Assembly (NCBI RefSeq): GCF_900141705.1 | Contig: NZ_FQYM01000003.1 | Location: 1 to 64,000, forward strand | Source: Fibrobacter sp. UWP2 | GTDB taxonomy: Bacteria > Fibrobacterota > Fibrobacteria > Fibrobacterales > Fibrobacteraceae | DNA length: 64,000 nucleotides | Direction of reading: 5' to 3' | Part shown: positions 1 through 64,000 of the stretch, in pieces | Layout of the letters: each line of letters begins with the position of its first letter | Position numbering within the stretch: the first letter of the stretch is position 1 | Program-made: the position numbers and the translations under genes | The notes under the pieces: generated by a model | What the model was told of the DNA's origin: nothing | Seen by the model: only the letters and a program-made list of their open reading frames with translations | Database searches by the model: none

Positions 1-297
1 AAGTCCGTGACTCCGCACACCGAATTCAAGGCCGAGATCTACGTCCTCACGAAGGACGAAGGTGGCCGCCACACGCCGTTCATGAACGGCTACCGCCCGC
101 AGTTCTACTTCCGCACCACCGACGTGACTGGTACCATCCAGCTCCCGGAAGGTGTCGAAATGGTTACTCCGGGTGACACCGTGACCATCCACGTGAACCT
201 GATCGCCCCGATCGCCATGGAAAAGCAGCTCCGCTTCGCTATCCGCGAAGGTGGCCGCACGGTTGGTGCTGGTTCCGTAACTGAAATCATCAAGTAA
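1..297 (+). CDS. tuf: Elongation factor Tu, C-terminal part (5' end outside window)
   Basis: This is the last 98 codons of EF-Tu, the GTPase that delivers aminoacyl-tRNA to the ribosome. The frame is open from base 1 and ends at TAA 295-297. The residues match EF-Tu domain 3: the segment around [20 protein letters not shown] is nearly invariant in the family, and the end ([17 protein letters not shown]) is the typical EF-Tu C-terminus. The GTPase domain lies upstream of the window. rpmG starts 12 bases downstream, in the common order tuf-rpmG-trnW-secE-nusG. Seen directly: the conserved C-terminus. Known: the function of the family. Confidence 0.97.
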
Positions 298-309
298 TCG
301 GGATTAAAA

Positions 310-462
310 ATGCCTAGAGAACTCATCACGCTTGAATGCACCGAATGCAATCAGCGCAACTATGACTGCGACAAGAACAAGCGTCTTCATCCTTCCCGCG
401 TGGAATATAAGAAGTACTGCCCGTTCTGCCGCAAGCATACCGTTCACAAGGAAACCAAGTAA
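310..462 (+). CDS. rpmG: 50S ribosomal protein L33
   Basis: A 50-residue protein ([19 protein letters not shown] at the start) that matches bacterial L33, a small component of the large ribosomal subunit. It has two CxxC pairs, CTEC at 10-13 and CPFC at 37-40, so it is the zinc-binding form rather than the cysteine-free form. It sits 12 bases after tuf and 11 bases before tRNA-Trp and is probably cotranscribed with both. The start ATG at 310 gives the usual L33 length. Confidence 0.95.
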
Positions 463-473
463 GGATTCTGAAT

Positions 474-546
474 AGGTCGGTAGCTCAATTGGTAGAGTCA
501 CGGTCTCCAAAACCGTTGGTTGGGGGTTCGAGTCCCTCCCGACCTG
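474..546 (+). tRNA. trnW: tRNA-Trp (anticodon CCA)
   Basis: The cloverleaf can be drawn by eye. The acceptor arms AGGTCGG (474-480) and CCGACCT (539-545) pair fully, with discriminator G546. The anticodon stem ACGGT/ACCGT encloses the loop CTCCAAA, giving anticodon CCA. The T arm contains GGTTCGAGTCC. The 3' CCA is not encoded. It lies between rpmG and secE, a common position for tRNA-Trp in bacteria. Confidence 0.97.
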
Positions 547-565
547 CTCAAATTCCGGAGTCATC

Positions 566-751
566 ATGCGTAAGATTCAGCAATATGTCAAGGAGTCCAT
601 CCAAGAATTGAAAAAGGTCACTTGGCCTACTTGGGAAGAACTCAAAGGATCCACTCTTGTTGTGATGCTTTTCAGTGTCATCATGGGATTGTATATTGCC
701 GGTCTTGATGTTGGTCTCTCTTGGATCGTCGACAAGATTATGGGGAACTAG
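566..751 (+). CDS. secE: Preprotein translocase subunit SecE
   Basis: A 61-residue single-span SecE, the essential small subunit that clamps SecY in the inner-membrane Sec translocon. The amphipathic N-terminal helix carries the family motif KKVTWPTWEE at about residues 16-25. One hydrophobic segment follows at about 32-54. This is the short one-TM form, unlike the three-TM E. coli protein. It starts 19 bases after the tRNA and is followed 4 bases later by nusG, the conserved secE-nusG pair. Confidence 0.96.
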   Translation: MRKIQQYVKESIQELKKVTWPTWEELKGSTLVVMLFSVIMGLYIAGLDVGLSWIVDKIMGN

Positions 752-755
752 TACT

Positions 756-1298
756 ATGAAACGTTGGTACGCCATCCATACTTTTTCGGGCCAAGAAAAC
801 AACATTAAGAAGCACATCGAGCAGATGATTGAACGCGAAGGTGTTCAAGACAAGTTTGGTCAGATTATCGTACCGACCCGCGAAGTGGTAAGCACCGTTC
901 GCGGTCGTCGTCGTACAACGACCCAACTCTTGTTTCCTGCTTATATCGTTATTGAAATGGAGCTGGACGAGCTCACCCAGCACCTGGTGTCGACCATCAA
1001 TGGCGTCACCCATTTCGCCGGAATGACACGCGCTTCTCGTGTTCCTATTCCGCTTCAACAGAGCGAGGTCGATCGTCTTCTTGGAGTTAGTCCTGAAAGC
1101 TCTACAGAAGGCGAGATCCAAATCCCGTACGAAATTGGCGAAAATGTCCGCATCAAGGAAGGTCCTTTCAAGGACTTTGTGGGCGTCGTAGACGAAATCA
1201 TGGAAGACAAGACCAAGATCAAGGTCATGGTCACCGTCTTCGGTCGTTCTACGCCCGTCGAACTTGCCTTCAACCAGGTCGAGTCCGCCGACGCTTAA
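756..1298 (+). CDS. nusG: Transcription antitermination/elongation factor NusG
   Basis: A 180-residue NusG that binds RNA polymerase and Rho, and couples transcription to translation. The N-terminal NGN domain opens with MKRWYAIHTFSGQENNIKKH. The C-terminal KOW segment has the motif VRIKEGPFKDFVGVVDEI at about 128-145. The start ATG at 756 was chosen because it begins at the conserved N-terminus; upstream in-frame codons fall inside secE. It is cotranscribed with secE and the L11-L1 genes. Confidence 0.97.
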   Translation: MKRWYAIHTFSGQENNIKKHIEQMIEREGVQDKFGQIIVPTREVVSTVRGRRRTTTQLLFPAYIVIEMELDELTQHLVSTINGVTHFAGMTRASRVPIPLQQSEVDRLLGVSPESSTEGEIQIPYEIGENVRIKEGPFKDFVGVVDEIMEDKTKIKVMVTVFGRSTPVELAFNQVESADA

Positions 1299-1332
1299 TT
1301 GTTAGTACGGTTTTTGCAACGGAGATAACACA

Positions 1333-1758
1333 GTGGCAAAGAAAATCACAGGTTATATTAAACTCCAAATCCCCGGTGGCGCGGCAAACCCGGCTCCTCC
1401 GGTAGGTCCCGCCCTTGGTCAGAAGGGCGTGAACATCATGGAGTTCTGTAAGCAATTTAACGCTAAGACTCAAGACGCCAAGGGTATGCTTACCCCGGTG
1501 GTCATTACTGTCTACGCCGATAAGAGCTTTACCTTCATCACGAAGGTTCCGCCGGTTCCGGTCCTCATCAAGAAGGCCGTCGGCATTGAGAGTGGTTCTG
1601 GTGAACCCAACCGTAAGAAGGTTGCCAAGATCACCAAGGCCCAGATCCAGGAAATCGCCCAAAAGAAGATGCCGGATCTAAACACAATCGACCTCGAAGC
1701 TGCTATGCGCATGGTGGCGGGCACTGCTCGTTCCATGGGCGTTGAAGTAGCTGACTGA
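1333..1758 (+). CDS. rplK: 50S ribosomal protein L11
   Basis: A 141-residue L11, part of the GTPase-associated centre of the 50S subunit. The proline-rich hallmark [20 protein letters not shown] lies near the N-terminus. The start codon is GTG at 1333, with GGAGA eleven bases upstream. The length and C-terminus ([10 protein letters not shown]) match the family. It is followed by rplA in the standard L11 operon order. Confidence 0.97.
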
Positions 1759-1797
1759 GGCAGGTAATTCACCGTTACGTATCTGACAGGAAACACC

Positions 1798-2484
1798 ATG
1801 TTCAGAGGAAAAAAATACAAAAAGATTGCCGAATCTTTTGACCGTAACCAAGCGTATGGTTTGAAGGAAGCAATCGAAATTCTTAAAAAGTCCGAATTGA
1901 AGTTCGACCAGACGGTCGAAGTGCACTTCAATCTCGGTGTGGACCCAAAACATTCCGACCAAGTGGTTCGTGGCACTGTCGTGCTTCCGCATGGTACCGG
2001 TCGTAAGGTCCGCGTTCTCGTGTTCTGCAAGGACAATAACATTGAAGTTGCACAGAACGCGGGCGCAGACTACGCTGGTGGTGCCGACTTGGTTCAGAAG
2101 ATTCAGGAAGGCTGGCTGGACTTTGACGCCGTCGTTGCTACTCCCGACATGATGCCGGTGATTAGTAAGGTGGCTCGTGTCCTCGGTCCTCGTGGTATGA
2201 TGCCGAGCCCCAAGGCTGGTACGGTGACCGTCAACGTCGCCCAGACCGTCAAGGAACTCAAGGCTGGTAAAATCCAGTACCGCGTCGACAAGGGCTCCAA
2301 CGTTCACGCCCCCGTAGGCAAGCTCTCCTTCACGGTCGACCAGCTGGCTGAAAACGCCCAGTCTGTGATTGACTCCGTGGTGAAGAACAAGCCGCAATCT
2401 TCTAAGGGCACTTACATCAAGAGCCTCACATTGACGGCTACGATGGCCCCGGGCATCAAACTTGATATGGCACTGACACGATAG
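1798..2484 (+). CDS. rplA: 50S ribosomal protein L1
   Basis: A 228-residue L1, the protein of the mobile L1 stalk and, in many bacteria, the translational repressor of its own operon. Recognisable blocks are the N-terminal region [13 protein letters not shown] and the conserved [15 protein letters not shown] at about 138-152. The spacing of 39 bases from rplK and 8 bases to rplJ fits a single transcript. No L1-binding leader could be assigned by eye. Confidence 0.97.
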
Positions 2485-2492
2485 GAGATACC

Positions 2493-3044
2493 ATGAAAGC
2501 TGTAGTTAAAAAACAACAGACCGTGGACGCCCTCGTTGAATCCTTCAAGGATGCTACCGCCGTCTACCTGCTCAATTACCAGGGCATCACTGTCGAAAAG
2601 GACAATGCCCTCCGCAAGGCACTCGCCGCAAAGGGTGTTAAGTACCACGCTGTGAAGAATACTCTTCTCAAGCGCGTGCTCGCCGCCCTCAAGGTTGAAG
2701 GTCTCGACGAAATGCTGACCGGCGCAACTTCTGTGATGGTTGGCTTCGAAGAAGATCCGCTTCTGCCCGCTCGCGAAATTGAAGCATTCCACAAAGCAAA
2801 CCCTGATTTCTTGGTCGCCAAGAGCATTTACCTTGATGGTAAGCCGATGCCTGGCTCCGAAGTCGTGAACCTCTCCAAGATCCCGGATCGTAAGGGCATG
2901 ATCGCTCAGATCGTCTCCATCGCTCTCGGACCTGGCTCCACGATTGCCGGTCAAATCAAGACCCTCCAGGAGAAGCTGGAAAAAGAATCGGGTTCCGATG
3001 CAGCCCCTGAAGCAGCAGAAGCTGCTCCTGCAACGGAAGCTTAA
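2493..3044 (+). CDS. rplJ: 50S ribosomal protein L10
   Basis: A 183-residue L10, which anchors L7/L12 dimers to the ribosome. The N-terminal domain has the typical sequence VYLLNYQGITVEKDNALRK. The C-terminus is an alanine/glutamate-rich tail (about 166-183) that follows the L12-binding helix. It starts only 8 bases after rplA, with GGAG as the ribosome binding site, so there is no room for the long L10 leader seen in enterobacteria. Confidence 0.96.
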   Translation: MKAVVKKQQTVDALVESFKDATAVYLLNYQGITVEKDNALRKALAAKGVKYHAVKNTLLKRVLAALKVEGLDEMLTGATSVMVGFEEDPLLPAREIEAFHKANPDFLVAKSIYLDGKPMPGSEVVNLSKIPDRKGMIAQIVSIALGPGSTIAGQIKTLQEKLEKESGSDAAPEAAEAAPATEA

Positions 3045-3095
3045 CAACAAACCACAAACCAAAAATTTTAAACGGAATAATCGGAGAAACACATC

Positions 3096-3473
3096 ATGGC
3101 AACTGATATCAAGGCACTGGGCGATCAAATCGTTGGTCTTACCCTTCTCGAAGCTAAGGCTTTGGCTGACTATCTCAAGGAAACCCACGGCATTGAAGCC
3201 GCCGCCGGTGGTGCTGTCGTAATGGCAGCCGCTGCAGCAGCTCCTGCTGAAGAAAAGACTGAATTCGACGTCGTGCTCGCGGAAGTCCCGCCTGCCGACA
3301 AGAAGATGGCCGTTCTTAAGGAAGTTCGCGCTATCACCGGTCTTGGCCTGGGTGAAGCTAAGAAGTTCGTCGAAACCGCCGGCAGCGTCATCAAGGAAGC
3401 TGCTCCGAAGGCTGACGCCGAAGCTCTTAAGAAGAAACTCGAAGAAATCGGAGCAAAGGTTACTCTTAAGTAA
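3096..3473 (+). CDS. rplL: 50S ribosomal protein L7/L12
   Basis: A 125-residue L7/L12, the multicopy stalk protein that recruits translation factors. It has an N-terminal dimerisation domain, an alanine-rich hinge (about 42-53) and the conserved C-terminal domain containing [19 protein letters not shown] hairpin with a U-rich tail lies 33 bases downstream. In well-studied bacteria an attenuator at this position reduces transcription into rpoBC. Confidence 0.97.
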
Positions 3474-3506
3474 TGCTTTTGCATCGATGAATTTTCTTTA
3501 CCAATC

Positions 3507-3540
3507 GCCTGCACGCGAGTGCGGGCTTTTGGTGTTTTTT
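3507..3540 (+). terminator. Rho-independent terminator or attenuator between rplL and rpoB
   Basis: The inverted repeat GCCTGCAC (3507-3514) and GTGCGGGC (3519-3526) encloses the tetraloop GCGA, with one T/G mismatch in the stem. It is followed by TTTTGGTGTTTTTT. The rpoB start is 39 bases further on and no clear promoter was found in between. Partial read-through, as in the known rplL-rpoB attenuators, is therefore the likely role. Confidence 0.8.
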
Positions 3541-3578
3541 ACTGAACAAGGCTCTTCTCACCGGATGAGGTATTTCTA

Positions 3579-6500
3579 ATGACTACGGAGCGAAAAAGCT
3601 ATTCCTCCAACAGGTTCCAACTGGAACTTCCGTACTTGATCGAAGTCCAGAAGGCTTCCTACGAGCAATTCCTTCAAAAGGACATTCCTCAAGAAAAGAG
3701 ATTGAAGGTCGGGCTGGAACGCGTTTTCCAGGACATTTTCCCGATCACGGATCCCAACGGACTTTTCTCCCTTGAATACGAAAAGTATTCTTTTGGCATC
3801 CCGAAATACAGCATCCCTGAATGCCGCGAACGCGGGCTCACTTATTCTATGGAGCTCTACGCGACACTCGCCCTTCGCGTTTTTGAAAAGGACGGCGAAG
3901 ACACCAAGCTCAAGGAAGAAGTCAAGAACGACGTTTTGATCTGCGAGCTTCCCATTATGACCGAAAACGGCACGTTCATTGTGAACGGCGCCGAACGCGT
4001 TGTTGTTTCGCAGTTGCACCGCTCTTACGGTGTGAGCTTCGACGAAGAACTCCAGCCCAACGGCCGCTCTGACTACAAGAGCCGCATTATCCCGCACCGC
4101 GGTGCCTGGGTTGAATTCAATACCGAAGGCGACATCCTTTACCTCATCATCGACCGCAAAAAGAAGATTGCCGCGACGGCAATGCTTCGCAGCATCGGTT
4201 TTGAGACCACCCAAGATATTTTGAACCTCTTCTACAAGAAGACTGAAGAAGTTAACGTTGCAGAAGAAGCTGAAAAGTTCAATGACGACGGCGTATGCGT
4301 CCTCATTGACCGCATTATTTTCAATGACGTTGTCGACGAATCTACCGGTGAAGTTATTGTCGAAGCCAACACTGTCATTGACGACAAGAAGCTCGAACGC
4401 CTCCGCGAAAGCAGCGTCGAAAAGATTGTGCTCCTTTCGAAGGAAGAAGAGAACCTCCTTATCCACTACACGCTCGCTGCTGATAAGACCCGTTCTCGCG
4501 AAGAAGCGCTCCGCTCCATTTACTCTGTGACGCACCAGCAGCAGGACGAAGCTCCGAACCTGCAGGCTGCCGAAAATTACTTTGACGGGCTCTTCCTCAA
4601 TGACCCGCGTAAGTACGATCTCGGCGAAGTGGGTCGTTACCGCTTGAACGCCAAGGTCTACAGCCAGTCCATGGTTTCCTTGCTCAAAGAAATCGCCGAA
4701 CGCTTCAACCTGACCGATTTCAAGATTCCGTCTCTCACGCACATGACGATGACCAAGACGGACTTCCTTGCCATTATCGAGTACATGGTCGGCCTCTACA
4801 ATGGTGACGAAGGTTACCAGCTTGACGACATCGACCACTTGGGCAACCGTCGCACCCGCTCTGTGGGTGAACTTCTTGCCAACCAGATTTCTGTTGGCCT
4901 TAGCCGCATGAGCCGTGTGATTCGCGAAAATCTGTCGCTCCACAATGACGATGAACAGACGACTCCTCGTGACCTCGTGAACACCCGTATGGTGTCTTCT
5001 GTGGTCCAGGCCTTCTTTGGCTCCAGCCAGCTTTCTCAGTTCATGGACCAGATGAACCCGCTTTCTGAGCTCACTCACAAGCGTCGTCTCTCTGCTCTTG
5101 GCCCCGGTGGCCTTTCCCGTGAACGTGCGGGCTTCGAAGTCCGTGACGTGCACTACACCCATTATGGTCGTTTGTGCCCGATCGAAACTCCGGAAGGTCC
5201 GAACATCGGTCTTATTAACTCCCTTGCCTCGTACGCCGTGGTGAACCATTTTGGTTTCATTGAAACCCCGTACCGCATTGTGGGCCTTGTCGATTTTAAG
5301 GATGCCCAAGGCAATGTGGTCAAGTTCCCCGAAGAGAAGTGGCACTTTGGCGTTTTCAAGGGCTTTGTGCATGACCCGCACCTGTTTGTGCAGCTCGAGC
5401 TCACGAACAAGGAAATGGACTCTGTCCGCATGAACCTCGACAATCGCCAGCGCGAATTGTTCGACAGCTTTGTGAACAAGATCTTCCAGGTGATTACCGC
5501 TAGCGACGAAACCATTTTCGTCAAGAACGGTTCTGTTCTCGAAGACTTCAATGGCAAGGCCGATTACGTACAAGTGAACAAGTCCGTGGAACAGGTTGTT
5601 TCTGACTTTATCACCTACCTCACCGCCGACGAAGAAGATGAGTTCAAGGTGGCTCCGGCCTCGACCGAACTCACCGACGACAACCGCTTCAAGGAAGAAT
5701 ACGTGATTGTTCGCGACAAGAGCGAATACCCGCACGTGCTCCGTCAAGACAGCATCGAAATCGGCGACAAAGATGTGGAACACATCGACCTCATGGACGT
5801 GGCCCCGATGCAGATTGTGTCTGTGGCCGCTGGCCTCATCCCGTTCCTTGAACACGACGACGCCAACCGTGCCTTGATGGGCTCCAACATGCAGCGCCAG
5901 GCTGTGCCTTTGCTTCGTGCCGAAGCCCCTGTGGTGGGTACCGGCCTCGAACGCCGTGCCGCACTCGACTCGGGTACCGTGGTCCGCGCTAAGCACGACG
6001 GTAAGGTGACCTTCGTCGACGCCCGCAACATCACGGTCCTTCGCGGTAAAATGGTGAACGGCAACTTTGAACAGTTGACGGGTCTCGGCGAAAACTATGA
6101 ATTCTTGGGCAAGGACCCGATTGACGAATACGTTCTCCGCAAGTTCGAACGCAGCAACCAGGATTCCTGCATTAACCAAAAGCCCATCGTGAACGTGGGT
6201 GACTTCGTCAAGGCTGGAGATGTGCTGGCCGACGGTGTCTCGACCGACCACGGTGAACTCGCTTTGGGTAAGAACATTTTGATCGGCTTCCTCCCGTGGA
6301 ATGGTTACAACTACGAAGACGCCGTTATTATTTCCGAAGAACTCGCTATCAAGGACACCTTCACTTCGATCCACATCGAAGAATACGAACTCGAAGTCCG
6401 CGACACTAAGCGCGGCCCCGAGGAACTCACTCGCGAAATCCCGAACGTCGGTGAAGATGCGCTTCGCAACCTCGACGAGAATGGCGTGATCCGCGTGGGT

Positions 6501-7853
6501 GCCGAAGTCGGTCCTGATGACATCCTCGTGGGTAAGGTTACCCCGAAGGGCGAAACCGAACTCTCTCCGGAAGAACGTTTGCTCCGCGCTATCTTTGGCG
6601 AAAAGGCCGGCGATGTGCGCGACTCCTCCCTCAAGGCTCCTCCGGGAATGAAGGGCGTTGTGCTCGAAACCCGCGTATTCAGCAAGAAGGACAAGGCCGA
6701 CAAGAAGAGCAAGGAAAAGGATCAGGAAACCATCGAAGAAATTCGTTCCAACTTCCAGATTCAGATTGACAAGATCAAGGAATCTTGCCGTGAGCACTTG
6801 TTCGAACTCCTTGGTGGCAAGGCCGCTGGCAAGGTGATGGACAACGAAACTCACGAACTCCTTGTTCGCGAAGGCCAGATTTACAACGAACAGAACCTCG
6901 CCCTGATCGACGTGACCAAGGTTTCTCCCGCCTCCACCTTCGTGGTCGGCGACGACGAACTCCAGGAACAGGTGCTCTCGCTCGTGCTCGTTGCACGCGA
7001 CAACCTGGACACCCTCACTCGCACCATGGAAAAGGAAATTGACAAGGTGACGAAGGGCGACGAACTCAAGCCGGGCGTTTTGAAGAGCGTCAAGGTCTAC
7101 ATCGCCAAGAAGCGTTGCCTCTCTATCGGTGACAAGATGGCTGGTCGTCACGGTAACAAGGGCGTCGTCTCCAAGATCGTTCCGGTCGAAGACATGCCGT
7201 TCACCGAAGACGGTCGTCCGCTTCAGATTCTTTTGAACCCGATGGGCGTGCCTTCCCGTATGAACATCGGTCAGGTGCTCGAAGTGCACTTAGGCTGGGC
7301 TGCCAAGACCCTCGGTTTCAAGGTTTCTACGCCGGTGTTCGATGGTGCCAAGTTCGAGGATATCTGCAAGGAACTCGAAAAGGCTTACCAGAAGAACCCG
7401 ATTGTGAACTACGAAATGGATCCGGAAAACAACAAGATCATCGGTAAGGCCAAGCTCTATGACGGCAAGACCGGTGAAGCCTTCTTGAACCCGGTGACCA
7501 TCGGTTACATGTACTACCTCAAGCTCGGTCACTTGGTGGACGACAAGATCCACGCCCGTTCTATCGGCAGCTACGCCCTCGTGACGCAGCAGCCGCTCGG
7601 CGGTAAGAGCCAGTTCGGTGGTCAGCGCTTTGGTGAAATGGAAGTGTGGGCCATGGAAGCTTACGGTGCGGCCTACACGCTGCAGGAACTCCTCACCGTC
7701 AAGAGTGACGATGTGCAGGGACGTTCTCAGGTGTACGACGCCATTGTCCATGGCAAGAACACTCCGAAGCCGGGTATCCCCGAGTCCTTCAACGTTATGA
7801 TTCGCGAAGTTCATTCTTTGGGTCTTGACATCGAGACCACTGGAGATAAGTAA
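3579..7853 (+). CDS. rpoB: DNA-directed RNA polymerase subunit beta
   Basis: A 1424-residue beta subunit, longer than the ~1340 residues of E. coli. The rifampicin pocket is intact and wild-type-like (GSSQLSQFMDQMNPLSELTH, near residue 478). Downstream are THYGRLCPIETPEGPNIGL and, near the C-terminus, GDKMAGRHGNKGVVSKI and QPLGGKSQFGGQRFGEMEVW, all diagnostic of beta. A lysine-rich insert (about 1030-1055, KKDKADKKSKEKDQ) adds length. Only one base separates its stop from the rpoC start, so the two are translationally adjacent. Confidence 0.98.
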   Translation: MTTERKSYSSNRFQLELPYLIEVQKASYEQFLQKDIPQEKRLKVGLERVFQDIFPITDPNGLFSLEYEKYSFGIPKYSIPECRERGLTYSMELYATLALRVFEKDGEDTKLKEEVKNDVLICELPIMTENGTFIVNGAERVVVSQLHRSYGVSFDEELQPNGRSDYKSRIIPHRGAWVEFNTEGDILYLIIDRKKKIAATAMLRSIGFETTQDILNLFYKKTEEVNVAEEAEKFNDDGVCVLIDRIIFNDVVDESTGEVIVEANTVIDDKKLERLRESSVEKIVLLSKEEENLLIHYTLAADKTRSREEALRSIYSVTHQQQDEAPNLQAAENYFDGLFLNDPRKYDLGEVGRYRLNAKVYSQSMVSLLKEIAERFNLTDFKIPSLTHMTMTKTDFLAIIEYMVGLYNGDEGYQLDDIDHLGNRRTRSVGELLANQISVGLSRMSRVIRENLSLHNDDEQTTPRDLVNTRMVSSVVQAFFGSSQLSQFMDQMNPLSELTHKRRLSALGPGGLSRERAGFEVRDVHYTHYGRLCPIETPEGPNIGLINSLASYAVVNHFGFIETPYRIVGLVDFKDAQGNVVKFPEEKWHFGVFKGFVHDPHLFVQLELTNKEMDSVRMNLDNRQRELFDSFVNKIFQVITASDETIFVKNGSVLEDFNGKADYVQVNKSVEQVVSDFITYLTADEEDEFKVAPASTELTDDNRFKEEYVIVRDKSEYPHVLRQDSIEIGDKDVEHIDLMDVAPMQIVSVAAGLIPFLEHDDANRALMGSNMQRQAVPLLRAEAPVVGTGLERRAALDSGTVVRAKHDGKVTFVDARNITVLRGKMVNGNFEQLTGLGENYEFLGKDPIDEYVLRKFERSNQDSCINQKPIVNVGDFVKAGDVLADGVSTDHGELALGKNILIGFLPWNGYNYEDAVIISEELAIKDTFTSIHIEEYELEVRDTKRGPEELTREIPNVGEDALRNLDENGVIRVGAEVGPDDILVGKVTPKGETELSPEERLLRAIFGEKAGDVRDSSLKAPPGMKGVVLETRVFSKKDKADKKSKEKDQETIEEIRSNFQIQIDKIKESCREHLFELLGGKAAGKVMDNETHELLVREGQIYNEQNLALIDVTKVSPASTFVVGDDELQEQVLSLVLVARDNLDTLTRTMEKEIDKVTKGDELKPGVLKSVKVYIAKKRCLSIGDKMAGRHGNKGVVSKIVPVEDMPFTEDGRPLQILLNPMGVPSRMNIGQVLEVHLGWAAKTLGFKVSTPVFDGAKFEDICKELEKAYQKNPIVNYEMDPENNKIIGKAKLYDGKTGEAFLNPVTIGYMYYLKLGHLVDDKIHARSIGSYALVTQQPLGGKSQFGGQRFGEMEVWAMEAYGAAYTLQELLTVKSDDVQGRSQVYDAIVHGKNTPKPGIPESFNVMIREVHSLGLDIETTGDK

Positions 7854-7854
7854 T

Positions 7855-12297
<4,443 letters not shown>

Positions 12298-12310
12298 TTT
12301 GCGTAAGTAC

Positions 12311-12338
12311 TTGAAATAATTGGGAAAAAAACTATATT
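12311..12338 (+). promoter_or_regulatory. Predicted promoter for rpsL-rpsG
   Basis: TTGAAA (12311-12316) and TATATT (12333-12338) are separated by 16 bases in the rpoC-rpsL gap. The predicted start of transcription near 12345 would give a leader of about 20 bases containing AGGAG. The same TTGAAA-N16-TATATT pattern precedes the GH43 gene at 60178. Confidence 0.6.
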
Positions 12339-12365
12339 TGCACTCCAAAATCTAGGAGATTAACA

Positions 12366-12755
12366 GTGCCAACTATTCAACAGCTCGTCCGTAACGGACG
12401 TGAACAGATCAGCAACAAGACCGCTTCCGTGGCCTTGAAGTCCTGCCCGCAAAAGCGTGGCGTTTGCACCCGTGTGTACACCAGCACCCCGAAGAAGCCG
12501 AACTCCGCTCTTCGTAAGATTGCCCGTGTGCGCCTTTCCAACAAGATGGAAGTGACTGCTTACATCCCCGGCGAAGGCCACAACCTTCAGGAACACTCCA
12601 TCGTGCTCATCCGCGGTGGTCGTGTGAAGGACGTTCCGGGTGTTCGTTACCACATCATTCGTGGCGCTCTCGATACTCAGGCCGTCAACGGCCGTCAGAA
12701 CGCCCGTTCCAAGTATGGTGTTAAAAAGAAAGGTGCCGCTCCGGCAAAGAAGTAA
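12366..12755 (+). CDS. rpsL: 30S ribosomal protein S12
   Basis: A 129-residue S12, which contributes to decoding accuracy. It contains [17 protein letters not shown], the loop where streptomycin-resistance changes occur in other bacteria; the lysine there is the wild-type residue. The start codon is GTG at 12366 after AGGAG. rpsG follows 11 bases later. fusA and tuf do not follow, so the classical str operon is split here, with tuf lying upstream of secE. Confidence 0.97.
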
Positions 12756-12766
12756 GGTGGTAAAAT

Positions 12767-13243
12767 ATGTCTAGAAGAAGAAAGGCCCTCCATCGCTCCA
12801 TCCTCCCGGATCCGCGTTACAAGTCTACTCTCGTTACCGAACTCGTCGGTGTTGTCCTTAAGCAGGGCAAGAAGACCATCGCCGAACAGATCGTCTACAC
12901 TGCTCTCGAAGAACTCGACAAGAAGGTCGAAGGCAAAGAAACTGCCCTCGAAAAGTTTGAAGCCTGCCTTGAAAACATCAAGCCGCGCCTCGAAGTCAAG
13001 TCCCGTCGTATTGGTGGTGCCAACTACCAGGTGCCGATGGAAGTGGCTCCGGACCGTGCCAAGGCTTTGGCTCTCCGTTGGTTGCTCGATGCTGCCCGTA
13101 ACCGCAACGAACCGAACATGGCTACTCGCCTTGCCGCTGAACTCGTTGCTGCCAAGGCCGGTGAAGGCAACGCCGTCCGCAAGAAGAACGACACGCACAA
13201 GATGGCCGAAGCCAACAAGGCTTTCGCCCACTTCCGTTTCTAA
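12767..13243 (+). CDS. rpsG: 30S ribosomal protein S7
   Basis: A 158-residue S7, a primary 16S rRNA-binding protein of the small subunit head. The N-terminus MSRRRKALHRSILPDPRYKS and the RIGGANYQVPMEV block (about 79-91) are family hallmarks. It is the last gene of the ribosomal block; a strong terminator follows 36 bases downstream. Confidence 0.97.
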   Translation: MSRRRKALHRSILPDPRYKSTLVTELVGVVLKQGKKTIAEQIVYTALEELDKKVEGKETALEKFEACLENIKPRLEVKSRRIGGANYQVPMEVAPDRAKALALRWLLDAARNRNEPNMATRLAAELVAAKAGEGNAVRKKNDTHKMAEANKAFAHFRF

Positions 13244-13279
13244 TTCTTACGAACTAGCACAGAATTATCCTAGAGGAAG

Positions 13280-13317
13280 GGCTCGCTTACAAAAGCGAGC
13301 CTTTTCTGTTATTTTTA
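13280..13317 (+). terminator. Rho-independent terminator after rpsG
   Basis: A perfect 9-bp stem, GGCTCGCTT (13280-13288) and AAGCGAGCC (13293-13301), with loop ACAA. It is followed by TTTTCTGTTATTTTT. Confidence 0.88.
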
Positions 13318-13346
13318 CATTTAAAATAAACAAATGGGGTTTTATC

Positions 13347-14168
13347 ATGGGATTCAAGAAGCGTGTCATTGCGAGCAGGCTGAAAGCCGTCGCGAAGCAA
13401 TCTCTAGCCATCGTTGCTGCTACATTTCTGCTTGCGGCCTGTGGCGACGTTTCCAGCAGCAATATCGGTGATGTTAAAGAGCTTGATGGAGCTTCGCAAG
13501 AGAATTTGGTCTGTCGGGCGGAATGTGAAAAAGGCGAGATAAGGGATAATCGTGATGGACATATTTATGGGACGGTTCGTATAGGGGAACAGGTTTGGCT
13601 TTCAGAAAATCTTGTCTTTAAGGCTCATAACAGTGGTTGCTTTGATAATGATGAAAAAAATTGTAGCCAATATGGACGGCTATATACTTGGGCATCGGCT
13701 ATGGGACGGACCGAAGATGAATGTGGTGTTGAAAAGCTTTGTAATCAAGTAGAAGAACCATATAGAGGTATTTGCCCTGAGGGTTTCCACATTCCGAGCG
13801 TTGCTGAGTTCGAACAATTGTCTAAATATGTACGCGATTGTGGTAAGTCGGGTAACCTCTTTTTGAGTTTAGCTCATAAATTAAACGCATCGTTGCAATA
13901 TAATTCGAATGAGTATATAGATGAATTTTCATTCGGGGCTTTTTTAGGGGGATATGGATATCGTACTATGGACGATACGGCATCAACATTGTGGCCGTCC
14001 TATTTGAAATTTATGGACCAGACGATTTTTTGGACAATAGACCAACTAGGGACGCCCAAACCTAATGTATATGCGTGGATGTGGTACATGCTCGTCGATT
14101 CAATGGAATCTAAGTCGTCCTATGATCGCAAGGATGAAGGTTTTTCCATTAGGTGCTTGAAGGACTGA
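13347..14168 (+). CDS. FISUMP-domain lipoprotein
   Basis: A 273-residue predicted lipoprotein. A charged N-terminus and hydrophobic stretch lead to the lipobox LAAC at about residues 29-32, so the mature protein would start at cysteine. The rest resembles the FISUMP domain (Fibrobacter succinogenes major paralogous domain): IYGTVRIGEQVWLSENL near residue 73, then YGRLYTWASAM, then CPEGFHIPSVAEFEQL, ending SIRCLKD. Six or more cysteines suggest disulfides. The biochemical role of the family is unknown to me. It is more AT-rich than the flanking genes. The start at ATG 13347 begins the signal sequence; the upstream open frame overlaps rpsG. Confidence 0.85.
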   Translation: MGFKKRVIASRLKAVAKQSLAIVAATFLLAACGDVSSSNIGDVKELDGASQENLVCRAECEKGEIRDNRDGHIYGTVRIGEQVWLSENLVFKAHNSGCFDNDEKNCSQYGRLYTWASAMGRTEDECGVEKLCNQVEEPYRGICPEGFHIPSVAEFEQLSKYVRDCGKSGNLFLSLAHKLNASLQYNSNEYIDEFSFGAFLGGYGYRTMDDTASTLWPSYLKFMDQTIFWTIDQLGTPKPNVYAWMWYMLVDSMESKSSYDRKDEGFSIRCLKD

Positions 14169-14186
14169 AGACGAAATTCCTATATT
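14157..14186 (+). promoter_or_regulatory. Predicted eno promoter
   Basis: TTGAAG (14157-14162) overlaps the stop region of the previous gene. TATATT lies at 14181-14186 with an 18-base spacer. The predicted leader is about 33 bases. Confidence 0.5.
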
Positions 14187-14225
14187 TACAGCACAAAATT
14201 TCACACTAAACCAAAAGGCTAAAAA

Positions 14226-15641
14226 ATGGCTTCTAAAATTAAATCCGTTGTTGCCCGCCAGATCCTCGACTCTCGCGGCAATCCCTCTCTCGAAGTTGAT
14301 GTTACCCTCGAAAACGGCGTGAAGGGTCACGCTGCTGTCCCGAGCGGTGCTTCTACCGGCGAACGCGAAGCTTGCGAACTCCGCGACGGCGACAAGAAGA
14401 CCTACTGCGGCAAGGGCACGCTCACTGCTGTGAAGAACGTGAACACCAAGATCGCCAAGAAGATCATCGGCATGGACCCGGCCAAGCAGACCGAAGTCGA
14501 CGACGCCATGATCGCTCTCGACGGCAACCGCATGCTCAAGAACACCCTCGGTGCAAACGCCATCCTCGGCGTTTCCATGGCTGTCTGCTGCGCCGCTGCT
14601 AACGACGCCAAGATGCCTCTCTACCAGTACATCGCCAAGCTCCATGGCACCAAGAAGCTCACGCTCCCGTGCCCGATGTGCAACGTGATCAACGGCGGTG
14701 CTCACTCCTCCGCTCCGATCGACTTCCAGGAATTCATGATCGCCCCGGTTGGCGCCAAGACGTTCTCCAAGGGCCTCCAGATGGTCACCGAAATCTTCCA
14801 CGCCCTCAAGTCCGTGCTGAAGAACGGTGGCTTCGACACCACCGTCGGTGACGAAGGTGGCTTTGCTCCGGGCGTTGCTATCAAGCCCGCCAAGAACAAG
14901 TTCGGTTACGAAATCAAGGACGTGATGACCCTCGAAAAGGCTCTCGCCGCCCTCAAGACCGCTACTGAAAAGGCCGGTTACAAGTTCGGTTCCGACATCA
15001 AGATCGCTCTCGACGTTGCTTCTTCTGAATTCTGCGACAAGAACACCAAGAAGGGCAAGCCGGAAACCTACACCTTCAAGAAGAGCACCAAGAAGACTGT
15101 CAAGTCTGCCGACATGGTGAAGCTCTACGAAAAGCTCATCGACAAGTACTCCATCTTCTCCATTGAAGACGGTCTCGATGAAGCTGACTGGGCTGGCTGG
15201 AAGGTCATGACCGACAAGCTCGGTGGCAAGATCAACCTCGTGGGTGACGACCTGTTCGTTACCAACCCGACCATCTTCGACGAAGGCATCAAGGCTGGCA
15301 TCGCCAACGCTATCCTCATCAAGGTGAACCAGGTGGGTTCCGTGTCCGAAACTCTCGCTGCCATCAAGCGCGCTCAGAACGAAGGCTATGCTCCGATCGT
15401 TTCTCACCGCTCTGGCGAAACCGAAGACACCTTCATTGCTGACCTCGCCGTCGGTACTGCCGCTGGCCAGATCAAGACTGGTTCTCTCTCCCGTACGGAC
15501 CGCGTTTGCAAGTACAACCGCCTCCTCCGCATCGAAGAAGAACTCGGCAAGGCTGCCGTGTACGCCGGTGACCCGCGCAAGGCTTGCAAGGCCGCTCCTG
15601 CTGCCAAGAAGTGCGGCTGCAAGAAGGCTTGCAAAAAGTAA
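14226..15641 (+). CDS. eno: Enolase with extended Cys/Lys-rich C-terminus
   Basis: Enolase interconverts 2-phosphoglycerate and phosphoenolpyruvate in glycolysis. Conserved elements are the N-terminal ARQILDSRGNPSLEVDV, the SGASTG loop, FQEFMIAPVG and GDEGGFAPG (catalytic glutamate region), LIKVNQVGS (catalytic lysine) and SHRSGETEDTFIADLAVG. At 471 residues it is about 40 longer than E. coli enolase. Part of the excess is a C-terminal tail of about 25 residues ending KKCGCKKACKK, which enolases normally lack. Codon use is strongly biased, like the ribosomal genes, consistent with high expression. Confidence 0.97.
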   Translation: MASKIKSVVARQILDSRGNPSLEVDVTLENGVKGHAAVPSGASTGEREACELRDGDKKTYCGKGTLTAVKNVNTKIAKKIIGMDPAKQTEVDDAMIALDGNRMLKNTLGANAILGVSMAVCCAAANDAKMPLYQYIAKLHGTKKLTLPCPMCNVINGGAHSSAPIDFQEFMIAPVGAKTFSKGLQMVTEIFHALKSVLKNGGFDTTVGDEGGFAPGVAIKPAKNKFGYEIKDVMTLEKALAALKTATEKAGYKFGSDIKIALDVASSEFCDKNTKKGKPETYTFKKSTKKTVKSADMVKLYEKLIDKYSIFSIEDGLDEADWAGWKVMTDKLGGKINLVGDDLFVTNPTIFDEGIKAGIANAILIKVNQVGSVSETLAAIKRAQNEGYAPIVSHRSGETEDTFIADLAVGTAAGQIKTGSLSRTDRVCKYNRLLRIEEELGKAAVYAGDPRKACKAAPAAKKCGCKKACKK

Positions 15642-15671
15642 TTTCTTAAACCATTAGAATTACTGAAAGAG

Positions 15672-15699
15672 GCGTCCCTATCAAGGGACGCTTCTTTTG
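15672..15699 (+). terminator. Rho-independent terminator after eno
   Basis: GCGTCCC (15672-15678) and GGGACGC (15685-15691) form a perfect 7-bp stem with loop TATCAA, followed by TTCTTTTG. Confidence 0.85.
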
Positions 15700-16054
15700 T
15701 ATAGACAAATTTTTTGCAGTTTGTGGGAGTGAGTTTATCTGTAATTTGATGCAAGTTGCTTTTTGGGGCCGGGCGCAGAACTCCCGTCTGCCGTCGCAGC
15801 GTTTAAGGGGAGGGCTCTGCCGGGATGCCTGTTTGTGTGGCGGGCGGCCGGTCCGGAGGGCTTGGAATAACAGGAAAACCCCACAAAAAGAAGATTTTTG
15901 GTAAAAATTTTTAAACATCCGGTGCCGAATCCCACTGTATATACGCACGTATCGGTTTTTTTTATTAAATGAAATCATTTTTTTTGGAATAATCTATATT
16001 AAGTTTTGATTTTTCATCAAAAGCCGTAAATCGGCTTATAATAAGAGGATACCA
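15700..16054. other. Intergenic gap with a GC-rich block; no gene supported
   Basis: No convincing gene lies between the eno terminator and 16055. A GC-rich block of about 110 bases (15760-15870) stands out against AT-rich flanks and may be a dispersed intergenic repeat. The minus-strand reading frame across it lacks a plausible start, domain or ribosome site. The right end is AT-rich and holds a TATATT at 15995-16000, a probable -10 box for the ABC operon, without a clear -35 box. AAGAGG near 16044 is the ribosome binding site of the next gene. Confidence 0.6.
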
Positions 16055-17983
16055 ATGATTGGATTGAAAACGATTGCCAAGACCGCAGTAGCGCTTTCGG
16101 CATCGGCGGCCCTTTTTGGATGTGGAAGCGCATCTGACGATGGCCTTGCCGGCGGATCCCTTCCGCGTCAAGAAACGCTTTATTTGTCTGGGCAGCAGAA
16201 TGACGCTCCTGCTACTTTTAACCCGCTGGCCGAAAGCTGGATGGCCGCTTGGCCGATTGGCGGACGTTTCAACCTGGTTTACGAACCGTTGATTACGTAC
16301 AATTCCCTCACGGGCGAAATCGAGCCGTTGTTGGGAACTCTTGTTGCTGAACTTTCGAACAACGACAGCATTGTCATTGACTTGAATCCCGCTGCCAAGT
16401 GGAGCGACGGCAAGCCGGTCGTCTCCGACGACGTGAAGTTCATTTTCACGAACGGCGCCATCAACACGAGCGAACAGATTTCGGCTATCCACGTGGATAC
16501 ACTCTACGCCGAACCGGCAGCCCAGGACTCCGCTCAGACCGCCGCCCCGAAGCAGATGAAGGGCGAACGCCTTTCGTTCATTGTGAACAAGGCGCAGCGC
16601 AACAACCCGCTCTCGGTGCGTGACCTTTTGCAGGCCATCCGCATTGTGCCGGCCCACGTGTTTGCCAAGCTCATTGAGGAAAAGGGCTCCAAGGACGAAG
16701 TCAAGAAACTCCTGATGGATTCCGAGGAACTCGCAAGCATCGAAGGTATGCCGGCTTCCCAGATCAGCATGCTCAACGGCAAGTACTACCGTACCCCGAT
16801 CGTGAGCGGTCCGTACAATCTCCGCAGCGCCGACCCGAACAAGATCATTTTGGAACGCCGCGACGACTACTGGGGCAATGCCGCCCTTCACGATGGCAAG
16901 CTCCCGGCTCCGAAGTACATTGTTCACCCGATTTACAAAAACAACGAGCACAACACCATCGCCATGCGTGAAGGCAACCTGGACGCTTCCCAGAGCTACA
17001 TCCCGCGCATCAACCGCAAGACAGGCGCCGGCGTTCACACTTGGCTGAACGAACCGCCGTACTACCTGCCGGGCGCCATGCCGATGATGATCATCAACAC
17101 GATGAAGGAACCGCTCAACGACAAGCGCTTCCGCCGTGCCTTGGCTACCGCCATTGACTACAACGCCCTCCGCCAGTTCGCCGTGTCGAACTACACCTCG
17201 CAGATTAAGCCGGGGCTCATTATGCCCACGGTTCTCGAAGGCAAGTACATTGACGACGCCGACTGCGCCAAGTACGGTGTGAATCTTGGCATTAGCGATG
17301 AGGCCGAACGATTGAACACGGTGAAGCAGATGCTCTCCGACGCCGGCTTCAAGTCGGTTTGGAAGGATGACGGCACTCTGGACCACATGGAAAACGCCAA
17401 GGGAGAAAAGCTCCCGACGCTCTACATTACGAGCCCGACCGGTTGGACCGACTGGGAAGCCATTGTGACCATCGCCGTCGAAGGCATGCGCAAGGCGGGC
17501 ATCGACATTCGTGAAGGCTTTGTGGACGGCGGTTCCTACTGGCCGGCCATGGGCCTTGGCAACTTTGACCTCGTGATGCACAAGCCCGTCGCCGACGTGA
17601 CTCCGTCTCTCCCGTGGAGCCGCTTCAACGAGGTGATGGCCAGCCGTGACTGGCAGCCGCTTGGCGCCTGGGCCGGCGTGAACATCGGCCGTTACAACCA
17701 GCCGGGCACTCCGGAATTCCGTCCGGAAGTGGACCAACTGTTGAACGCCATCCCGCTGATGACCGACTCTGCTGAAATCGCCAAGTCCTACCGTGAACTG
17801 AACAAGATCTTTATGGAAGACCAGCCGTCGATTCCGCTCGTCTACCTGCCGGAACAGTTCTACGAATTCAGCGACCGCGTTTGGACCAACTGGCCGACTG
17901 CCGAAAACCCCTACGCTCCGGCTCAGCTGCCGTGGGTGGCTTCGGGCACCAAGACCCTTTGGAATTTGAAGCTTGCTAAATAA
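16055..17983 (+). CDS. ABC transporter substrate-binding lipoprotein (SBP family 5)
   Basis: A 642-residue predicted lipoprotein: hydrophobic leader, then lipobox LFGC with the cysteine at residue 23. It resembles family 5 extracellular binding proteins (DppA/OppA type), which bind peptides or, in some bacteria, oligosaccharides. Family features include the N-terminal pattern TFNPLAESW, YEPLITYNSLTGEIEPLLGT, KWSDGKPVVSDDVKF, and DKRFRRALATAIDYNALRQF in the middle. Two permeases and two ATPases follow with short spacing, making a complete importer. Substrate cannot be read from the sequence; a neighbouring cellulase makes cello-oligosaccharides a possibility, peptides the default. Confidence 0.88.
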   Translation: MIGLKTIAKTAVALSASAALFGCGSASDDGLAGGSLPRQETLYLSGQQNDAPATFNPLAESWMAAWPIGGRFNLVYEPLITYNSLTGEIEPLLGTLVAELSNNDSIVIDLNPAAKWSDGKPVVSDDVKFIFTNGAINTSEQISAIHVDTLYAEPAAQDSAQTAAPKQMKGERLSFIVNKAQRNNPLSVRDLLQAIRIVPAHVFAKLIEEKGSKDEVKKLLMDSEELASIEGMPASQISMLNGKYYRTPIVSGPYNLRSADPNKIILERRDDYWGNAALHDGKLPAPKYIVHPIYKNNEHNTIAMREGNLDASQSYIPRINRKTGAGVHTWLNEPPYYLPGAMPMMIINTMKEPLNDKRFRRALATAIDYNALRQFAVSNYTSQIKPGLIMPTVLEGKYIDDADCAKYGVNLGISDEAERLNTVKQMLSDAGFKSVWKDDGTLDHMENAKGEKLPTLYITSPTGWTDWEAIVTIAVEGMRKAGIDIREGFVDGGSYWPAMGLGNFDLVMHKPVADVTPSLPWSRFNEVMASRDWQPLGAWAGVNIGRYNQPGTPEFRPEVDQLLNAIPLMTDSAEIAKSYRELNKIFMEDQPSIPLVYLPEQFYEFSDRVWTNWPTAENPYAPAQLPWVASGTKTLWNLKLAK

Positions 17984-18001
17984 AGGATGAAGGATTAACA
18001 A

Positions 18002-19384
18002 ATGCTTAAACAATATCCTATGCTACGATATGTCCTGCAGAAGGCGTTCTGGTACTTGCTGACCTTCGTCTGCGCAGTGGCACTCAACTTTGCGTTGCCG
18101 CGTCTTGGCGACAACAACCCGGTCGACATCATTATGGGTCAAGCGGGCAAGGGCCTTTCTCCGACTGAAGCCCAGGCGAAGAAGGCCGAACTCCTGAAGT
18201 CCTTCGGCATGGCCGAACTCGACGAACAGGGCAATGTGATTTATGAACCGGAAGTGGACGAGAACGGCCAGATGAAGACTGTTCGCGTCGCGAAACTCGA
18301 CGAGAACGGTGCCCCGGTGATGAAGACTGTCAAGGAAGTGAACGAAGACGGCTCTCCCAAGATGGTTGAACGCCAGAAGGTCGACGAAGCCGGCAACCCG
18401 GTGTTCGAAGAAAAGCCGGTGCTCGATGCCAAGGGCAAGCCTGTGATGGAAAAAGACCCGAAGACCAAGAAGAAGGTCGCGAAGGTCGAACAGGTTCCCG
18501 TCATGGAAACAGTCCAGGCAGAACACCAAGACACCGTCATGGTGGACCAGGCTGTGCTTAAGACCGACCCGAAGCTCTCCTCTGCGCTTTCGCAGTTTGG
18601 CTCCTACATTCTTAACGTGTTCCACGGCGATCTCGGCCGCAGCTTCTCTACGAGTGAGCCTGTCACCGACATCATCAAGAAGTCCCTCCCGTGGACGCTC
18701 CTCATCCAGGCCCCGACCATCATCCTCGGCTGGATCATCGGTAACCTCCTTGGCGCCTTTGCCGCTTACAAGCGCGGCGTGTTTGACAAGGTGTTCTTCC
18801 CGGTGGCCATGTTCCTGAACGGTGTGCCGTTCTTCGTGTTCGGTATGCTTTTGGTGGCCCTTTTCTCCATCACTCTCGGCTGGTTCCCCGCCATGGGCGC
18901 CTACAGCTCCGATATTCCCGAGCTGACGTTCTCCTGGGCCTGCATCAAGAGTGTGGGCTGGTATTACATCCTCCCGTTCTTCTCGGTGTTCCCGATTCTT
19001 CTTTCGGGTCAGGCAACGGGTATGCGCTCCATGTCCATTTACGAACTCGGCACCGACTACATGAAGTACGCCAAGTGGCTCGGCCTTAAGGAAGGCAAGA
19101 TCATTAGCTATGTGTTCCGCAACGCCATGCTCCCGCAGCTCACGGGTCTTGCTCAGAGCCTCGGTGCGATGGTGGGTGGTGCCCTTATTACCGAAATGAT
19201 CTTCTCCTACCCGGGTCTCGGCATGGCGATGCTTAATGCCATTCAAAAGAACGACTACGCAACCATCCAGGGCTGCACCTTGATGATTTCTACTTGCGTG
19301 CTCGTTGCAAACTTTGCAGTTGACGTTTTGATTGCAGTCTTTGACCCGCGTGTCAAGGCCGGTCTCCAGATGGGAGGTAAGTAA
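18002..19384 (+). CDS. ABC transporter permease (OppB/DppB type) with repeat insert
   Basis: An inner-membrane permease of the binding-protein-dependent family. After one N-terminal TM segment (about 12-32) comes the usual periplasmic region, then HGDLGRSFST and five further TM segments. The EAA-type coupling loop is ELGTDYMKYAKWLGLKEGKI (about 350-369). At 460 residues it is far longer than the usual 305-340. The excess is an insert at about residues 71-183, made of roughly 13-residue imperfect repeats of the form [LV]DExGxPV followed by charged residues. It sits 18 bases after the binding protein gene and 2 bases before the second permease. Confidence 0.9.
   Translation: MLKQYPMLRYVLQKAFWYLLTFVCAVALNFALPRLGDNNPVDIIMGQAGKGLSPTEAQAKKAELLKSFGMAELDEQGNVIYEPEVDENGQMKTVRVAKLDENGAPVMKTVKEVNEDGSPKMVERQKVDEAGNPVFEEKPVLDAKGKPVMEKDPKTKKKVAKVEQVPVMETVQAEHQDTVMVDQAVLKTDPKLSSALSQFGSYILNVFHGDLGRSFSTSEPVTDIIKKSLPWTLLIQAPTIILGWIIGNLLGAFAAYKRGVFDKVFFPVAMFLNGVPFFVFGMLLVALFSITLGWFPAMGAYSSDIPELTFSWACIKSVGWYYILPFFSVFPILLSGQATGMRSMSIYELGTDYMKYAKWLGLKEGKIISYVFRNAMLPQLTGLAQSLGAMVGGALITEMIFSYPGLGMAMLNAIQKNDYATIQGCTLMISTCVLVANFAVDVLIAVFDPRVKAGLQMGGK
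18212..18550 (+). repeat. In-frame short-repeat insert within the OppB-type permease
   Basis: It encodes about six degenerate copies of a ~13-residue unit, starting LDEQGNVI, VDENGQMK, LDENGAPV, VNEDGSPK, VDEAGNPV and LDAKGKPV, followed by a lysine-rich stretch and a glutamate/glutamine-rich end. It is placed where ordinary OppB proteins have a short loop between the LGL-type segment and the conserved GDLG motif, on the predicted periplasmic side. Confidence 0.8.
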
Positions 19385-19386
19385 TC

Positions 19387-20232
19387 ATGGGAAAACTCTT
19401 AAGAAACCTTCTCAAGTCCCCGATGTTTGTCATCGGTGTATCGATCTTTGTCCTTTCGCTGTTGATTGCCCTCTTTGGACCGCTCTTCTACAGTGTGGAT
19501 ATTAACGCCCGCGACATCATGGCTGGCCCCTATGCCGGTTCCAGTGCAGACCACCTGCTTGGCACCGACCACCTTGGCCGTGACTATGTGTCCCTTTTGA
19601 TTGCGGGTCTCCGTTCTTCCCTCTACGTCGGGTTTATTGCGGGTATCATCGCGACGACCATCGGCGTGCTCATCGGTTTGTTTGGCGGTTTCCGCGGCGG
19701 CTGGATTGACGAAGTGTTGAACATGCTCACTAACATCTTCATCGTGATTCCGCAGTTCGTGATTCTCGTTCTTATCAGCTCCGCTGTTAAGGATGGCCGC
19801 TCTCTCACCTTGATTGGCCTTATCATCGGTCTCACCGCTTGGAGCTGGTCTGCCCGTGCTGTTCGTGCGCAGGCTTCTTCCCTCCGTAGCCGTGACCACA
19901 TCGCCCTTGCCCGTATCAACGGTGCAAGCACCTTGACCATCGTCATCAAGCATGTGCTCCCGTACCTGCTTTCGTACGTGTTCATGGTGTTCATCATGCA
20001 GGTGTCTTCGGGAATCCTCTCCGAAGCGTCCATCTCCATGATTGGCCTCGGCCCTGTGGATTCCACGAGCCTCGGTATCATTTTGAACCAGGCCAAGGAT
20101 AACGGTGCCCTTTCTGACTCCATTTGGATTGCGTTCATCCCGGCGACCATCGTCATTACGCTTACGGTGTTTGCCCTCTACCTGATTAACACGTCCATGG
20201 AAGGCGTCTTTAACCCGCGTCTGCGCAAGTAA
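19387..20232 (+). CDS. ABC transporter permease (OppC/DppC type)
   Basis: A 281-residue permease of normal family length. Features are an N-terminal TM segment (about 12-34), the periplasmic motif HLLGTDHLGRDYVSLLIAGL (about 56-75), and the coupling helix region VRAQASSLRSRDHIALARIN (about 160-179), followed by GLGPVDSTSLGIIL. It pairs with the upstream OppB-type permease to form the membrane channel. A two-base gap separates the genes, which implies coupled translation. Confidence 0.93.
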   Translation: MGKLLRNLLKSPMFVIGVSIFVLSLLIALFGPLFYSVDINARDIMAGPYAGSSADHLLGTDHLGRDYVSLLIAGLRSSLYVGFIAGIIATTIGVLIGLFGGFRGGWIDEVLNMLTNIFIVIPQFVILVLISSAVKDGRSLTLIGLIIGLTAWSWSARAVRAQASSLRSRDHIALARINGASTLTIVIKHVLPYLLSYVFMVFIMQVSSGILSEASISMIGLGPVDSTSLGIILNQAKDNGALSDSIWIAFIPATIVITLTVFALYLINTSMEGVFNPRLRK

Positions 20233-20242
20233 GAGGTATAAA

Positions 20243-21244
20243 ATGTCTGAAAATGTTTTTGAAGTAGAAAACTTGAGCCTTTATTACCTCGGCCGTTTTG
20301 GCGACAAGACTCACGCAGTGACCAACGTTTCGTTCTCCATGAAGCAGGGCGAAATCCTGGGCATTGCCGGTGAATCGGGCTGCGGTAAGTCCACCTTGGT
20401 GAGCGGCCTTATGGGCATGTGCATCCCGCCGCTCTATCCCGAAGGCAAGAGCGACGTTCGCGTGAAGAACGGCGACAAGATGGAATCCCTTATGAACCGT
20501 TCCATTGAGGATGTTCGCAGGAACGTGCTCGCCCAGAAGGTTTCCATGATCCCGCAGGGCGCGTTTAACGCTCTTAACCCGGTGCGCAAGATCAAGGATA
20601 TTGCTGCCGACGTGATCGCCGCCCACCAGCAGCCCGGCAAGGCTTTGGACCACAAGGAAATTTATGACCGTCTTTGCGACCGTTTCGACTTGTTCGGGAT
20701 GGACACGAAGCGTGTGCTGAACAGCTTCCCGATCCAGCTGACCGCCGGTGAACGCCAGCGTTCAGTGATCGGTATCTCCACCTTGCTCAACCCGCAGATG
20801 GTGATTGCTGACGAACCGACTTCCGCTCTGGACGTTTCGACCCAGAAGGAAGTGATCAAGATGATCTTTGACTTGCTAGACAAGGGCATCTTCAGCACCA
20901 TGATTTTCATTACCCACGAACTTCCGCTGCTGTACCACGTGGCCGACAATATCGCCATCATGTACGCCGGTGAATTCGTGGAAAAGGGTACGGCAGAACA
21001 GGTCGTCAAGGATCCGCGTCATCCGTATACCCAGGCTCTTATGGGCGCCATGCTCAGTACCGAGGCCAGCCAGCGTGGCCGCCACCCGGTGGCTATCGAA
21101 GGTGCTCCTCCGAGCCTCAAGAACAAGATTGTGGGCTGCCGCTTCGCCCCGCGTTGCAGCAAGGCATGCCCGGATTGCAAGAAGAATACCCAGAATCTCC
21201 GCATTGTCGGCGATCGTGACGTGAGGTGCGATTATGCTAAGTGA
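20243..21244 (+). CDS. ABC transporter ATPase (OppD/DppD type)
   Basis: A 333-residue cytoplasmic ATPase. Walker A is GESGCGKSTL (about 47-56). The Q-loop lies near IPQGAFNALNPV. The signature segment reads QLTAGERQRSVIGI, a variant in which LSGGQ is replaced by LTAGE. Walker B is MVIADEPTSALDV. The C-terminus has the oligopeptide-type extension with four cysteines (CRFAPRCSKACPDCKK), which in related ATPases binds an iron-sulfur cluster. The gene overlaps the next ATPase gene by 11 bases. Confidence 0.92.
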   Translation: MSENVFEVENLSLYYLGRFGDKTHAVTNVSFSMKQGEILGIAGESGCGKSTLVSGLMGMCIPPLYPEGKSDVRVKNGDKMESLMNRSIEDVRRNVLAQKVSMIPQGAFNALNPVRKIKDIAADVIAAHQQPGKALDHKEIYDRLCDRFDLFGMDTKRVLNSFPIQLTAGERQRSVIGISTLLNPQMVIADEPTSALDVSTQKEVIKMIFDLLDKGIFSTMIFITHELPLLYHVADNIAIMYAGEFVEKGTAEQVVKDPRHPYTQALMGAMLSTEASQRGRHPVAIEGAPPSLKNKIVGCRFAPRCSKACPDCKKNTQNLRIVGDRDVRCDYAK

Positions 21245-22043
21245 TAAGCCCATTGTGTTTTCTGCCAAGCGCATCAGCAAGGACTTTGGCGCCGGCAAGA
21301 GCTTGAAGACCGCTGTTAAGGATGTTTCCTTTGACATCTATGACGAAGAGTTCATCTCCATCGTGGGTGGCTCGGGTTGCGGCAAGTCCGTGCTCGCCAA
21401 GATCATGCTGGGCCTGTACCAGCCGACTCGCGGCCAGTTCCTTTACCGCGATCACAAGATCAAGAACTTGAAGGACCACTGGAACGAAGTTCAGTCCGTG
21501 TTCCAGGACCCGTTTGGCTGCTTCAACCAGTTCTTCACCATCAGAAGCCAGCTCGAGGACGCCCTCAACATTTTGAAGGTCAAGCCCTCCAAGGAAGAAA
21601 TCCGTCGCCGCGTGGACGAAGGCCTTTTGGCTGTGAACGTGACGCCTGCCGACATCGAAGGCAAGTACCCGTTCGAACTCTCTGGTGGTCAGATGCAGCG
21701 TATGTTGCTCGCCCGTATTTTCGCCCTTCGCCCGAAGGTCTTGATTGCTGACGAAGCGACCTCCATGGTGGACGCCTGTGTGCGCGCCAACATCCTCGAT
21801 TACCTCCGCAAGTTGAAAGACGAGCTGAAGATGACCGTGGTGTTCGTGACTCACGACATTGGCCTTGCCAACTACGTTTCGGACCGTATCTTCATTATGC
21901 ACGACGGCAAGATTGTGAACCAGGGTACTCCGGCAGAAGTGCTGGACAACACCACGGAACCGCATACCTTGCGCCTGCTGGACGACATCCCCGAAGTCCA
22001 CAAGACCGAGTGGATCAAGAACAGCCACAGAAGCAAGAAGTAA
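21234..22043 (+). CDS. ABC transporter ATPase (OppF/DppF type)
   Basis: A 269-residue ATPase, the second nucleotide-binding subunit of the importer. Walker A is GGSGCGKSVLAK (about 44-55), the signature LSGGQMQR (about 146-153) is canonical, and Walker B is VLIADEATSMVD. It lacks the longer C-terminal cysteine region of its partner. The start ATG at 21234 lies inside the end of the upstream gene. It is the last gene of the operon; a terminator follows 43 bases downstream. Confidence 0.92.
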   Translation: MLSDKPIVFSAKRISKDFGAGKSLKTAVKDVSFDIYDEEFISIVGGSGCGKSVLAKIMLGLYQPTRGQFLYRDHKIKNLKDHWNEVQSVFQDPFGCFNQFFTIRSQLEDALNILKVKPSKEEIRRRVDEGLLAVNVTPADIEGKYPFELSGGQMQRMLLARIFALRPKVLIADEATSMVDACVRANILDYLRKLKDELKMTVVFVTHDIGLANYVSDRIFIMHDGKIVNQGTPAEVLDNTTEPHTLRLLDDIPEVHKTEWIKNSHRSKK

Positions 22044-22086
22044 TTCGGTTTCCGGGTCACCTGGAATAAACCAGCTTGTGAAGGAG

Positions 22087-22118
22087 AGCCGCAGCGAACG
22101 ATGCTGCGGCTTTTCTGT
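22087..22118 (+). terminator. Rho-independent terminator of the ABC operon
   Basis: AGCCGCAGC (22087-22095) and GCTGCGGCT (22103-22111) form a perfect 9-bp stem with loop GAACGAT, followed by TTTCTGT. Confidence 0.87.
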
Positions 22119-22120
22119 AT

Positions 22121-22145
22121 ACAGGGAAACGCCGTTGTTTCCTGT
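22121..22145. repeat. Bulged inverted repeat upstream of the GH9 gene
   Basis: ACAGGGAAAC and GTTTCCTGT pair with one bulged G around GCCGTT. It ends about 60 bases before the GH9 start and 50 bases before its -10 box. It could be a second hairpin of the upstream terminator or an operator; nothing decides between these. Confidence 0.4.
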
Positions 22146-22194
22146 AGAAAACGGAATATAATGCTGAATGGCGCCGAGTGGGCGTATTTTAGAG

Positions 22195-22200
22195 TATATT
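22195..22200 (+). promoter_or_regulatory. -10 box of a predicted leaderless promoter (GH9 gene)
   Basis: TATATT ends 6 bases before ATG 22207, so transcription would start at or next to the start codon. No consensus -35 box and no Shine-Dalgarno sequence are seen. Confidence 0.5.
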
Positions 22201-22206
22201 CTAGGC

Positions 22207-23943
22207 ATGAATACATTTAAAAGCGTTTTTGGAATGTGTGTGGCGGTCCCTGCCGCCATTTCACTGCTTGCGGTTTCTGCCGGGGCAGCCCCCCTCATGA
22301 ACCAGCTGGGTTTTGCCCCCGATGCCGAAAAGACGGTCGTTTTCCCCGGAAACGACGCGAACGGGCTCGAGGTGCGCGACCTTTCCGGAAAGACGGTGCT
22401 CAAGCTCAAGGCTCCCGACGTGTACGAATGGGACTACAGCGGCGAGGAAGTACAGACTTTCGATATTTCTGCTGTCAAGAAGCCCGGTACCTACCGCCTG
22501 TTCCGTGGTGGCGAATACGTTGGGACTCCCATGGTTGTCGCGAAAAACGTCTATGACGACCTGGTGAAGGCGAGCCTCAAGTGGTTCTACTACCAGCGTT
22601 CCAGCATGGCGCTCGAGCCGCAGTATGCGGGCAAGTGGGCGCGTGCCGCGGGCCACAAGGACGACAAGGTGATTGTTTACGGCACCGACAAGGCGACCGG
22701 CGGCAAGGGCAAGGGAACTGCAATCAAGTCCCAGCGCGGCTGGTACGATGCCGGCGACTACGGCAAGTACATCGTGAACTCGGGCATTACCGTGTTCACC
22801 TTGCTCGAGATTTACGAACATTTCCCGAAGTATGCGGATTCGCTTCATTGGAACATCCCGCGCGAATTCCCGAAGTATCCGGAGCTCCTCGAGGAGGTGC
22901 GTTACAACCTGGACTGGATGCTCACCATGCAGGACAAGGACGGCGGCGTGTATCACAAGGTGTCGACGCTCAAGTTCAGCGGTAGCGTGCTGCCCGAGAA
23001 CGACGTGGCGCAGCGCTATGCGATTATCAAGAACGTGACGGCGACGCTTGACTTTGCCGCCGTGATGGCGCAGGCGAGCGTTGTGTATGCGGGCATTGAC
23101 AAGGCGTATGCCGACAAGATGCTCAAGGCGGCAGAGAAGGCCTATGCTTGGGCCAAGAAGAACCCGGAAGCTTTCTACAAGCAGCCCTACGACGTGCAGA
23201 CGGGAAGCTACGCCCCCGGCGACGAGAACGGCAAGGATGAATTCCGCTGGGCTGCCGCGGAGCTTTTCCGTGCGACCAAGAAGAAGGAGTACCAGGAAGA
23301 CTTGAAGGCGAACGCGTTTACCGCGAATGGCGCCTGGTGGGGTGACGTGAATATGCTTGCGGCGTTCCGCGTGGCGCTCGATTCCGCGGACTTTGAAAAG
23401 GAACTCGTCGACGCTGCGAAGAAGGTCGTGATGAACGAGGCGAACAACTTGCGTGCCGTGGGCGACACGAGCGCCTACCGCCTGCCCGCTTTCCCGTGGA
23501 GCTGGAATTGGGGCAGCAATAGCGCGATGGCGAACAACGGCATGGTGCTGGTTCACGCTTACTTGCTCACTGGTGACAAGAGCTATCTGGATGGCGCACA
23601 ACAGTGCCTGGACTACCTGCTCGGAAAGAACCCGCACGATATCACGTACGTGACGGGATTCGGTTACCGTAGCCCGCGCAACCCGCACCACCGCCCGAGC
23701 GAATCCGACATGGTGGACGATCCGGTGCCGGGAATGCTCGTGGGTGGCCCGCACCTGGGCAAGCAGGACATCAACCTCGACGGCAAGGAAAGCTGGAAGT
23801 GCCCGAACTATGCCGCCTCCGACAAGCCGGCGCTCGCTTACATCGACAACCGTTGTAGCTACGCGACGAACGAAGTGGCCATCAACTGGAACGCTCCGCT
23901 TGCGTACCTGGCCGCCGCCCTCGAGGCGATTTATAATAAGTGA
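22207..23943 (+). CDS. Endoglucanase, glycoside hydrolase family 9
   Basis: A 578-residue secreted cellulase that cuts beta-1,4-glucan with inversion. A signal peptide (about 1-28) precedes an N-terminal Ig-like CelD domain (about 30-110: NQLGFAPDAEKTVVF), which often accompanies GH9. The catalytic domain has WYDAGDYGKYI with aspartates 181 and 184 (nucleophile-water base region), the histidine motif RNPHHRPSESD, and NEVAINWNAPL with Glu 556 as probable acid. There is no C-terminal sorting domain or CBM, so it may stay periplasmic or be released. The upstream in-frame ATG at 22168 was rejected because the signal peptide and -10 box support 22207. Confidence 0.93.
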   Translation: MNTFKSVFGMCVAVPAAISLLAVSAGAAPLMNQLGFAPDAEKTVVFPGNDANGLEVRDLSGKTVLKLKAPDVYEWDYSGEEVQTFDISAVKKPGTYRLFRGGEYVGTPMVVAKNVYDDLVKASLKWFYYQRSSMALEPQYAGKWARAAGHKDDKVIVYGTDKATGGKGKGTAIKSQRGWYDAGDYGKYIVNSGITVFTLLEIYEHFPKYADSLHWNIPREFPKYPELLEEVRYNLDWMLTMQDKDGGVYHKVSTLKFSGSVLPENDVAQRYAIIKNVTATLDFAAVMAQASVVYAGIDKAYADKMLKAAEKAYAWAKKNPEAFYKQPYDVQTGSYAPGDENGKDEFRWAAAELFRATKKKEYQEDLKANAFTANGAWWGDVNMLAAFRVALDSADFEKELVDAAKKVVMNEANNLRAVGDTSAYRLPAFPWSWNWGSNSAMANNGMVLVHAYLLTGDKSYLDGAQQCLDYLLGKNPHDITYVTGFGYRSPRNPHHRPSESDMVDDPVPGMLVGGPHLGKQDINLDGKESWKCPNYAASDKPALAYIDNRCSYATNEVAINWNAPLAYLAAALEAIYNK

Positions 23944-23975
23944 CACCCATTCGCTATGCTCAGGGCAGGCTCCGT

Positions 23976-24052
23976 GTCATCCTGAGTGAAGTGCGAAGCA
24001 CGGAATCGATATATGAAACTTCGCTCTTTAGAGCGTTAGTTGAATTAGGTTC
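23976..24052. repeat. Hairpin repeat, copy 1 (REP-like)
   Basis: It starts GTCATCCTGA and contains CGATATATGAAACT, then the hairpin CGCTC-TTTA-GAGCG (24022-24035), then TTAGTTGAATTAG. A second copy with the same layout lies at 25793-25861, after the next gene. The two hairpins have different stems but the same loop and flanks. Confidence 0.75.
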
Positions 24053-24084
24053 GAAGGAGCAGGATCTATTTGCCGAGAAAAATA

Positions 24085-24090
24085 TATATT
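24085..24090 (+). promoter_or_regulatory. -10 box of a predicted leaderless promoter
   Basis: TATATT ends 6 bases before ATG 24097; the layout is the same as at the GH9 gene. No Shine-Dalgarno sequence is present. Confidence 0.5.
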
Positions 24091-24096
24091 ACGGAT

Positions 24097-25791
24097 ATGG
24101 CTAGAATCCATATCCGTCTTTTGTTTATAATCGGTGTCGCACTCTTGCAGACCCCGCTTTTTGCGGCTGGTCTCGTAAAACAGTCTATTGACACGACCGA
24201 TGCGATGGCGACGCTTGACAATTTTGACCGCGGGTTCTATACGCCGCAGGTGTTGCACCTCAAGCCCTCGGGCGGCAAGCCGATAGAAAAACCTTGGAGC
24301 AGGCTGTTGCATTTGCGCGCCGAAATTTCGGAATTCAGTAGCCATGCCTGGCTAGGAATCGACACCACCGGCGGCAGGAAGGATACCACTTGGGGCAAGA
24401 ACCAGGACCTGACTGAAGACGCCCTGAATGTTTTGCAGGAGACTTTTGACAACATCCGCAAAAATGACGGACACGTAATTGTGCGCATCTGTTACGATCC
24501 GTGGTACAATGGCCGTAGCAACGTGACGCCGGATCACGAGTGGGTGCTGAAGCATGTGAAGCAGTTGGCTCCGGTGCTCTCGAAGAATACCGACGTGATT
24601 GTTGCGCTCGAGATGGGCATGCACGGCGCCTACGGCGAGATGCATTCCGATACGAACATCACTTACGATCGCGTTGCCGAAGCGACGAACCTGATGCTGC
24701 GTAACACTCCGCCCGAATTGAAAATCCTGACGCGAACGGGTAACTATTCGGCAAAAGTTTTGGGCTTTGACAACTGGGGTGTTGATTTTAATATCGACGG
24801 CGATAAGTTCAAAGAAATTGCGAAGGCGAAGGGCGACACCATGTACCGCGTGGGAATGTTCAACGACGGCTATCTGGGAACGCAGTATGATTACGGCACC
24901 TGGGGCGCCGACTGTGCGACATCCATCTGCCGCGAAGAGGGCGTGGCTTGGCTCGAGAAGTACAGCATCAACACGCCATACGGTGGCGAGGCGCTCACGA
25001 CGGCCGAGAATTACCAGGTCATCAACACGCCGGAATTCTTGGCGTACGAAGGCTTCCGCACGCACACGAGCTACCTGAATATTCAGTGGAACAACAACCT
25101 GATTGACAGCTGGAAAAAGACGCTATTCAAGCAGAAGGATTTTGACTACGACCCAGCGCGAGTCGATTCGCTTACAGGCTTCAAGTACATCAACGACCAC
25201 TTGGGCTACCGTTTTGTGCTGCGCGAATCGTGGATGAGCGATACGGTTGGGGATGATGGAATTTTACGTGCGAAACTCCGCATTCAGAATGTGGGCTTTG
25301 GAAACTTGACGCGAAAGATGAACGCTTCGCTGGAAATTGTAGTAGGTCTTGATCCTCGCGATGATTCCTATGGCATTGATTTGTATAGCTATGGCGTTCA
25401 GCTTCCGGATTCCATTGATTTCAGGAATGTGCATAGCCGTAAAATCGAAATTAAGGGAGCCGATACGGTGATGACCTTTGACGGCAACAATGAAATTTCA
25501 ATCGAGACCAAGGTAGACGGCTATCAGGGTACAATGCAGGTGTATTTGAGAGTTTGCAACGAGCAAAAATACAATGATTGCGTTGCTTTTGCGAACGAGA
25601 AGTCATCTAGAAGCATCTATATCGGAACGTTTATTTCAGATAATAGGGTAAAATCATCTATTGCTCCGCGTGCACTCCCATCAGGAAATGCGCAAAAGAA
25701 AAACGCTCCCTTCGTTCAGAGGGAGCGCAACAGCGTGATTATCCGCGACGGCGAAAAGTCGTACCGTTTGAACGGCGCGAAAACCCGCTGA
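24097..25791 (+). CDS. Secreted DUF4874/DUF4832-type protein
   Basis: A 564-residue exported protein. A signal peptide (about 1-23, MARIHIRLLFIIGVALLQTP) leads into NFDRGFYTP, which resembles the NPERGFY opening of DUF4874. Later blocks such as VIVALEMGMHGAYGEMHSD and YRVGMFNDGYLGTQYDYGTW match the pattern of the DUF4874-DUF4832 pair, proteins usually considered TIM-barrel-like and linked to carbohydrate metabolism. No catalytic residues can be named with confidence. The last ~40 residues are basic and polar. A longer TTG start at 24070 was rejected in favour of the ATG that begins the signal peptide. The gene is bracketed by two copies of a hairpin repeat. Confidence 0.75.
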   Translation: MARIHIRLLFIIGVALLQTPLFAAGLVKQSIDTTDAMATLDNFDRGFYTPQVLHLKPSGGKPIEKPWSRLLHLRAEISEFSSHAWLGIDTTGGRKDTTWGKNQDLTEDALNVLQETFDNIRKNDGHVIVRICYDPWYNGRSNVTPDHEWVLKHVKQLAPVLSKNTDVIVALEMGMHGAYGEMHSDTNITYDRVAEATNLMLRNTPPELKILTRTGNYSAKVLGFDNWGVDFNIDGDKFKEIAKAKGDTMYRVGMFNDGYLGTQYDYGTWGADCATSICREEGVAWLEKYSINTPYGGEALTTAENYQVINTPEFLAYEGFRTHTSYLNIQWNNNLIDSWKKTLFKQKDFDYDPARVDSLTGFKYINDHLGYRFVLRESWMSDTVGDDGILRAKLRIQNVGFGNLTRKMNASLEIVVGLDPRDDSYGIDLYSYGVQLPDSIDFRNVHSRKIEIKGADTVMTFDGNNEISIETKVDGYQGTMQVYLRVCNEQKYNDCVAFANEKSSRSIYIGTFISDNRVKSSIAPRALPSGNAQKKNAPFVQRERNSVIIRDGEKSYRLNGAKTR

Positions 25792-25792
25792 C

Positions 25793-25861
25793 GTCATCCT
25801 GAACGACGACAGTCGCGATATACGAAACTAGGCAATTTATTGCCTTAGTTGAGTTAAGCTC
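25793..25861. repeat. Hairpin repeat, copy 2 (REP-like)
   Basis: It begins one base after the stop of the DUF4832 gene with GTCATCCTGA and contains CGATATACGAAACT, the hairpin GGCAA-TTTA-TTGCC (25831-25844), and TTAGTTGAGTTA. Compared with copy 1, both stem arms changed together. It may also act as a terminator for the convergent genes on each side. Confidence 0.75.
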
Positions 25862-25887
25862 TATGAGCTTGAATCCTGGCCTGATTT

Positions 25888-27732
25888 TTACTCGGCGATA
25901 GCTTCCAGAATCAGCCCGGCGGTCAGCAGTTCCGGCAAAACGATCTGCTTGCTTGCATCGCCCTTCGGGTAGATGGCGTAGGCGGGCACTCCCGACTTGC
26001 CCATGCTCTTAAGGAGCGCGTTGACCTCCGGACTTTCGCGGGTCCAGTCCGCCTTGACGCGGGCGACACCGGCGCTATCCATTTTACGGAGGAATTCGCT
26101 CCCCGAGAGGACTGCGGCTTCGTTCGCCTTGCAGGTGAGGCACCAGTCGGCGGTCGCATCGATAAAAACGGTGCGTCCCGCCTTGGCGAAATCTTCGATG
26201 AGCGCGGGGCTGTAGTTGTACCAGCCGTTTTCCAGAATCTGTTGCGAGGCGCGGACGTCGAGCCGTTCGGTCACGGCGAGTTCGTACCTGGGGGCGATCG
26301 CTGCAAACCACAAGGCGGCAAGTATTATGATGGCCACGGCAAAACCGCCTGCCTCGCGGGCGAAGGCGATCCCTGGCGGGGCTATTTTTCCGATGGCGAA
26401 ACTCAGGCCGATACTCACGGCGACGATGATGGCGAACAGGGCTACGCCTGTGCCGCCCGCCTGCTCATTCACAATCCACAAAAGCCAAGCGACCGTGGCG
26501 AGGAGGAGTACGCCCATGAACTTTTGCAGGGAGACCATCCATGCGCCAGGCTTGGGCAAGAACGAGAGCACCTTGGGAAAGGCGCTTACCAAAAGGTACG
26601 GCGTGGCGAGTCCGAGCCCTGCAGCGGTGAAGAACAGGAAAAGTACCGGAGTGCTCGCGGTAAAGGCGAACCCCATGGCGGTGCCGAGGAACGGAGCCGA
26701 GCACGGCGTACTCAAAAGCACGAGGAGGGCGCCTGTAAAGAATGCTCCGCCGAGCCCTGCCTTTTGACCGGCGCTGTCCATCTTGGTGGTGGCCATACCC
26801 GGGAGCCAAACTTCGAAAGCGCCAAAAAAACTCATGGCGAATGCCGAGAGGATGATCACCATGAAGGCGATGAACCCGGCACTCTGGAATTGCATTCCCC
26901 AGCCGGCTGCGCCGCCGCCCGCCTTGATGGCCGAAATGATGGCTGCCAAAAGCCAAAAACTGGCGAGAATGCCTGCGGTCGAGGTGAGCCCGAGCAAAAG
27001 CAAACGCTTGCGGGACTCCCCGGCCTGCTTGATGAGGCTGAACAGCTTGAGCGAAAGCACCGGCAGCACGCACGGCATCAGGTTCAAGATGACGCCGCCG
27101 AAAAAGGCGAACAGTAAGAGAGTCAGCGAGCCGGCGAAACCCTCGACGGGTTCTGCCTCATCGTTTTTTTTTAAACTGCTGGTGGTGTTGGTGAAATTGT
27201 TGCTCGCACGTAGGGCGGTTCCGCTTAGTTGGATTTCGACCTTGGATGGGGCTAGGCAAATGGAGTTGTCGCAGGCCTGGTAATGGAAGGTCGCCTTGGT
27301 CGTTAAGCTGTCGTAATTTTCGGCAACGGCCTTTACCGGGATTTGGATTTGAAAGTGTCCCTTGAACACGAGGATTTCGAGTTCCAACGCCTCGTTGTAT
27401 TCCCTGATGGGGGTGGGCCAAATGGGGCCGCCGAATTCGATTCCGTTAGCAGCGATTTCAACAGAAGAGGGCTTGAGGAATTCGTCGGTCACGACGTTCG
27501 CGTTTACGTGCCATTTGTCGGGAACCACGACGTCGATGGTCACATTGGACTTTGCCGAGAGGGCTCCATCGCTGAACTGCAAGGAGGTTTCTGGAGGCGG
27601 CATCCCGTTCATGTTGAATTCTTCGGCATGCGTTGTGCAAACAAACAATAACAAAAAGCAAACAATGGTTGCCAAATTGTAACAGTTGTTTGCAAAATGA
27701 AGGTTTTTTGGTAATTTGTTCAAAATATTCAT
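25888..27732 (-). CDS. Thiol:disulfide interchange protein, DsbD/ScsB type
   Basis: A 614-residue inner-membrane reductant conduit. A signal peptide (about 1-36) precedes a periplasmic DsbD-alpha-like domain with a cysteine pair (YQACDNSICLAPSK). About eight TM segments follow, with conserved cysteines in GGVILNLMPCVLPVLSLK and LVLLSTPCSAPFLG. The C-terminal thioredoxin-like domain has the WCLTC motif at about 530-534. Family members pass electrons from cytoplasmic thioredoxin to periplasmic proteins. The start was placed at the ATG read from 27732, because the longer frame has a non-signal N-terminus that runs into the divergent gene. Cysteine-rich exported proteins in the window may be clients (inference). 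Confidence 0.9.
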   Translation of the reverse strand: MNILNKLPKNLHFANNCYNLATIVCFLLLFVCTTHAEEFNMNGMPPPETSLQFSDGALSAKSNVTIDVVVPDKWHVNANVVTDEFLKPSSVEIAANGIEFGGPIWPTPIREYNEALELEILVFKGHFQIQIPVKAVAENYDSLTTKATFHYQACDNSICLAPSKVEIQLSGTALRASNNFTNTTSSLKKNDEAEPVEGFAGSLTLLLFAFFGGVILNLMPCVLPVLSLKLFSLIKQAGESRKRLLLLGLTSTAGILASFWLLAAIISAIKAGGGAAGWGMQFQSAGFIAFMVIILSAFAMSFFGAFEVWLPGMATTKMDSAGQKAGLGGAFFTGALLVLLSTPCSAPFLGTAMGFAFTASTPVLFLFFTAAGLGLATPYLLVSAFPKVLSFLPKPGAWMVSLQKFMGVLLLATVAWLLWIVNEQAGGTGVALFAIIVAVSIGLSFAIGKIAPPGIAFAREAGGFAVAIIILAALWFAAIAPRYELAVTERLDVRASQQILENGWYNYSPALIEDFAKAGRTVFIDATADWCLTCKANEAAVLSGSEFLRKMDSAGVARVKADWTRESPEVNALLKSMGKSGVPAYAIYPKGDASKQIVLPELLTAGLILEAIAE

Positions 27733-27766
27733 AAATTTGGACGCGGATGAAATTGTTTGGGATGCT

Positions 27767-28300
27767 ATGGGAAACAGCAATGTGACAGTAAAGGATTCTC
27801 CAAGCTGGATTGAAACTGTTTGGCGTTTGTATTCTGCAAAAATTTACAAATTATGCGAGATAAAAAGTGACTCGGTCGAAGACGCCAAGGATCTTTTTCA
27901 AACCGTGGCCTTGAAATTCTGTCAAAATGCGCATCGGCTGCAGGGGAAGACCTTTACCTACCAGTGGTTAATTCGAGTTTTGTGCAATGCCCACTGCGAT
28001 ATGGTGACTGAACGCCATGCCACATACCCGATGTCAAAAATGGCAGATTACGTAGAGAGACTCTCGGCACTTTCCGAAGAAAAGTCCGTTTTCTACAGGC
28101 CGCAAAACGCCTCGGAGGACTATGAGATTCTCTACTCTGTATTGAATCCGTTGGAACGCATGATAGTGGATTTGTCGTATATAGGCGGGTTTAGTTCTGA
28201 CGAGCTCAGTTCCATTGTGGGGCTTTCGGCGGGAGCAATCCGCAAACGGCGGCTTTTTGCCCTTGGGAAACTGCGGGCTAAATGGTTTCCCGGCAAATAA
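27767..28300 (+). CDS. RNA polymerase sigma factor, ECF-like
   Basis: A protein of about 177 residues with the two-domain layout of ECF sigma factors. The region 2-like part contains DAKDLFQTVALKFCQNAHRL and TYQWLIRVLCNAHCDMV. The region 4-like part contains LNPLERMIVDLSYIGGFSSD and the helix-turn-helix LSSIVGLSAGAIRKRRLFAL. The start is uncertain: ATG 27767 is used; ATG 27716 would add 17 residues and overlap the start of the divergent dsbD-like gene. No anti-sigma gene is recognisable next to it. It is followed after 17 bases by the exported propeller protein gene, so they may share a transcript. Confidence 0.78.
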   Translation: MGNSNVTVKDSPSWIETVWRLYSAKIYKLCEIKSDSVEDAKDLFQTVALKFCQNAHRLQGKTFTYQWLIRVLCNAHCDMVTERHATYPMSKMADYVERLSALSEEKSVFYRPQNASEDYEILYSVLNPLERMIVDLSYIGGFSSDELSSIVGLSAGAIRKRRLFALGKLRAKWFPGK

Positions 28301-28317
28301 TTTCGTAATTTTAGGGT

Positions 28318-30546
28318 GTGCGTTTATTACAGATAATCCTATTGTGCCTGTTGCTAGGCTTGCCGTCATTTGCTGCCGAAGGTTGGACGACGTATTCCGA
28401 ACCGTTCCCGGTGCATTCGGCGATTCCGTACAGGGACGGTCTTATCCTTGCTACCGATGGTGGCATCCGAGTTATGCTGAAGTTTGTCGATAAAGCTTAT
28501 GCTTCAGCAGATGGTTTGGGTGGCGCCCGTTTTTATACGGTAATCAAAGATGGCGAAGACGTGTACGCCGTTTCGGAGTATGGCGTCATCGCCAAGCTGG
28601 TGGCGAATGGAGATGCCATTGTGGGGTGGGAGGTCTTGAACCGCTCGTTTTTCAGTAACGGGGTTCGGACTATTCCCGATGCCTGTGTCATTGTTGGCAA
28701 TATTATGGTTGTTCCGTTTGAAAACCGTATAGGCTTTTTTGACATAGAGAAAAAACTGTCTGTATTGACTATAGACCATATTGCGAACATTTCCTTGATG
28801 GCACAATCGCCTAAGGCTGTGGCTGTTCATGAAGACACCTTGTTTGTGTCTACGGGCAAATCTGTTTATGCCCGAAAAATGAACTGGTCGAATCTCTCTG
28901 GTGACATCAGGTTGATAGACCCTGCTTCTTGGACTCAGATTCCTGTTCAAAAGGAAGTGAATAGTTTTGCCTTGAAGGGAAATACCCTTGAAATGTACGA
29001 GACGGAAGGGTTCCGGTCTTGGGATGGCGGTGTGGAAACTTCTGCGGTCCAGGATTCTGCTGCAAAAATTTTACTCAAAGGAAGGGAGTTGACGGAGCCT
29101 TCTCTGTACCATGATGGACGAACCTTGGTTAAATGGATCTACACGAATGATGTCGGAACCTCTTATCTTATTTCTTCGCAGTCCGTTTGGAAGTACGAAA
29201 ATGGAAAATTGAATGACATCTCTCAAATGGAGAACTACAAATTGGGAGCTGTCTATGATTTGGTTAAACATCCCGATGGCGGTGTGATGGCGGCTTCTTT
29301 GGACGGGCCTTTGGCTTACGCTAACAATTTTGGTTGGGCCGAGCCTTATAATGTTTGGGACTTGCCGATTTCAAATGCGAACGATGCGTATGCACACCGA
29401 ATAAAGACGCTCGCTGTTTTGCCGTATGGTTTTGTTTTGACTCATATTTGGGGACAAGGGTTCTTTATGTCTGCAAAATTTGGCGAGCTGATGTTGCCGT
29501 CCGTCCTGGCTGGTCAAAACGATTGCCTGGATCAATTATTCCCCAATTTTACCATAGCTGCCGGCACTACGGTTGCTCCTGATTCTTCGGGATTTTTGAC
29601 GACGACTGCATCCTATGACGGCTATAGCGTTATTTATATGACCGTTTATGGAGATGTCAGCTGTGCGACCCATTTGGGAACGGCTCCCATGGCGGGCCCA
29701 ATTCAGGCGCGATTTGATGAGAATGGAAACTGGGAGGTCTATGTCGCTACCCGTGACCAGATAACTACTTCTACAACGGGCGTGTTGGATGTGTACACCT
29801 TTACGCCGCCCGCGAAAAATGGTGGGCGCTTGGAGAGCTCTTCGCACAAGAGTTTCAATATCCCTAACAACAACGCCGCCATTGACATGGTTCTGGACCC
29901 CAAGAACGAGGTCCTCTGGATGGTGTCCAACTCCAACTTGGGTTATCTTGAATTGGATCAGGATTCTGTATACGCGCCTCACTCCATCAAAGGATTGCAG
30001 AACCCGGAGTATTCGTCCATAGACATAGATGTTCAAGGCAATGTTTGGCTAGGAACGACCAATTTAGGCGTATATCGTGCGAGGAAGGAGGGGAAGACGT
30101 ATGACACTCTTTCGACTTTGCACTTTACCGTAAAGGACGGATTGCTCGATAATTCCGTGACGGATTTGGCTGTTGACCCGGTTCTGGGGATGGCTTGGTT
30201 TGCACATGACAAGGGTGTTTCTGCTTATGTCCGGAATGATCTTCGCAATGCGTCTAGTTTTATGACCGCCCAAGCTAAGGAAGATGTCAAGGCTTATCCG
30301 AACCCGTTCCGTATGCAACAGAATGCGTACATGACCATCGACAACATCTCGGAGGATGCTACCGTGAGCATTTTCAATCGTGGTGGCAACTTAATCAAGT
30401 TCTTTAGCGGGGAGGACGTGATGGGTGGGCGTGTAACGTGGGATGGAACAGGTAAAAACGGATGGTACGTTGTGCCGGGTGTTTACTACTATGTCGTTAA
30501 GACGTCTTCCAAGACGAAGAAAGGCAAAATCATTCTTATCCGCTAG
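28318..30546 (+). CDS. Exported beta-propeller-like protein with T9SS-type C-terminal domain
   Basis: A 742-residue secreted protein starting at GTG 28318, which begins a clear signal peptide (MRLLQIILLCLLLGLPSFAA). The body has recurring short aspartate/glycine strands (for example LYHDGRTLVKWIY, NVWLGTTNLGVYRARKEGKT), suggestive of a two-component-regulator-type propeller. The last ~90 residues begin with AYPNPFRMQQN and end in GKIILIR, the layout of a FlgD-like or T9SS type A sorting domain. It would be exported and attached to, or released from, the cell surface. Function unknown. It follows the sigma gene by 17 bases and precedes a lipoprotein gene by 3. Confidence 0.72.
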   Translation: MRLLQIILLCLLLGLPSFAAEGWTTYSEPFPVHSAIPYRDGLILATDGGIRVMLKFVDKAYASADGLGGARFYTVIKDGEDVYAVSEYGVIAKLVANGDAIVGWEVLNRSFFSNGVRTIPDACVIVGNIMVVPFENRIGFFDIEKKLSVLTIDHIANISLMAQSPKAVAVHEDTLFVSTGKSVYARKMNWSNLSGDIRLIDPASWTQIPVQKEVNSFALKGNTLEMYETEGFRSWDGGVETSAVQDSAAKILLKGRELTEPSLYHDGRTLVKWIYTNDVGTSYLISSQSVWKYENGKLNDISQMENYKLGAVYDLVKHPDGGVMAASLDGPLAYANNFGWAEPYNVWDLPISNANDAYAHRIKTLAVLPYGFVLTHIWGQGFFMSAKFGELMLPSVLAGQNDCLDQLFPNFTIAAGTTVAPDSSGFLTTTASYDGYSVIYMTVYGDVSCATHLGTAPMAGPIQARFDENGNWEVYVATRDQITTSTTGVLDVYTFTPPAKNGGRLESSSHKSFNIPNNNAAIDMVLDPKNEVLWMVSNSNLGYLELDQDSVYAPHSIKGLQNPEYSSIDIDVQGNVWLGTTNLGVYRARKEGKTYDTLSTLHFTVKDGLLDNSVTDLAVDPVLGMAWFAHDKGVSAYVRNDLRNASSFMTAQAKEDVKAYPNPFRMQQNAYMTIDNISEDATVSIFNRGGNLIKFFSGEDVMGGRVTWDGTGKNGWYVVPGVYYYVVKTSSKTKKGKIILIR

Positions 30547-30549
30547 GGG

Positions 30550-31023
30550 ATGACAGTGCAGTTGAAACTCAAATATATATGGTCCGTTTTTTTTGTTTGC
30601 GGGATTGCGCTTTTGCTGGCCTCATGCGCCGCTGAGCGTCAAGGCGTGGTATGCGACGAAATTGAATACCGCTTGAACACCATGACGTACTCGCCGGACC
30701 AGCGCGCCTTTGCCGAAGAGGAACTTCGCGTTTGCCGTGAGGAAGAAGCCCAAAAGAAGGGCGAGGCTGCTGCCAGGCGCCAAAGCATTTACGACCGCTT
30801 TGCCTCGAGCGATACCTCCAAGAAGGTGGACTCCACGCAGGTGGGCGACAGTGCGTCTGCAGGGGCGCATGACGCTTCGCAAGATGTGTCGGTCTCGGAA
30901 CTCATGAAGGATTCCTCGGGCGAAAAGACGACCAGCATTTACGACCGTTACGGTGCCATGGGCGGCGATACCGCCAAAGCTGTTCCTCTCGCCGATAGCG
31001 CCGCTACTCAAACCGCTCAGTAG
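30550..31023 (+). CDS. Small lipoprotein with two SIYDR repeats
   Basis: A 157-residue predicted lipoprotein: leader IWSVFFVCGIALLLASC with lipobox LASC. The mature part is polar and low-complexity, with a charged helix (FAEEELRVCREEEAQKKGEA) and two similar motifs, SIYDRFASSDTSKK and SIYDRYGAMGGDTAK, about 50 residues apart. No family recognised. Short spacing on both sides (3 bases before, 14 bases after) suggests an operon with its neighbours. Confidence 0.7.
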   Translation: MTVQLKLKYIWSVFFVCGIALLLASCAAERQGVVCDEIEYRLNTMTYSPDQRAFAEEELRVCREEEAQKKGEAAARRQSIYDRFASSDTSKKVDSTQVGDSASAGAHDASQDVSVSELMKDSSGEKTTSIYDRYGAMGGDTAKAVPLADSAATQTAQ

Positions 31024-31037
31024 TTTGCGGGGTCGCA

Positions 31038-32372
31038 ATGCCTATCGTCAAGACACTTGCAGGAACCGAATTCACGCCGGAACTTCCCGAACGTTTGCTT
31101 GCCATTGCAGGCGAGATCCGCAATGCGGGTGGCCGCGCCTTTTTGGTGGGCGGCTGGGTTCGCGACGCCCTCTTGGGCAAGAACTGCCGTGACTACGACG
31201 TGGAGGTGTACGACCTCACGCAAGAGCAACTGCTCCCCATTCTCAAACGCTATGGCAAAACGAACTTGGTGGGGAAGGCGTTCGGTGTCATCCATCTTGC
31301 CATGAAGGGCGAATCCCTGGATTTTTCGTTCCCGCGTACCGAGAGCAAGGTAGGCTACGGGCACCGCGGCTTTGTGGTGCATACCGACGAAAAGCTGAAC
31401 TTCAAGGAAGCCGCCCTCCGCCGTGATTTCACCATCAACGCGATGGGGATGGAACTGCCCGACTTGACTCTTTGCGACCCGTACCACGGGATTGACGACC
31501 TCAAGACTAAGGTGCTCCGTCACGTGGGGCCCGCCTTTGTGGAGGACTCGCTCCGCATTTTGCGCGGGGTGCAGTTCGCAAGCCGCTTTGAATGCACGCT
31601 TGCGCCCGAGACTGTTGAACTTTGCCGGACGCTGAGCCTCGCGGACCTCTCCGTTGAGCGCCTGTTCGAGGAATTCAAAAAGTGGCTTTTAAAGCCGGGC
31701 AAGCCGTCGTTTGGCCTGCGCGCCTTTTTGGACATCAAGCTCGATGGATATTTCCCTGAGGTCTGCCCGTTTTATGGTTCTTGGGAGGGGTTGGGTTCGT
31801 TACTGAACTCTGTTTCGGGCCACCAGTCAGTTTTGCGTGACGACCAAAAGATGATTGTCGCTTTTGCGGCTCTCCTTGGCGGTGTCATTGGGAGTGAAAA
31901 GGACATAGAAGAACAGTCCCTCCGTTTTTTGAACCGGATTACGAACGAGTCCAAGTTGCTCAAGGGCGTGCCCGAACTGTTGCGCTGTCTTTCGGTTCTT
32001 GATTTTGAGAGGGTGCCCTCCGACAGTGAGATGCGCCGTTTAGGTGTGAGTTCGCAAAAATTCCTTGGCGGGTTGGAACCATTGTGCGTTCTGGTGGAAT
32101 CCCTTCCGTCGGTCGGCGAGGGTTTTGCGATGAACGAAAACTATGCCAAGGAATTCCGCGATGCCGCCGCCCGCCTCGGGCTTTTGCAAAAGGTTCCCGA
32201 GCCCTACCTCACAGGGAAGATGCTCATGGATATGGGCCTAGCCCCGGGCAAGCAGATGGGCGACATTATCAAGCAGAGTTTTGAACTGCAGCTCGATGGG
32301 AAAATCACGGACGTCGAAGAAGCAATTGCCTGGGCGCGCACCCGCATTACTTCCACCGGAATAAGCCGGTAA
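31038..32372 (+). CDS. tRNA nucleotidyltransferase / poly(A) polymerase family protein
   Basis: A 444-residue class II nucleotidyltransferase. The N-terminal head has FLVGGWVRDALLGK (about 35-48) followed by RDYDVEVYDL, with the metal-binding carboxylates at Asp 52 and Asp 54. The block VLRHVGPAFVEDSLRILRGVQFASRF is typical of CCA-adding and poly(A) enzymes. No HD phosphohydrolase motif is evident. The most likely role is adding or repairing the tRNA 3' CCA end; CC-adding or A-adding specificity cannot be told by eye. The 3' end overlaps the convergent glycosyltransferase gene by 26 bases. Confidence 0.88.
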   Translation: MPIVKTLAGTEFTPELPERLLAIAGEIRNAGGRAFLVGGWVRDALLGKNCRDYDVEVYDLTQEQLLPILKRYGKTNLVGKAFGVIHLAMKGESLDFSFPRTESKVGYGHRGFVVHTDEKLNFKEAALRRDFTINAMGMELPDLTLCDPYHGIDDLKTKVLRHVGPAFVEDSLRILRGVQFASRFECTLAPETVELCRTLSLADLSVERLFEEFKKWLLKPGKPSFGLRAFLDIKLDGYFPEVCPFYGSWEGLGSLLNSVSGHQSVLRDDQKMIVAFAALLGGVIGSEKDIEEQSLRFLNRITNESKLLKGVPELLRCLSVLDFERVPSDSEMRRLGVSSQKFLGGLEPLCVLVESLPSVGEGFAMNENYAKEFRDAAARLGLLQKVPEPYLTGKMLMDMGLAPGKQMGDIIKQSFELQLDGKITDVEEAIAWARTRITSTGISR

Positions 32373-33450
32373 TGCCTGCAGGCACCGCGAACACGATCAT
32401 CGGGATCTGGATCAGCTCGGTCGGGATAAAGAAGAACATTTTGCGCTTGGCGTGCAACTTCCAGGCCGCGATGCTCAAAAATACGAAGTCCACTACGACC
32501 TTTGTCAAGATGCTGAATGCGCACCATTGCCACGGGCAATCCAAAAAGGCGACACACCAGGGGCTTGCGAACATCCAAATGTAATAAGTGTAAATGAGCG
32601 TGAGTAGTAAAATGTAGGCCTTGCTCTCGTAGCTTGTGCCGTTGCTGCTCCAGCGGGCGCGCTGGTTAAACAGTTGCTTCCAGGTGTGCACCGGCGCCGT
32701 TTCCACGACGGCGTCTTTGTCGAGGTTGTAGCAGACCTTGGTTCCCGGGATCTTCATCATCTTGTGGATGAGCATGTCGTCGTCGCCGCTCGAGAGGTTC
32801 ACGAGGTCGCCGAAACCGCCGACTTCAAAAAAGAGTTCCTTTTTGTAGGCGAGGCAGGCGGCGCTTGCCACGATGGGGTGCCCCCAGCTGAAACCGGCGG
32901 CTTCCATGGCGGTGTAGCCCAGGGTCTCGAGTTTTTGGTAAAGGTGGGGCATGGTGCGACTCCCGTTGTTCTGCTTGGGTCCTTGCACAATGCTGATGCC
33001 GTCGACAAATCGGCCCGCCATGGCAGTAATCCAGCTCTTGCGCGGGATGCAGTCGGCGTCCATTGTCAAAAGCACTTCGTTCTTCGCGATTTTGAAGGCG
33101 CTTTCGAGGGCTCGCTTTTTGGGGCTTGCGATTACCGGCAAGTCTTGCGGCAGGCTGAGCACGTGGAACCGCTCGTGGGTCTCGGCGAATTTCTCGAGAA
33201 TCTCGCGGGTCCTGTCGGTGGAGCGGTCGTCCACGCAAATGACTTCCCATTCGCCAATGTAGTCCTGCTCGGCGAGGGCATTCAGGGTGCGCTGGGCAAA
33301 TTCCTCTTCGTTTCGCATCGGAATCACGACGGTAACGCTTGGGGTCGCCTTGGGACCACGGTACCGGTGCGTCTTGATGACGCCGATAATGAAGAACAGG
33401 AACAGCAACGCGTATATGGCGGTGAGCCCTGCGATAAGGAATCCACTCAT
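32347..33450 (-). CDS. Membrane glycosyltransferase, family 2
   Basis: A 367-residue GT2 enzyme. One N-terminal TM segment (about 5-25) anchors a GT-A fold: VTVVIPMRNEEEFAQRTLNA, ICVDDRSTDRT, and the DxD motif in LLTMDADCIPR (Asp 131 and 133). A later acceptor motif resembles QxxRW (FNQRARWSSNG). At the C-terminus there are three or four further TM segments. Such enzymes build surface polysaccharides or glycolipids; the substrate is unknown. The minus-strand start has TAGATT 7 bases upstream, a candidate leaderless promoter. Confidence 0.87.
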   Translation of the reverse strand: MSGFLIAGLTAIYALLFLFFIIGVIKTHRYRGPKATPSVTVVIPMRNEEEFAQRTLNALAEQDYIGEWEVICVDDRSTDRTREILEKFAETHERFHVLSLPQDLPVIASPKKRALESAFKIAKNEVLLTMDADCIPRKSWITAMAGRFVDGISIVQGPKQNNGSRTMPHLYQKLETLGYTAMEAAGFSWGHPIVASAACLAYKKELFFEVGGFGDLVNLSSGDDDMLIHKMMKIPGTKVCYNLDKDAVVETAPVHTWKQLFNQRARWSSNGTSYESKAYILLLTLIYTYYIWMFASPWCVAFLDCPWQWCAFSILTKVVVDFVFLSIAAWKLHAKRKMFFFIPTELIQIPMIVFAVPAGITGLFRWK

Positions 33451-33457
33451 GCGTTCA

Positions 33458-33463
33458 AATCTA
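33458..33463 (-). promoter_or_regulatory. -10 box of a predicted leaderless promoter (GT2 gene)
   Basis: On the minus strand TAGATT lies 7 bases before the ATG at 33450. This is a weaker match than the TATATT boxes elsewhere in the window. Confidence 0.35.
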
Positions 33464-33469
33464 GTAAAA

Positions 33470-33562
33470 AGAGTTCCTAATTCTAAGTTCCTAGTTCCTA
33501 GAGTGAGTCCGCTTTTTTCTAAATTACCACTAGTAACTCGTAACTAGTAACTGGAAACTGCG
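33470..33562. repeat. Short-period repeats between the GT2 gene and lpxA
   Basis: The divergent gap is made of repeated short words: AGTTCCTA three times with small changes (33471-33501), then TAGTAACT or GTAACT four times (about 33531-33553). A similar run, AATCACTAATCACTAAC, occurs at about 58864-58880. The runs look like slippage-prone intergenic repeats. Confidence 0.6.
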
Positions 33563-33581
33563 CCTTTGGCGTATGTATATT

Positions 33582-34349
33582 ATGATCCATCCGTCTGCGT
33601 TTGTCCATCCATCAGTCAATGTGCCTGAATCGGCTGTTGTTGGCCCATGGTGCGTTGTGGACGCGGGAGCTCAAATAGGCGAAAATGTGGTCCTGGAATC
33701 CCGTGTGCGTGTGTACGGGGGTGCTTTTATTGGTGCTGGCACGCATGTTTACGATGGCGCCGTTCTCGGCGGTCCTCCGCAAGACCTCAAGTATGCCGGC
33801 GAAAAGACGGAACTCCATGTGGGCGAGAACTGTATTGTTCGCGAATACTGCACGTTGAATCGCGGAACCGTTCAGGGCGGCGGTGTCACGAAGATTGCGA
33901 ACAAAGTATTGATTATGGCTTACAGCCATGTTGCCCACGATTGCGAGCTCGGCGAGGGCGCTGTCCTCGCCAATGGTTGCCAGCTGGGCGGCCATGTGCG
34001 CATAGGCGCCTATGCCACCATCGGCGGCACAACTGCCATCCAACAGCGGAATCAGGTGGGGGCCTACGCGTTCGTAGGCGGCACGCTCAAGGTGGACCGC
34101 GACGTGCCACCGGCGAGCAAGGCTTTTGGCAACCCTATCAAGTGGGGAGCCCTCAACCTGCATGCCCTGCGTCTTCATTCCGACGAATTCCCACAAGAGC
34201 GCATTGATGCACTTAGCCGCGCCTACCGCACCCTTTACCGCAGCGGCCGTCCAATGGCTGAAGTCGTCGAGGAATTAAAAAAAGGCCCGGAACCTCTGTT
34301 CCAAGCCTTCTTTGACGAGCATTGGGGTGGCTCTCTCGTCCGCCCGTAG
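33582..34349 (+). CDS. lpxA: Acyl-ACP--UDP-N-acetylglucosamine O-acyltransferase
   Basis: A 255-residue LpxA, the first committed enzyme of lipid A synthesis. It has the left-handed beta-helix hexapeptide pattern (IGENVVLESRVRVYGGAFIG), the typical GGPPQDLKY motif (about 63-71), and AYSHVAHDCELGEGAVLANG with His 119 at the catalytic position. It implies a lipid A-containing outer membrane. The ATG at 33582 gives the usual N-terminus MIHPSAFV; an in-frame ATG at 33573 would add three residues. It stands alone here rather than in an lpxD-fabZ-lpxA-lpxB cluster. Confidence 0.94.
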   Translation: MIHPSAFVHPSVNVPESAVVGPWCVVDAGAQIGENVVLESRVRVYGGAFIGAGTHVYDGAVLGGPPQDLKYAGEKTELHVGENCIVREYCTLNRGTVQGGGVTKIANKVLIMAYSHVAHDCELGEGAVLANGCQLGGHVRIGAYATIGGTTAIQQRNQVGAYAFVGGTLKVDRDVPPASKAFGNPIKWGALNLHALRLHSDEFPQERIDALSRAYRTLYRSGRPMAEVVEELKKGPEPLFQAFFDEHWGGSLVRP

Positions 34350-34355
34350 AATCTG

Positions 34356-35618
34356 TTACAAACCGAATGCCATCGGGAAGCCGGGGTACCAGGTGTTGTT
34401 TTGCTTGTCGTAGGCCTCGAATCCGCCGACGCCTGCCAGTGCCCAGTAGTGCCAAGAAACATCGTACATCTCTGCCGCCTCGATGGTGGTTTGCGCCCAC
34501 TTGGCCCTCATCTTGTCAGAGGGACCCTGCTTGCCGCAGCCGCCATATTGACTTGTGACGCTGAATTCGCCCATGTTCATGGGGATGTTCCCGCCGTTCA
34601 CGTCGGGGTAGAGCTTTTTGGCCAGCGCCACGTAGTTTTTCATGTCGGTCTTGGCGGTGTTGGCATAGGCGTCGTCACCTTTGCAGGCGTAGCCGTGACC
34701 TTGGTGTGAATAAGTGTACGGTTCGTAGTAGTGGCCGCTGAAAATGATGTTGCCGTCCTTGGGGAGCTTGAGCGCGCCGAGGTCGCCAAATTTAGCAGCA
34801 TGGTGGGCTTCGAACATAATCGTCTTGCCTGGGGCTGCAGCGCGGATCGCGTCGTAGCCGGTCATCATCACGTCGTTCAGAATATCCGTGTTCACAAAAG
34901 TCGGCTCGTTCAGGATGTCCCATACAAGCATGGAGTCGGGGAAGTTCAGGGCTTCGGCCTTGGCGGCGACCTGCGACCAGATTGCGGCAAAGTGTTGCTT
35001 TTCTTTAGCGTAATAGTCAGGGTTCGTGGTGGCGTGGTTGCCGGCGTACATGATTTCGTGGTACCAGTGGAAACTCACGACTACGGCGAGCCCGGCGTCA
35101 ATGGCAAGCTTGATGTCGTCCATCACGCCGTTGAGGCGGGCCGGGTTCACTTCGTGGGTCTCGGGGTTGGAGTTGTGCTGCCACCTTACGGGGATACGCA
35201 CGGAGTTGAAGCCGACGGATTTTACCAACTGGAAGTACTCGTCTTTGATAGGGTTGTTCCAGCTGCTGTCCAAGCGGTCGGCGCAGCCGTAGTTGTACTG
35301 CTTGGACGGCATGTTGTTTAGGTAGGACGAATCGGCGGGGACGAGCGGTACATAGCTGTCGGTCTTTTCGGCGTCCAAATCGTCCTTGAGGGTTCCACAG
35401 GTGTAGTACGAGGCGCCATCCCAGGCGTTGCCAAGGTTGATGCCCTTGCCCAGGCGCTTGTTCATGGCACGTCCCTTGGAATAGTCGACGGGTTCGGCGG
35501 AGGAATCCTCGGTAGAGGAACCGTTGTCGGTCGTCTCGGCTGCAGTAGGCTTGCTGTCTTCGGAACAGGCGACCAAGAGGAGCCCTAGGGTTATGACGGT
35601 AAGGAACTTCGCTTTCAT
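34356..35618 (-). CDS. Endoglucanase lipoprotein, glycoside hydrolase family 5
   Basis: A 420-residue cellulase with lipobox LVAC (Cys 18) and a Ser/Thr/Glu linker (about 20-45). The GH5 barrel starts at RLGKGINLGNAWDG. The acid/base glutamate is in WDILNEPTF (Glu 238) and the nucleophile in MNMGEFSVT (Glu 351); RIPVRWQ and SFHWYHE are also GH5-like. It is retaining and expected to cut beta-1,4-glucan at the cell surface or in the periplasm. The start at 35618 begins the lipoprotein signal and has GAGG five bases upstream; the longer frame adds a non-signal stretch. Confidence 0.92.
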   Translation of the reverse strand: MKAKFLTVITLGLLLVACSEDSKPTAAETTDNGSSTEDSSAEPVDYSKGRAMNKRLGKGINLGNAWDGASYYTCGTLKDDLDAEKTDSYVPLVPADSSYLNNMPSKQYNYGCADRLDSSWNNPIKDEYFQLVKSVGFNSVRIPVRWQHNSNPETHEVNPARLNGVMDDIKLAIDAGLAVVVSFHWYHEIMYAGNHATTNPDYYAKEKQHFAAIWSQVAAKAEALNFPDSMLVWDILNEPTFVNTDILNDVMMTGYDAIRAAAPGKTIMFEAHHAAKFGDLGALKLPKDGNIIFSGHYYEPYTYSHQGHGYACKGDDAYANTAKTDMKNYVALAKKLYPDVNGGNIPMNMGEFSVTSQYGGCGKQGPSDKMRAKWAQTTIEAAEMYDVSWHYWALAGVGGFEAYDKQNNTWYPGFPMAFGL

Positions 35619-35826
35619 AAAAACCTCGACAAACATGTATTTAGTTTCTGTAAACAAAAGTACTTATTTTTGCCTTTCTGTATACAGAATAAAAAAAATA
35701 AAGTGTTTACAAGAGAAAACTCAAAAAAACAGAAAAATGACTCAAAAATGGGTGAATTGGTCAAAAAAAAGCTTTGTTTGAGTCCAAGTTCTTTTTGGAA
35801 TTCGATACAGAACCGCAAAAACAATT

Positions 35827-35832
35827 TATATT
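35827..35832 (+). promoter_or_regulatory. Predicted -10 box of the outer-membrane operon
   Basis: TATATT lies 34 bases before ATG 35867 in a strongly AT-rich gap. No convincing -35 box. It is the only recognisable promoter element before the six-gene operon 35867-45354. Confidence 0.45.
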
Positions 35833-35866
35833 ATAGCCTATCCAAATTTGGAGATTTGTACCTATT

Positions 35867-36610
35867 ATGAATGGAAATTTCAAAAAAGCCATTTGGAAGT
35901 GTGCCTTGGGGGCGCTACTTCTTGTTTCGACTTCTTTTGCTGGCTACGGCATTAGCGACTACCGCGACCGTGACCAAGCCCGTTTTATCACCAAGGAAGG
36001 TAAACCGTTCCGCCCCGACAAGGATGTGGTCAGCGTTGTGATGCGTGAAGCCATTCCGCGTGGTGGTGGCTATACTTACCAGTACCCGCGTGAAAACCCT
36101 GAACCGGTGCTCACCGATAAGTATGCCATGGAAGGTGCTCTTTCCATGGAAATTGAACTTATCGCCAGCGATTATTCTGGTGTGGCTATTTGTATTGCCG
36201 GTTCTGTGGACTTGACCCCGTACCTCGAAGAGGGCGTCCTGGAATTCTGGATCCGTGGCGAAAAGGGCGGCGAAAACGCCTTGTTCGTGCTTGTGGACGA
36301 CGGTGTCAAGAGCGGCGGCGAATCCCTGCAGGTCAAGCTCCGTTCCAAGAGCTTGGGTGAAATTACAACCGACTGGACCCATTTCAGCATCCCGCTCAAG
36401 CTCTTTGGCATGACCGGTGTGTACTGGGATGCCAAGAATACCCGCGAAGTGATGCTACCGTTCTCCTGGTCGAACTTCAAGGGCTTCCGTCTTGAAGTCC
36501 GTAAGGACGAAAACGAATCCTTCAAGGTCTGGATTGACGACGTTGTCATCAAGAAACATGGCAAGCCTTATGAAGGTCCGGCCAACTATCCGTTCCGTAA
36601 CGAGATTTAA
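35867..36610 (+). CDS. Secreted CBM11-like/jelly-roll protein, first gene of the outer-membrane operon
   Basis: A 247-residue exported protein with signal peptide (about 1-25). The rest reads as a single beta-sandwich: LSMEIELIASDYSGVAICI, VLEFWIRGEKGGENALFVLV, TDWTHFSIPLKLFG and FKVWIDDVVIKKHG. This strand pattern, including the closing IDDVVI, is that of galactose-binding-like carbohydrate-binding modules, nearest by eye to CBM11. No catalytic domain is attached, so it would be a stand-alone binding protein. It is followed 19 bases later by the first of three outer-membrane barrel genes. Confidence 0.68.
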   Translation: MNGNFKKAIWKCALGALLLVSTSFAGYGISDYRDRDQARFITKEGKPFRPDKDVVSVVMREAIPRGGGYTYQYPRENPEPVLTDKYAMEGALSMEIELIASDYSGVAICIAGSVDLTPYLEEGVLEFWIRGEKGGENALFVLVDDGVKSGGESLQVKLRSKSLGEITTDWTHFSIPLKLFGMTGVYWDAKNTREVMLPFSWSNFKGFRLEVRKDENESFKVWIDDVVIKKHGKPYEGPANYPFRNEI

Positions 36611-36629
36611 GAGGGTATAAGAGGATTTT

Positions 36630-38879
36630 ATGCAAAAAACAGTAACATCGATTCTTCTTGCATCTTGCATTGGAGTAGCCTGGGCTTTGCCCCCCCAAGT
36701 GCAGCTTGATTCTATTCACGCCTCCTTGGATACCCTTTCTGGAAACATGGAATCTACCTTGATGGGCAAGGACGACCTTCCCCTGGCGGTCTCCGGCTAC
36801 ATGGCATTCCGCCTCAAGAACTTCCATTATTCCGAAGAGAGCCCCTGGGTCCAGAACGACCGAGCTCGCACCGCTGTCGACGCCGTCTTGAACGTGAACG
36901 TCGTCGCCATGCCGAACTCCTACATGACCCTCTGGTCGTCCATGTCGTTCCCCTTCGACCTGAGCGGTTTGTATTCCAACTACCTCGGTTCACAGCCGAC
37001 GGGCGTCGAAACGCATGACCAGCGCGTGCTGTTCGACCACTCTACGGACTACCACAGTTCCACGATCAACGAAGAAATGAACTTTGGCGTGGACATCCGC
37101 GCGGGCGTCTTTGGCGCCTATGTGACCGCCGGTGGCGTGATTTGGGCGAACGCTTCCCCGCTTACCATGTGGGAGCGCGAAACTATGCCGCGCTTCGCTT
37201 GGCAGTACGAACTGTTCGAAGACGAAAAGACGGTGAGTACCTATTATAAGGAGAAGGTCTTTAAGCCTGTGAAGGAAGGCGGCCGCGCCTTCTGGACGAA
37301 CCGTTCCTTTGGTGGTGTGTTCATGAACGTGTACCAGTTGCCGTTCAACATGAAGGCGCAGTTCATGGTTTCCCAGCCGGCCGATGCCGACATGGGTACT
37401 CGTGACGGTCTTCGTATGTACGGTGGCCAGCCGGGCGAACTCGAAATGTCCGGTACCTACGACATGCGCGGTTCCGTGTACCATGGTCGTGTTGCCAAGG
37501 ACAAAATCATGGACAACCTGACTGTCGGTTTGAACTACATGGGAGTCGTGTTTGACAATGCCATTATTTACGAACCGGAATTCCGTACGCAGTGGCTGGT
37601 CTACTCCGATGTGGGACCGACCCTTTTGAATACCCATGTGGCCTCCGTGGATGTTAGGGGCAACATCACTCCGAAACTTTACTTGATGGCCGATGTTGCC
37701 TTGAGCATGACCGACTCTGTGCGTTTCTACCGCACAAGCGATGCCGCGGGTTATGTCGATACCAGCGCCAGCACTGGTTATACCAAGGACGCTTACAAGA
37801 ACGAAATGAATACCCCGCAGGTGGGCGTTTACGTGAAGGCGCAGAGCAAGTACTTGGAAGGCTGGCCCATGACTCTCGAAGCCATCTATCTCCCCAAGGA
37901 ATTCTACTCCCCGTACTCCTTGGGCAACCCGTCCCGTTTCCCGAGCTGGCGCAAGGACGAATCTTACCTGAACGGCGGTTCGCTGCGCTACACCCCGAAC
38001 ATGGCCGGCCTCAACTTCAAGTTGGAACCGACCTTCAACCGCGGTTACTTTGACTTGCAGTACGGCCAGCACCGTCAAATTGAAGACGGCGATGACGTCA
38101 TTTACTTTAACTATCGTTTGAATGGCCGCAACATGTGGGAAGGCACGAGCTCCTGGACCAAGCACAAACCGTTGTTCATTGCCGACTCCGGTAACGCCGA
38201 CAACGCCGCCTACATTGCCCGTACGGGTGTCCAGCTGGGTTCCGAAGAAGGCATCAAGCAGTATCGTCAAAGAGGCGGTCTGTATGGCGGTACTTGGGAA
38301 CTCTGGGAATCCTTTGTGGCTTACGAGGATGCCGATCAGATTTCTTCGGGCGAAGTTCCGTCCCACGCCAAGTGGTCCAGCTACCTCTCCTTTATGGGCG
38401 GCTACGACATTGGCGGCTGGTTTGGTACCGACCGCACCATCATGATGACCCTCTACGCAGCACTCTCCGGTCTTTCGACTTCGTTTGCCCCGATTGCCTA
38501 CAGCGAGTCCCAGGACGACATGCTCATGTGGAGCTTCTACACGCAGTTTGAACCGGCTGTCGCCGTGACGCCGAAGTTCCACATGGTGGGTATCCTCGGT
38601 ATGGAAACCTTCCGCGCTGAGAACGCCTACACGACCGTCGCTGCCGTTTCGACCGTTGCTAAAAAATCCGACTTTGCGGGCACCTTTGGAACGAACTACT
38701 TCCAGAAGGCTCCGATCAACTACTTGGAAACCGCCATCGGCCTTGGCTTTGACTGGGACTTTGCCGATCGCGCCGGTTTGCACGTTCGCTATAAGTACAT
38801 GACCCATTCTGATGAATTGATTTCGGACAATGACTGGCATTCCCATTACATTGCTGCAGAAACCAAGGTCTGGTTCTAA
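36630..38879 (+). CDS. Outer-membrane beta-barrel protein, paralogue 1
   Basis: A 749-residue exported protein: signal peptide (about 1-19), a short amphipathic helix (LDSIHASLDTLSGNMEST), then alternating hydrophobic/polar strands rich in Tyr, Trp and Gly. It ends in a C-terminal phenylalanine (AETKVWF), as outer-membrane barrels do. The segment GVIWANASPLTMWERE resembles the TPLTL region of the two proteins encoded downstream. The family could not be named. Position in the operon suggests a surface role in binding or transporting polysaccharide; that is inference. Codon use is like that of highly expressed genes. Confidence 0.72.
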   Translation: MQKTVTSILLASCIGVAWALPPQVQLDSIHASLDTLSGNMESTLMGKDDLPLAVSGYMAFRLKNFHYSEESPWVQNDRARTAVDAVLNVNVVAMPNSYMTLWSSMSFPFDLSGLYSNYLGSQPTGVETHDQRVLFDHSTDYHSSTINEEMNFGVDIRAGVFGAYVTAGGVIWANASPLTMWERETMPRFAWQYELFEDEKTVSTYYKEKVFKPVKEGGRAFWTNRSFGGVFMNVYQLPFNMKAQFMVSQPADADMGTRDGLRMYGGQPGELEMSGTYDMRGSVYHGRVAKDKIMDNLTVGLNYMGVVFDNAIIYEPEFRTQWLVYSDVGPTLLNTHVASVDVRGNITPKLYLMADVALSMTDSVRFYRTSDAAGYVDTSASTGYTKDAYKNEMNTPQVGVYVKAQSKYLEGWPMTLEAIYLPKEFYSPYSLGNPSRFPSWRKDESYLNGGSLRYTPNMAGLNFKLEPTFNRGYFDLQYGQHRQIEDGDDVIYFNYRLNGRNMWEGTSSWTKHKPLFIADSGNADNAAYIARTGVQLGSEEGIKQYRQRGGLYGGTWELWESFVAYEDADQISSGEVPSHAKWSSYLSFMGGYDIGGWFGTDRTIMMTLYAALSGLSTSFAPIAYSESQDDMLMWSFYTQFEPAVAVTPKFHMVGILGMETFRAENAYTTVAAVSTVAKKSDFAGTFGTNYFQKAPINYLETAIGLGFDWDFADRAGLHVRYKYMTHSDELISDNDWHSHYIAAETKVWF

Positions 38880-38895
38880 GAGGGGGTAGCTGAAA

Positions 38896-41157
38896 ATGAA
38901 TATGAACATGAAAAAATCTTTGATTGCTCTCCTTGCTTCTACAGTGGCGGCATCTGCTACGCCGGTGTTTGAAAACCAGAATCTGCTCGAAAGCAAGGTC
39001 GATTCTATTAACGCCAAGCGCGGCGTGGAATTCGGCGGCTCTATTCGCGGAGTTGCCGAGGCCTCCTACTTTAGTACCGATCAGGACCCGTCCGCCATCG
39101 ACAAAATGCCCGATGTAGAGAAGGACGAATTTGTGACGGCCGACCTCGACTTCCACTTCCGCCCTTACGAAAATGTCCGCGCCAACGTGATGATGCGCTT
39201 GGAAGCCGGCATGCAGGAATACTTCGCCTCTGCGGCAAAGAGCATCTCGGTGGAATGGATTAACGTCGAAGGCAACGTTGGCAAGTCGTTCTACTGGATT
39301 GTGGGTGACTTCCGCCAGCAATACACACCGCTCACCCTCTTTTTGCCGGGTGTCGACGTGATGTATGAACCCTTGATTTTTGCCCGTCAGCGTCACATGG
39401 CCGAAAAGTCCCAGCTGATTGAAGGCAACCAGCGCAACCTGCAAGGTGCGAACTTCCAGTTCCGCCACACCATCAATCCGATGGTGGGCGAGCTTCGTGC
39501 CGAGGCCTTGCTGGCGCGCTTGAACCGCACTGCGGTTTTGGACCTCTCCGGTGCCGAAGGCAATATCTTGCCGAACGAAGAAATCCTGGGAGCCTCGCAG
39601 GCTTCGAACATGGATAAGTGGCTTGCCGCCGGAAACTTTGAATTGTTCCCGGTGAACAAGAACCTTTATGTGGGTGCCACCGGCATGTACATCTTCGATA
39701 ACGAGGATTCCTTCTCGTATACCGAACGTCATCCGGGTAATAACGTGATGGCTCAGAACCCTGTCACGGGTGAGTACGACGGTTACTACGAACGTCAAGC
39801 CATTAACCCCACCGAGCCCGACGCCCAGCAGACTACGGTCATCAGCGCCCGCTTGGGTGGCGATATCGCCGGCTTTATGGGAAACAAAAACCTGACTTTG
39901 GATGTGACCGGTGAATTCGCCATGTCCATGGACAAGGTATACTCTCACGCGATAAATCCTGCTGTTGACGAAACCGGAGCCCCGGTTTTGGACGCCGAAG
40001 GCAACGCGACCTTTATCGACGAAGTCTCTGACGATAACTTGAACGGCATGGCTATTTTGGCCAACATCAACGCCGGCTACAAAACTAGCCTTTGGGGAGC
40101 CCAATTGGCGGTCAATGTCATTTTCAATGACAGCAACTGGTTCAACAACTTGGCCCAGTCCCCGAGCTTCTTTGCCCAGCGCATCCTCAATACCGATATG
40201 GATGGCGGAACGGTAAAGTACGGCGTCCATGCTCCGCTCTATAGCACCTTTGGCGCTCTCTACAGCTTTGCCCCGAAGTTCTCTCCGGTGGCGACCTCCC
40301 TGGGTACCGACGACGGCGCCTTCCAGGACGGCCAAACCGACAGCTACAACATTGCGAACTACAACAAGAATTCCTACACGACAAACGTTTATACGCGCAA
40401 TCAACTTGCCTTGCTCTCCATGCTCGCTGACCCGGCTCTTCAAATGGCCCTCCCGAATGGCCTTGCCACGGCGAACCGCGTGGGTGCCCAGGCGAACGTG
40501 ATTGGCTCCTTCAAGGACTTTGCCGAGGTCCAGGGCTTGTTCACTTTCTTGAACCAGGTCGACCCGCTGATTGGTTTCAAGTCGGTCAACTACATGGAAT
40601 TTGGTGGTGGCGCCAAGGTCGACATTTTCAAGGCCATTGGGTTCTCCAAGCCTCTTGAAATTTCGGGATCCTACAAACGTTCTGTTAACAAGTCCGACTT
40701 GGAAGCCGGAGGCTCGGGTGAACTCACTAGCGACTTCATCAATGCCGGCCTTTATGTTCAGTACTTACCTCGCTTGGGATTCACGGCTGGCTTCCAGATG
40801 ATCAATACTGAATATAACGATCTTCAGGCGGCTATTTCTAATCAAATGGCTCCGCTCATGAAGGGTAAGCAAATGCAATGGATGGTCGGCTTTGACTACT
40901 CCATCGAAAACAATGCATGGCTTGCTTTGAACTTGGGCACCATCAACGTGAGCAACGAGTACAACACCTCGGCTGTGGTTGCCGAATACAATGCGAGCAA
41001 CGCCGAGGACCCGTCCAAGGCGAAAGTGCTAAGTGCTGCTACAAAGAACGCCCTCTACAACCTGCCGGTCTACTACGATGTGGCAACGGATAATGGCAAG
41101 TACAAGCATGAGTTCAGCCAGTTTATCATTGAAGCTTCCCTTAACGTGGAATTTTAA
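38896..41157 (+). CDS. Outer-membrane beta-barrel protein, paralogue 2
   Basis: A 753-residue protein with signal peptide (about 1-22), a short helix (NLLESKVDSINAKRG), and barrel-like strands ending in a C-terminal Phe (SLNVEF). Residues around 136-185 (QQYTPLTLFLPGVDVMYEPL, then ARQRHMAEKSQLIEGNQRNL) align with the third protein. It starts 16 bases after the preceding gene, after a GGGGG-type ribosome site. Function unknown; probably surface-exposed. Confidence 0.72.
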   Translation: MNMNMKKSLIALLASTVAASATPVFENQNLLESKVDSINAKRGVEFGGSIRGVAEASYFSTDQDPSAIDKMPDVEKDEFVTADLDFHFRPYENVRANVMMRLEAGMQEYFASAAKSISVEWINVEGNVGKSFYWIVGDFRQQYTPLTLFLPGVDVMYEPLIFARQRHMAEKSQLIEGNQRNLQGANFQFRHTINPMVGELRAEALLARLNRTAVLDLSGAEGNILPNEEILGASQASNMDKWLAAGNFELFPVNKNLYVGATGMYIFDNEDSFSYTERHPGNNVMAQNPVTGEYDGYYERQAINPTEPDAQQTTVISARLGGDIAGFMGNKNLTLDVTGEFAMSMDKVYSHAINPAVDETGAPVLDAEGNATFIDEVSDDNLNGMAILANINAGYKTSLWGAQLAVNVIFNDSNWFNNLAQSPSFFAQRILNTDMDGGTVKYGVHAPLYSTFGALYSFAPKFSPVATSLGTDDGAFQDGQTDSYNIANYNKNSYTTNVYTRNQLALLSMLADPALQMALPNGLATANRVGAQANVIGSFKDFAEVQGLFTFLNQVDPLIGFKSVNYMEFGGGAKVDIFKAIGFSKPLEISGSYKRSVNKSDLEAGGSGELTSDFINAGLYVQYLPRLGFTAGFQMINTEYNDLQAAISNQMAPLMKGKQMQWMVGFDYSIENNAWLALNLGTINVSNEYNTSAVVAEYNASNAEDPSKAKVLSAATKNALYNLPVYYDVATDNGKYKHEFSQFIIEASLNVEF

Positions 41158-41172
41158 AGGGAGGATGTTAGC

Positions 41173-43371
41173 ATGAATTTCAATATGAAAAATCGCACAA
41201 TCGCTCTCACTTCTGCAGTCTTGTTCTCTGCCGCTGCGGCTTTTGCTGCTGGCGCCCAGGACTCGGTTGTAAAAGAACAGAAGTCCCTCCTGCAAAAGCT
41301 GGATTCTCTCCAGGAGTCGGTGCTGGGTCTCAAGCTGAACGGAACGGCAAAGGCCGGGGCGGCAGTCTCGATGGCCAAGTCCAGCCAGTTTAGCGATGAT
41401 TCGCCAACGGACGAAACGCAGGCTTATTCCGATGTGAACCTCATGATGACCGCTCGCCCCAGTAGCGAGTCCATGGTCACCTTGCAGCTTCGCTTGCACA
41501 AGGATTGGCAGAATGCCTTTGACGAGAACAACAATCCGGTCATTGGGCACTGGTTCAGCTACGACGGTTCTATTTTGAACAAGCACCTGGACTTCAATTT
41601 GGGTTACATGCGTGTTGGCTTTACCCCGCTTACCCTCAACGTTCCGCAAAACTTCTTGCTGCAGGAACCGGAAGTGTTCGCTCAAAAGCGTGTTGAGGCA
41701 TTGGCCCAGCGCAATTTGGATACGACCTCCCGCCGTTTGCTGCAAGGTGTGAATGCCGATTACCACAGCGGCAAGCTTGGCCCGATGGACGATATCCACG
41801 CCCAGTTGACCGGAGCCCGTCTCCGCAACGTGGCCAAAAAGACAGACCTGTTGTTCTTTGACTTCGACTGGTCCGACCGCTATTTCTATGGTGCCCGCCT
41901 CGGTGCCGGTGCTTTTGGGGCAAGCCTCGGTGTGAACTACACCGATGTGTTTGACCGCGTAAAGACCCGTCGCTCCCACGGCCTTGAAGCCGGTGACACT
42001 GTCTACTACGAAGATAACTCTGTCTTGTCTTTTGAGCTCGGTTATGATTCCAAGGAGATGCTGTCGACCTTGCCGGTCACGTTTGGTTTGAACGGTGAAT
42101 TCGCCATGTCCAATTGGGAAGCCAACCGTGATTACTACGGAACCGAAAAGAAATCCCAGTACAAGGTGGCCGAAGGCACGTATATCAATGCCGACGGCGA
42201 CCTGACCTCTACGGTGTACGTGAGCACGGCTCCCTTGGTGGCAGACACTTATTACAACGAAGATGTTGCTGACGAAGATGGGACGAGCTTCTACGTGACT
42301 CCGTATGTGAATCTCGATATTGCCGGCATTGCCGGAGCCTTGAAGTTCACCTACCTCAAGACCGAAGAGAAGTTCTGGTCCGAAATGGCTTCTGCTCCGA
42401 ACTTCCGCGGCGGTTCTGTGGTGCTGAACGCCAACGCCCTCTACAGCAACGACATTTATTCGACCGCTGTAAACACATTCGGCATGTCGAGCCTCGAAAA
42501 TCTCTATATGTCTGTGTACAATTCGAATCCGCTCAACGTCACAAACATTATGACGTCTCAGTCCCTGGTGGGCGCCCTCTCCAATACGGCTGAATCCCAG
42601 TATCTGTATTCGAAGGTGTACAACAACTACAAAAACGCCCACTTCTACCGCAATGGCTACGATGCCGGTACCATCAAGAAACTGGAAATGCAAGAAAACG
42701 TCCTCTTGGCTATAGACCCGTCGGTGAACATGGCTTTGCCGTTTGGTCTTGCCACGCCGGACCGCAACGGCTTCAACCTGTCGTTGAATCTCAAGTGGAA
42801 TGACGCTGTGACCTTTGACGCCTACTTTGCCCAAATCAAGTGGGACGGCGCCGATGATACCTTTATGGAATACGCCGCAGGCGGATCCATTGACATCGGC
42901 CAGCTGGTGAACATTGGTCGTTCCTTGGTGTTCCAAGGCTCTTATGACCATAGCGAAGAAGACGCGTTCATGAAGCGCAAGAGCGACCGCCTTATGGCTG
43001 GTGTTTCTGCCGAAATTTGGGGACCGATCAGCTTCCTCGGTGGCTACCAGATGTACCAAAAGCAGTTTGGCGAAGGCTTGTGGCGGATTTCCAACGGTGC
43101 GCTGGATCTCAACCTGGTCAAGGCCGAAGAGACCATGCTCCTGGCTGGCCCGCGTGTGAAAATTGCTCCGAATTCCTACGTTTCTGTTCAATACGGTTTG
43201 TTGACCGACAAGCTTACGTTCAATACAGTGGAGTATAGCCCAGCACTCGACGAATCGGGTAACGTGATGTACGACGAGTTTGGAAACGAGCTTCGCGTCG
43301 GCAAGCCTGGTAAGGGTTCGCTCGCCATAGATAAGAATGTAATCATTGCCGATGTAACGGTTAATTTCTAA
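41173..43371 (+). CDS. Outer-membrane beta-barrel protein, paralogue 3
   Basis: A 732-residue protein: signal peptide (about 1-26), a heptad-like helix (LLQKLDSLQESVLGLKLNGT), and barrel strands ending in Phe (DVTVNF). The block MRVGFTPLTLNVPQNFLLQE plus AQRNLDTTSRRLLQGVNAD matches the equivalent block of the second barrel, so the two are clearly paralogous. It starts 15 bases after the second barrel gene, with GGGAGGA as ribosome site. Function unknown. Confidence 0.72.
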   Translation: MNFNMKNRTIALTSAVLFSAAAAFAAGAQDSVVKEQKSLLQKLDSLQESVLGLKLNGTAKAGAAVSMAKSSQFSDDSPTDETQAYSDVNLMMTARPSSESMVTLQLRLHKDWQNAFDENNNPVIGHWFSYDGSILNKHLDFNLGYMRVGFTPLTLNVPQNFLLQEPEVFAQKRVEALAQRNLDTTSRRLLQGVNADYHSGKLGPMDDIHAQLTGARLRNVAKKTDLLFFDFDWSDRYFYGARLGAGAFGASLGVNYTDVFDRVKTRRSHGLEAGDTVYYEDNSVLSFELGYDSKEMLSTLPVTFGLNGEFAMSNWEANRDYYGTEKKSQYKVAEGTYINADGDLTSTVYVSTAPLVADTYYNEDVADEDGTSFYVTPYVNLDIAGIAGALKFTYLKTEEKFWSEMASAPNFRGGSVVLNANALYSNDIYSTAVNTFGMSSLENLYMSVYNSNPLNVTNIMTSQSLVGALSNTAESQYLYSKVYNNYKNAHFYRNGYDAGTIKKLEMQENVLLAIDPSVNMALPFGLATPDRNGFNLSLNLKWNDAVTFDAYFAQIKWDGADDTFMEYAAGGSIDIGQLVNIGRSLVFQGSYDHSEEDAFMKRKSDRLMAGVSAEIWGPISFLGGYQMYQKQFGEGLWRISNGALDLNLVKAEETMLLAGPRVKIAPNSYVSVQYGLLTDKLTFNTVEYSPALDESGNVMYDEFGNELRVGKPGKGSLAIDKNVIIADVTVNF

Positions 43372-43383
43372 GAGGTACGTACA

Positions 43384-44283
43384 ATGAAACTTCTTAACAA
43401 ATACTTGATTTCTGTTGCGGCAATTTCTATGGTTGCTTGCTCTTCGATGGATGTGGAATACTCCGAGGCTGTCGAAGAAAACTTCCCCGATGATTTTGAC
43501 CATGCCGTTTACATGCAGTTGCATCCGGAACTGGTCAGCTTGCAGGTCCGTGATTACGTCAACACCTACAATGCCGAGGCCAAGACGAAATTGACAACGG
43601 AACAAATCAGTGCCGATGTCGATTCGTTCCATGCCAATTTGGACCAGATCCACCAGATTTATGCTGACCCCAATTTGGGTGGGTTCTCTGAAGCACAATG
43701 GGATTCCATTTGGCTTCCGGTGGTATCAGAGAAAACGACTTGCGGTAACAAGTTTACGGTTTTGAACCTGCAGCAGCTTGTGGCCGGTGAAGGCGATGCC
43801 GTCGACACAGTCAAGATCAAGTTGCTTGACCCCATTACCATTACACCCGAAGGGGCGACTTCTCCTGATTCCATTGTTTCTGTAAAGGGTGCCGTTGATT
43901 CTGCCGGAACCCTCAAGGAATACACCATGGGTGATTCTATTTGGGTGATGTCCGGAAAGAACATGGGAACGTCTGTTGTGGATTCGGCCACTTGTGTGAC
44001 CAAGGTGGACACGGTCCCCTCGACCGGTATTCCTACGGTGACTAAGAACTACCTGGAGAAGTTCAACTTTGTTGATACTAAAGACGACCTGACCAGGCTG
44101 AAGAAGATTCCGCTTGACACCATGGCCTTTAGCATCCAGTACATTCTGTTTGGTCGTGACAATGGTTGGGCTTACCGCAAGTGCAAGGAAGACGAGGCGT
44201 CGAACCCGGCCATTACCGAAACGTACCCGGTTACTAAACTTTATTGCGTTGATGAAGCCGGCGTTGTCCGCGAAATCAAGTAA
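43384..44283 (+). CDS. Lipoprotein of the outer-membrane operon
   Basis: A 299-residue predicted lipoprotein with lipobox MVAC (Cys 19). The N-terminal part is acidic and helical (FDHAVYMQLHPELVSLQVRD). The middle has a beta-rich region, and six cysteines overall suggest disulfides. No family recognised. It starts 12 bases after the third barrel gene and is followed 12 bases later by the GH18-like gene. An accessory role at the inner face of the outer membrane is possible. Confidence 0.65.
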   Translation: MKLLNKYLISVAAISMVACSSMDVEYSEAVEENFPDDFDHAVYMQLHPELVSLQVRDYVNTYNAEAKTKLTTEQISADVDSFHANLDQIHQIYADPNLGGFSEAQWDSIWLPVVSEKTTCGNKFTVLNLQQLVAGEGDAVDTVKIKLLDPITITPEGATSPDSIVSVKGAVDSAGTLKEYTMGDSIWVMSGKNMGTSVVDSATCVTKVDTVPSTGIPTVTKNYLEKFNFVDTKDDLTRLKKIPLDTMAFSIQYILFGRDNGWAYRKCKEDEASNPAITETYPVTKLYCVDEAGVVREIK

Positions 44284-44295
44284 GGCGAGGTTGTT

Positions 44296-45354
44296 ATGAA
44301 TATGAAAGTAATTGCATTAGCTTTGACTTTGGGTATGGCTGTTTCTGCACAGGCTGCCGCCGACAAAATCGTGGGCTACTATCCGTATTGGAGCCAGTAC
44401 TCCCAGTTCTATCCCAAGGATATCCGTTACAACCTCGTGACCAACATTCACTATGCGAACTTGGTTCCGAGTGAAGACGGCTCGGTCGCCTTTGCCGACG
44501 AAAACGATGCCGAGAACTTTAAGGAACTCGTCCGCCTCACCAAGGAGAACAACGTCAAGTTGGTGGTCTCTGTGGGTGGCGCCGAAGCCGAGGGCACGTT
44601 AAAGACTATCGCCACTTCCGAAGAAGTTTTGCCGACGTTTGTTTCGAACCTCAGCAGTTGGATTTCTACGAATGGCGGCGATGGTGTGGAACTCGATTGG
44701 CAGAACCTCACGGGCGAAGATGCCGAGGCCTACGCCAAGATGGTCTCTGCTCTGGTCGACGGCATGTCGGGTTCGATTGTGACGGCTGCGGTTTACCCCG
44801 ATGCCGGTCTTGACGGCTATACCGCCGAAGCTCTGAACCGCCTTACCTATGTGGACGTGTTCATGGCCGACAAGATGACCGAAGAATCCTCGACCTTGGT
44901 TCCTAACCAGGGTGCCGAAATTGTCCAGCAGGCTTTGAATGCTGTCGCAGAGAAGGGTGTTCAAAAGGATCTGTTGGTCCCGGTAATCTACCTTTACGGC
45001 AAGTCCTTCATGGGCGCGACCGGATTTGGCTCCGCACACCAGGGAACGGGTAGCGGCAACGAAGGTTATCTCTCCTATGCCGAGTTGATGGGCAAGTTCA
45101 ACACTCCTGACTACAAGGTGACTTTCGATGAATCCAGCAAGTCTGAACTTGCCGTGAGTGCTTCCGAAGCGATTGTGTTCATGGGCATCCCCTCTGTGAA
45201 GGCCGTGGCCGAACAGGTGAAGGGTGACGGCATGGGGGGCGTGGCCGTTTATGACCTCTCCCAGGACCATCACGAACCGATTGTGTCCCTTTTGGTGACC
45301 ATCGGTTTGCAGATTCGCCCCGACATGGATTACAAGCCCAAGAAGAAAAAGTAA
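44296..45354 (+). CDS. GH18-like secreted protein with altered catalytic motif
   Basis: A 352-residue exported protein with signal peptide (about 1-20). It looks like a GH18 (chitinase-type) barrel: IVGYYPYWSQYSQFYP at the start, KLVVSVGGAEAEGTL (the SxGG motif), then the active-site strand. That strand reads DGVELDWQ (129-136), whereas active GH18 enzymes have DxxDxDxE; the catalytic Glu is Gln 136 (codon CAG, 44701-44703) and the second Asp is Glu 132. Such changes are known from chitinase-like lectins, so a binding role is more likely than hydrolysis. It is the last gene of the operon and ends in a lysine tail; a terminator follows. Confidence 0.8.
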   Translation: MNMKVIALALTLGMAVSAQAAADKIVGYYPYWSQYSQFYPKDIRYNLVTNIHYANLVPSEDGSVAFADENDAENFKELVRLTKENNVKLVVSVGGAEAEGTLKTIATSEEVLPTFVSNLSSWISTNGGDGVELDWQNLTGEDAEAYAKMVSALVDGMSGSIVTAAVYPDAGLDGYTAEALNRLTYVDVFMADKMTEESSTLVPNQGAEIVQQALNAVAEKGVQKDLLVPVIYLYGKSFMGATGFGSAHQGTGSGNEGYLSYAELMGKFNTPDYKVTFDESSKSELAVSASEAIVFMGIPSVKAVAEQVKGDGMGGVAVYDLSQDHHEPIVSLLVTIGLQIRPDMDYKPKKKK

Positions 45355-45380
45355 TTTTAGCTTGTCTAGGAACTTTGAAA

Positions 45381-45410
45381 AGCCTTCCTCGCAACGGGGA
45401 AGGCTTTTTT
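45381..45410 (+). terminator. Rho-independent terminator of the outer-membrane operon
   Basis: AGCCTTCC (45381-45388) and GGAAGGCT (45398-45405) form a perfect 8-bp stem with a 9-base loop, followed by TTTTT. Confidence 0.87.
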
Positions 45411-45429
45411 AAAGAGAAGAGGAATTGTT

Positions 45430-46482
45430 ATGAACAAGTTTCACGTCATTGTGCATCCGAGTGATATGGCACAGTCCGACTGGGTAAGGCTTATTTTGCC
45501 TATGATGGAATTTATGCGTGCCAATGAATTCCAGGTGTTCCCTTCTATTACGCATATGACCTGCACGAGCAGGGAAGCACTCAAGAAGGTGCGCTCCGTC
45601 ATTATCCCGCGACCCACGGCCTCTGGCAAAATGGAAGCCGTCATGATGTACGCCAAGCTCAAAAAAGAATGCGGCTTTAAACTGGTCACCGACATTGATG
45701 ACCTCCAGTGGGACTTGTCGCCTATCATCAAGGCGGACGCCAAGGGGCTGGGCGATGTGGAAGGGATTGTCGCCGGCCGCTACAAGCAAATCCTCCCGCT
45801 GTTCGATACGGTGGTTTGTTCCACGCGCTATTTGGCGAACCGCATCAAGTCGGATTTGGGCGTCAATGCGGTTGTTTCTCCCAACGGGGTCTCTAAATCG
45901 CTGTTTGGCGCTCATAAAACGACATCGTCTTTCCAGGGAGTCCCCAAGGTCATGTACGCGGGCGCTCTCGGGCATTGCACTCCCGACAACCTGGGCGACT
46001 TTGAAGGACCCTGGGTGCCGTGGTTGCGCAAACGTATTGAAGAGGGGACCATCGACTTTTACGTTTTTGGGACGCCTTCCTTTTTGGAGGGGCTCGAAGG
46101 AAAGTACACGACCATCCCGTACACCAGCGTAATGCAGTTCCCTTCGGTGGCGGCAAGCTATCGCCCCGACTTCTACCTGGCGCCCTTGACTAACATCAAC
46201 TTCAACAAGGCAAAGAGCGACCTTAAATTGAAGGAAGCCGCCGCCTTGGGAGCCGTGTTCCTCGGTAGCGATTTTGCGGGGAGTCCCTATGGCTACATTC
46301 CCAAGGAACAACTAGTGAACCAGTCGGGAACGGACGAAGAACTCGATGCTAAGTTCAATGCGCTGTGCAATCCCGAGAACTACATGAAGGCCATAGAATG
46401 GCAATACCAGTCCATGGAAGAAAAGCACTGGCTCTATGAGGATCCGGAGTTTCAAAAGCGCTACGTAAATACGTACTGTTGA
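45430..46482 (+). CDS. Glycosyltransferase, GT-B type (GT1/GT4-like)
   Basis: A 350-residue cytoplasmic protein without signal or TM segment. Features of GT-B enzymes are LVTDIDDLQWDL in the N-terminal half, VVSPNGVSKSLF at the inter-domain region, VMYAGALGH, and a C-terminal SDLKLKEAAALGAVFLGS resembling the nucleotide-sugar binding glutamate region. It would transfer sugars to a surface polysaccharide, glycolipid or protein; substrate unknown. It sits 20 bases after the operon terminator, with a GAGGAA ribosome site, so partial read-through is possible. Confidence 0.75.
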   Translation: MNKFHVIVHPSDMAQSDWVRLILPMMEFMRANEFQVFPSITHMTCTSREALKKVRSVIIPRPTASGKMEAVMMYAKLKKECGFKLVTDIDDLQWDLSPIIKADAKGLGDVEGIVAGRYKQILPLFDTVVCSTRYLANRIKSDLGVNAVVSPNGVSKSLFGAHKTTSSFQGVPKVMYAGALGHCTPDNLGDFEGPWVPWLRKRIEEGTIDFYVFGTPSFLEGLEGKYTTIPYTSVMQFPSVAASYRPDFYLAPLTNINFNKAKSDLKLKEAAALGAVFLGSDFAGSPYGYIPKEQLVNQSGTDEELDAKFNALCNPENYMKAIEWQYQSMEEKHWLYEDPEFQKRYVNTYC

Positions 46483-46501
46483 TTGCCGGAGACGGCAAAA
46501 A

Positions 46502-46540
46502 GAAAACCCACGCCTCACACAGAAGCGCGGGTTTTCTTTG
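46502..46540. terminator. Bidirectional terminator between convergent genes
   Basis: GAAAACCCACGC (46502-46513) and GCGCGGGTTTTC (46525-46536) pair with one mismatch, and there are A-rich and T-rich flanks on the two sides. It can serve both the glycosyltransferase on the plus strand and the GH5 gene on the minus strand. Confidence 0.82.
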
Positions 46541-46554
46541 TTCTATGATATAAA

Positions 46555-48783
46555 CTACTTCTTGTTCCAGTTGAACACGGTTCTGCCGCCGTCCTGCTTG
46601 ACGCTGGCGATGTAGCTTCCAGACTTGAGCCCGGTTAGCGAGACGTAACGAGAGCCGAGGCTCAAGTTCAGCGTCTTGTGGAACACTTCTTCTCCGTTCA
46701 CGTTAAAGATGGAGAGTTCAAGCGGGCTCTTGGAGTTCGAGGAGAACACCACACCGTTGTTGCTGAACTGGGCTTTGACGCCGGAGACGCCCTTTACCAG
46801 GACCGGGGTGGAAAGATTGTAGTATTCGTTTTTGTTGACCGCACTGGCAGAGTCGCCAATGATGATGGTAACCGTTTTCGAGATGGCGTCGAGAACGTCG
46901 GTTTCTTCGGCGTAAGCCTTGTAGTAGATAATCGCGTTCTGTGTCCCAGCGACAAGGTCCGTGCCCGATTTGGTGATGTAGGCCGATGTCGCTTCTCCAT
47001 TGAACGAGACACTCATCGGGGTTCCCAGCAGGGTCTTGTCGGGAGCAGCCCCGGCGGCGGTAGCCCCAGGAGAGAGAACCATGTCTTTGATCTTGTTCGA
47101 GAGCTTGTTTTCGCCTTTGCGGTAGGTGACCGTGATGGTGTCGTTCATGGCGGTGTAGCCGGTAACTGCGGGAGCCGTAGCGACAAACTTGGCTTCGCCA
47201 ATCTTTTTGAACTGGAGCATGATTACAGAACTGGCTTCCTTTTGCGTCGAAGAGCAGTAAGTCGAGTTCGTGCACTTGGCGGTCTTGATATCCACAATGT
47301 CCGGGTTCAAAGCCTTGAGGGTGTAAGTGGCGCCTTCGAGAGTCTTTTTCTCGGAACCCAGAATCCAGTCGAAGGTGGCGTTGCTGGAGTTGCTTCCCGA
47401 GTAGTTGGCTCCGCGGCCGATGCTGCAGGGGTGCGTGTCGGCATCGTTGTAGCGGCAGTACATGTCGGTAAAGTTCGGGATGGTCTGCTTGGCGACTTCG
47501 TGAATAGTGACCACACTCTGTGAACCGTCATTGCCTGTCAAGATGGCGTAGCCGGCTCCCTTGATTTCGAGAGTGGACCCAGAAACCGTCACGACATTTT
47601 CGTTGCTCGATGTGTAGGTGCAGCCCGACTTGAGGGCATTGGTCAGCTGACCGTCGGTTTCTTTGGCCTGGGCGTGCTTAAAGGCACAAGAGCCGGTGTT
47701 TTTGCCCTTGATCAAGGAGTCTGCCCAAGACTGTCCGTGACTGGTGAGGTACTGCTTGACAAGGTTACCAGAAGTACTATAGGTTGCTGAGGCAAGCAGA
47801 CCCTGGGATGAAAGTTCCGTGCTGCCGTCGAACATGCCGGAGGTTTCCTTGCCGTTCGTCTGGCGCAAGCTCCAGTTACAGTTGCTGATTTTGTTCTGTT
47901 CCATGAAATTCATCCAGTCGCTCGTGGCGCCCTGGTCGGCGCTACCGGCGCCGTCGGCATTGACGGTTCCCCATTCGGTAATGAACACCGGGCTGCCGCT
48001 GTTCTTGGCCGCCGTGATGCGGCTTCCGTAAGATCCCACCTTATGGGTGCCGGCGTAGAAGTGGAATACATAGCCTATGTTGGTGCCGGAGACGCCACCG
48101 TAAGAGGTCAACTGGGACCAGCTCGGGGTTCCGACGAGAACCAGGTTCTGGGTGTTGGCGCGAATGCCCGGCACAACCTGGTTTGCATAACTTGTGATGG
48201 TTCCCCAGCTTGTGTTGACGGGTTCATTATAGATTTCGTAGATCACGTTCGGGATCTTGGCGTACTTGGCCGAGATTTCCTTGAAGAAGGAGTTCGCCAT
48301 GCTCTGCTCGTATTCTGCACGGTGGCTATGCCAGTCGATGATGATGTACACGTCGTTCTCGACGGCAGCTTCCACCATCCTGTCGACGATGGTCTTGTAG
48401 CTGTCGGGGGAGGTGGCGTAGGAGTAGCCGCTAGAGAGGGAGTCTGCGCTGTCGACGCATCCGTTGGATTTTTGCGAGGTACTGCTATAGCAGGTAATGC
48501 CCATGGCAAAACGGAACACGTCCATTTTCAGGTTGTCTACAGCCCAGCTGATCACGTCCTTCTTGTAGTACGGGAGGCCCGTTGCGTCAGACCAGAAAAG
48601 GCTCATGCCACGGAGCATGACTTCCTGGTTGTTCTTTTCGCCTATGATTTTGCCGCCGCTGGTGTGGAGGGCGCCATAGTAGCTAACAGGGCCGACCTTT
48701 TTGGGGACTGCCGTCGTGGCGCTGGCAAATGCCGGGATGACCGCCAAGGAAAGAAGACAAGGGAGCAGCTTACTCAATTTCAT
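46555..48783 (-). CDS. Modular endoglucanase, glycoside hydrolase family 5, with C-terminal sorting domain
   Basis: A 742-residue secreted cellulase. Order: signal peptide (about 1-22); GH5 domain (about 30-345) with VMLRGMSLFWSD, IIIDWHSHRAEY, IYEIYNEPVN (acid/base Glu 187) and VFITEWGTV (nucleophile Glu 270); a long beta-rich middle region (about 365-660) with several cysteines and Ig-like strands; and a C-terminal T9SS-type domain (SIFNVNGEEVFHK, then LTGLKSGSYIASV). It is a retaining beta-1,4-glucanase expected at the cell surface. AGGAG lies five bases before the start. The gene follows the GH8 gene on the same strand. Confidence 0.92.
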   Translation of the reverse strand: MKLSKLLPCLLSLAVIPAFASATTAVPKKVGPVSYYGALHTSGGKIIGEKNNQEVMLRGMSLFWSDATGLPYYKKDVISWAVDNLKMDVFRFAMGITCYSSTSQKSNGCVDSADSLSSGYSYATSPDSYKTIVDRMVEAAVENDVYIIIDWHSHRAEYEQSMANSFFKEISAKYAKIPNVIYEIYNEPVNTSWGTITSYANQVVPGIRANTQNLVLVGTPSWSQLTSYGGVSGTNIGYVFHFYAGTHKVGSYGSRITAAKNSGSPVFITEWGTVNADGAGSADQGATSDWMNFMEQNKISNCNWSLRQTNGKETSGMFDGSTELSSQGLLASATYSTSGNLVKQYLTSHGQSWADSLIKGKNTGSCAFKHAQAKETDGQLTNALKSGCTYTSSNENVVTVSGSTLEIKGAGYAILTGNDGSQSVVTIHEVAKQTIPNFTDMYCRYNDADTHPCSIGRGANYSGSNSSNATFDWILGSEKKTLEGATYTLKALNPDIVDIKTAKCTNSTYCSSTQKEASSVIMLQFKKIGEAKFVATAPAVTGYTAMNDTITVTYRKGENKLSNKIKDMVLSPGATAAGAAPDKTLLGTPMSVSFNGEATSAYITKSGTDLVAGTQNAIIYYKAYAEETDVLDAISKTVTIIIGDSASAVNKNEYYNLSTPVLVKGVSGVKAQFSNNGVVFSSNSKSPLELSIFNVNGEEVFHKTLNLSLGSRYVSLTGLKSGSYIASVKQDGGRTVFNWNKK

Positions 48784-48856
48784 AAAAACTCCTGATTTTT
48801 TACTATAAGATAATTTATTATGTCAAAAATGAATTTTAGGGGACCTTTTTTTCTGT

Positions 48857-50986
48857 TTACCGCTGAATACGCAGGGTTTTTGTGTAAGACTTGTCACAAA
48901 GCCGGATGATGTAAGTTCCTTTGCTGGGGAGCAGGTTTCCTACCTCAATTGCACCGGAACCGCTGATTTTTAGCGTTTTGACCAAATTTCCGTTCAAGTC
49001 GAAGGCTTCGAGCCTTGCGTTTTTGCCGAGACCTGCGTATTGGAGGGTTTTCCCGTTCAAGGAGAGACCGTTCTTGTTCGCTGCAATGGGCTTGAGTCCG
49101 GCGTTGGGGTTCCTCAAGGTGGTGACAAGCTTGCCTGTGTTGTCGTATATGTCAAACTGTCTCAGGTAAATGGCTCCGTAACCGCCTTTTTGCATTTTCG
49201 GCTCGAATTTGAAACCGCGTACCGCCTTCATCACGTCATCGTGCGAAAGGATGGTGGTAACCCACGAAGGTACCACGAACTTGTCTTTGACAAAGGCGTC
49301 GTAGCTGGTGGCGAAGTTCGCCGAGGTGACGTCGATTTCAAGCGTAGTGTAATTGTCCGTAGGGTGCAGGTAAATGCCCGGTTCGCCGCCTTCGTTGCCG
49401 TCCAGCTGCGTTTGCTGGTCCAAAATGGCAAAGCGGATAACACCTTGGCTCTTGTAGTTGATGACTATCTTGGCAATGTTGGAAAGGTCGTAGTAGCTAT
49501 CGTTCTCGTCGAACGAGAGGGCGAAACCCGCAAACGGGTACTTTAAATCGGCGGTGGCGTCGTAGGTGGGTTCCGGGGCAATGCGGAACTCGATGGCGCC
49601 GACAACGCTTCCGTCTGCCTGCTGGAAGAGACCCGAACTGCCGGAATCCGGGTGTACCACGGTTACGCCGAACTTGTCGCCATAGGCACCCCAGCCGGTG
49701 TAGCCCGAGATGCTCGCCGTGCCGTTAACGGGCAAGAGCGTACCCGCAGGCGTCTGCGGCTGGCGCATTTCGGTCTTGGTATACTTGGTGAGGCCGCTCA
49801 TGTCGTAAAAATTGGGCATGTTGCCGCTCATCGAGAGCAAGTAAAGAATGTTCAAGGTTGCCGGGTAGTAGGCTTCGCCCTTGCCGTCGGCGGGTTTCTT
49901 TTTGCCTACGGTGTTCCCTAGGGCGTCGTAAATGGTTTCGAGATAGTAGCCGGGATTGTCGGCAGACGCCATGGCGAGGCCTAGACCGCCTACATAGGTC
50001 GATGTGACGAACATGTTGTAGGGGGAGGCACCGTCTAGGCTGTAGCCGGGCCAAATGAGGCTTGCGTTGCTATAGGTCGTTCTGTCGAGCCAGCCTACGA
50101 TTTTGTCGTTGATCTTTTTGGCATCCTCAATGCCGTACCACTGGTAGCCCATGGTCATGCGCCACGGGGTGCGGGCCGCGTCGTCGTAAAAGCCGCCTGA
50201 ACCGCCCGAAACGGCTGCGCCCGTGGAGGTCGCCTTGTGTGAACTCCAGTCGCACCAGTCTGGCATAAGCCCTGTGGTCGCATTCTGGCATTGCGAAACG
50301 TGCTTTAAGTTGTTTGTAATCGCCGTTTCCCAGAAGGAATCGTTGGTGACATCCTTGAAGAGCCTGAATGCGGCAGGGAATACGTAGCTCGAGTTGAGGG
50401 CGGGGTTCCAGTTGCTGCCAGCCTTGACACGACCGTCGCTCTCCATGTCGTTGCTCTTGATCCAGCTAATGAGGGCCTTGGCATCAGAAAGGTAGGAGTC
50501 CTTGCCCCACTGCTTGCTTGCCATGACCAGGGCCATGGCGGCGTCCAGGTCGGCGTCGGTGGCGGTGCCGTCGTCGGCGCGCCCCGAGTTGTTGTTCACG
50601 TGCCAGTTCATGCCGCCGTTGTTTTTGGAGTATTTTTTCCAGTAGGCCCAGAGCTTGTCGAACTCGCTTTGGTGGTCGCCGTTATTGCTCGACATGTAGA
50701 CCATGATGAGCATGCCGTAGGCGATGCCTTCGGAGACCGACATCTCGGTACTATCGTTGGGGCTAATGATACGGGCGGTGCCGTCACCCATGTCTTTGTA
50801 CCAGGCTCCCTTCCAGTCGTTAAAATGGCTCTGGATGACAGCTGGGTCCACAAAGGTGGCTGTGTGCCCATACTTATAGGTGACTTGCTGCGGGAATGGG
50901 AATTGGGGTGCAGCAACCGCAGTTGATGCACAAATGGCTCCGGCCGCGAGGACCGTGCCGAGTAGTTTTTTTCTCTCTATACACAT
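48857..50986 (-). CDS. Modular glycoside hydrolase family 8 enzyme with C-terminal sorting domain
   Basis: A 709-residue secreted GH8 enzyme (inverting; endoglucanase, xylanase or related). Order: signal peptide (about 1-26); catalytic domain (about 30-400) with VSEGIAYGMLI (Glu 86, acid) and ATDADLDAAMAL (142-153); a beta-sandwich region (about 430-630), probably a carbohydrate-binding module; and a T9SS-type C-terminus (LEAFDLNGNLVKTLKI, then GTYIIRLCDKSYTKTLRIQR). The ATG at 50986 is preferred over 51010 because it begins the signal peptide and has TATTTT exactly 7 bases upstream, implying a leaderless mRNA. Confidence 0.9.
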   Translation of the reverse strand: MCIERKKLLGTVLAAGAICASTAVAAPQFPFPQQVTYKYGHTATFVDPAVIQSHFNDWKGAWYKDMGDGTARIISPNDSTEMSVSEGIAYGMLIMVYMSSNNGDHQSEFDKLWAYWKKYSKNNGGMNWHVNNNSGRADDGTATDADLDAAMALVMASKQWGKDSYLSDAKALISWIKSNDMESDGRVKAGSNWNPALNSSYVFPAAFRLFKDVTNDSFWETAITNNLKHVSQCQNATTGLMPDWCDWSSHKATSTGAAVSGGSGGFYDDAARTPWRMTMGYQWYGIEDAKKINDKIVGWLDRTTYSNASLIWPGYSLDGASPYNMFVTSTYVGGLGLAMASADNPGYYLETIYDALGNTVGKKKPADGKGEAYYPATLNILYLLSMSGNMPNFYDMSGLTKYTKTEMRQPQTPAGTLLPVNGTASISGYTGWGAYGDKFGVTVVHPDSGSSGLFQQADGSVVGAIEFRIAPEPTYDATADLKYPFAGFALSFDENDSYYDLSNIAKIVINYKSQGVIRFAILDQQTQLDGNEGGEPGIYLHPTDNYTTLEIDVTSANFATSYDAFVKDKFVVPSWVTTILSHDDVMKAVRGFKFEPKMQKGGYGAIYLRQFDIYDNTGKLVTTLRNPNAGLKPIAANKNGLSLNGKTLQYAGLGKNARLEAFDLNGNLVKTLKISGSGAIEVGNLLPSKGTYIIRLCDKSYTKTLRIQR

Positions 50987-50993
50987 AATAGTG

Positions 50994-50999
50994 AAAATA
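50994..50999 (-). promoter_or_regulatory. -10 box of a predicted leaderless promoter (GH8 gene)
   Basis: On the minus strand TATTTT ends 7 bases before the ATG at 50986. There is no Shine-Dalgarno sequence before that ATG. Confidence 0.45.
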
Positions 51000-51004
51000 G
51001 ATTT

Positions 51005-51023
51005 CCCCAAAAGGCTTTTGGGG
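51005..51023. promoter_or_regulatory. 19-bp palindrome, candidate operator
   Basis: CCCCAAAAG (51005-51013) and CTTTTGGGG (51015-51023) form a perfect inverted repeat around one central base. It lies where the -35 region of the GH8 promoter would be, in a divergent intergenic region. Confidence 0.45.
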
Positions 51024-51197
51024 GACTTGAAAGTAATAAAAAAGTTGCGAAGGAGCCGTTTGTGACCTCTAACACATTGGTTTGCAATGGATTAACGGCC
51101 GCTGTTTGTAAAAAAAAAAGAACAAAGGACTCTGAAGCATTGTGTTCCTAGTCAAAATGAGATGTAGCTTACATTTTTTTTGCTTTTCAAAAAAAAA

Positions 51198-51227
51198 TTG
51201 GCAAACATCGAGAAAATAAACTATATT
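51198..51227 (+). promoter_or_regulatory. Predicted promoter of the secreted T9SS-type protein gene
   Basis: TTGGCA (51198-51203) and TATATT (51222-51227) are separated by 18 bases. The leader would be about 40 bases with AAGAGAGAG as ribosome site. Confidence 0.55.
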
Positions 51228-51275
51228 ACCATCAAACCGCCCCTAGGGGTATAACAATTAACAAGAGAGAGAATT

Positions 51276-52199
51276 ATGAATAAGAAAATCCTTTCCGCTG
51301 CAGCTATCCTCGCTGCTGCCGGCTTTGCTTCCGCAATGAGCTGGTCTGGTGCTGATGGCGAATATTTTGTCAATACCGGTCTCGACAACGGCACCGAAAC
51401 TGCCGGTTACTGGTATAACTACGCTGACGACGCCGATGGCGGTCAGTCCACAATCACTTGGCCGGTTGCTCTCGGTAACGAATATAGCGACAACGCCCTC
51501 GATCCCGTCATTGACAAATGCGGTGGTGTCTGCGGTTCGTTCGCCCTTGCTGCCGGTACTCTGACCTACAAGCCGTTCGTCGGCATTGGCTTCAACGTTG
51601 CTGGTACTGCAACCGCCTCTGGTGGTCCTGCCGAACCGGCCAACGCTTCCGCTTGGGGTGGCCTTTGCATCTCCTACACGGTTGATGTTCCTGCTACCTT
51701 GGAACTTGGTCTTGGCGACGACAAGGATGCCGAAATCGGTTACGACAACCCGTTCGTGAGCCTCCCGAAGTCCGCTTCTGCTAAGCAGGTTTGCACCGAA
51801 TGGTCTGGCTTCAACCAGGCTGGCTGGGGCAAGGGCAAGGTGACTGGTGCCGAAGCTGGCGCTTCTCTCGCTTCTGTGAAGTTCAAGATCCAGGCTGCCG
51901 ATGCTACCGCTGGTCAGTTCAACATCGTCGCTGTTGCTAGCGTTAACGGAGGTTCTCCGATCAAGGCCGTCCGCGCTGCCTCCTCTGTGAAGGCTATGCT
52001 CGCTGGTCGTACCCTCTCCTTCTCCGGTATCAAGTCCGTTGCTACCGCCGAAGTGATGAACCTCCAGGGCCAGATCGTTGTTAAGGGCTCTATCGATGCT
52101 TCTTCTTCTCTCGACCTCTCTGCTCTCGACGCCGGTGTCTACATGGTCCGCGTCGCTGGCAAGTCCGTCGACTTCAGCCAGAAGATCATCATCAAGTAA
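51276..52199 (+). CDS. Secreted T9SS-type protein of unknown function
   Basis: A 307-residue protein with signal peptide (MNKKILSAAAILAAAGFASA). A jelly-roll-like domain follows (about 22-215), with GYWYNYADDADGG, GIGFNVAGTATASGG, WGGLCISYTVDVP and VCTEWSGFNQAGWG. The C-terminal ~75 residues form a type A sorting domain (GRTLSFSGIKSVATAEVMNL, then DAGVYMVRVAGKSV). The domain resembles carbohydrate-binding modules, but I cannot assign a family. Codon use is highly biased, suggesting abundant expression. A partial, decayed copy lies 118 bases downstream. Confidence 0.75.
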   Translation: MNKKILSAAAILAAAGFASAMSWSGADGEYFVNTGLDNGTETAGYWYNYADDADGGQSTITWPVALGNEYSDNALDPVIDKCGGVCGSFALAAGTLTYKPFVGIGFNVAGTATASGGPAEPANASAWGGLCISYTVDVPATLELGLGDDKDAEIGYDNPFVSLPKSASAKQVCTEWSGFNQAGWGKGKVTGAEAGASLASVKFKIQAADATAGQFNIVAVASVNGGSPIKAVRAASSVKAMLAGRTLSFSGIKSVATAEVMNLQGQIVVKGSIDASSSLDLSALDAGVYMVRVAGKSVDFSQKIIIK

Positions 52200-52220
52200 T
52201 CCTTGACTGACACTTTAAAA

Positions 52221-52250
52221 AGGCCGTCCTTTTAGGGCGGTCTTTTTTTT
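52221..52250 (+). terminator. Rho-independent terminator
   Basis: AGGCCGTCC (52221-52229) and GGGCGGTCT (52235-52243) form a 9-bp stem with two G-T pairs, loop TTTTA, then a run of T. Confidence 0.82.
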
Positions 52251-52316
52251 GTGCCGCAGAAGTTTTTTATATAAATTAATTATGTGAAGACGCAAGGGCC
52301 TTTAAATAGGGAGTGT

Positions 52317-52455
52317 GTCGGTATAGGTTTCAATGTTGCTGGTACTGCGACCGCCTCCGGTGGTCCTGCCGAACCGGCCAATGCTTCCACTTGGGGTGGC
52401 ATTTGCATCGTCTATACGGTTGATGTTCCGGCTTCTCTTGAACTCGGTCTCGGTG
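52317..52455 (+). pseudogene. Partial copy of the preceding T9SS-type gene
   Basis: These 139 bases align without gaps to 51579-51717 of the upstream gene. By hand count 119 of 139 positions are identical, and the encoded peptide differs at 4 of 46 residues, so most changes are silent. The copy has neither the signal peptide nor the sorting domain of the parent and runs straight into a terminator. The GTG-started open frame at 52284 that includes it is therefore unlikely to be a working gene. Confidence 0.85.
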
Positions 52456-52460
52456 TTAAA

Positions 52461-52487
52461 AAGGGCGCCCTGTGGGCGGCCTTTTTT
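52461..52487 (+). terminator. Terminator hairpin after the gene fragment
   Basis: AAGGGCGCCC (52461-52470) pairs with GGGCGGCCTT (52473-52482) with one G-G mismatch, followed by TTTTT. It resembles the terminator at 52221, so it was probably part of the same duplication. Confidence 0.7.
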
Positions 52488-52592
52488 ATGTTTTGTGGTG
52501 AAAAGTGCCGGTTTGCTGTGATTTGTTTCAAATTTGGGGATGCACAAGGCTATTTTTTAGTTCTTTTTGCCACGAAATGGGCTATTTGAATA

Positions 52593-52598
52593 TATATT
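52593..52598 (+). promoter_or_regulatory. Predicted -10 box of the GH8 lipoprotein gene
   Basis: TATATT lies 30 bases before ATG 52629. It is directly followed by an in-frame ATG at 52599, which would lie upstream of the transcript start and is therefore unlikely to be used. Confidence 0.45.
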
Positions 52599-52628
52599 AT
52601 GGCGAGATTAGCAAAATTAGAGGTTTTT

Positions 52629-54023
52629 ATGAACACCAAGAAATATTTGATACCGCTAATGGCAAGTTTGGCTTTGGGCCTGTCGGCTTGTGGCGGCGAA
52701 TCCGATAGCGCGGCTGCTCCGGTTGATCCGTTCAACTCTACCCCTATGTCGCAGGCGGGTCCAGTCCCTGCCTCCTCTACGGGGACCACTCCGTCGACGC
52801 CTGCAGGTACGGTTGCCGCCCTTGCTTCTGTGGCTAACCCGAATGTTCCTATTGGTTTGTACCCTTCGTGGTTGGGTTTCCACTATGTGACCTTGGAAGC
52901 GGAATCCCAGTATTATGTTGATTTTGCCAGCGGTTTTTCGTATGTGTTCAATGGTCCGTACGCTGCGGCAGGCCGTGTGATTTGGTCTACCCAGGCTTCC
53001 AATAACCAGTGCAAAACCGAAATTTCGGGTGCGATGAAGTCTCGAGCCTGTACCGTGTCGGAAGGCATTGGCTATGGCATGCTTATCTCCGCGTTCCAAA
53101 ACGATGCAGAGACCTTTAATCGCTTGTGGAACTACTCCCGTGGTTACAGGGCGTACAACAACCAGAACCTGACGCCTTGGATTACGAGGTCTTTCACATT
53201 TGACCTTGTGGACAACTCCAGTGCTACGGACGCCGATTTGGATATTGCCACATCGCTTATTTTGATGTACCAGAAGACCCAAAATCAAGAATACTTGAAC
53301 GATGCCTTGGTTATTGCGAAGGCCATTTGGGACGAGGAAATCGAACCGGGGACATATATGATTATGTCGGGTAACACTTCGATGTGGAATGGCAAGAACG
53401 GGAAGCCGATTACCTACAACTTGAGCTATTTCTCTCCGGTGGCACTGCGCCTGTTCGCCATGTACGATGGAACTCACCAGTGGGAGGCCGTGCTGAATGC
53501 CATGTACGACTACATGCAAAAGATGCAGGCCGCAGGTACAGGCGTTTTCCCGGATTGGAGTTTGATTGGCTTGACCTCGGTCAATCCGCCTAATGGTGCC
53601 GCCGGTAACGAAAAGACCGGCTTCACCTACCATTCCTTCAACAAGGAATCCGTGCGCATTCCGTGGCGCATTGCTTGGGATTACTACTGGTTCCAGGATC
53701 CGCGCGCCCTGAGTGTCCTCACCGTCTTGAACAACTTCATTGTGGCGAAGTCGAATGGTGACCCCGGTAGTGCAGCCTTGGCCATCAACTATTCCTGGAA
53801 TTTGGCCGAGGGCGCCGATGTGGCAAAGAATACCTCGGTTCCCACGCAATGGCTGGCAGCGTGGTGCGCAACGGGTATAGGCACCAATTCCAAATGGCTT
53901 GAAGACTGTACAAAGCTCGTGAATGCATCGGGCCTTACCAACAACGCCAACAGCTACTTTACAGATATTTTGCTGATGCTGTACAGCGAACTTTTGAACG
54001 GCATGTTCACAAAGACTTTCTAG
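52629..54023 (+). CDS. Glycoside hydrolase family 8 lipoprotein
   Basis: A 464-residue enzyme with lipobox LSAC (Cys 21) and a Ser/Thr/Pro/Ala linker (about 24-70). The GH8 catalytic domain has TVSEGIGYGMLIS (acid Glu 145), ATDADLDIATSLILM (199-213) and RIPWRIAWDYYWF. It is inverting; the substrate could be beta-glucan, chitosan or xylan, with cellulose favoured by context. It has no sorting domain, so unlike the minus-strand GH8 it would be held by its lipid anchor. The ATG at 52629 begins the lipoprotein signal, with AGAGG upstream. Confidence 0.9.
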   Translation: MNTKKYLIPLMASLALGLSACGGESDSAAAPVDPFNSTPMSQAGPVPASSTGTTPSTPAGTVAALASVANPNVPIGLYPSWLGFHYVTLEAESQYYVDFASGFSYVFNGPYAAAGRVIWSTQASNNQCKTEISGAMKSRACTVSEGIGYGMLISAFQNDAETFNRLWNYSRGYRAYNNQNLTPWITRSFTFDLVDNSSATDADLDIATSLILMYQKTQNQEYLNDALVIAKAIWDEEIEPGTYMIMSGNTSMWNGKNGKPITYNLSYFSPVALRLFAMYDGTHQWEAVLNAMYDYMQKMQAAGTGVFPDWSLIGLTSVNPPNGAAGNEKTGFTYHSFNKESVRIPWRIAWDYYWFQDPRALSVLTVLNNFIVAKSNGDPGSAALAINYSWNLAEGADVAKNTSVPTQWLAAWCATGIGTNSKWLEDCTKLVNASGLTNNANSYFTDILLMLYSELLNGMFTKTF

Positions 54024-54074
54024 CCTCTAGTTTGCATTTTAGAAATCCGTGGTCTCTGGACTGCGGATTTTTTG

Positions 54075-54080
54075 TATATT
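54075..54080 (+). promoter_or_regulatory. -10 box of a predicted leaderless promoter (BatD-like gene)
   Basis: TATATT ends 7 bases before ATG 54088; the start codon has no Shine-Dalgarno sequence. Confidence 0.45.
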
Positions 54081-54087
54081 CGGCGGT

Positions 54088-54927
54088 ATGGAACAAGATA
54101 GCTTGAATACAGAAACGGATTTGGACAGCGCCGCCGCCCTGCCGATGCCGACGGCGGAGGACTTGGGCATCCATGTGACGGCTGGGGCGGTGGGCCCGCT
54201 CACGGTGGGCGACACCTTTGATTTCCCCGTGACAGTCAGTTGGAGTGTGCAGGGGTCTGCCCTTTTGGTAATGCCCACGAGCACGGCGACCGCCAAGGGC
54301 ATTGCGCAGGTGGGTGTTTCGCAGGAGTCCTCGCGATCGGTAAAGGACGGCAAGGAAGTCGCTTCAATCACCTTTACATACAAACTTGTTGCCCAGGATA
54401 CGGGTAGCCTGAATATTCCCGCCCTCCGGTTCGAAATACCGACCCAGATGGGGCAACCGTTGCAGATGCGCTCGGAACCGGTACCGGTGCGCGTGTCGGA
54501 GCAGTTCAATGCGGTGCCGTTTGCCGTGGGACTGTGCGTTGGGGCGTGCGTTGCCGTGGCGGCCGTGTGGCGCATGCGTCGCCGCAAGGCAAAGGCAGCC
54601 GAGGTCGCCGCAAAGAATTCCGCTGCCGCGGAACTGCGGTTCAAAATGATGGTCCTGAAGCAGCGAGTGAATACGGCTGACAGCCGTGAGTGGCTTTTGG
54701 AGCTGGAAAGCATTTGCAAGGAATGCGTGGCCGGTAAATTCGGAATGGCCGCCTCCGCGGTGAACCTTGATACGCTTGTGAAGGACGGCAAGCTCGAAGG
54801 TTGGGAATCGCTTGTGGAAGAATTCGCGCACGCCCGCTACGGCGGCGGCAAGCGCGATGGTTTCGAAAACAAGGAAACCTGGAAAGGCGCCATGAAACTC
54901 ATGGGTATTGTGGAAGACGAAGATTAG
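54088..54927 (+). CDS. BatD-like membrane protein (short form)
   Basis: A 279-residue protein. An N-terminal beta-rich region (about 28-148: VGPLTVGDTFDFPVTVSWSV, NIPALRFEIPTQMGQPLQMR) is followed by one TM segment (about 154-172) with a basic stop-transfer sequence (WRMRRRKAK), then a helical cytoplasmic part. The layout resembles the C-terminal part of BatD/oxygen-tolerance proteins, which occur with MoxR ATPases and vWA-domain proteins; a MoxR gene lies 4 kb downstream. It lacks a cleavable signal peptide. The GNAT gene begins 12 bases later. Confidence 0.55.
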   Translation: MEQDSLNTETDLDSAAALPMPTAEDLGIHVTAGAVGPLTVGDTFDFPVTVSWSVQGSALLVMPTSTATAKGIAQVGVSQESSRSVKDGKEVASITFTYKLVAQDTGSLNIPALRFEIPTQMGQPLQMRSEPVPVRVSEQFNAVPFAVGLCVGACVAVAAVWRMRRRKAKAAEVAAKNSAAAELRFKMMVLKQRVNTADSREWLLELESICKECVAGKFGMAASAVNLDTLVKDGKLEGWESLVEEFAHARYGGGKRDGFENKETWKGAMKLMGIVEDED

Positions 54928-54938
54928 CCGGACCTTCA

Positions 54939-55370
54939 ATGAAAATTATCCGGGTTTCAAGAGAATGTGAGCGCGCTGGCGTCTACTACGTGCGCATGAC
55001 TGCGATGATGCGCAAGTACCAGATTCCGCTCGATGCCGAAGTCGATGCCCATGATGGCGAAAACTGCCATTACATTCTGGCGCTAGATGGTATTTATCCG
55101 GTGGCGACATGCCGCTGGTTCGAGCTTCGCGAAGGTGTTGCCGAAATCGGGCGTGTCGTGGTGCTGCCGGAATACCGCGGCAAGCAATTGGGCCGCTCTG
55201 TTGTCGCCGAGGCCGAGAAGTGGATGTGCGAGGCTGGCGTCAAGAAAATCGAGATTTCGAGCCGCGTAAATGCCGCAAGCTTCTATGAAAAAATGGGCTA
55301 CCGCTTCAACGAAAGCGGTAAAGCCCATCATGACACATTCGAATGCGTGTACATGGAAAAGGTTCTGTGA
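54939..55370 (+). CDS. GNAT-family N-acetyltransferase
   Basis: A 143-residue acetyl-CoA-dependent acyltransferase. Motif A is visible as EIGRVVVLPEYRGKQLGRSV (about 69-88), with the acetyl-CoA pyrophosphate loop RGKQLG. The C-terminal part has VNAASFYEKMGYRF, typical of the fold. The substrate is unknown. The start ATG at 54939 lies 12 bases after the BatD-like gene, so the two are probably cotranscribed. It converges with the SMR gene, with two bases between stops. Confidence 0.85.
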   Translation: MKIIRVSRECERAGVYYVRMTAMMRKYQIPLDAEVDAHDGENCHYILALDGIYPVATCRWFELREGVAEIGRVVVLPEYRGKQLGRSVVAEAEKWMCEAGVKKIEISSRVNAASFYEKMGYRFNESGKAHHDTFECVYMEKVL

Positions 55371-55372
55371 AC

Positions 55373-55705
55373 CTAGTGGATATCCATCTTCGAAAATAGA
55401 TTCAGGACCGCTACACCAGAAATAATCAGGACGAGCCCGATGATAGCGCCCAAGTCGGGCGTCTGCTTGAAAAAGTAGATGCCGCTTATTGTAATGAGGG
55501 CGATGCCGAGCGCCGACCAGGTAGCGTACGCGATGCCGATGGGGATGGTGCGCAGGCAAAGGCTCAGCAGGTAAAGCGACGCCACGTAGCAGACGAGCGA
55601 GGCGATGGACGGGACGAGTTTGGTGAACTGTTCCGACATCTTGAGCAGCGTGGTGCCGGCGGCTTCCGCGACAATGGCGAGGATGAGGAATACGTAGTTG
55701 AGCAT
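55373..55705 (-). CDS. Small multidrug resistance (SMR/EmrE-type) efflux protein
   Basis: A 110-residue four-TM protein. The first helix, LNYVFLILAIVAEAAGTTLL, carries the essential glutamate at position 14 as in EmrE, and the later helices (GIAYATWSALGIALITISGI, IIGLVLIISGVAVLNLF) match the family. Members exchange protons for cationic drugs, guanidinium or polyamines; which one is not readable here. The minus-strand ATG at 55705 is supported by EmrE-like length and by TATATT lying 6 bases upstream. Confidence 0.92.
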   Translation of the reverse strand: MLNYVFLILAIVAEAAGTTLLKMSEQFTKLVPSIASLVCYVASLYLLSLCLRTIPIGIAYATWSALGIALITISGIYFFKQTPDLGAIIGLVLIISGVAVLNLFSKMDIH

Positions 55706-55711
55706 AGGGAG

Positions 55712-55717
55712 AATATA
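55712..55717 (-). promoter_or_regulatory. -10 box of a predicted leaderless promoter (SMR gene)
   Basis: On the minus strand TATATT ends 6 bases before the ATG at 55705. Confidence 0.5.
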
Positions 55718-55759
55718 CAAATTAATTTTTTATATTGTGAAAAAAGTTGAGAGGAATCC

Positions 55760-55910
55760 ATGCCGAGTTCTGAAAAGTTTCGTGACCATGTGGTGGCGCA
55801 GTTCAATGGAAAGCGAAGAAGAAATAAGTTCCGACGAGCGCACTGAATTTGCTGATAACCTACGTTCATTTTCAAGTGCGTTAATATATCTTCATGAATA
55901 TGGGGGTTAG
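55760..55910 (+). pseudogene. Possible frameshifted small gene
   Basis: ATG 55760 follows a good ribosome site (GAGAGGA) and a TATATT at 55731-55736, but its frame stops after 28 codons (55846). A second frame, offset by one base, continues with MESEEEISSDERTEFADN from 55806 to a stop at 55910, two bases before the next gene. A single frameshift around 55806-55846 would join them into a protein of about 50 residues. The N-terminus MPSSEKFRDHVVAQF faintly recalls TfoX N-terminal domains. It could also be two unrelated short frames. Confidence 0.3.
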
Positions 55911-55912
55911 TT

Positions 55913-56650
55913 ATGTTCTCGCCTAAACACAATTTGCGGATGATTCTGGTATGCGTGTGCATGCTTGTTTTTCCGGCATGGGCGGGTTCTTCAAAATCAT
56001 ATAGCGAGGACGAAAAGCCTACCGTACTGGAGGTGATTTTGGGCCTTGCTGATTGGGCGACTTCTTGCGACAAGGACGATACGGAATGCCAGCGGAGAAA
56101 GGCGGCAGACGAGAAAGGTGCAGGCGAGGCGAGAGAACGGGAGAGGGAACGCACACTCAAGGAGAACAGGAAAAAGTGGAACGAGAAAAACCGGAACTAC
56201 AAGGACTATTATTTGGGATTGTCCTTGACTGCTCCGTTTGTCGCCGAAGATAGGGAGGTGATGTTCGGGCTGGACCTTGTTTTCGGCTTTGTTTTCCGGT
56301 TTGGCGAGTTTTACGCAATGATGGGCGGGGGAGCGAATGCGTCGGTGTACTTCCTCAATGGGGAATTATTCTACAGGCCGCCAATCGACATGAACGGCAT
56401 CTGGAAAATTGCGCCCGAAGTCGGCATGGGCGTGACATCTTATAGGCCGTTCGATAGCGAGGATCGTGTTGAACCCTTGTACCATTATTCAGTGGGCGTG
56501 CGCTACGAACATACATTGCAGAACCGCAAGAATATCATCGAAGACGAGGACGTGCTGATTAACGGGGTGAGCGCCGGTTGCGCCGTCTGGATGAACTACG
56601 CCGATTTTGCCGGCGTCAAGTGCGATGTCCGATTCGGACTGTATTTGTAA
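55913..56650 (+). CDS. Predicted outer-membrane protein with charged helical segment
   Basis: A 245-residue exported protein: signal peptide (about 1-24), a polar and strongly charged helical part (about 60-100, rich in Glu, Arg and Lys), then barrel-like strands (YYLGLSLTAPFVAEDREVMF, GEFYAMMGGGANASVYFL, CAVWMNYADFAGVKCDVRFG). It ends in GLYL rather than Phe. No family recognised. It starts two bases after the preceding small open frame. Confidence 0.6.
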   Translation: MFSPKHNLRMILVCVCMLVFPAWAGSSKSYSEDEKPTVLEVILGLADWATSCDKDDTECQRRKAADEKGAGEARERERERTLKENRKKWNEKNRNYKDYYLGLSLTAPFVAEDREVMFGLDLVFGFVFRFGEFYAMMGGGANASVYFLNGELFYRPPIDMNGIWKIAPEVGMGVTSYRPFDSEDRVEPLYHYSVGVRYEHTLQNRKNIIEDEDVLINGVSAGCAVWMNYADFAGVKCDVRFGLYL

Positions 56651-56704
56651 AATTTTGTTGAACTACTTGTCTGCGTTTTAAGTTTTTGGTACATTAAATG
56701 CCTG

Positions 56705-56755
56705 AACGCATCTCGCTATGGAAAGGCGAGGTGCGTTATTGCGTTTATAACGCAA
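56705..56755 (+). promoter_or_regulatory. Alternative hairpins in the leader upstream of dinD
   Basis: A 12-bp stem (AACGCATCTCGC 56705-56716 with GCGAGGTGCGTT 56726-56737, one G-T pair) shares bases with a second possible stem, TGCGTTAT (56732-56739) with ATAACGCA (56747-56754). The two exclude each other. This could be an attenuator-like switch or a terminator of the upstream gene; no clear T run follows. Confidence 0.4.
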
Positions 56756-56772
56756 CGCGTTTGGCCTCGGCA

Positions 56773-56865
56773 ATGAAAATAAACAAGTTTATTTCCGCTG
56801 CTCTCGGCCTGGGCACGTTTGTTTTAATCGGGTTTCGGTTTTACAAGGACGTCTCTAAACATTAA
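56773..56865 (+). CDS. Putative 30-residue membrane peptide
   Basis: ATG 56773 opens a 30-codon frame: two lysines at the start, a hydrophobic stretch (FISAALGLGTFVLIGFRF), then a polar end. This has the look of a small single-span membrane protein. There is no strong ribosome site, and it is supported only by composition and by its place between a structured leader and dinD. Confidence 0.35.
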   Translation: MKINKFISAALGLGTFVLIGFRFYKDVSKH

Positions 56866-56898
56866 CCGGTCGCAGAATGCGACCAAAAGGAGACGACA

Positions 56899-57735
56899 AT
56901 GAAGTCCGAAGAAATCAAGACCCTGTTCGAAAAGTTCGAGGCGATTGCTTGCGAATACCAGGGGGTGGAATGCTGGAGTGCGCGCGACCTGAGTACGCTA
57001 CTTGGTTATACCAAGTGGGAGCGTTTTCAGAACGCTATTGATAAGGCGATGGAGGCTTGCAAGAATGCGGGAGAAATCGCTGAGAACCATTTTCCCGGCG
57101 CCGGGAAAATGGTCTCCCTTGGTAGTGGTTCTGTTCGAGAAGTGTCTGACTATATGCTCACGCGTTACGCCTGCTACCTGATTGCGCAGAACGGAGATTC
57201 GCGCAAGCCGGAAATCTCATTTGCACAGAATTACTTTGCTGTGCAGACTCGTGTAGCGGAAATTGTTGAAGGCCGCATTCGCGAACTGGAACGTGTGCAG
57301 GCGAGGGAAAAACTTGCTCATACCGAAAAGGTGCTTTCTGGAGTATTGTTTGAACGTGGAGTGGATAGCAAGGGCTTTGCTGTCATCCGCTCCAAGGGCG
57401 ACCAAGCGCTGTTCAACATTGATACGAATCTCTTGAAGCGAAAGTATAACGTACCTGCAAGCCGTCCGCTGGCAGACTTCTTGCCTACGGTAAGCATCAA
57501 GGCGAAGGACCTTGCCGCCGAGATGACTTCGGTCAAGACGCAGGCCAAGAATCTTTTCGGACAAAAGAGAATCGAGAGGGAACATGTGGACAACAATCGC
57601 GCCGTCCGCAAGATGCTCCTTGATCGTGGCATCGTTCCCGAAAAGTTGCCTGCAAGCGAGGATGTCAAGAAGGTGGCTCGCCGTTTGAAAAGGGCTGATG
57701 CATCGCTTTTGAAACCCCAAAAGAAGAAAAAGTAA
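56899..57735 (+). CDS. dinD: DinD-like DNA-damage-inducible protein
   Basis: A 278-residue protein close in length to E. coli DinD (274). Family features include the N-terminal EYQGVECWSARDLSTLLGYT and KWERFQNAIDKAMEACKNAG, the central YMLTRYACYLIAQNGDSRKP, and a C-terminal helical region ending in a lysine run. In E. coli the gene is under LexA control and the protein inhibits RecA activities; no LexA box could be assigned here. Codons for residues about 63-72 (NHFPGAGKMV) contain a perfect 28-bp palindrome that recurs just after the stop codon. AAAGGAG provides a strong ribosome site. Confidence 0.85.
   Translation: MKSEEIKTLFEKFEAIACEYQGVECWSARDLSTLLGYTKWERFQNAIDKAMEACKNAGEIAENHFPGAGKMVSLGSGSVREVSDYMLTRYACYLIAQNGDSRKPEISFAQNYFAVQTRVAEIVEGRIRELERVQAREKLAHTEKVLSGVLFERGVDSKGFAVIRSKGDQALFNIDTNLLKRKYNVPASRPLADFLPTVSIKAKDLAAEMTSVKTQAKNLFGQKRIEREHVDNNRAVRKMLLDRGIVPEKLPASEDVKKVARRLKRADASLLKPQKKKK
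57086..57113. repeat. Perfect 28-bp palindrome inside dinD
   Basis: The arm ACCATTTTCCCGGC (57086-57099) is followed directly by its exact reverse complement (57100-57113). The central 24 bases are identical to those of the palindrome at 57736-57765. Confidence 0.9.
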
Positions 57736-57765
57736 TATCATTTTCCCGGCGCCGGGAAAATGATA
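57736..57765. repeat. Perfect 30-bp palindrome after the dinD stop
   Basis: The arm TATCATTTTCCCGGC (57736-57750) is followed by its exact reverse complement. It starts one base after the stop codon and shares a 24-base core with the copy inside dinD. Confidence 0.9.
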
Positions 57766-57771
57766 GCGTAG

Positions 57772-57799
57772 ACCATATTCCCCGCGCGGGGAATATGGT
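57772..57799. repeat. Perfect 28-bp palindrome, related unit
   Basis: The arm ACCATATTCCCCGC (57772-57785) is followed by its exact reverse complement. The outline is the same as the other two units (ACCAT, AT run, CCC, GC centre) with changes matched in both arms. TTTGTTTT follows, so it may terminate dinD transcription. Confidence 0.9.
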
Positions 57800-57864
57800 T
57801 TGTTTTATATGATAAAGCTTGCAAATTGTTGGATGGAATGAATTCGGTTTTTGCCTAGATATTC

Positions 57865-57870
57865 TATTTT
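57865..57870 (+). promoter_or_regulatory. -10 box of a predicted leaderless promoter (lipoprotein gene)
   Basis: TATTTT ends 7 bases before ATG 57878, the same layout as at the minus-strand GH8 gene. Confidence 0.4.
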
Positions 57871-57877
57871 ATAGATA

Positions 57878-58759
57878 ATGGCTCGCGGAATTTTATGGAT
57901 TGTGTTGATGGTGTGTGCCCTGCTGTTTGTGGGGTGCTCGAACCATCCGGAGTCTTTGCAAAATCGGGAAGTTTTAATTTCACAAAGTGATTCTATTCAG
58001 GTTGTTGGCCGTTTTATAAATCTTTATGATGAACCGAGTTATTCAACTGATAGTGTAATCAAATCTGCCATTGATTCTATTTGTGCAGGAAATGATCAAA
58101 TCTATCTTTACTCAATAGGTGACTACCCGAGAGCCGAATACCTAGTTCGATTAGAAAAGGTAAAACGTGATTCTTCCTGGTTTGTTTTACGAACAATCCG
58201 TTATAAAAGGAATTCTTTGCAATCAAAATCGCAAAAAACGTGGGCGACAGATTCAAATGTGTGGGAACGGCGTTTGAGGGACTCCATTGCTGATACGACA
58301 GAGTATTTCAGAATTGAAACGGCCCTTGAAAGTTTTTCACCAGAAACAACGATGGTCAAAAGAATTGCCATGTATGATGGAAATCTTCGGGGAATTTTTT
58401 ATAAAAAAGATAATCGGTGTATGGCTAGTCAAGTCGACGGCTTATATTCTTTTTTGGGGGATTCTCCCAGTTTGAAAAAAATTTATGTCGATTTGGAAAC
58501 ATGGGCAAGAAAAGACTACTTTCTATTAAGGTTGATGCCAGACAGTAATGTGGTTTATGTAAAGTCAAATCTGAAAGAACCTATAATATGCCGTGTTGTT
58601 GATGACAACCTACATAGGATAAAAGGTGTTGATTCCTTGGTATTTAAATTCGGCGAACAAAAGGCAATGTTTGATTTTTCAAGATTTAATTCTAATGATA
58701 AACTTCTGTGTGAATCCGAGGCAGGTTTTATTCGAGATGTTTGGGTTTTAAAGGAATAA
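57878..58759 (+). CDS. Lipoprotein of unknown function
   Basis: A 293-residue predicted lipoprotein: leader ILWIVLMVCALLFVGC with lipobox FVGC (Cys 20). The mature part has alternating strands and polar turns (SIQVVGRFINLYDEPSY, YPRAEYLVRLEKVKRDSSWF), without a recognisable domain. It is clearly more AT-rich than most genes in the window, as is the FISUMP gene at 13347, which may indicate low expression or acquisition from elsewhere. Confidence 0.65.
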   Translation: MARGILWIVLMVCALLFVGCSNHPESLQNREVLISQSDSIQVVGRFINLYDEPSYSTDSVIKSAIDSICAGNDQIYLYSIGDYPRAEYLVRLEKVKRDSSWFVLRTIRYKRNSLQSKSQKTWATDSNVWERRLRDSIADTTEYFRIETALESFSPETTMVKRIAMYDGNLRGIFYKKDNRCMASQVDGLYSFLGDSPSLKKIYVDLETWARKDYFLLRLMPDSNVVYVKSNLKEPIICRVVDDNLHRIKGVDSLVFKFGEQKAMFDFSRFNSNDKLLCESEAGFIRDVWVLKE

Positions 58760-58768
58760 TCACTTTTT

Positions 58769-58852
58769 GGGGGGGGGGTTAGGGGGTGCCCCCCTAGGCG
58801 AGGGGGTGGAGGAAGACGCGTAGCGGCTGCAACCAGGGGGACGCCTCCCCCT
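58769..58852. repeat. G-run element with two C/G hairpins
   Basis: A run of ten G (58769-58778) is followed by AGGGGG-TG-CCCCCCT (58781-58795), a further G5 at 58802-58806, and AGGGGG-ACGCCT-CCCCCT (58835-58852). The block is unlike its surroundings and looks like a dispersed intergenic repeat; the four G runs on the plus strand could also form a quadruplex. Confidence 0.7.
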
Positions 58853-58955
58853 TTCCTAACCACCAATCACTAATCACTAACTACTTTTCAGTCCCATTTG
58901 CCTTTTTCCGTGGAATTTTGTATCTTAATTCGCGAAAACAGAAGAGGTTAACTAA

Positions 58956-59939
58956 ATGGATATTCAGGAACTTTCGGAAAAGGTGCGCCAGCAGAGCGCA
59001 TTCTGCATGAATTTGCTGCGTGAAGTGGAAGGTACGGTGATTGGCCAGAAGGCTCTGGTCGAAAGCATTCTGACGGGTATTCTGGCGGACGGTCACGTGC
59101 TGCTGGAAGGCCTGCCGGGTCTTGCCAAGACGACGGCGGTGAAGGCTTTTGCCGATGCCGTGTCGCTCGACTTCAAGCGCATCCAGTTCACTCCCGACCT
59201 GCTCCCTGCCGACTTGCTGGGTACCACGATTTACAACGCGAAGGAAGCGAAGTTTGAGACCCGCAAGGGCCCGCTGTTTACGAACCTGGTGCTGGCCGAC
59301 GAAATCAACCGTGCTCCCTCGAAGGTGCAGAGCGCGCTTCTCGAAGCGATGCAGGAACGCCACATCACCATCGGTGACGAGACGTTCAAGCTGGACGAGC
59401 CGTTCCTGGTGCTTGCCACGCAGAACCCCATCGAGCAGGAAGGTACGTATCCGCTGCCGGAAGCCCAGGTGGACCGTTTCCTGTTGAAGGTGAAGGTCAG
59501 CTACCCGAACAAGGCCGACGAAATGAAGATTCTGGACGCCGTTGCCGGTGCGGGTCTCCGTCAACCGCAGGCTGTCGCTACGAAGGAAGATATTCTGGCC
59601 GCCCGCCAGCTGGTGAAGCAGGTGTACGTGGACGAACGCGTTCGCGAATACATCGTGAACCTGGTGCTTGCGACCCGCGATCCGGGCAGCATCAAGCGTA
59701 GCGACCTGGTGGGCTTTGTGGAAGTGGGCGCCTCTCCGCGTGCCTCCATCGGCCTTGCCCAGGCTTCGAAGGCCCATGCGTTTATCCAGGGCCGTGCCTA
59801 CGTGACGCCGGAAGACGTGAAGGCCGTTGCGATGGAAGTGCTCCGCCACCGCATTATCTTGAGCTACGAGGCCGAAGCGGAAGAAGTCTCCGCTGAAACC
59901 GTCGTGCAGAAGATTCTGGATTCTGTGGAAGTTCCTTAG
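58956..59939 (+). CDS. MoxR-family AAA+ ATPase
   Basis: A 327-residue MoxR ATPase. Walker A is GLPGLAKTT (about 52-60). Walker B is LVLADEINRAPSKVQSALLE, with Asp 115 and Glu 116. Sensor and arginine-finger regions follow (LATQNPIEQEGTYPLPEAQV), and the C-terminal lid has ASPRASIGLAQASKAHAF. MoxR proteins act as chaperones, often with vWA-domain and BatD-type partners. Here no such gene is adjacent, but a BatD-like protein is encoded at 54088. It is the usual length for the family. The -10 candidate TATCTT lies at 58921-58926. Confidence 0.93.
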   Translation: MDIQELSEKVRQQSAFCMNLLREVEGTVIGQKALVESILTGILADGHVLLEGLPGLAKTTAVKAFADAVSLDFKRIQFTPDLLPADLLGTTIYNAKEAKFETRKGPLFTNLVLADEINRAPSKVQSALLEAMQERHITIGDETFKLDEPFLVLATQNPIEQEGTYPLPEAQVDRFLLKVKVSYPNKADEMKILDAVAGAGLRQPQAVATKEDILAARQLVKQVYVDERVREYIVNLVLATRDPGSIKRSDLVGFVEVGASPRASIGLAQASKAHAFIQGRAYVTPEDVKAVAMEVLRHRIILSYEAEAEEVSAETVVQKILDSVEVP

Positions 59940-59979
59940 TCGCGGGCTGAGTGCGTCGCGAGCATCTCTAACCGACATT

Positions 59980-60007
59980 GTCGTCCCGCACTCGTTGCGG
60001 AATCTCC
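59980..60007. repeat. REP-like element after moxR
   Basis: GTCGTCC, then CCGCA-CTCGT-TGCGG (59986-60000), then AATCTCC. This is the layout of the widespread GTCATCC...GGATC type intergenic repeats and shares its start with the hairpin repeats at 23976 and 25793. Confidence 0.55.
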
Positions 60008-60015
60008 ACTTATAC

Positions 60016-60049
60016 AAGCTGGGCCTTGAGCTCGGCTTCTTGTTTTTAA
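60016..60049 (+). terminator. Rho-independent terminator after moxR
   Basis: AAGCTGGGC (60016-60024) and GCTCGGCTT (60030-60038) form a 9-bp stem with two G-T pairs and loop CTTGA, followed by CTTGTTTTT. Confidence 0.78.
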
Positions 60050-60130
60050 TAATGTGGACTTTTTTTAAGCAAAACGTTGTTAAAATCTCACCATATCATC
60101 CTAAAATATTGCAAAACTATTGACTTTTAA

Positions 60131-60158
60131 TTGAAAAAAGTGTAGATTTTTTTATATT
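60131..60158 (+). promoter_or_regulatory. Predicted promoter of the GH43 gene
   Basis: TTGAAA (60131-60136) and TATATT (60153-60158) are 16 bases apart, matching the rpsL promoter layout. AAGGAG (60165-60170) is the ribosome site for ATG 60178. Confidence 0.6.
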
Positions 60159-60177
60159 CTCTGGAAAGGAGTGTGGT

Positions 60178-63087
60178 ATGGGTGTATTGGAAACATTCAG
60201 GGCGGCGTGTGTCGCCTTATCTCTCGCGGCTGTTGCCGCATTTGCGGCCTCGGTCGCCGTTCACGATCCTTCCGTCATTGTGGTCTATAAGGACGCGGGC
60301 GGGAATTCGTATCCTGAAAACGATGCGGCCAAGTCGCGGACGAAGTATTATTACATATTCGGGACCATGAACGGGGCGGCATATTCCCGCGATATGCTGG
60401 ACTGGACCCCGTTTACGCCGCAGCTTTCGAGGGGCGGCACGGTGTATGTCACTGGCAACGAGGCCAGGGACGATTACTACAGCGTGTTCAAGGCGGAAGC
60501 CGACTATGCGGAACATACGAATTCCGCGACCGCCAAGGGGAACCTGTGGGCGCCCGATATCGTGTGGAACAAGAAGCTGAAAAAGTGGTGCCTGTACTTT
60601 TCGATGGCGGGCGAGGACTGGAAAAGTTCCATTGTGCTCCTGACATCCGACAAGATCGAGGGGCCGTACGAGTACAAGGGTGCGGTCGTCTACGGCGGGA
60701 TGGACAAGCAGACGGCGGGTTCTGCTGCCAATGCCGACTACGCGAAGGTGACCGGTTCTTCGACAATCGACGAGCGTTACTATATCGCGAACAACGGTGT
60801 CACTAATTTGGGCAAGTGGGATGGCGGCTATGGTTCCAGCTGCATCGACCCGAACGTGTTCTACGACGAGGACGGAAACCTGTGGCTCCTGTACGGTTCG
60901 TGGAGCGGCGGGCTTTTCCTGGTCAAGCTCGATGAGTCTACCGGTCTCAGGGACTATTCGTACAAGTACGGGAACAACGGCGCTGCCAAGTGGAGCGGGA
61001 CTTCGATGCTCGAGGACCCTTACATGGGCATCCACGTGGGTGGCGGTTATTATGTGAGTGGCGAGGGTTCGTACATCCAGTATTTCAAGGATGCGGATGG
61101 CAATGGCTACTACTACCTGTTCGTGAGTTACGGGTTCTATTCGCCCGAGGGCGGCTACACCATGCGCGTGTTCCGCAGCAAGGACGTGAAGGGGCCCTAT
61201 GTCGATGTGGATGGGACTCCTGCGATTTTTGAAAAGTTTATCCTGAACTATTGGGGCAATACCGACCGCGGATTCCCGATTGTCGCGAATTACCGCTGGA
61301 GTTTCTGGGCCGAGGACCGTGCCGAAATTGCGGATGGGCACAATTCGCTGTTGCGCGACGACGATGGCGGCATGTATCTGGTTTATCACCGCAAGTTCAA
61401 CAACCATACGGGTTGGCACAATGTCGAGACTCACCAGCTGTTCTTTAACAGGATGGGCTGGATTGTGGCGGCACCTTTTGAGTATCACGAGGGTTACGGG
61501 CTACCGGCGCGTGCGCTCGACCGCAGCGATATCGCGGGCCCGTACAAGGTGATTATGCATAACCCGCCCAGGAACAACCCGCAGACCTGGGAAGATTCCG
61601 TGGCGGTGAACCAGGAACAGGACATGCAGCTCAATGCCGACGGTACGGTGACAGGCGCCTACACGGGAACCTGGGATTACGACTATGCGAAGGGCCGGAG
61701 CTACGTGACGCTTACTCTGGGTGGAACTGTCTACGAGGGCGTGGTGCTTGACCAGTTGCAGAACGATATGAGCAAGCGGACGCTTACGTTCTCGGCGATG
61801 AACAAGGCGGGGAACCGTGCCTTCTGGGGTTACCGTGTGCCGAAAACCGAAGTGCTGCAGGATGCCCGCTATTACGGCGACAGCGTGAAGGTCGTTGGGA
61901 AAAATGACTTTAGCATGGCATGGGATGCCTATGACGAATTTGAGTCCGTGAAGGTAAGCGGGAACTTTGTCACGGAATTTGAATTCAGGAACAAGGTAAA
62001 GAGCGGAGCCGAAAACTGGAACAACTGGGTGCTCGTCTTTAGGAACGGTGGCGACATGTGGTACCTGCGTGCCGACGGCTATTCCGTGGAAACGCTCGGT
62101 GGCGAAAATACGGTGCACTACTGGAATGCCTGGGGTGAAAACTGGGATGCCTTCAAGAAGATGTACGACGGTGCAAAAGTCCGCCTACGTGCAGAAAAGG
62201 ACGGCTACCTGATAAATGTGTATGCGTTCTTGCGCGGTGCGGCGAAGGATGGATCCGACTCGCTAGTGTATGCGGTTACGGCTACGGGGACACCGGTTGG
62301 TGATTACGAAATATTGCTCGGTGCCGACGCGGCGTCGCTCGAGTTGAGCCGTGTTGCGTACGGGACGCTTGAAAATCGCATCGTGGCGGGTACGATAAAC
62401 GACGGTGGCGAATACAATGTAGCGTTCAATGCGCAGAAGACGGCTGAATACAAGGTCTCGGGCGACTTTAGCGCAACATTCCGCTTTATGAATTACGGAA
62501 ACAAGCCGGTCTATGGGCTTGCCGATGCGAACAAGGTGAACAACTGGGACAATTACATTGTGCGTGCGACTGCCGGCGGGGCGACGACGCTGTTGCGTGC
62601 CGATGCCTTTGCGATGGATAACGCGGGGACGTTCGATTACGATTTCGACTGGAACTGGGACGATTTCGCTGGCATCATGCGCAACGCCGAAGTGGTGATG
62701 GATGTCTCGCGCGAAAAGGATGTCGTTACCTACTCGGCCCGCATCACGGCGCAAGATGGCAAGGCGTATCACTACAAGGCGGTAAACAGGGGCGCATCGA
62801 CTGCCGAGATGTCGCTCGGGTTTACTTGTGAGAAGAGTGTGGTCGACCTGCTTTCGGTTTCCGTGAATAGCGTGGCGGGCGACAGCACGCAAATCCAGGT
62901 GGAAGATCCTGATTCTTCGACCACGTCTTTTGCGGTTCGCAATGGCGTTGAAACGGGACGCAGCCTGCAGGATATGCGTGGCGCGAAGGTTTACGATGTG
63001 CGCGGTCGCCTGTTGGGAACTGCGGACAGCCCGCGGGTAAAGGAAATGCGTTTGCGCAAGGCCCGACAGCCCGTTTTTGCGAAGTAA
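60178..63087 (+). CDS. Modular glycoside hydrolase family 43 protein
   Basis: A 969-residue secreted enzyme. A signal peptide (about 1-27) precedes a five-bladed GH43 propeller with the three acidic residues in place: HDPSV (Asp 30, base), SCIDPNVFYDEDG (Asp 224) and LEDPYMGIH (Glu 279, acid). A lipocalin-like C-terminal GH43 domain follows (about 480-560: DGTVTGAYTGTWDYDYAKGR), then two similar beta-sandwich modules (about 565-730 and 740-905; each has VSGxF, NWxN and LRAD motifs). The C-terminus is basic (MRLRKARQPVFAK), unlike the T9SS domains elsewhere. Substrate is probably arabinan or arabinoxylan. Confidence 0.9.
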   Translation: MGVLETFRAACVALSLAAVAAFAASVAVHDPSVIVVYKDAGGNSYPENDAAKSRTKYYYIFGTMNGAAYSRDMLDWTPFTPQLSRGGTVYVTGNEARDDYYSVFKAEADYAEHTNSATAKGNLWAPDIVWNKKLKKWCLYFSMAGEDWKSSIVLLTSDKIEGPYEYKGAVVYGGMDKQTAGSAANADYAKVTGSSTIDERYYIANNGVTNLGKWDGGYGSSCIDPNVFYDEDGNLWLLYGSWSGGLFLVKLDESTGLRDYSYKYGNNGAAKWSGTSMLEDPYMGIHVGGGYYVSGEGSYIQYFKDADGNGYYYLFVSYGFYSPEGGYTMRVFRSKDVKGPYVDVDGTPAIFEKFILNYWGNTDRGFPIVANYRWSFWAEDRAEIADGHNSLLRDDDGGMYLVYHRKFNNHTGWHNVETHQLFFNRMGWIVAAPFEYHEGYGLPARALDRSDIAGPYKVIMHNPPRNNPQTWEDSVAVNQEQDMQLNADGTVTGAYTGTWDYDYAKGRSYVTLTLGGTVYEGVVLDQLQNDMSKRTLTFSAMNKAGNRAFWGYRVPKTEVLQDARYYGDSVKVVGKNDFSMAWDAYDEFESVKVSGNFVTEFEFRNKVKSGAENWNNWVLVFRNGGDMWYLRADGYSVETLGGENTVHYWNAWGENWDAFKKMYDGAKVRLRAEKDGYLINVYAFLRGAAKDGSDSLVYAVTATGTPVGDYEILLGADAASLELSRVAYGTLENRIVAGTINDGGEYNVAFNAQKTAEYKVSGDFSATFRFMNYGNKPVYGLADANKVNNWDNYIVRATAGGATTLLRADAFAMDNAGTFDYDFDWNWDDFAGIMRNAEVVMDVSREKDVVTYSARITAQDGKAYHYKAVNRGASTAEMSLGFTCEKSVVDLLSVSVNSVAGDSTQIQVEDPDSSTTSFAVRNGVETGRSLQDMRGAKVYDVRGRLLGTADSPRVKEMRLRKARQPVFAK

Positions 63088-63094
63088 CAAAAAG

Positions 63095-63180
63095 CACCGC
63101 AGGTGCCCACGAAGAAACTTGTTTTAACGCATACGCTCGCGTATGCGCGAGGCAAGCGTTGCTTGCCGAAGTTTTTTGTT
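63095..63180 (+). terminator. Multi-hairpin structure after the GH43 gene, probable terminator
   Basis: Three inverted repeats lie in a row: GCACC/GGTGC, GCATACGC (63129-63136) with GCGTATGC (63139-63146), and GGCAAGC (63151-63157) with GCTTGCC (63161-63167). AAACTT (63115-63120) can pair with AAGTTT (63169-63174), closing the last two into a branched structure. The T run TTTTTTG that follows fits termination. Confidence 0.6.
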
Positions 63181-63248
63181 GTGTTCCCGCCGTTGTCTAT
63201 GGACAACCGGAAGTATGGTGGTGAAGGTACTATTTGGAGTGCCGGAGA

Positions 63249-63254
63249 TATATT
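63249..63254 (+). promoter_or_regulatory. Predicted -10 box of the PL11 gene
   Basis: TATATT lies 52 bases before ATG 63307. No good -35 box is visible. Confidence 0.4.
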
Positions 63255-63306
63255 ATAGGTGCAGGTTCCCGGTGGTGCGGGGCCTGTAATTCAAAGAAAG
63301 GATTTG

Positions 63307-64000
63307 ATGATGAAAAAGTTGTGGATGTTTGGGCTTTCGCTCGCGCTTGGAGTGGGCATGTCGCAGGCGGCTCGCCAGATGGAATGGCTGAACCGCGGGC
63401 TTGTGGCGGTTAAGACCGGCGGGGGCGTGTTCCTCAGCTGGCGCGTCCTTGGGACCGAGGGCTCCGAGACGGGCTTTAACCTGTACCGCGATGGCGAGAA
63501 AATCGCGAGCCTCAGCGGGACACAGGCGAGCAACTATACCGACGCGAAAGGGACGGCCTCGAGCAGGTATTCCGTAAAGGCTGTCATAAACGGCAAGGAA
63601 CTTGCATCTGACGATGCCGTACCCGTGTGGGGCGAGCAGTTCTTGACAGTGAACCTGGACAGGCCTGCAGGCGGTAGCGACTACACCTACAGTCCCAACG
63701 ATATTGCCGTGGGCGATGTGGATGGTGATGGCGAGTTCGAGTTGGTTCTCAAGTGGGATCCGAGCAATTCCAAGGACAATTCCCAGAAGGGAAAGACGGG
63801 CAACGTCATCATTGACTGTTACAAGATGAGCGGCAAAAAACTTTGGCGCATCGATCTGGGCGTAAACATCCGTGCGGGGGCGCACTACACGCAGATGCTC
63901 GTGGGTGACTACGATGGCGACGGCAAGGCGGAACTTGCCGTAAAGACTGCGCCGGGAACGAAGGATGCCAGCGGAAAGTACCTGAGCAAGGGCGCAGCGG
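63307..64000 (+). CDS. Rhamnogalacturonan lyase, polysaccharide lyase family 11 (3' end outside window)
   Basis: The first 231 codons of an exported pectin-degrading enzyme that cleaves the rhamnogalacturonan I backbone by beta-elimination. A signal peptide (about 1-22) precedes RQMEWLNRGLVAVKTGGGVF and a small beta domain. The propeller then starts with YSPNDIAVGDVDGDGEFELV and MLVGDYDGDGKAELAVKTAP, the aspartate-rich calcium-binding repeats typical of PL11. AGAAAGGA gives the ribosome site. The frame is open to the window end, so length and C-terminal domains cannot be judged. Start ATG 63307 is used; ATG 63310 is equally possible. Confidence 0.9.
   Translation, partial: MMKKLWMFGLSLALGVGMSQAARQMEWLNRGLVAVKTGGGVFLSWRVLGTEGSETGFNLYRDGEKIASLSGTQASNYTDAKGTASSRYSVKAVINGKELASDDAVPVWGEQFLTVNLDRPAGGSDYTYSPNDIAVGDVDGDGEFELVLKWDPSNSKDNSQKGKTGNVIIDCYKMSGKKLWRIDLGVNIRAGAHYTQMLVGDYDGDGKAELAVKTAPGTKDASGKYLSKGAA

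Follow-up and report, generated by a model that had tools for sequence, protein, structure and literature searches.

Fibrobacter succinogenes is a leading rumen cellulose degrader without cellulosomes. It is not settled how fragments of cellulose cross its outer membrane. Publications on strain S85 describe the mechanism of cellodextrin transport as unknown, and one model that has been proposed lets cellulose chains into the periplasm. An earlier note on a contig of Fibrobacter sp. UWP2 (NZ_FQYM01000003.1), of which we analysed a stretch of 64,000 nucleotides (the window), had proposed that six consecutive genes may encode an undescribed outer-membrane system for gripping or importing glucan, built from non-catalytic parts. 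Candidate genes for the passage across the outer membrane can now be named.

The six-gene operon proved to be real. All six open reading frames were confirmed on the plus strand at the coordinates the earlier note gave (Table 1), consecutive frames are separated by only 19, 16, 15, 12 and 12 bases, and a single strong terminator closes the 3′ end. In a scan for promoters and terminators, sites within the operon were not in excess. The divergent GH5 cellulase is the usual upstream neighbour in the genus, occupying the same position in nearly all relatives.

Table 1. Features of the operon and its surroundings in the window
Feature	Position	Strand	Description
Dpp/Opp-type ABC importer, five genes (SBP_bac_5, 2 permeases, 2 ATPases)	16055..22043	+	family matches; outside operon
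GH5 cellulase, divergent	34356..35657	-	PF00150
CBM30 protein	35867..36610	+	247 aa; signal peptide; PF21582, 61 bits
OMP1, beta-barrel protein	36630..38879	+	749 aa; barrel predicted by AF2
OMP2, beta-barrel protein	38896..41157	+	753 aa; ~22 strands, N-terminal helix and no plug domain predicted by AF2
OMP3, beta-barrel protein	41173..43371	+	732 aa; OMP2 paralogue
Lipoprotein	43384..44283	+	299 aa; conserved lipobox; no family
GH18-fold pseudoenzyme	44296..45354	+	352 aa; PF00704, 115 bits; Lys-rich tail
Intrinsic terminator	45377..45409	+	hairpin -22.1 kcal/mol, z -6.1, then Ts (U tail)

A lack of conservation in related genomes had been set beforehand as a refuting result; instead, conservation of the gene set was very strong. 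The order CBM30-OMP1-OMP2-OMP3-lipoprotein-GH18 is complete in 67 of the 77 named GTDB loci, where the median gaps between genes are 9-15 bases, and the remainder are mostly cut by contig ends. Chance is excluded as an explanation: gene order and spacing recur throughout these 67 loci, whose OMP1 proteins share 45-86% identity with that of the window. Across Fibrobacterota, OMP1 is present in 145 of 168 genomes, OMP2 in 146/168 and the CBM30 protein in 147/168, nearly always together. The presence or absence of OMP1 and the CBM30 protein agrees in 162 of the 168 (Fisher p = 3e-19, a value that ignores kinship), and the six exceptions come from fragmentary genomes or from loci at contig ends. 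The operon is thus part of an outer-membrane gene set conserved in most of the phylum, and the candidate genes are single-copy and phylum-wide.

All three barrels have the N-terminal helix, (S/T)PLT motif and C-terminal Phe previously ascribed to them, and these features are conserved. OMP2 and OMP3 are paralogous, as had been proposed (profile-profile E = 5.7e-96), and form separate clades in the tree. Common ancestry of OMP1 with this pair is unsupported, the profile-profile comparison giving no clear relation. AF2 models OMP1 as a barrel (pLDDT 72.6, pTM 0.74) and OMP2 as a barrel of ~22 strands with an N-terminal helix and no plug (pLDDT 78.3, pTM 0.77), the predicted strand number being higher in OMP1.

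Judged by their sequences, the barrels appear to belong to no described family. None of the three matched a family in Pfam or NCBIfam, and when profiles of OMP1 and OMP2 were searched against PDB sequences, no match reached significance, none being at 0.1 or better; the sugar porins LamB and OprB were likewise unmatched in Pfam and PDB sequence searches. Foldseek searches with the OMP1 and OMP2 models returned generic large barrels alone, all at TM < 0.55 and none allowing a family to be assigned. These matches included TonB-dependent transporters, OprC, AlgE, ushers, Mtr, chitoporin and maltoporin, with no sugar channel scoring above the generic barrels. Two Fibrobacter proteins, FSU_2404 and FSU_0230, have been named among the radial-oligomer PopA barrels, which have 16 strands (PMC12228718) and a radial oligomer loop. 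OMP1 and OMP2 resemble these as large outer-membrane barrels of the same organism, but are encoded at other loci, have ~22 or more predicted strands in single-chain models, on which this distinction is drawn, and gave no sequence match in the PDB.

Barrels encoded with surface glycan-binding proteins, near glycanases and for a polysaccharide, recall the Sus systems and PULs of Bacteroidota, with their SusC-SusD pairs and SGBPs. The operon's barrels are unrelated to those of the Sus systems. The TonB plug (PF07715) is absent from all three in Pfam, the genome's four plug domains all lie on other contigs, and SusD (PF07980) is absent from the whole genome, the operon lipoprotein having no Pfam match of any kind. 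The set holds no SusC/SusD pair, as the earlier note had stated, and its drive would come from an ABC importer rather than from TonB. The six proteins also contain none of the PA14, TPR or OmpA domains of the Fibro-slime/TPR/OmpA adhesion complexes of F. succinogenes.

The first protein, previously called CBM11-like, is instead a CBM30 protein, its match to PF21582 (61 bits) lying well above the curated cut-off of 27. Its closest solved structures are those of CtCBM30 (1wmx/2c24), and it carries neither a lipobox nor a T9SS tail. The last gene was rightly described as encoding a GH18-like pseudoenzyme. The motif that reads DxxDxDxE in active chitinases is DGVELDWQ in the window, with the catalytic Glu replaced by Gln, and among the operon's GH18 orthologues this position is Q, I, V, L, G or D and in none E. 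The lipoprotein is fast-evolving, with a lipobox of the MVAC/LxAC type kept among orthologues.

The operon corresponds to Fisuc_1525-1530 of S85, as judged from the order of the genes, their families and the run of six successive locus numbers. The CBM30 protein is equivalent by gene order to Fisuc_1525, a CBM30 protein according to the literature, and the GH18 protein to Fisuc_1530 (FSU_2012, CBP1/CBP-9), for which cellulose binding has been reported. In the literature searched, these two appear as separate proteins and the intervening barrels and lipoprotein go unmentioned; no paper in the literature searched by locus tag and guessed accession names the barrels. The operon places three unstudied barrels beside two cellulose-binding proteins that have been known for a long time. 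"Undescribed" suits the barrels and the set as a system but not the end genes. Expression of Fisuc_1530 is high and stable, FSU_2012 being slightly lower, not higher, on cellulose, and Fisuc_1525 was detected on all substrates.

With such partners, the barrels might simply anchor the CBM30 and GH18-lectin proteins that keep the cell attached to cellulose, and play no part in transport. Close attachment is known for the genus, and this arrangement would suit both the reported cellulose binding of the GH18 protein and the non-catalytic nature of the proteins of the Fibrobacter operon. Two to three distinct large barrels would, however, make a costly anchor, Fisuc_1525 and Fisuc_1530 were detected mainly in the extracellular medium, and deeper clusters with an ABC importer and GH94 (below) suggest uptake. 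We consider a scaffold without transport possible but unlikely.

Loci containing OMP1-OMP2 fall into type A (OMP1-OMP2-Cel51A) and type B (the operon kind of the window), which are supported sister groups in trees. In deeper families of Fibrobacterota, the CBM30 protein encoded directly 3′ of OMP1-OMP2 is mostly a Cel51A-like protein of ~1050 aa combining CBM30, CBM11 and GH51, and the window's CBM30 protein shares 38% identity with the first of the CBM30 modules in a Cel51A-like protein. Cel51A itself, or endoglucanase F (Fisuc_3111, CBM30-CBM30-CBM11-GH51), shares the operon's CBM30 family but is encoded alone in Fibrobacter, whereas the operon keeps one CBM30 without the enzyme. The description "built from non-catalytic parts" holds for the window's operon but not for the ancestral-looking arrangement of other Fibrobacterota, where a cellulase is part of the set.

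Among 30 deeper-family loci, a Dpp-type ABC importer adjoins OMP1-OMP2 in 17 and a GH94 phosphorylase in 7. This importer is orthologous to that of the window, with identities of 33-78%, of which the binding protein has the lowest. Within Fibrobacter, the importer is loosely linked to the operon, at 15-23 kb, in five genomes including UWP2, and in most genomes it lies on a different contig or far away. The deeper-family importer and GH94 data come from the type A clade, and the association is carried over to the window's type B operon by homology, with some help from the loose linkage in the five Fibrobacter genomes.

Conserved in most of the phylum and, in distant relatives, encoded next to a cellulase, an importer for sugars and an enzyme that splits cellodextrins, the barrels are good candidates for the missing gate through which cellulose fragments enter the cell. 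From this genomic linkage, we judge the chances to be slightly better than even that the module is TonB-independent, binds cellulose and admits cello-oligosaccharides for the ABC importer. This fits the proposal of gripping or importing glucan, import being backed by the deeper-family ABC importer, CBM30/CBM11/GH51 and GH94 neighbours; a physical complex, the substrate and the inward direction of transport are what we infer. The operon's products would hold cellulose at the cell surface and let in the soluble fragments released from it. Glucan chains would be bound by the CBM30 protein and by the GH18 of CBP1 type, which is catalytically dead. OMP1 and OMP2, together with OMP3 as a lineage-specific duplicate, would let cello-oligosaccharides through the outer membrane and may form a single complex, and the lipoprotein would be a small accessory. 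Hand-over to the periplasmic binding protein and the Dpp-type importer, rather than TonB, would drive uptake, with the importer in the window (16055..22043) the likely inner-membrane partner.

This putative logic of passive outer-membrane channel, periplasmic binding protein and ABC importer resembles that of maltoporin and chitoporin, but the operon's barrels have ~22 or more predicted strands and ~750 aa, come as two to three different barrels per operon without a LamB/OprB match, and are accompanied by CBM and GH-fold partners. A bolder version, which we hold to be doubtful, would make OMP1 and OMP2 (with OMP3) two new barrel families in one hetero-oligomeric machine, anciently fixed in Fibrobacterota and TonB-free. 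CBM30 and the dead GH18 would capture long glucan chains or cellodextrins, and the machine would draw them into the periplasm. Such a machine, if true, would be a third way to eat cellulose, beside cellulosomes and Sus-type systems.

The same loci could also be read in the outward direction, the barrels carrying the CBM30 protein (or CBM30-GH51), and perhaps GH18, across the outer membrane for secretion or surface display. OMP1-OMP2 are always partnered by a CBM30 protein, which may or may not carry a catalytic domain, and the one in the window has no T9SS tail. Pilus ushers are among the top Foldseek matches of OMP2, but with a TM of only ~0.3 they do no better than other big barrels. The GH51 homologue of Fibrobacter is encoded away from any barrel, and a secretion channel would leave the linkage to importer and phosphorylase unexplained. 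We regard export as improbable.

Cellulose might also be a secondary ligand and the true one an amino-sugar polymer such as chitin, or another beta-1,4-glycan, which we consider very improbable. Some Fibrobacterota are chitin specialists, but in the lineage of the window the GH18 protein is catalytically dead and a reported cellulose binder, and CBM30 and GH51 point to glucan. In one other family, type B clusters have GH20 and two intact GH18 genes directly after them, so some lineages may use the system on a substrate other than cellulose.

The forward strand of the window carries six ORFs encoding, in order, a CBM30 protein, three outer-membrane β-barrels (OMP1, OMP2 and OMP3; 749, 753 and 732 aa), a lipoprotein and a GH18 pseudoenzyme, with intergenic gaps of 12-19 bases and a strong intrinsic terminator 3′ of the last gene. 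The first product matches PF21582, and its nearest solved structure is CtCBM30. The sixth has a GH18 fold (PF00704), with DGVELDWQ in place of the DxxDxDxE motif; the catalytic Glu is gone from every copy of the operon. A Lys-rich tail (KPKKKK), conserved across the genus, ends this protein. OMP2 and OMP3 are paralogous and OMP1 is separate from both. Pfam and NCBIfam models gave zero matches to the three barrels or the lipoprotein, and OMP1 and OMP2 profiles matched nothing among PDB sequences.

Coordinates of the operon, its neighbors and features at related loci
Feature	Sequence	Position	Strand
Dpp-type importer	window	16055-22043	
Dpp-type importer and GH9	window	16055-23943	
DUF4832 and DUF4874 protein	window	24070-25791	
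PorZ-like protein	window	28318-30546	
Six-gene operon	window	35867-45354	+
KPKKKK tail	window	45340-45351	
Intrinsic terminator	window	45377-45409	
GH5 and GH8 pair	window	46555-51010	
Type B barrel cluster, then GH20 and two GH18 (catalytic motifs intact)	locus L035	11735-16470	
OMP1-OMP2 fusion	locus L059 (also L149)	~12236	

This outer-membrane system is real, ancient and phylum-wide. Using a profile of OMP1 to scan the species genomes of GTDB, we found 77 named loci, all from Fibrobacterota; no relative was found outside the phylum, though the scan requires short exact motif matches, which distant relatives could lack and so escape it. All six genes keep their order and strand in 67 of the 77, nearly all others being truncated by contig ends, and median gaps across conserved loci are 9-15 bases. 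These loci span Fibrobacteraceae and termite-gut Fibrimonadaceae. Among 168 Fibrobacterota genomes, OMP1 is present in 145, OMP2 in 146 and CBM30 in 147. OMP1 and CBM30 are jointly present in 143 and jointly absent in 19 (Fisher p 3e-19, uncorrected for relatedness); they disagree in six cases, all explained by an incomplete genome or a contig end. All three are missing from four compact genomes of one genus and from one entire family.

The invariant core is OMP1, OMP2 and a CBM30 protein. In other families, OMP1-OMP2 is followed by a CBM30 protein, usually a CBM30-CBM11-GH51-like protein of ~1050 aa, often with a lipobox; in one family the partner is a CBM30/CBM11 protein with no enzyme domain. 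In the window genome, the large protein has a homolog (47% identity) that stands alone on another contig; it has two CBM30 modules followed by CBM11, the architecture of Cel51A (Fisuc_3111) in F. succinogenes S85.

In the OMP1 tree, two groups have support. Loci of type A have Cel51A-like partners; those of type B begin with the CBM30 protein and carry OMP3 in addition. In their own phylogeny, OMP2 and OMP3 each track the type B loci. Because two genomes (G033 and G036) carry both types, these are paralogous or long-diverged systems. At some type B loci outside Fibrobacteraceae, a GH20 and two intact-motif GH18 proteins come next; this arrangement, seen at L035, hints that the barrel system also exists in a chitin-linked form. 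Our guess is that the operon's dead GH18 derived from such a chitinase.

AlphaFold2 models OMP1 (pLDDT 72.6, pTM 0.74) and OMP2 (pLDDT 78.3, pTM 0.77) as barrels with moderate confidence. The OMP2 barrel is predicted to have ~22 strands and an N-terminal helix, and it lacks a plug. Foldseek searches with both models returned generic barrels only. Conservation peaks after the (S/T)PLT motif, at mature residues 141-220 in OMP1 (aromatic-rich, low pLDDT) and at 101-200 in OMP2, which also has a similarly conserved loop at 400-440; these stretches are candidate ligand or partner sites. In part of the genus (loci L019-L023, L031, L033 and L034), the signal peptide of OMP1 is followed by an extra stretch of ~100 residues rich in Ala, Glu, Pro and Ser, which the window's OMP1 lacks. 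One MAG merges OMP1 and OMP2 into a single 1635-aa ORF, with stop codons and the final OMP1 strand deleted, possibly through assembly error.

A Dpp-type ABC importer (at least three genes) lies beside OMP1 in 17 of 30 deep loci examined, 33-78% identical to the window importer (binding protein lowest), and a GH94 phosphorylase occurs at 7 of the 30. In Fibrobacter the importer is mostly unlinked, but in five genomes, including the window's, it lies 15-23 kb from the operon. Repeated linkage of the core with importer and intracellular phosphorylase argues for uptake of β-1,4-glucan fragments, for which we infer direction, substrate and complex formation. The CBM30 protein and dead GH18 would hold substrate at the cell surface. 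The barrels may instead serve in anchoring or secretion. TonB is unlikely to drive barrels that carry no plug, and TonB plug domains number only four genome-wide. The window genome has no SusD, and the system falls outside Sus-type systems on their membership tests; in its proposed working it resembles a glycan-uptake module.

The system is already partly known through its end genes; its barrels belong to no described family. In S85, Fisuc_1525 (FSU_2007) is a CBM30-only protein and Fisuc_1530 (FSU_2012, CBP-9) a GH18 with reported cellulose binding, spanning exactly six consecutive locus numbers, in agreement with the window operon. The primary source for that binding is reportedly the Mitsumori 1996 CBP1 paper. 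In proteomes, Fisuc_1525 was detected on all substrates, and both proteins were mainly in the extracellular medium; Fisuc_1530 expression is high and stable. Searching the literature by locus tag, we found the barrels, Fisuc_1526-1528, not named. Nearby, Fisuc_1523 is a GH5.

The importer and GH9 flank the window operon on one side and the GH5 and GH8 pair on the other; by published locus numbers, S85 has its importer, GH5 and GH8 elsewhere, at FSU_1680-1691. The DUF4832 and DUF4874 protein adjoins the GH9 cellulase, and the PorZ-like protein bears a T9SS sorting tail of the same kind as nearby cellulases.
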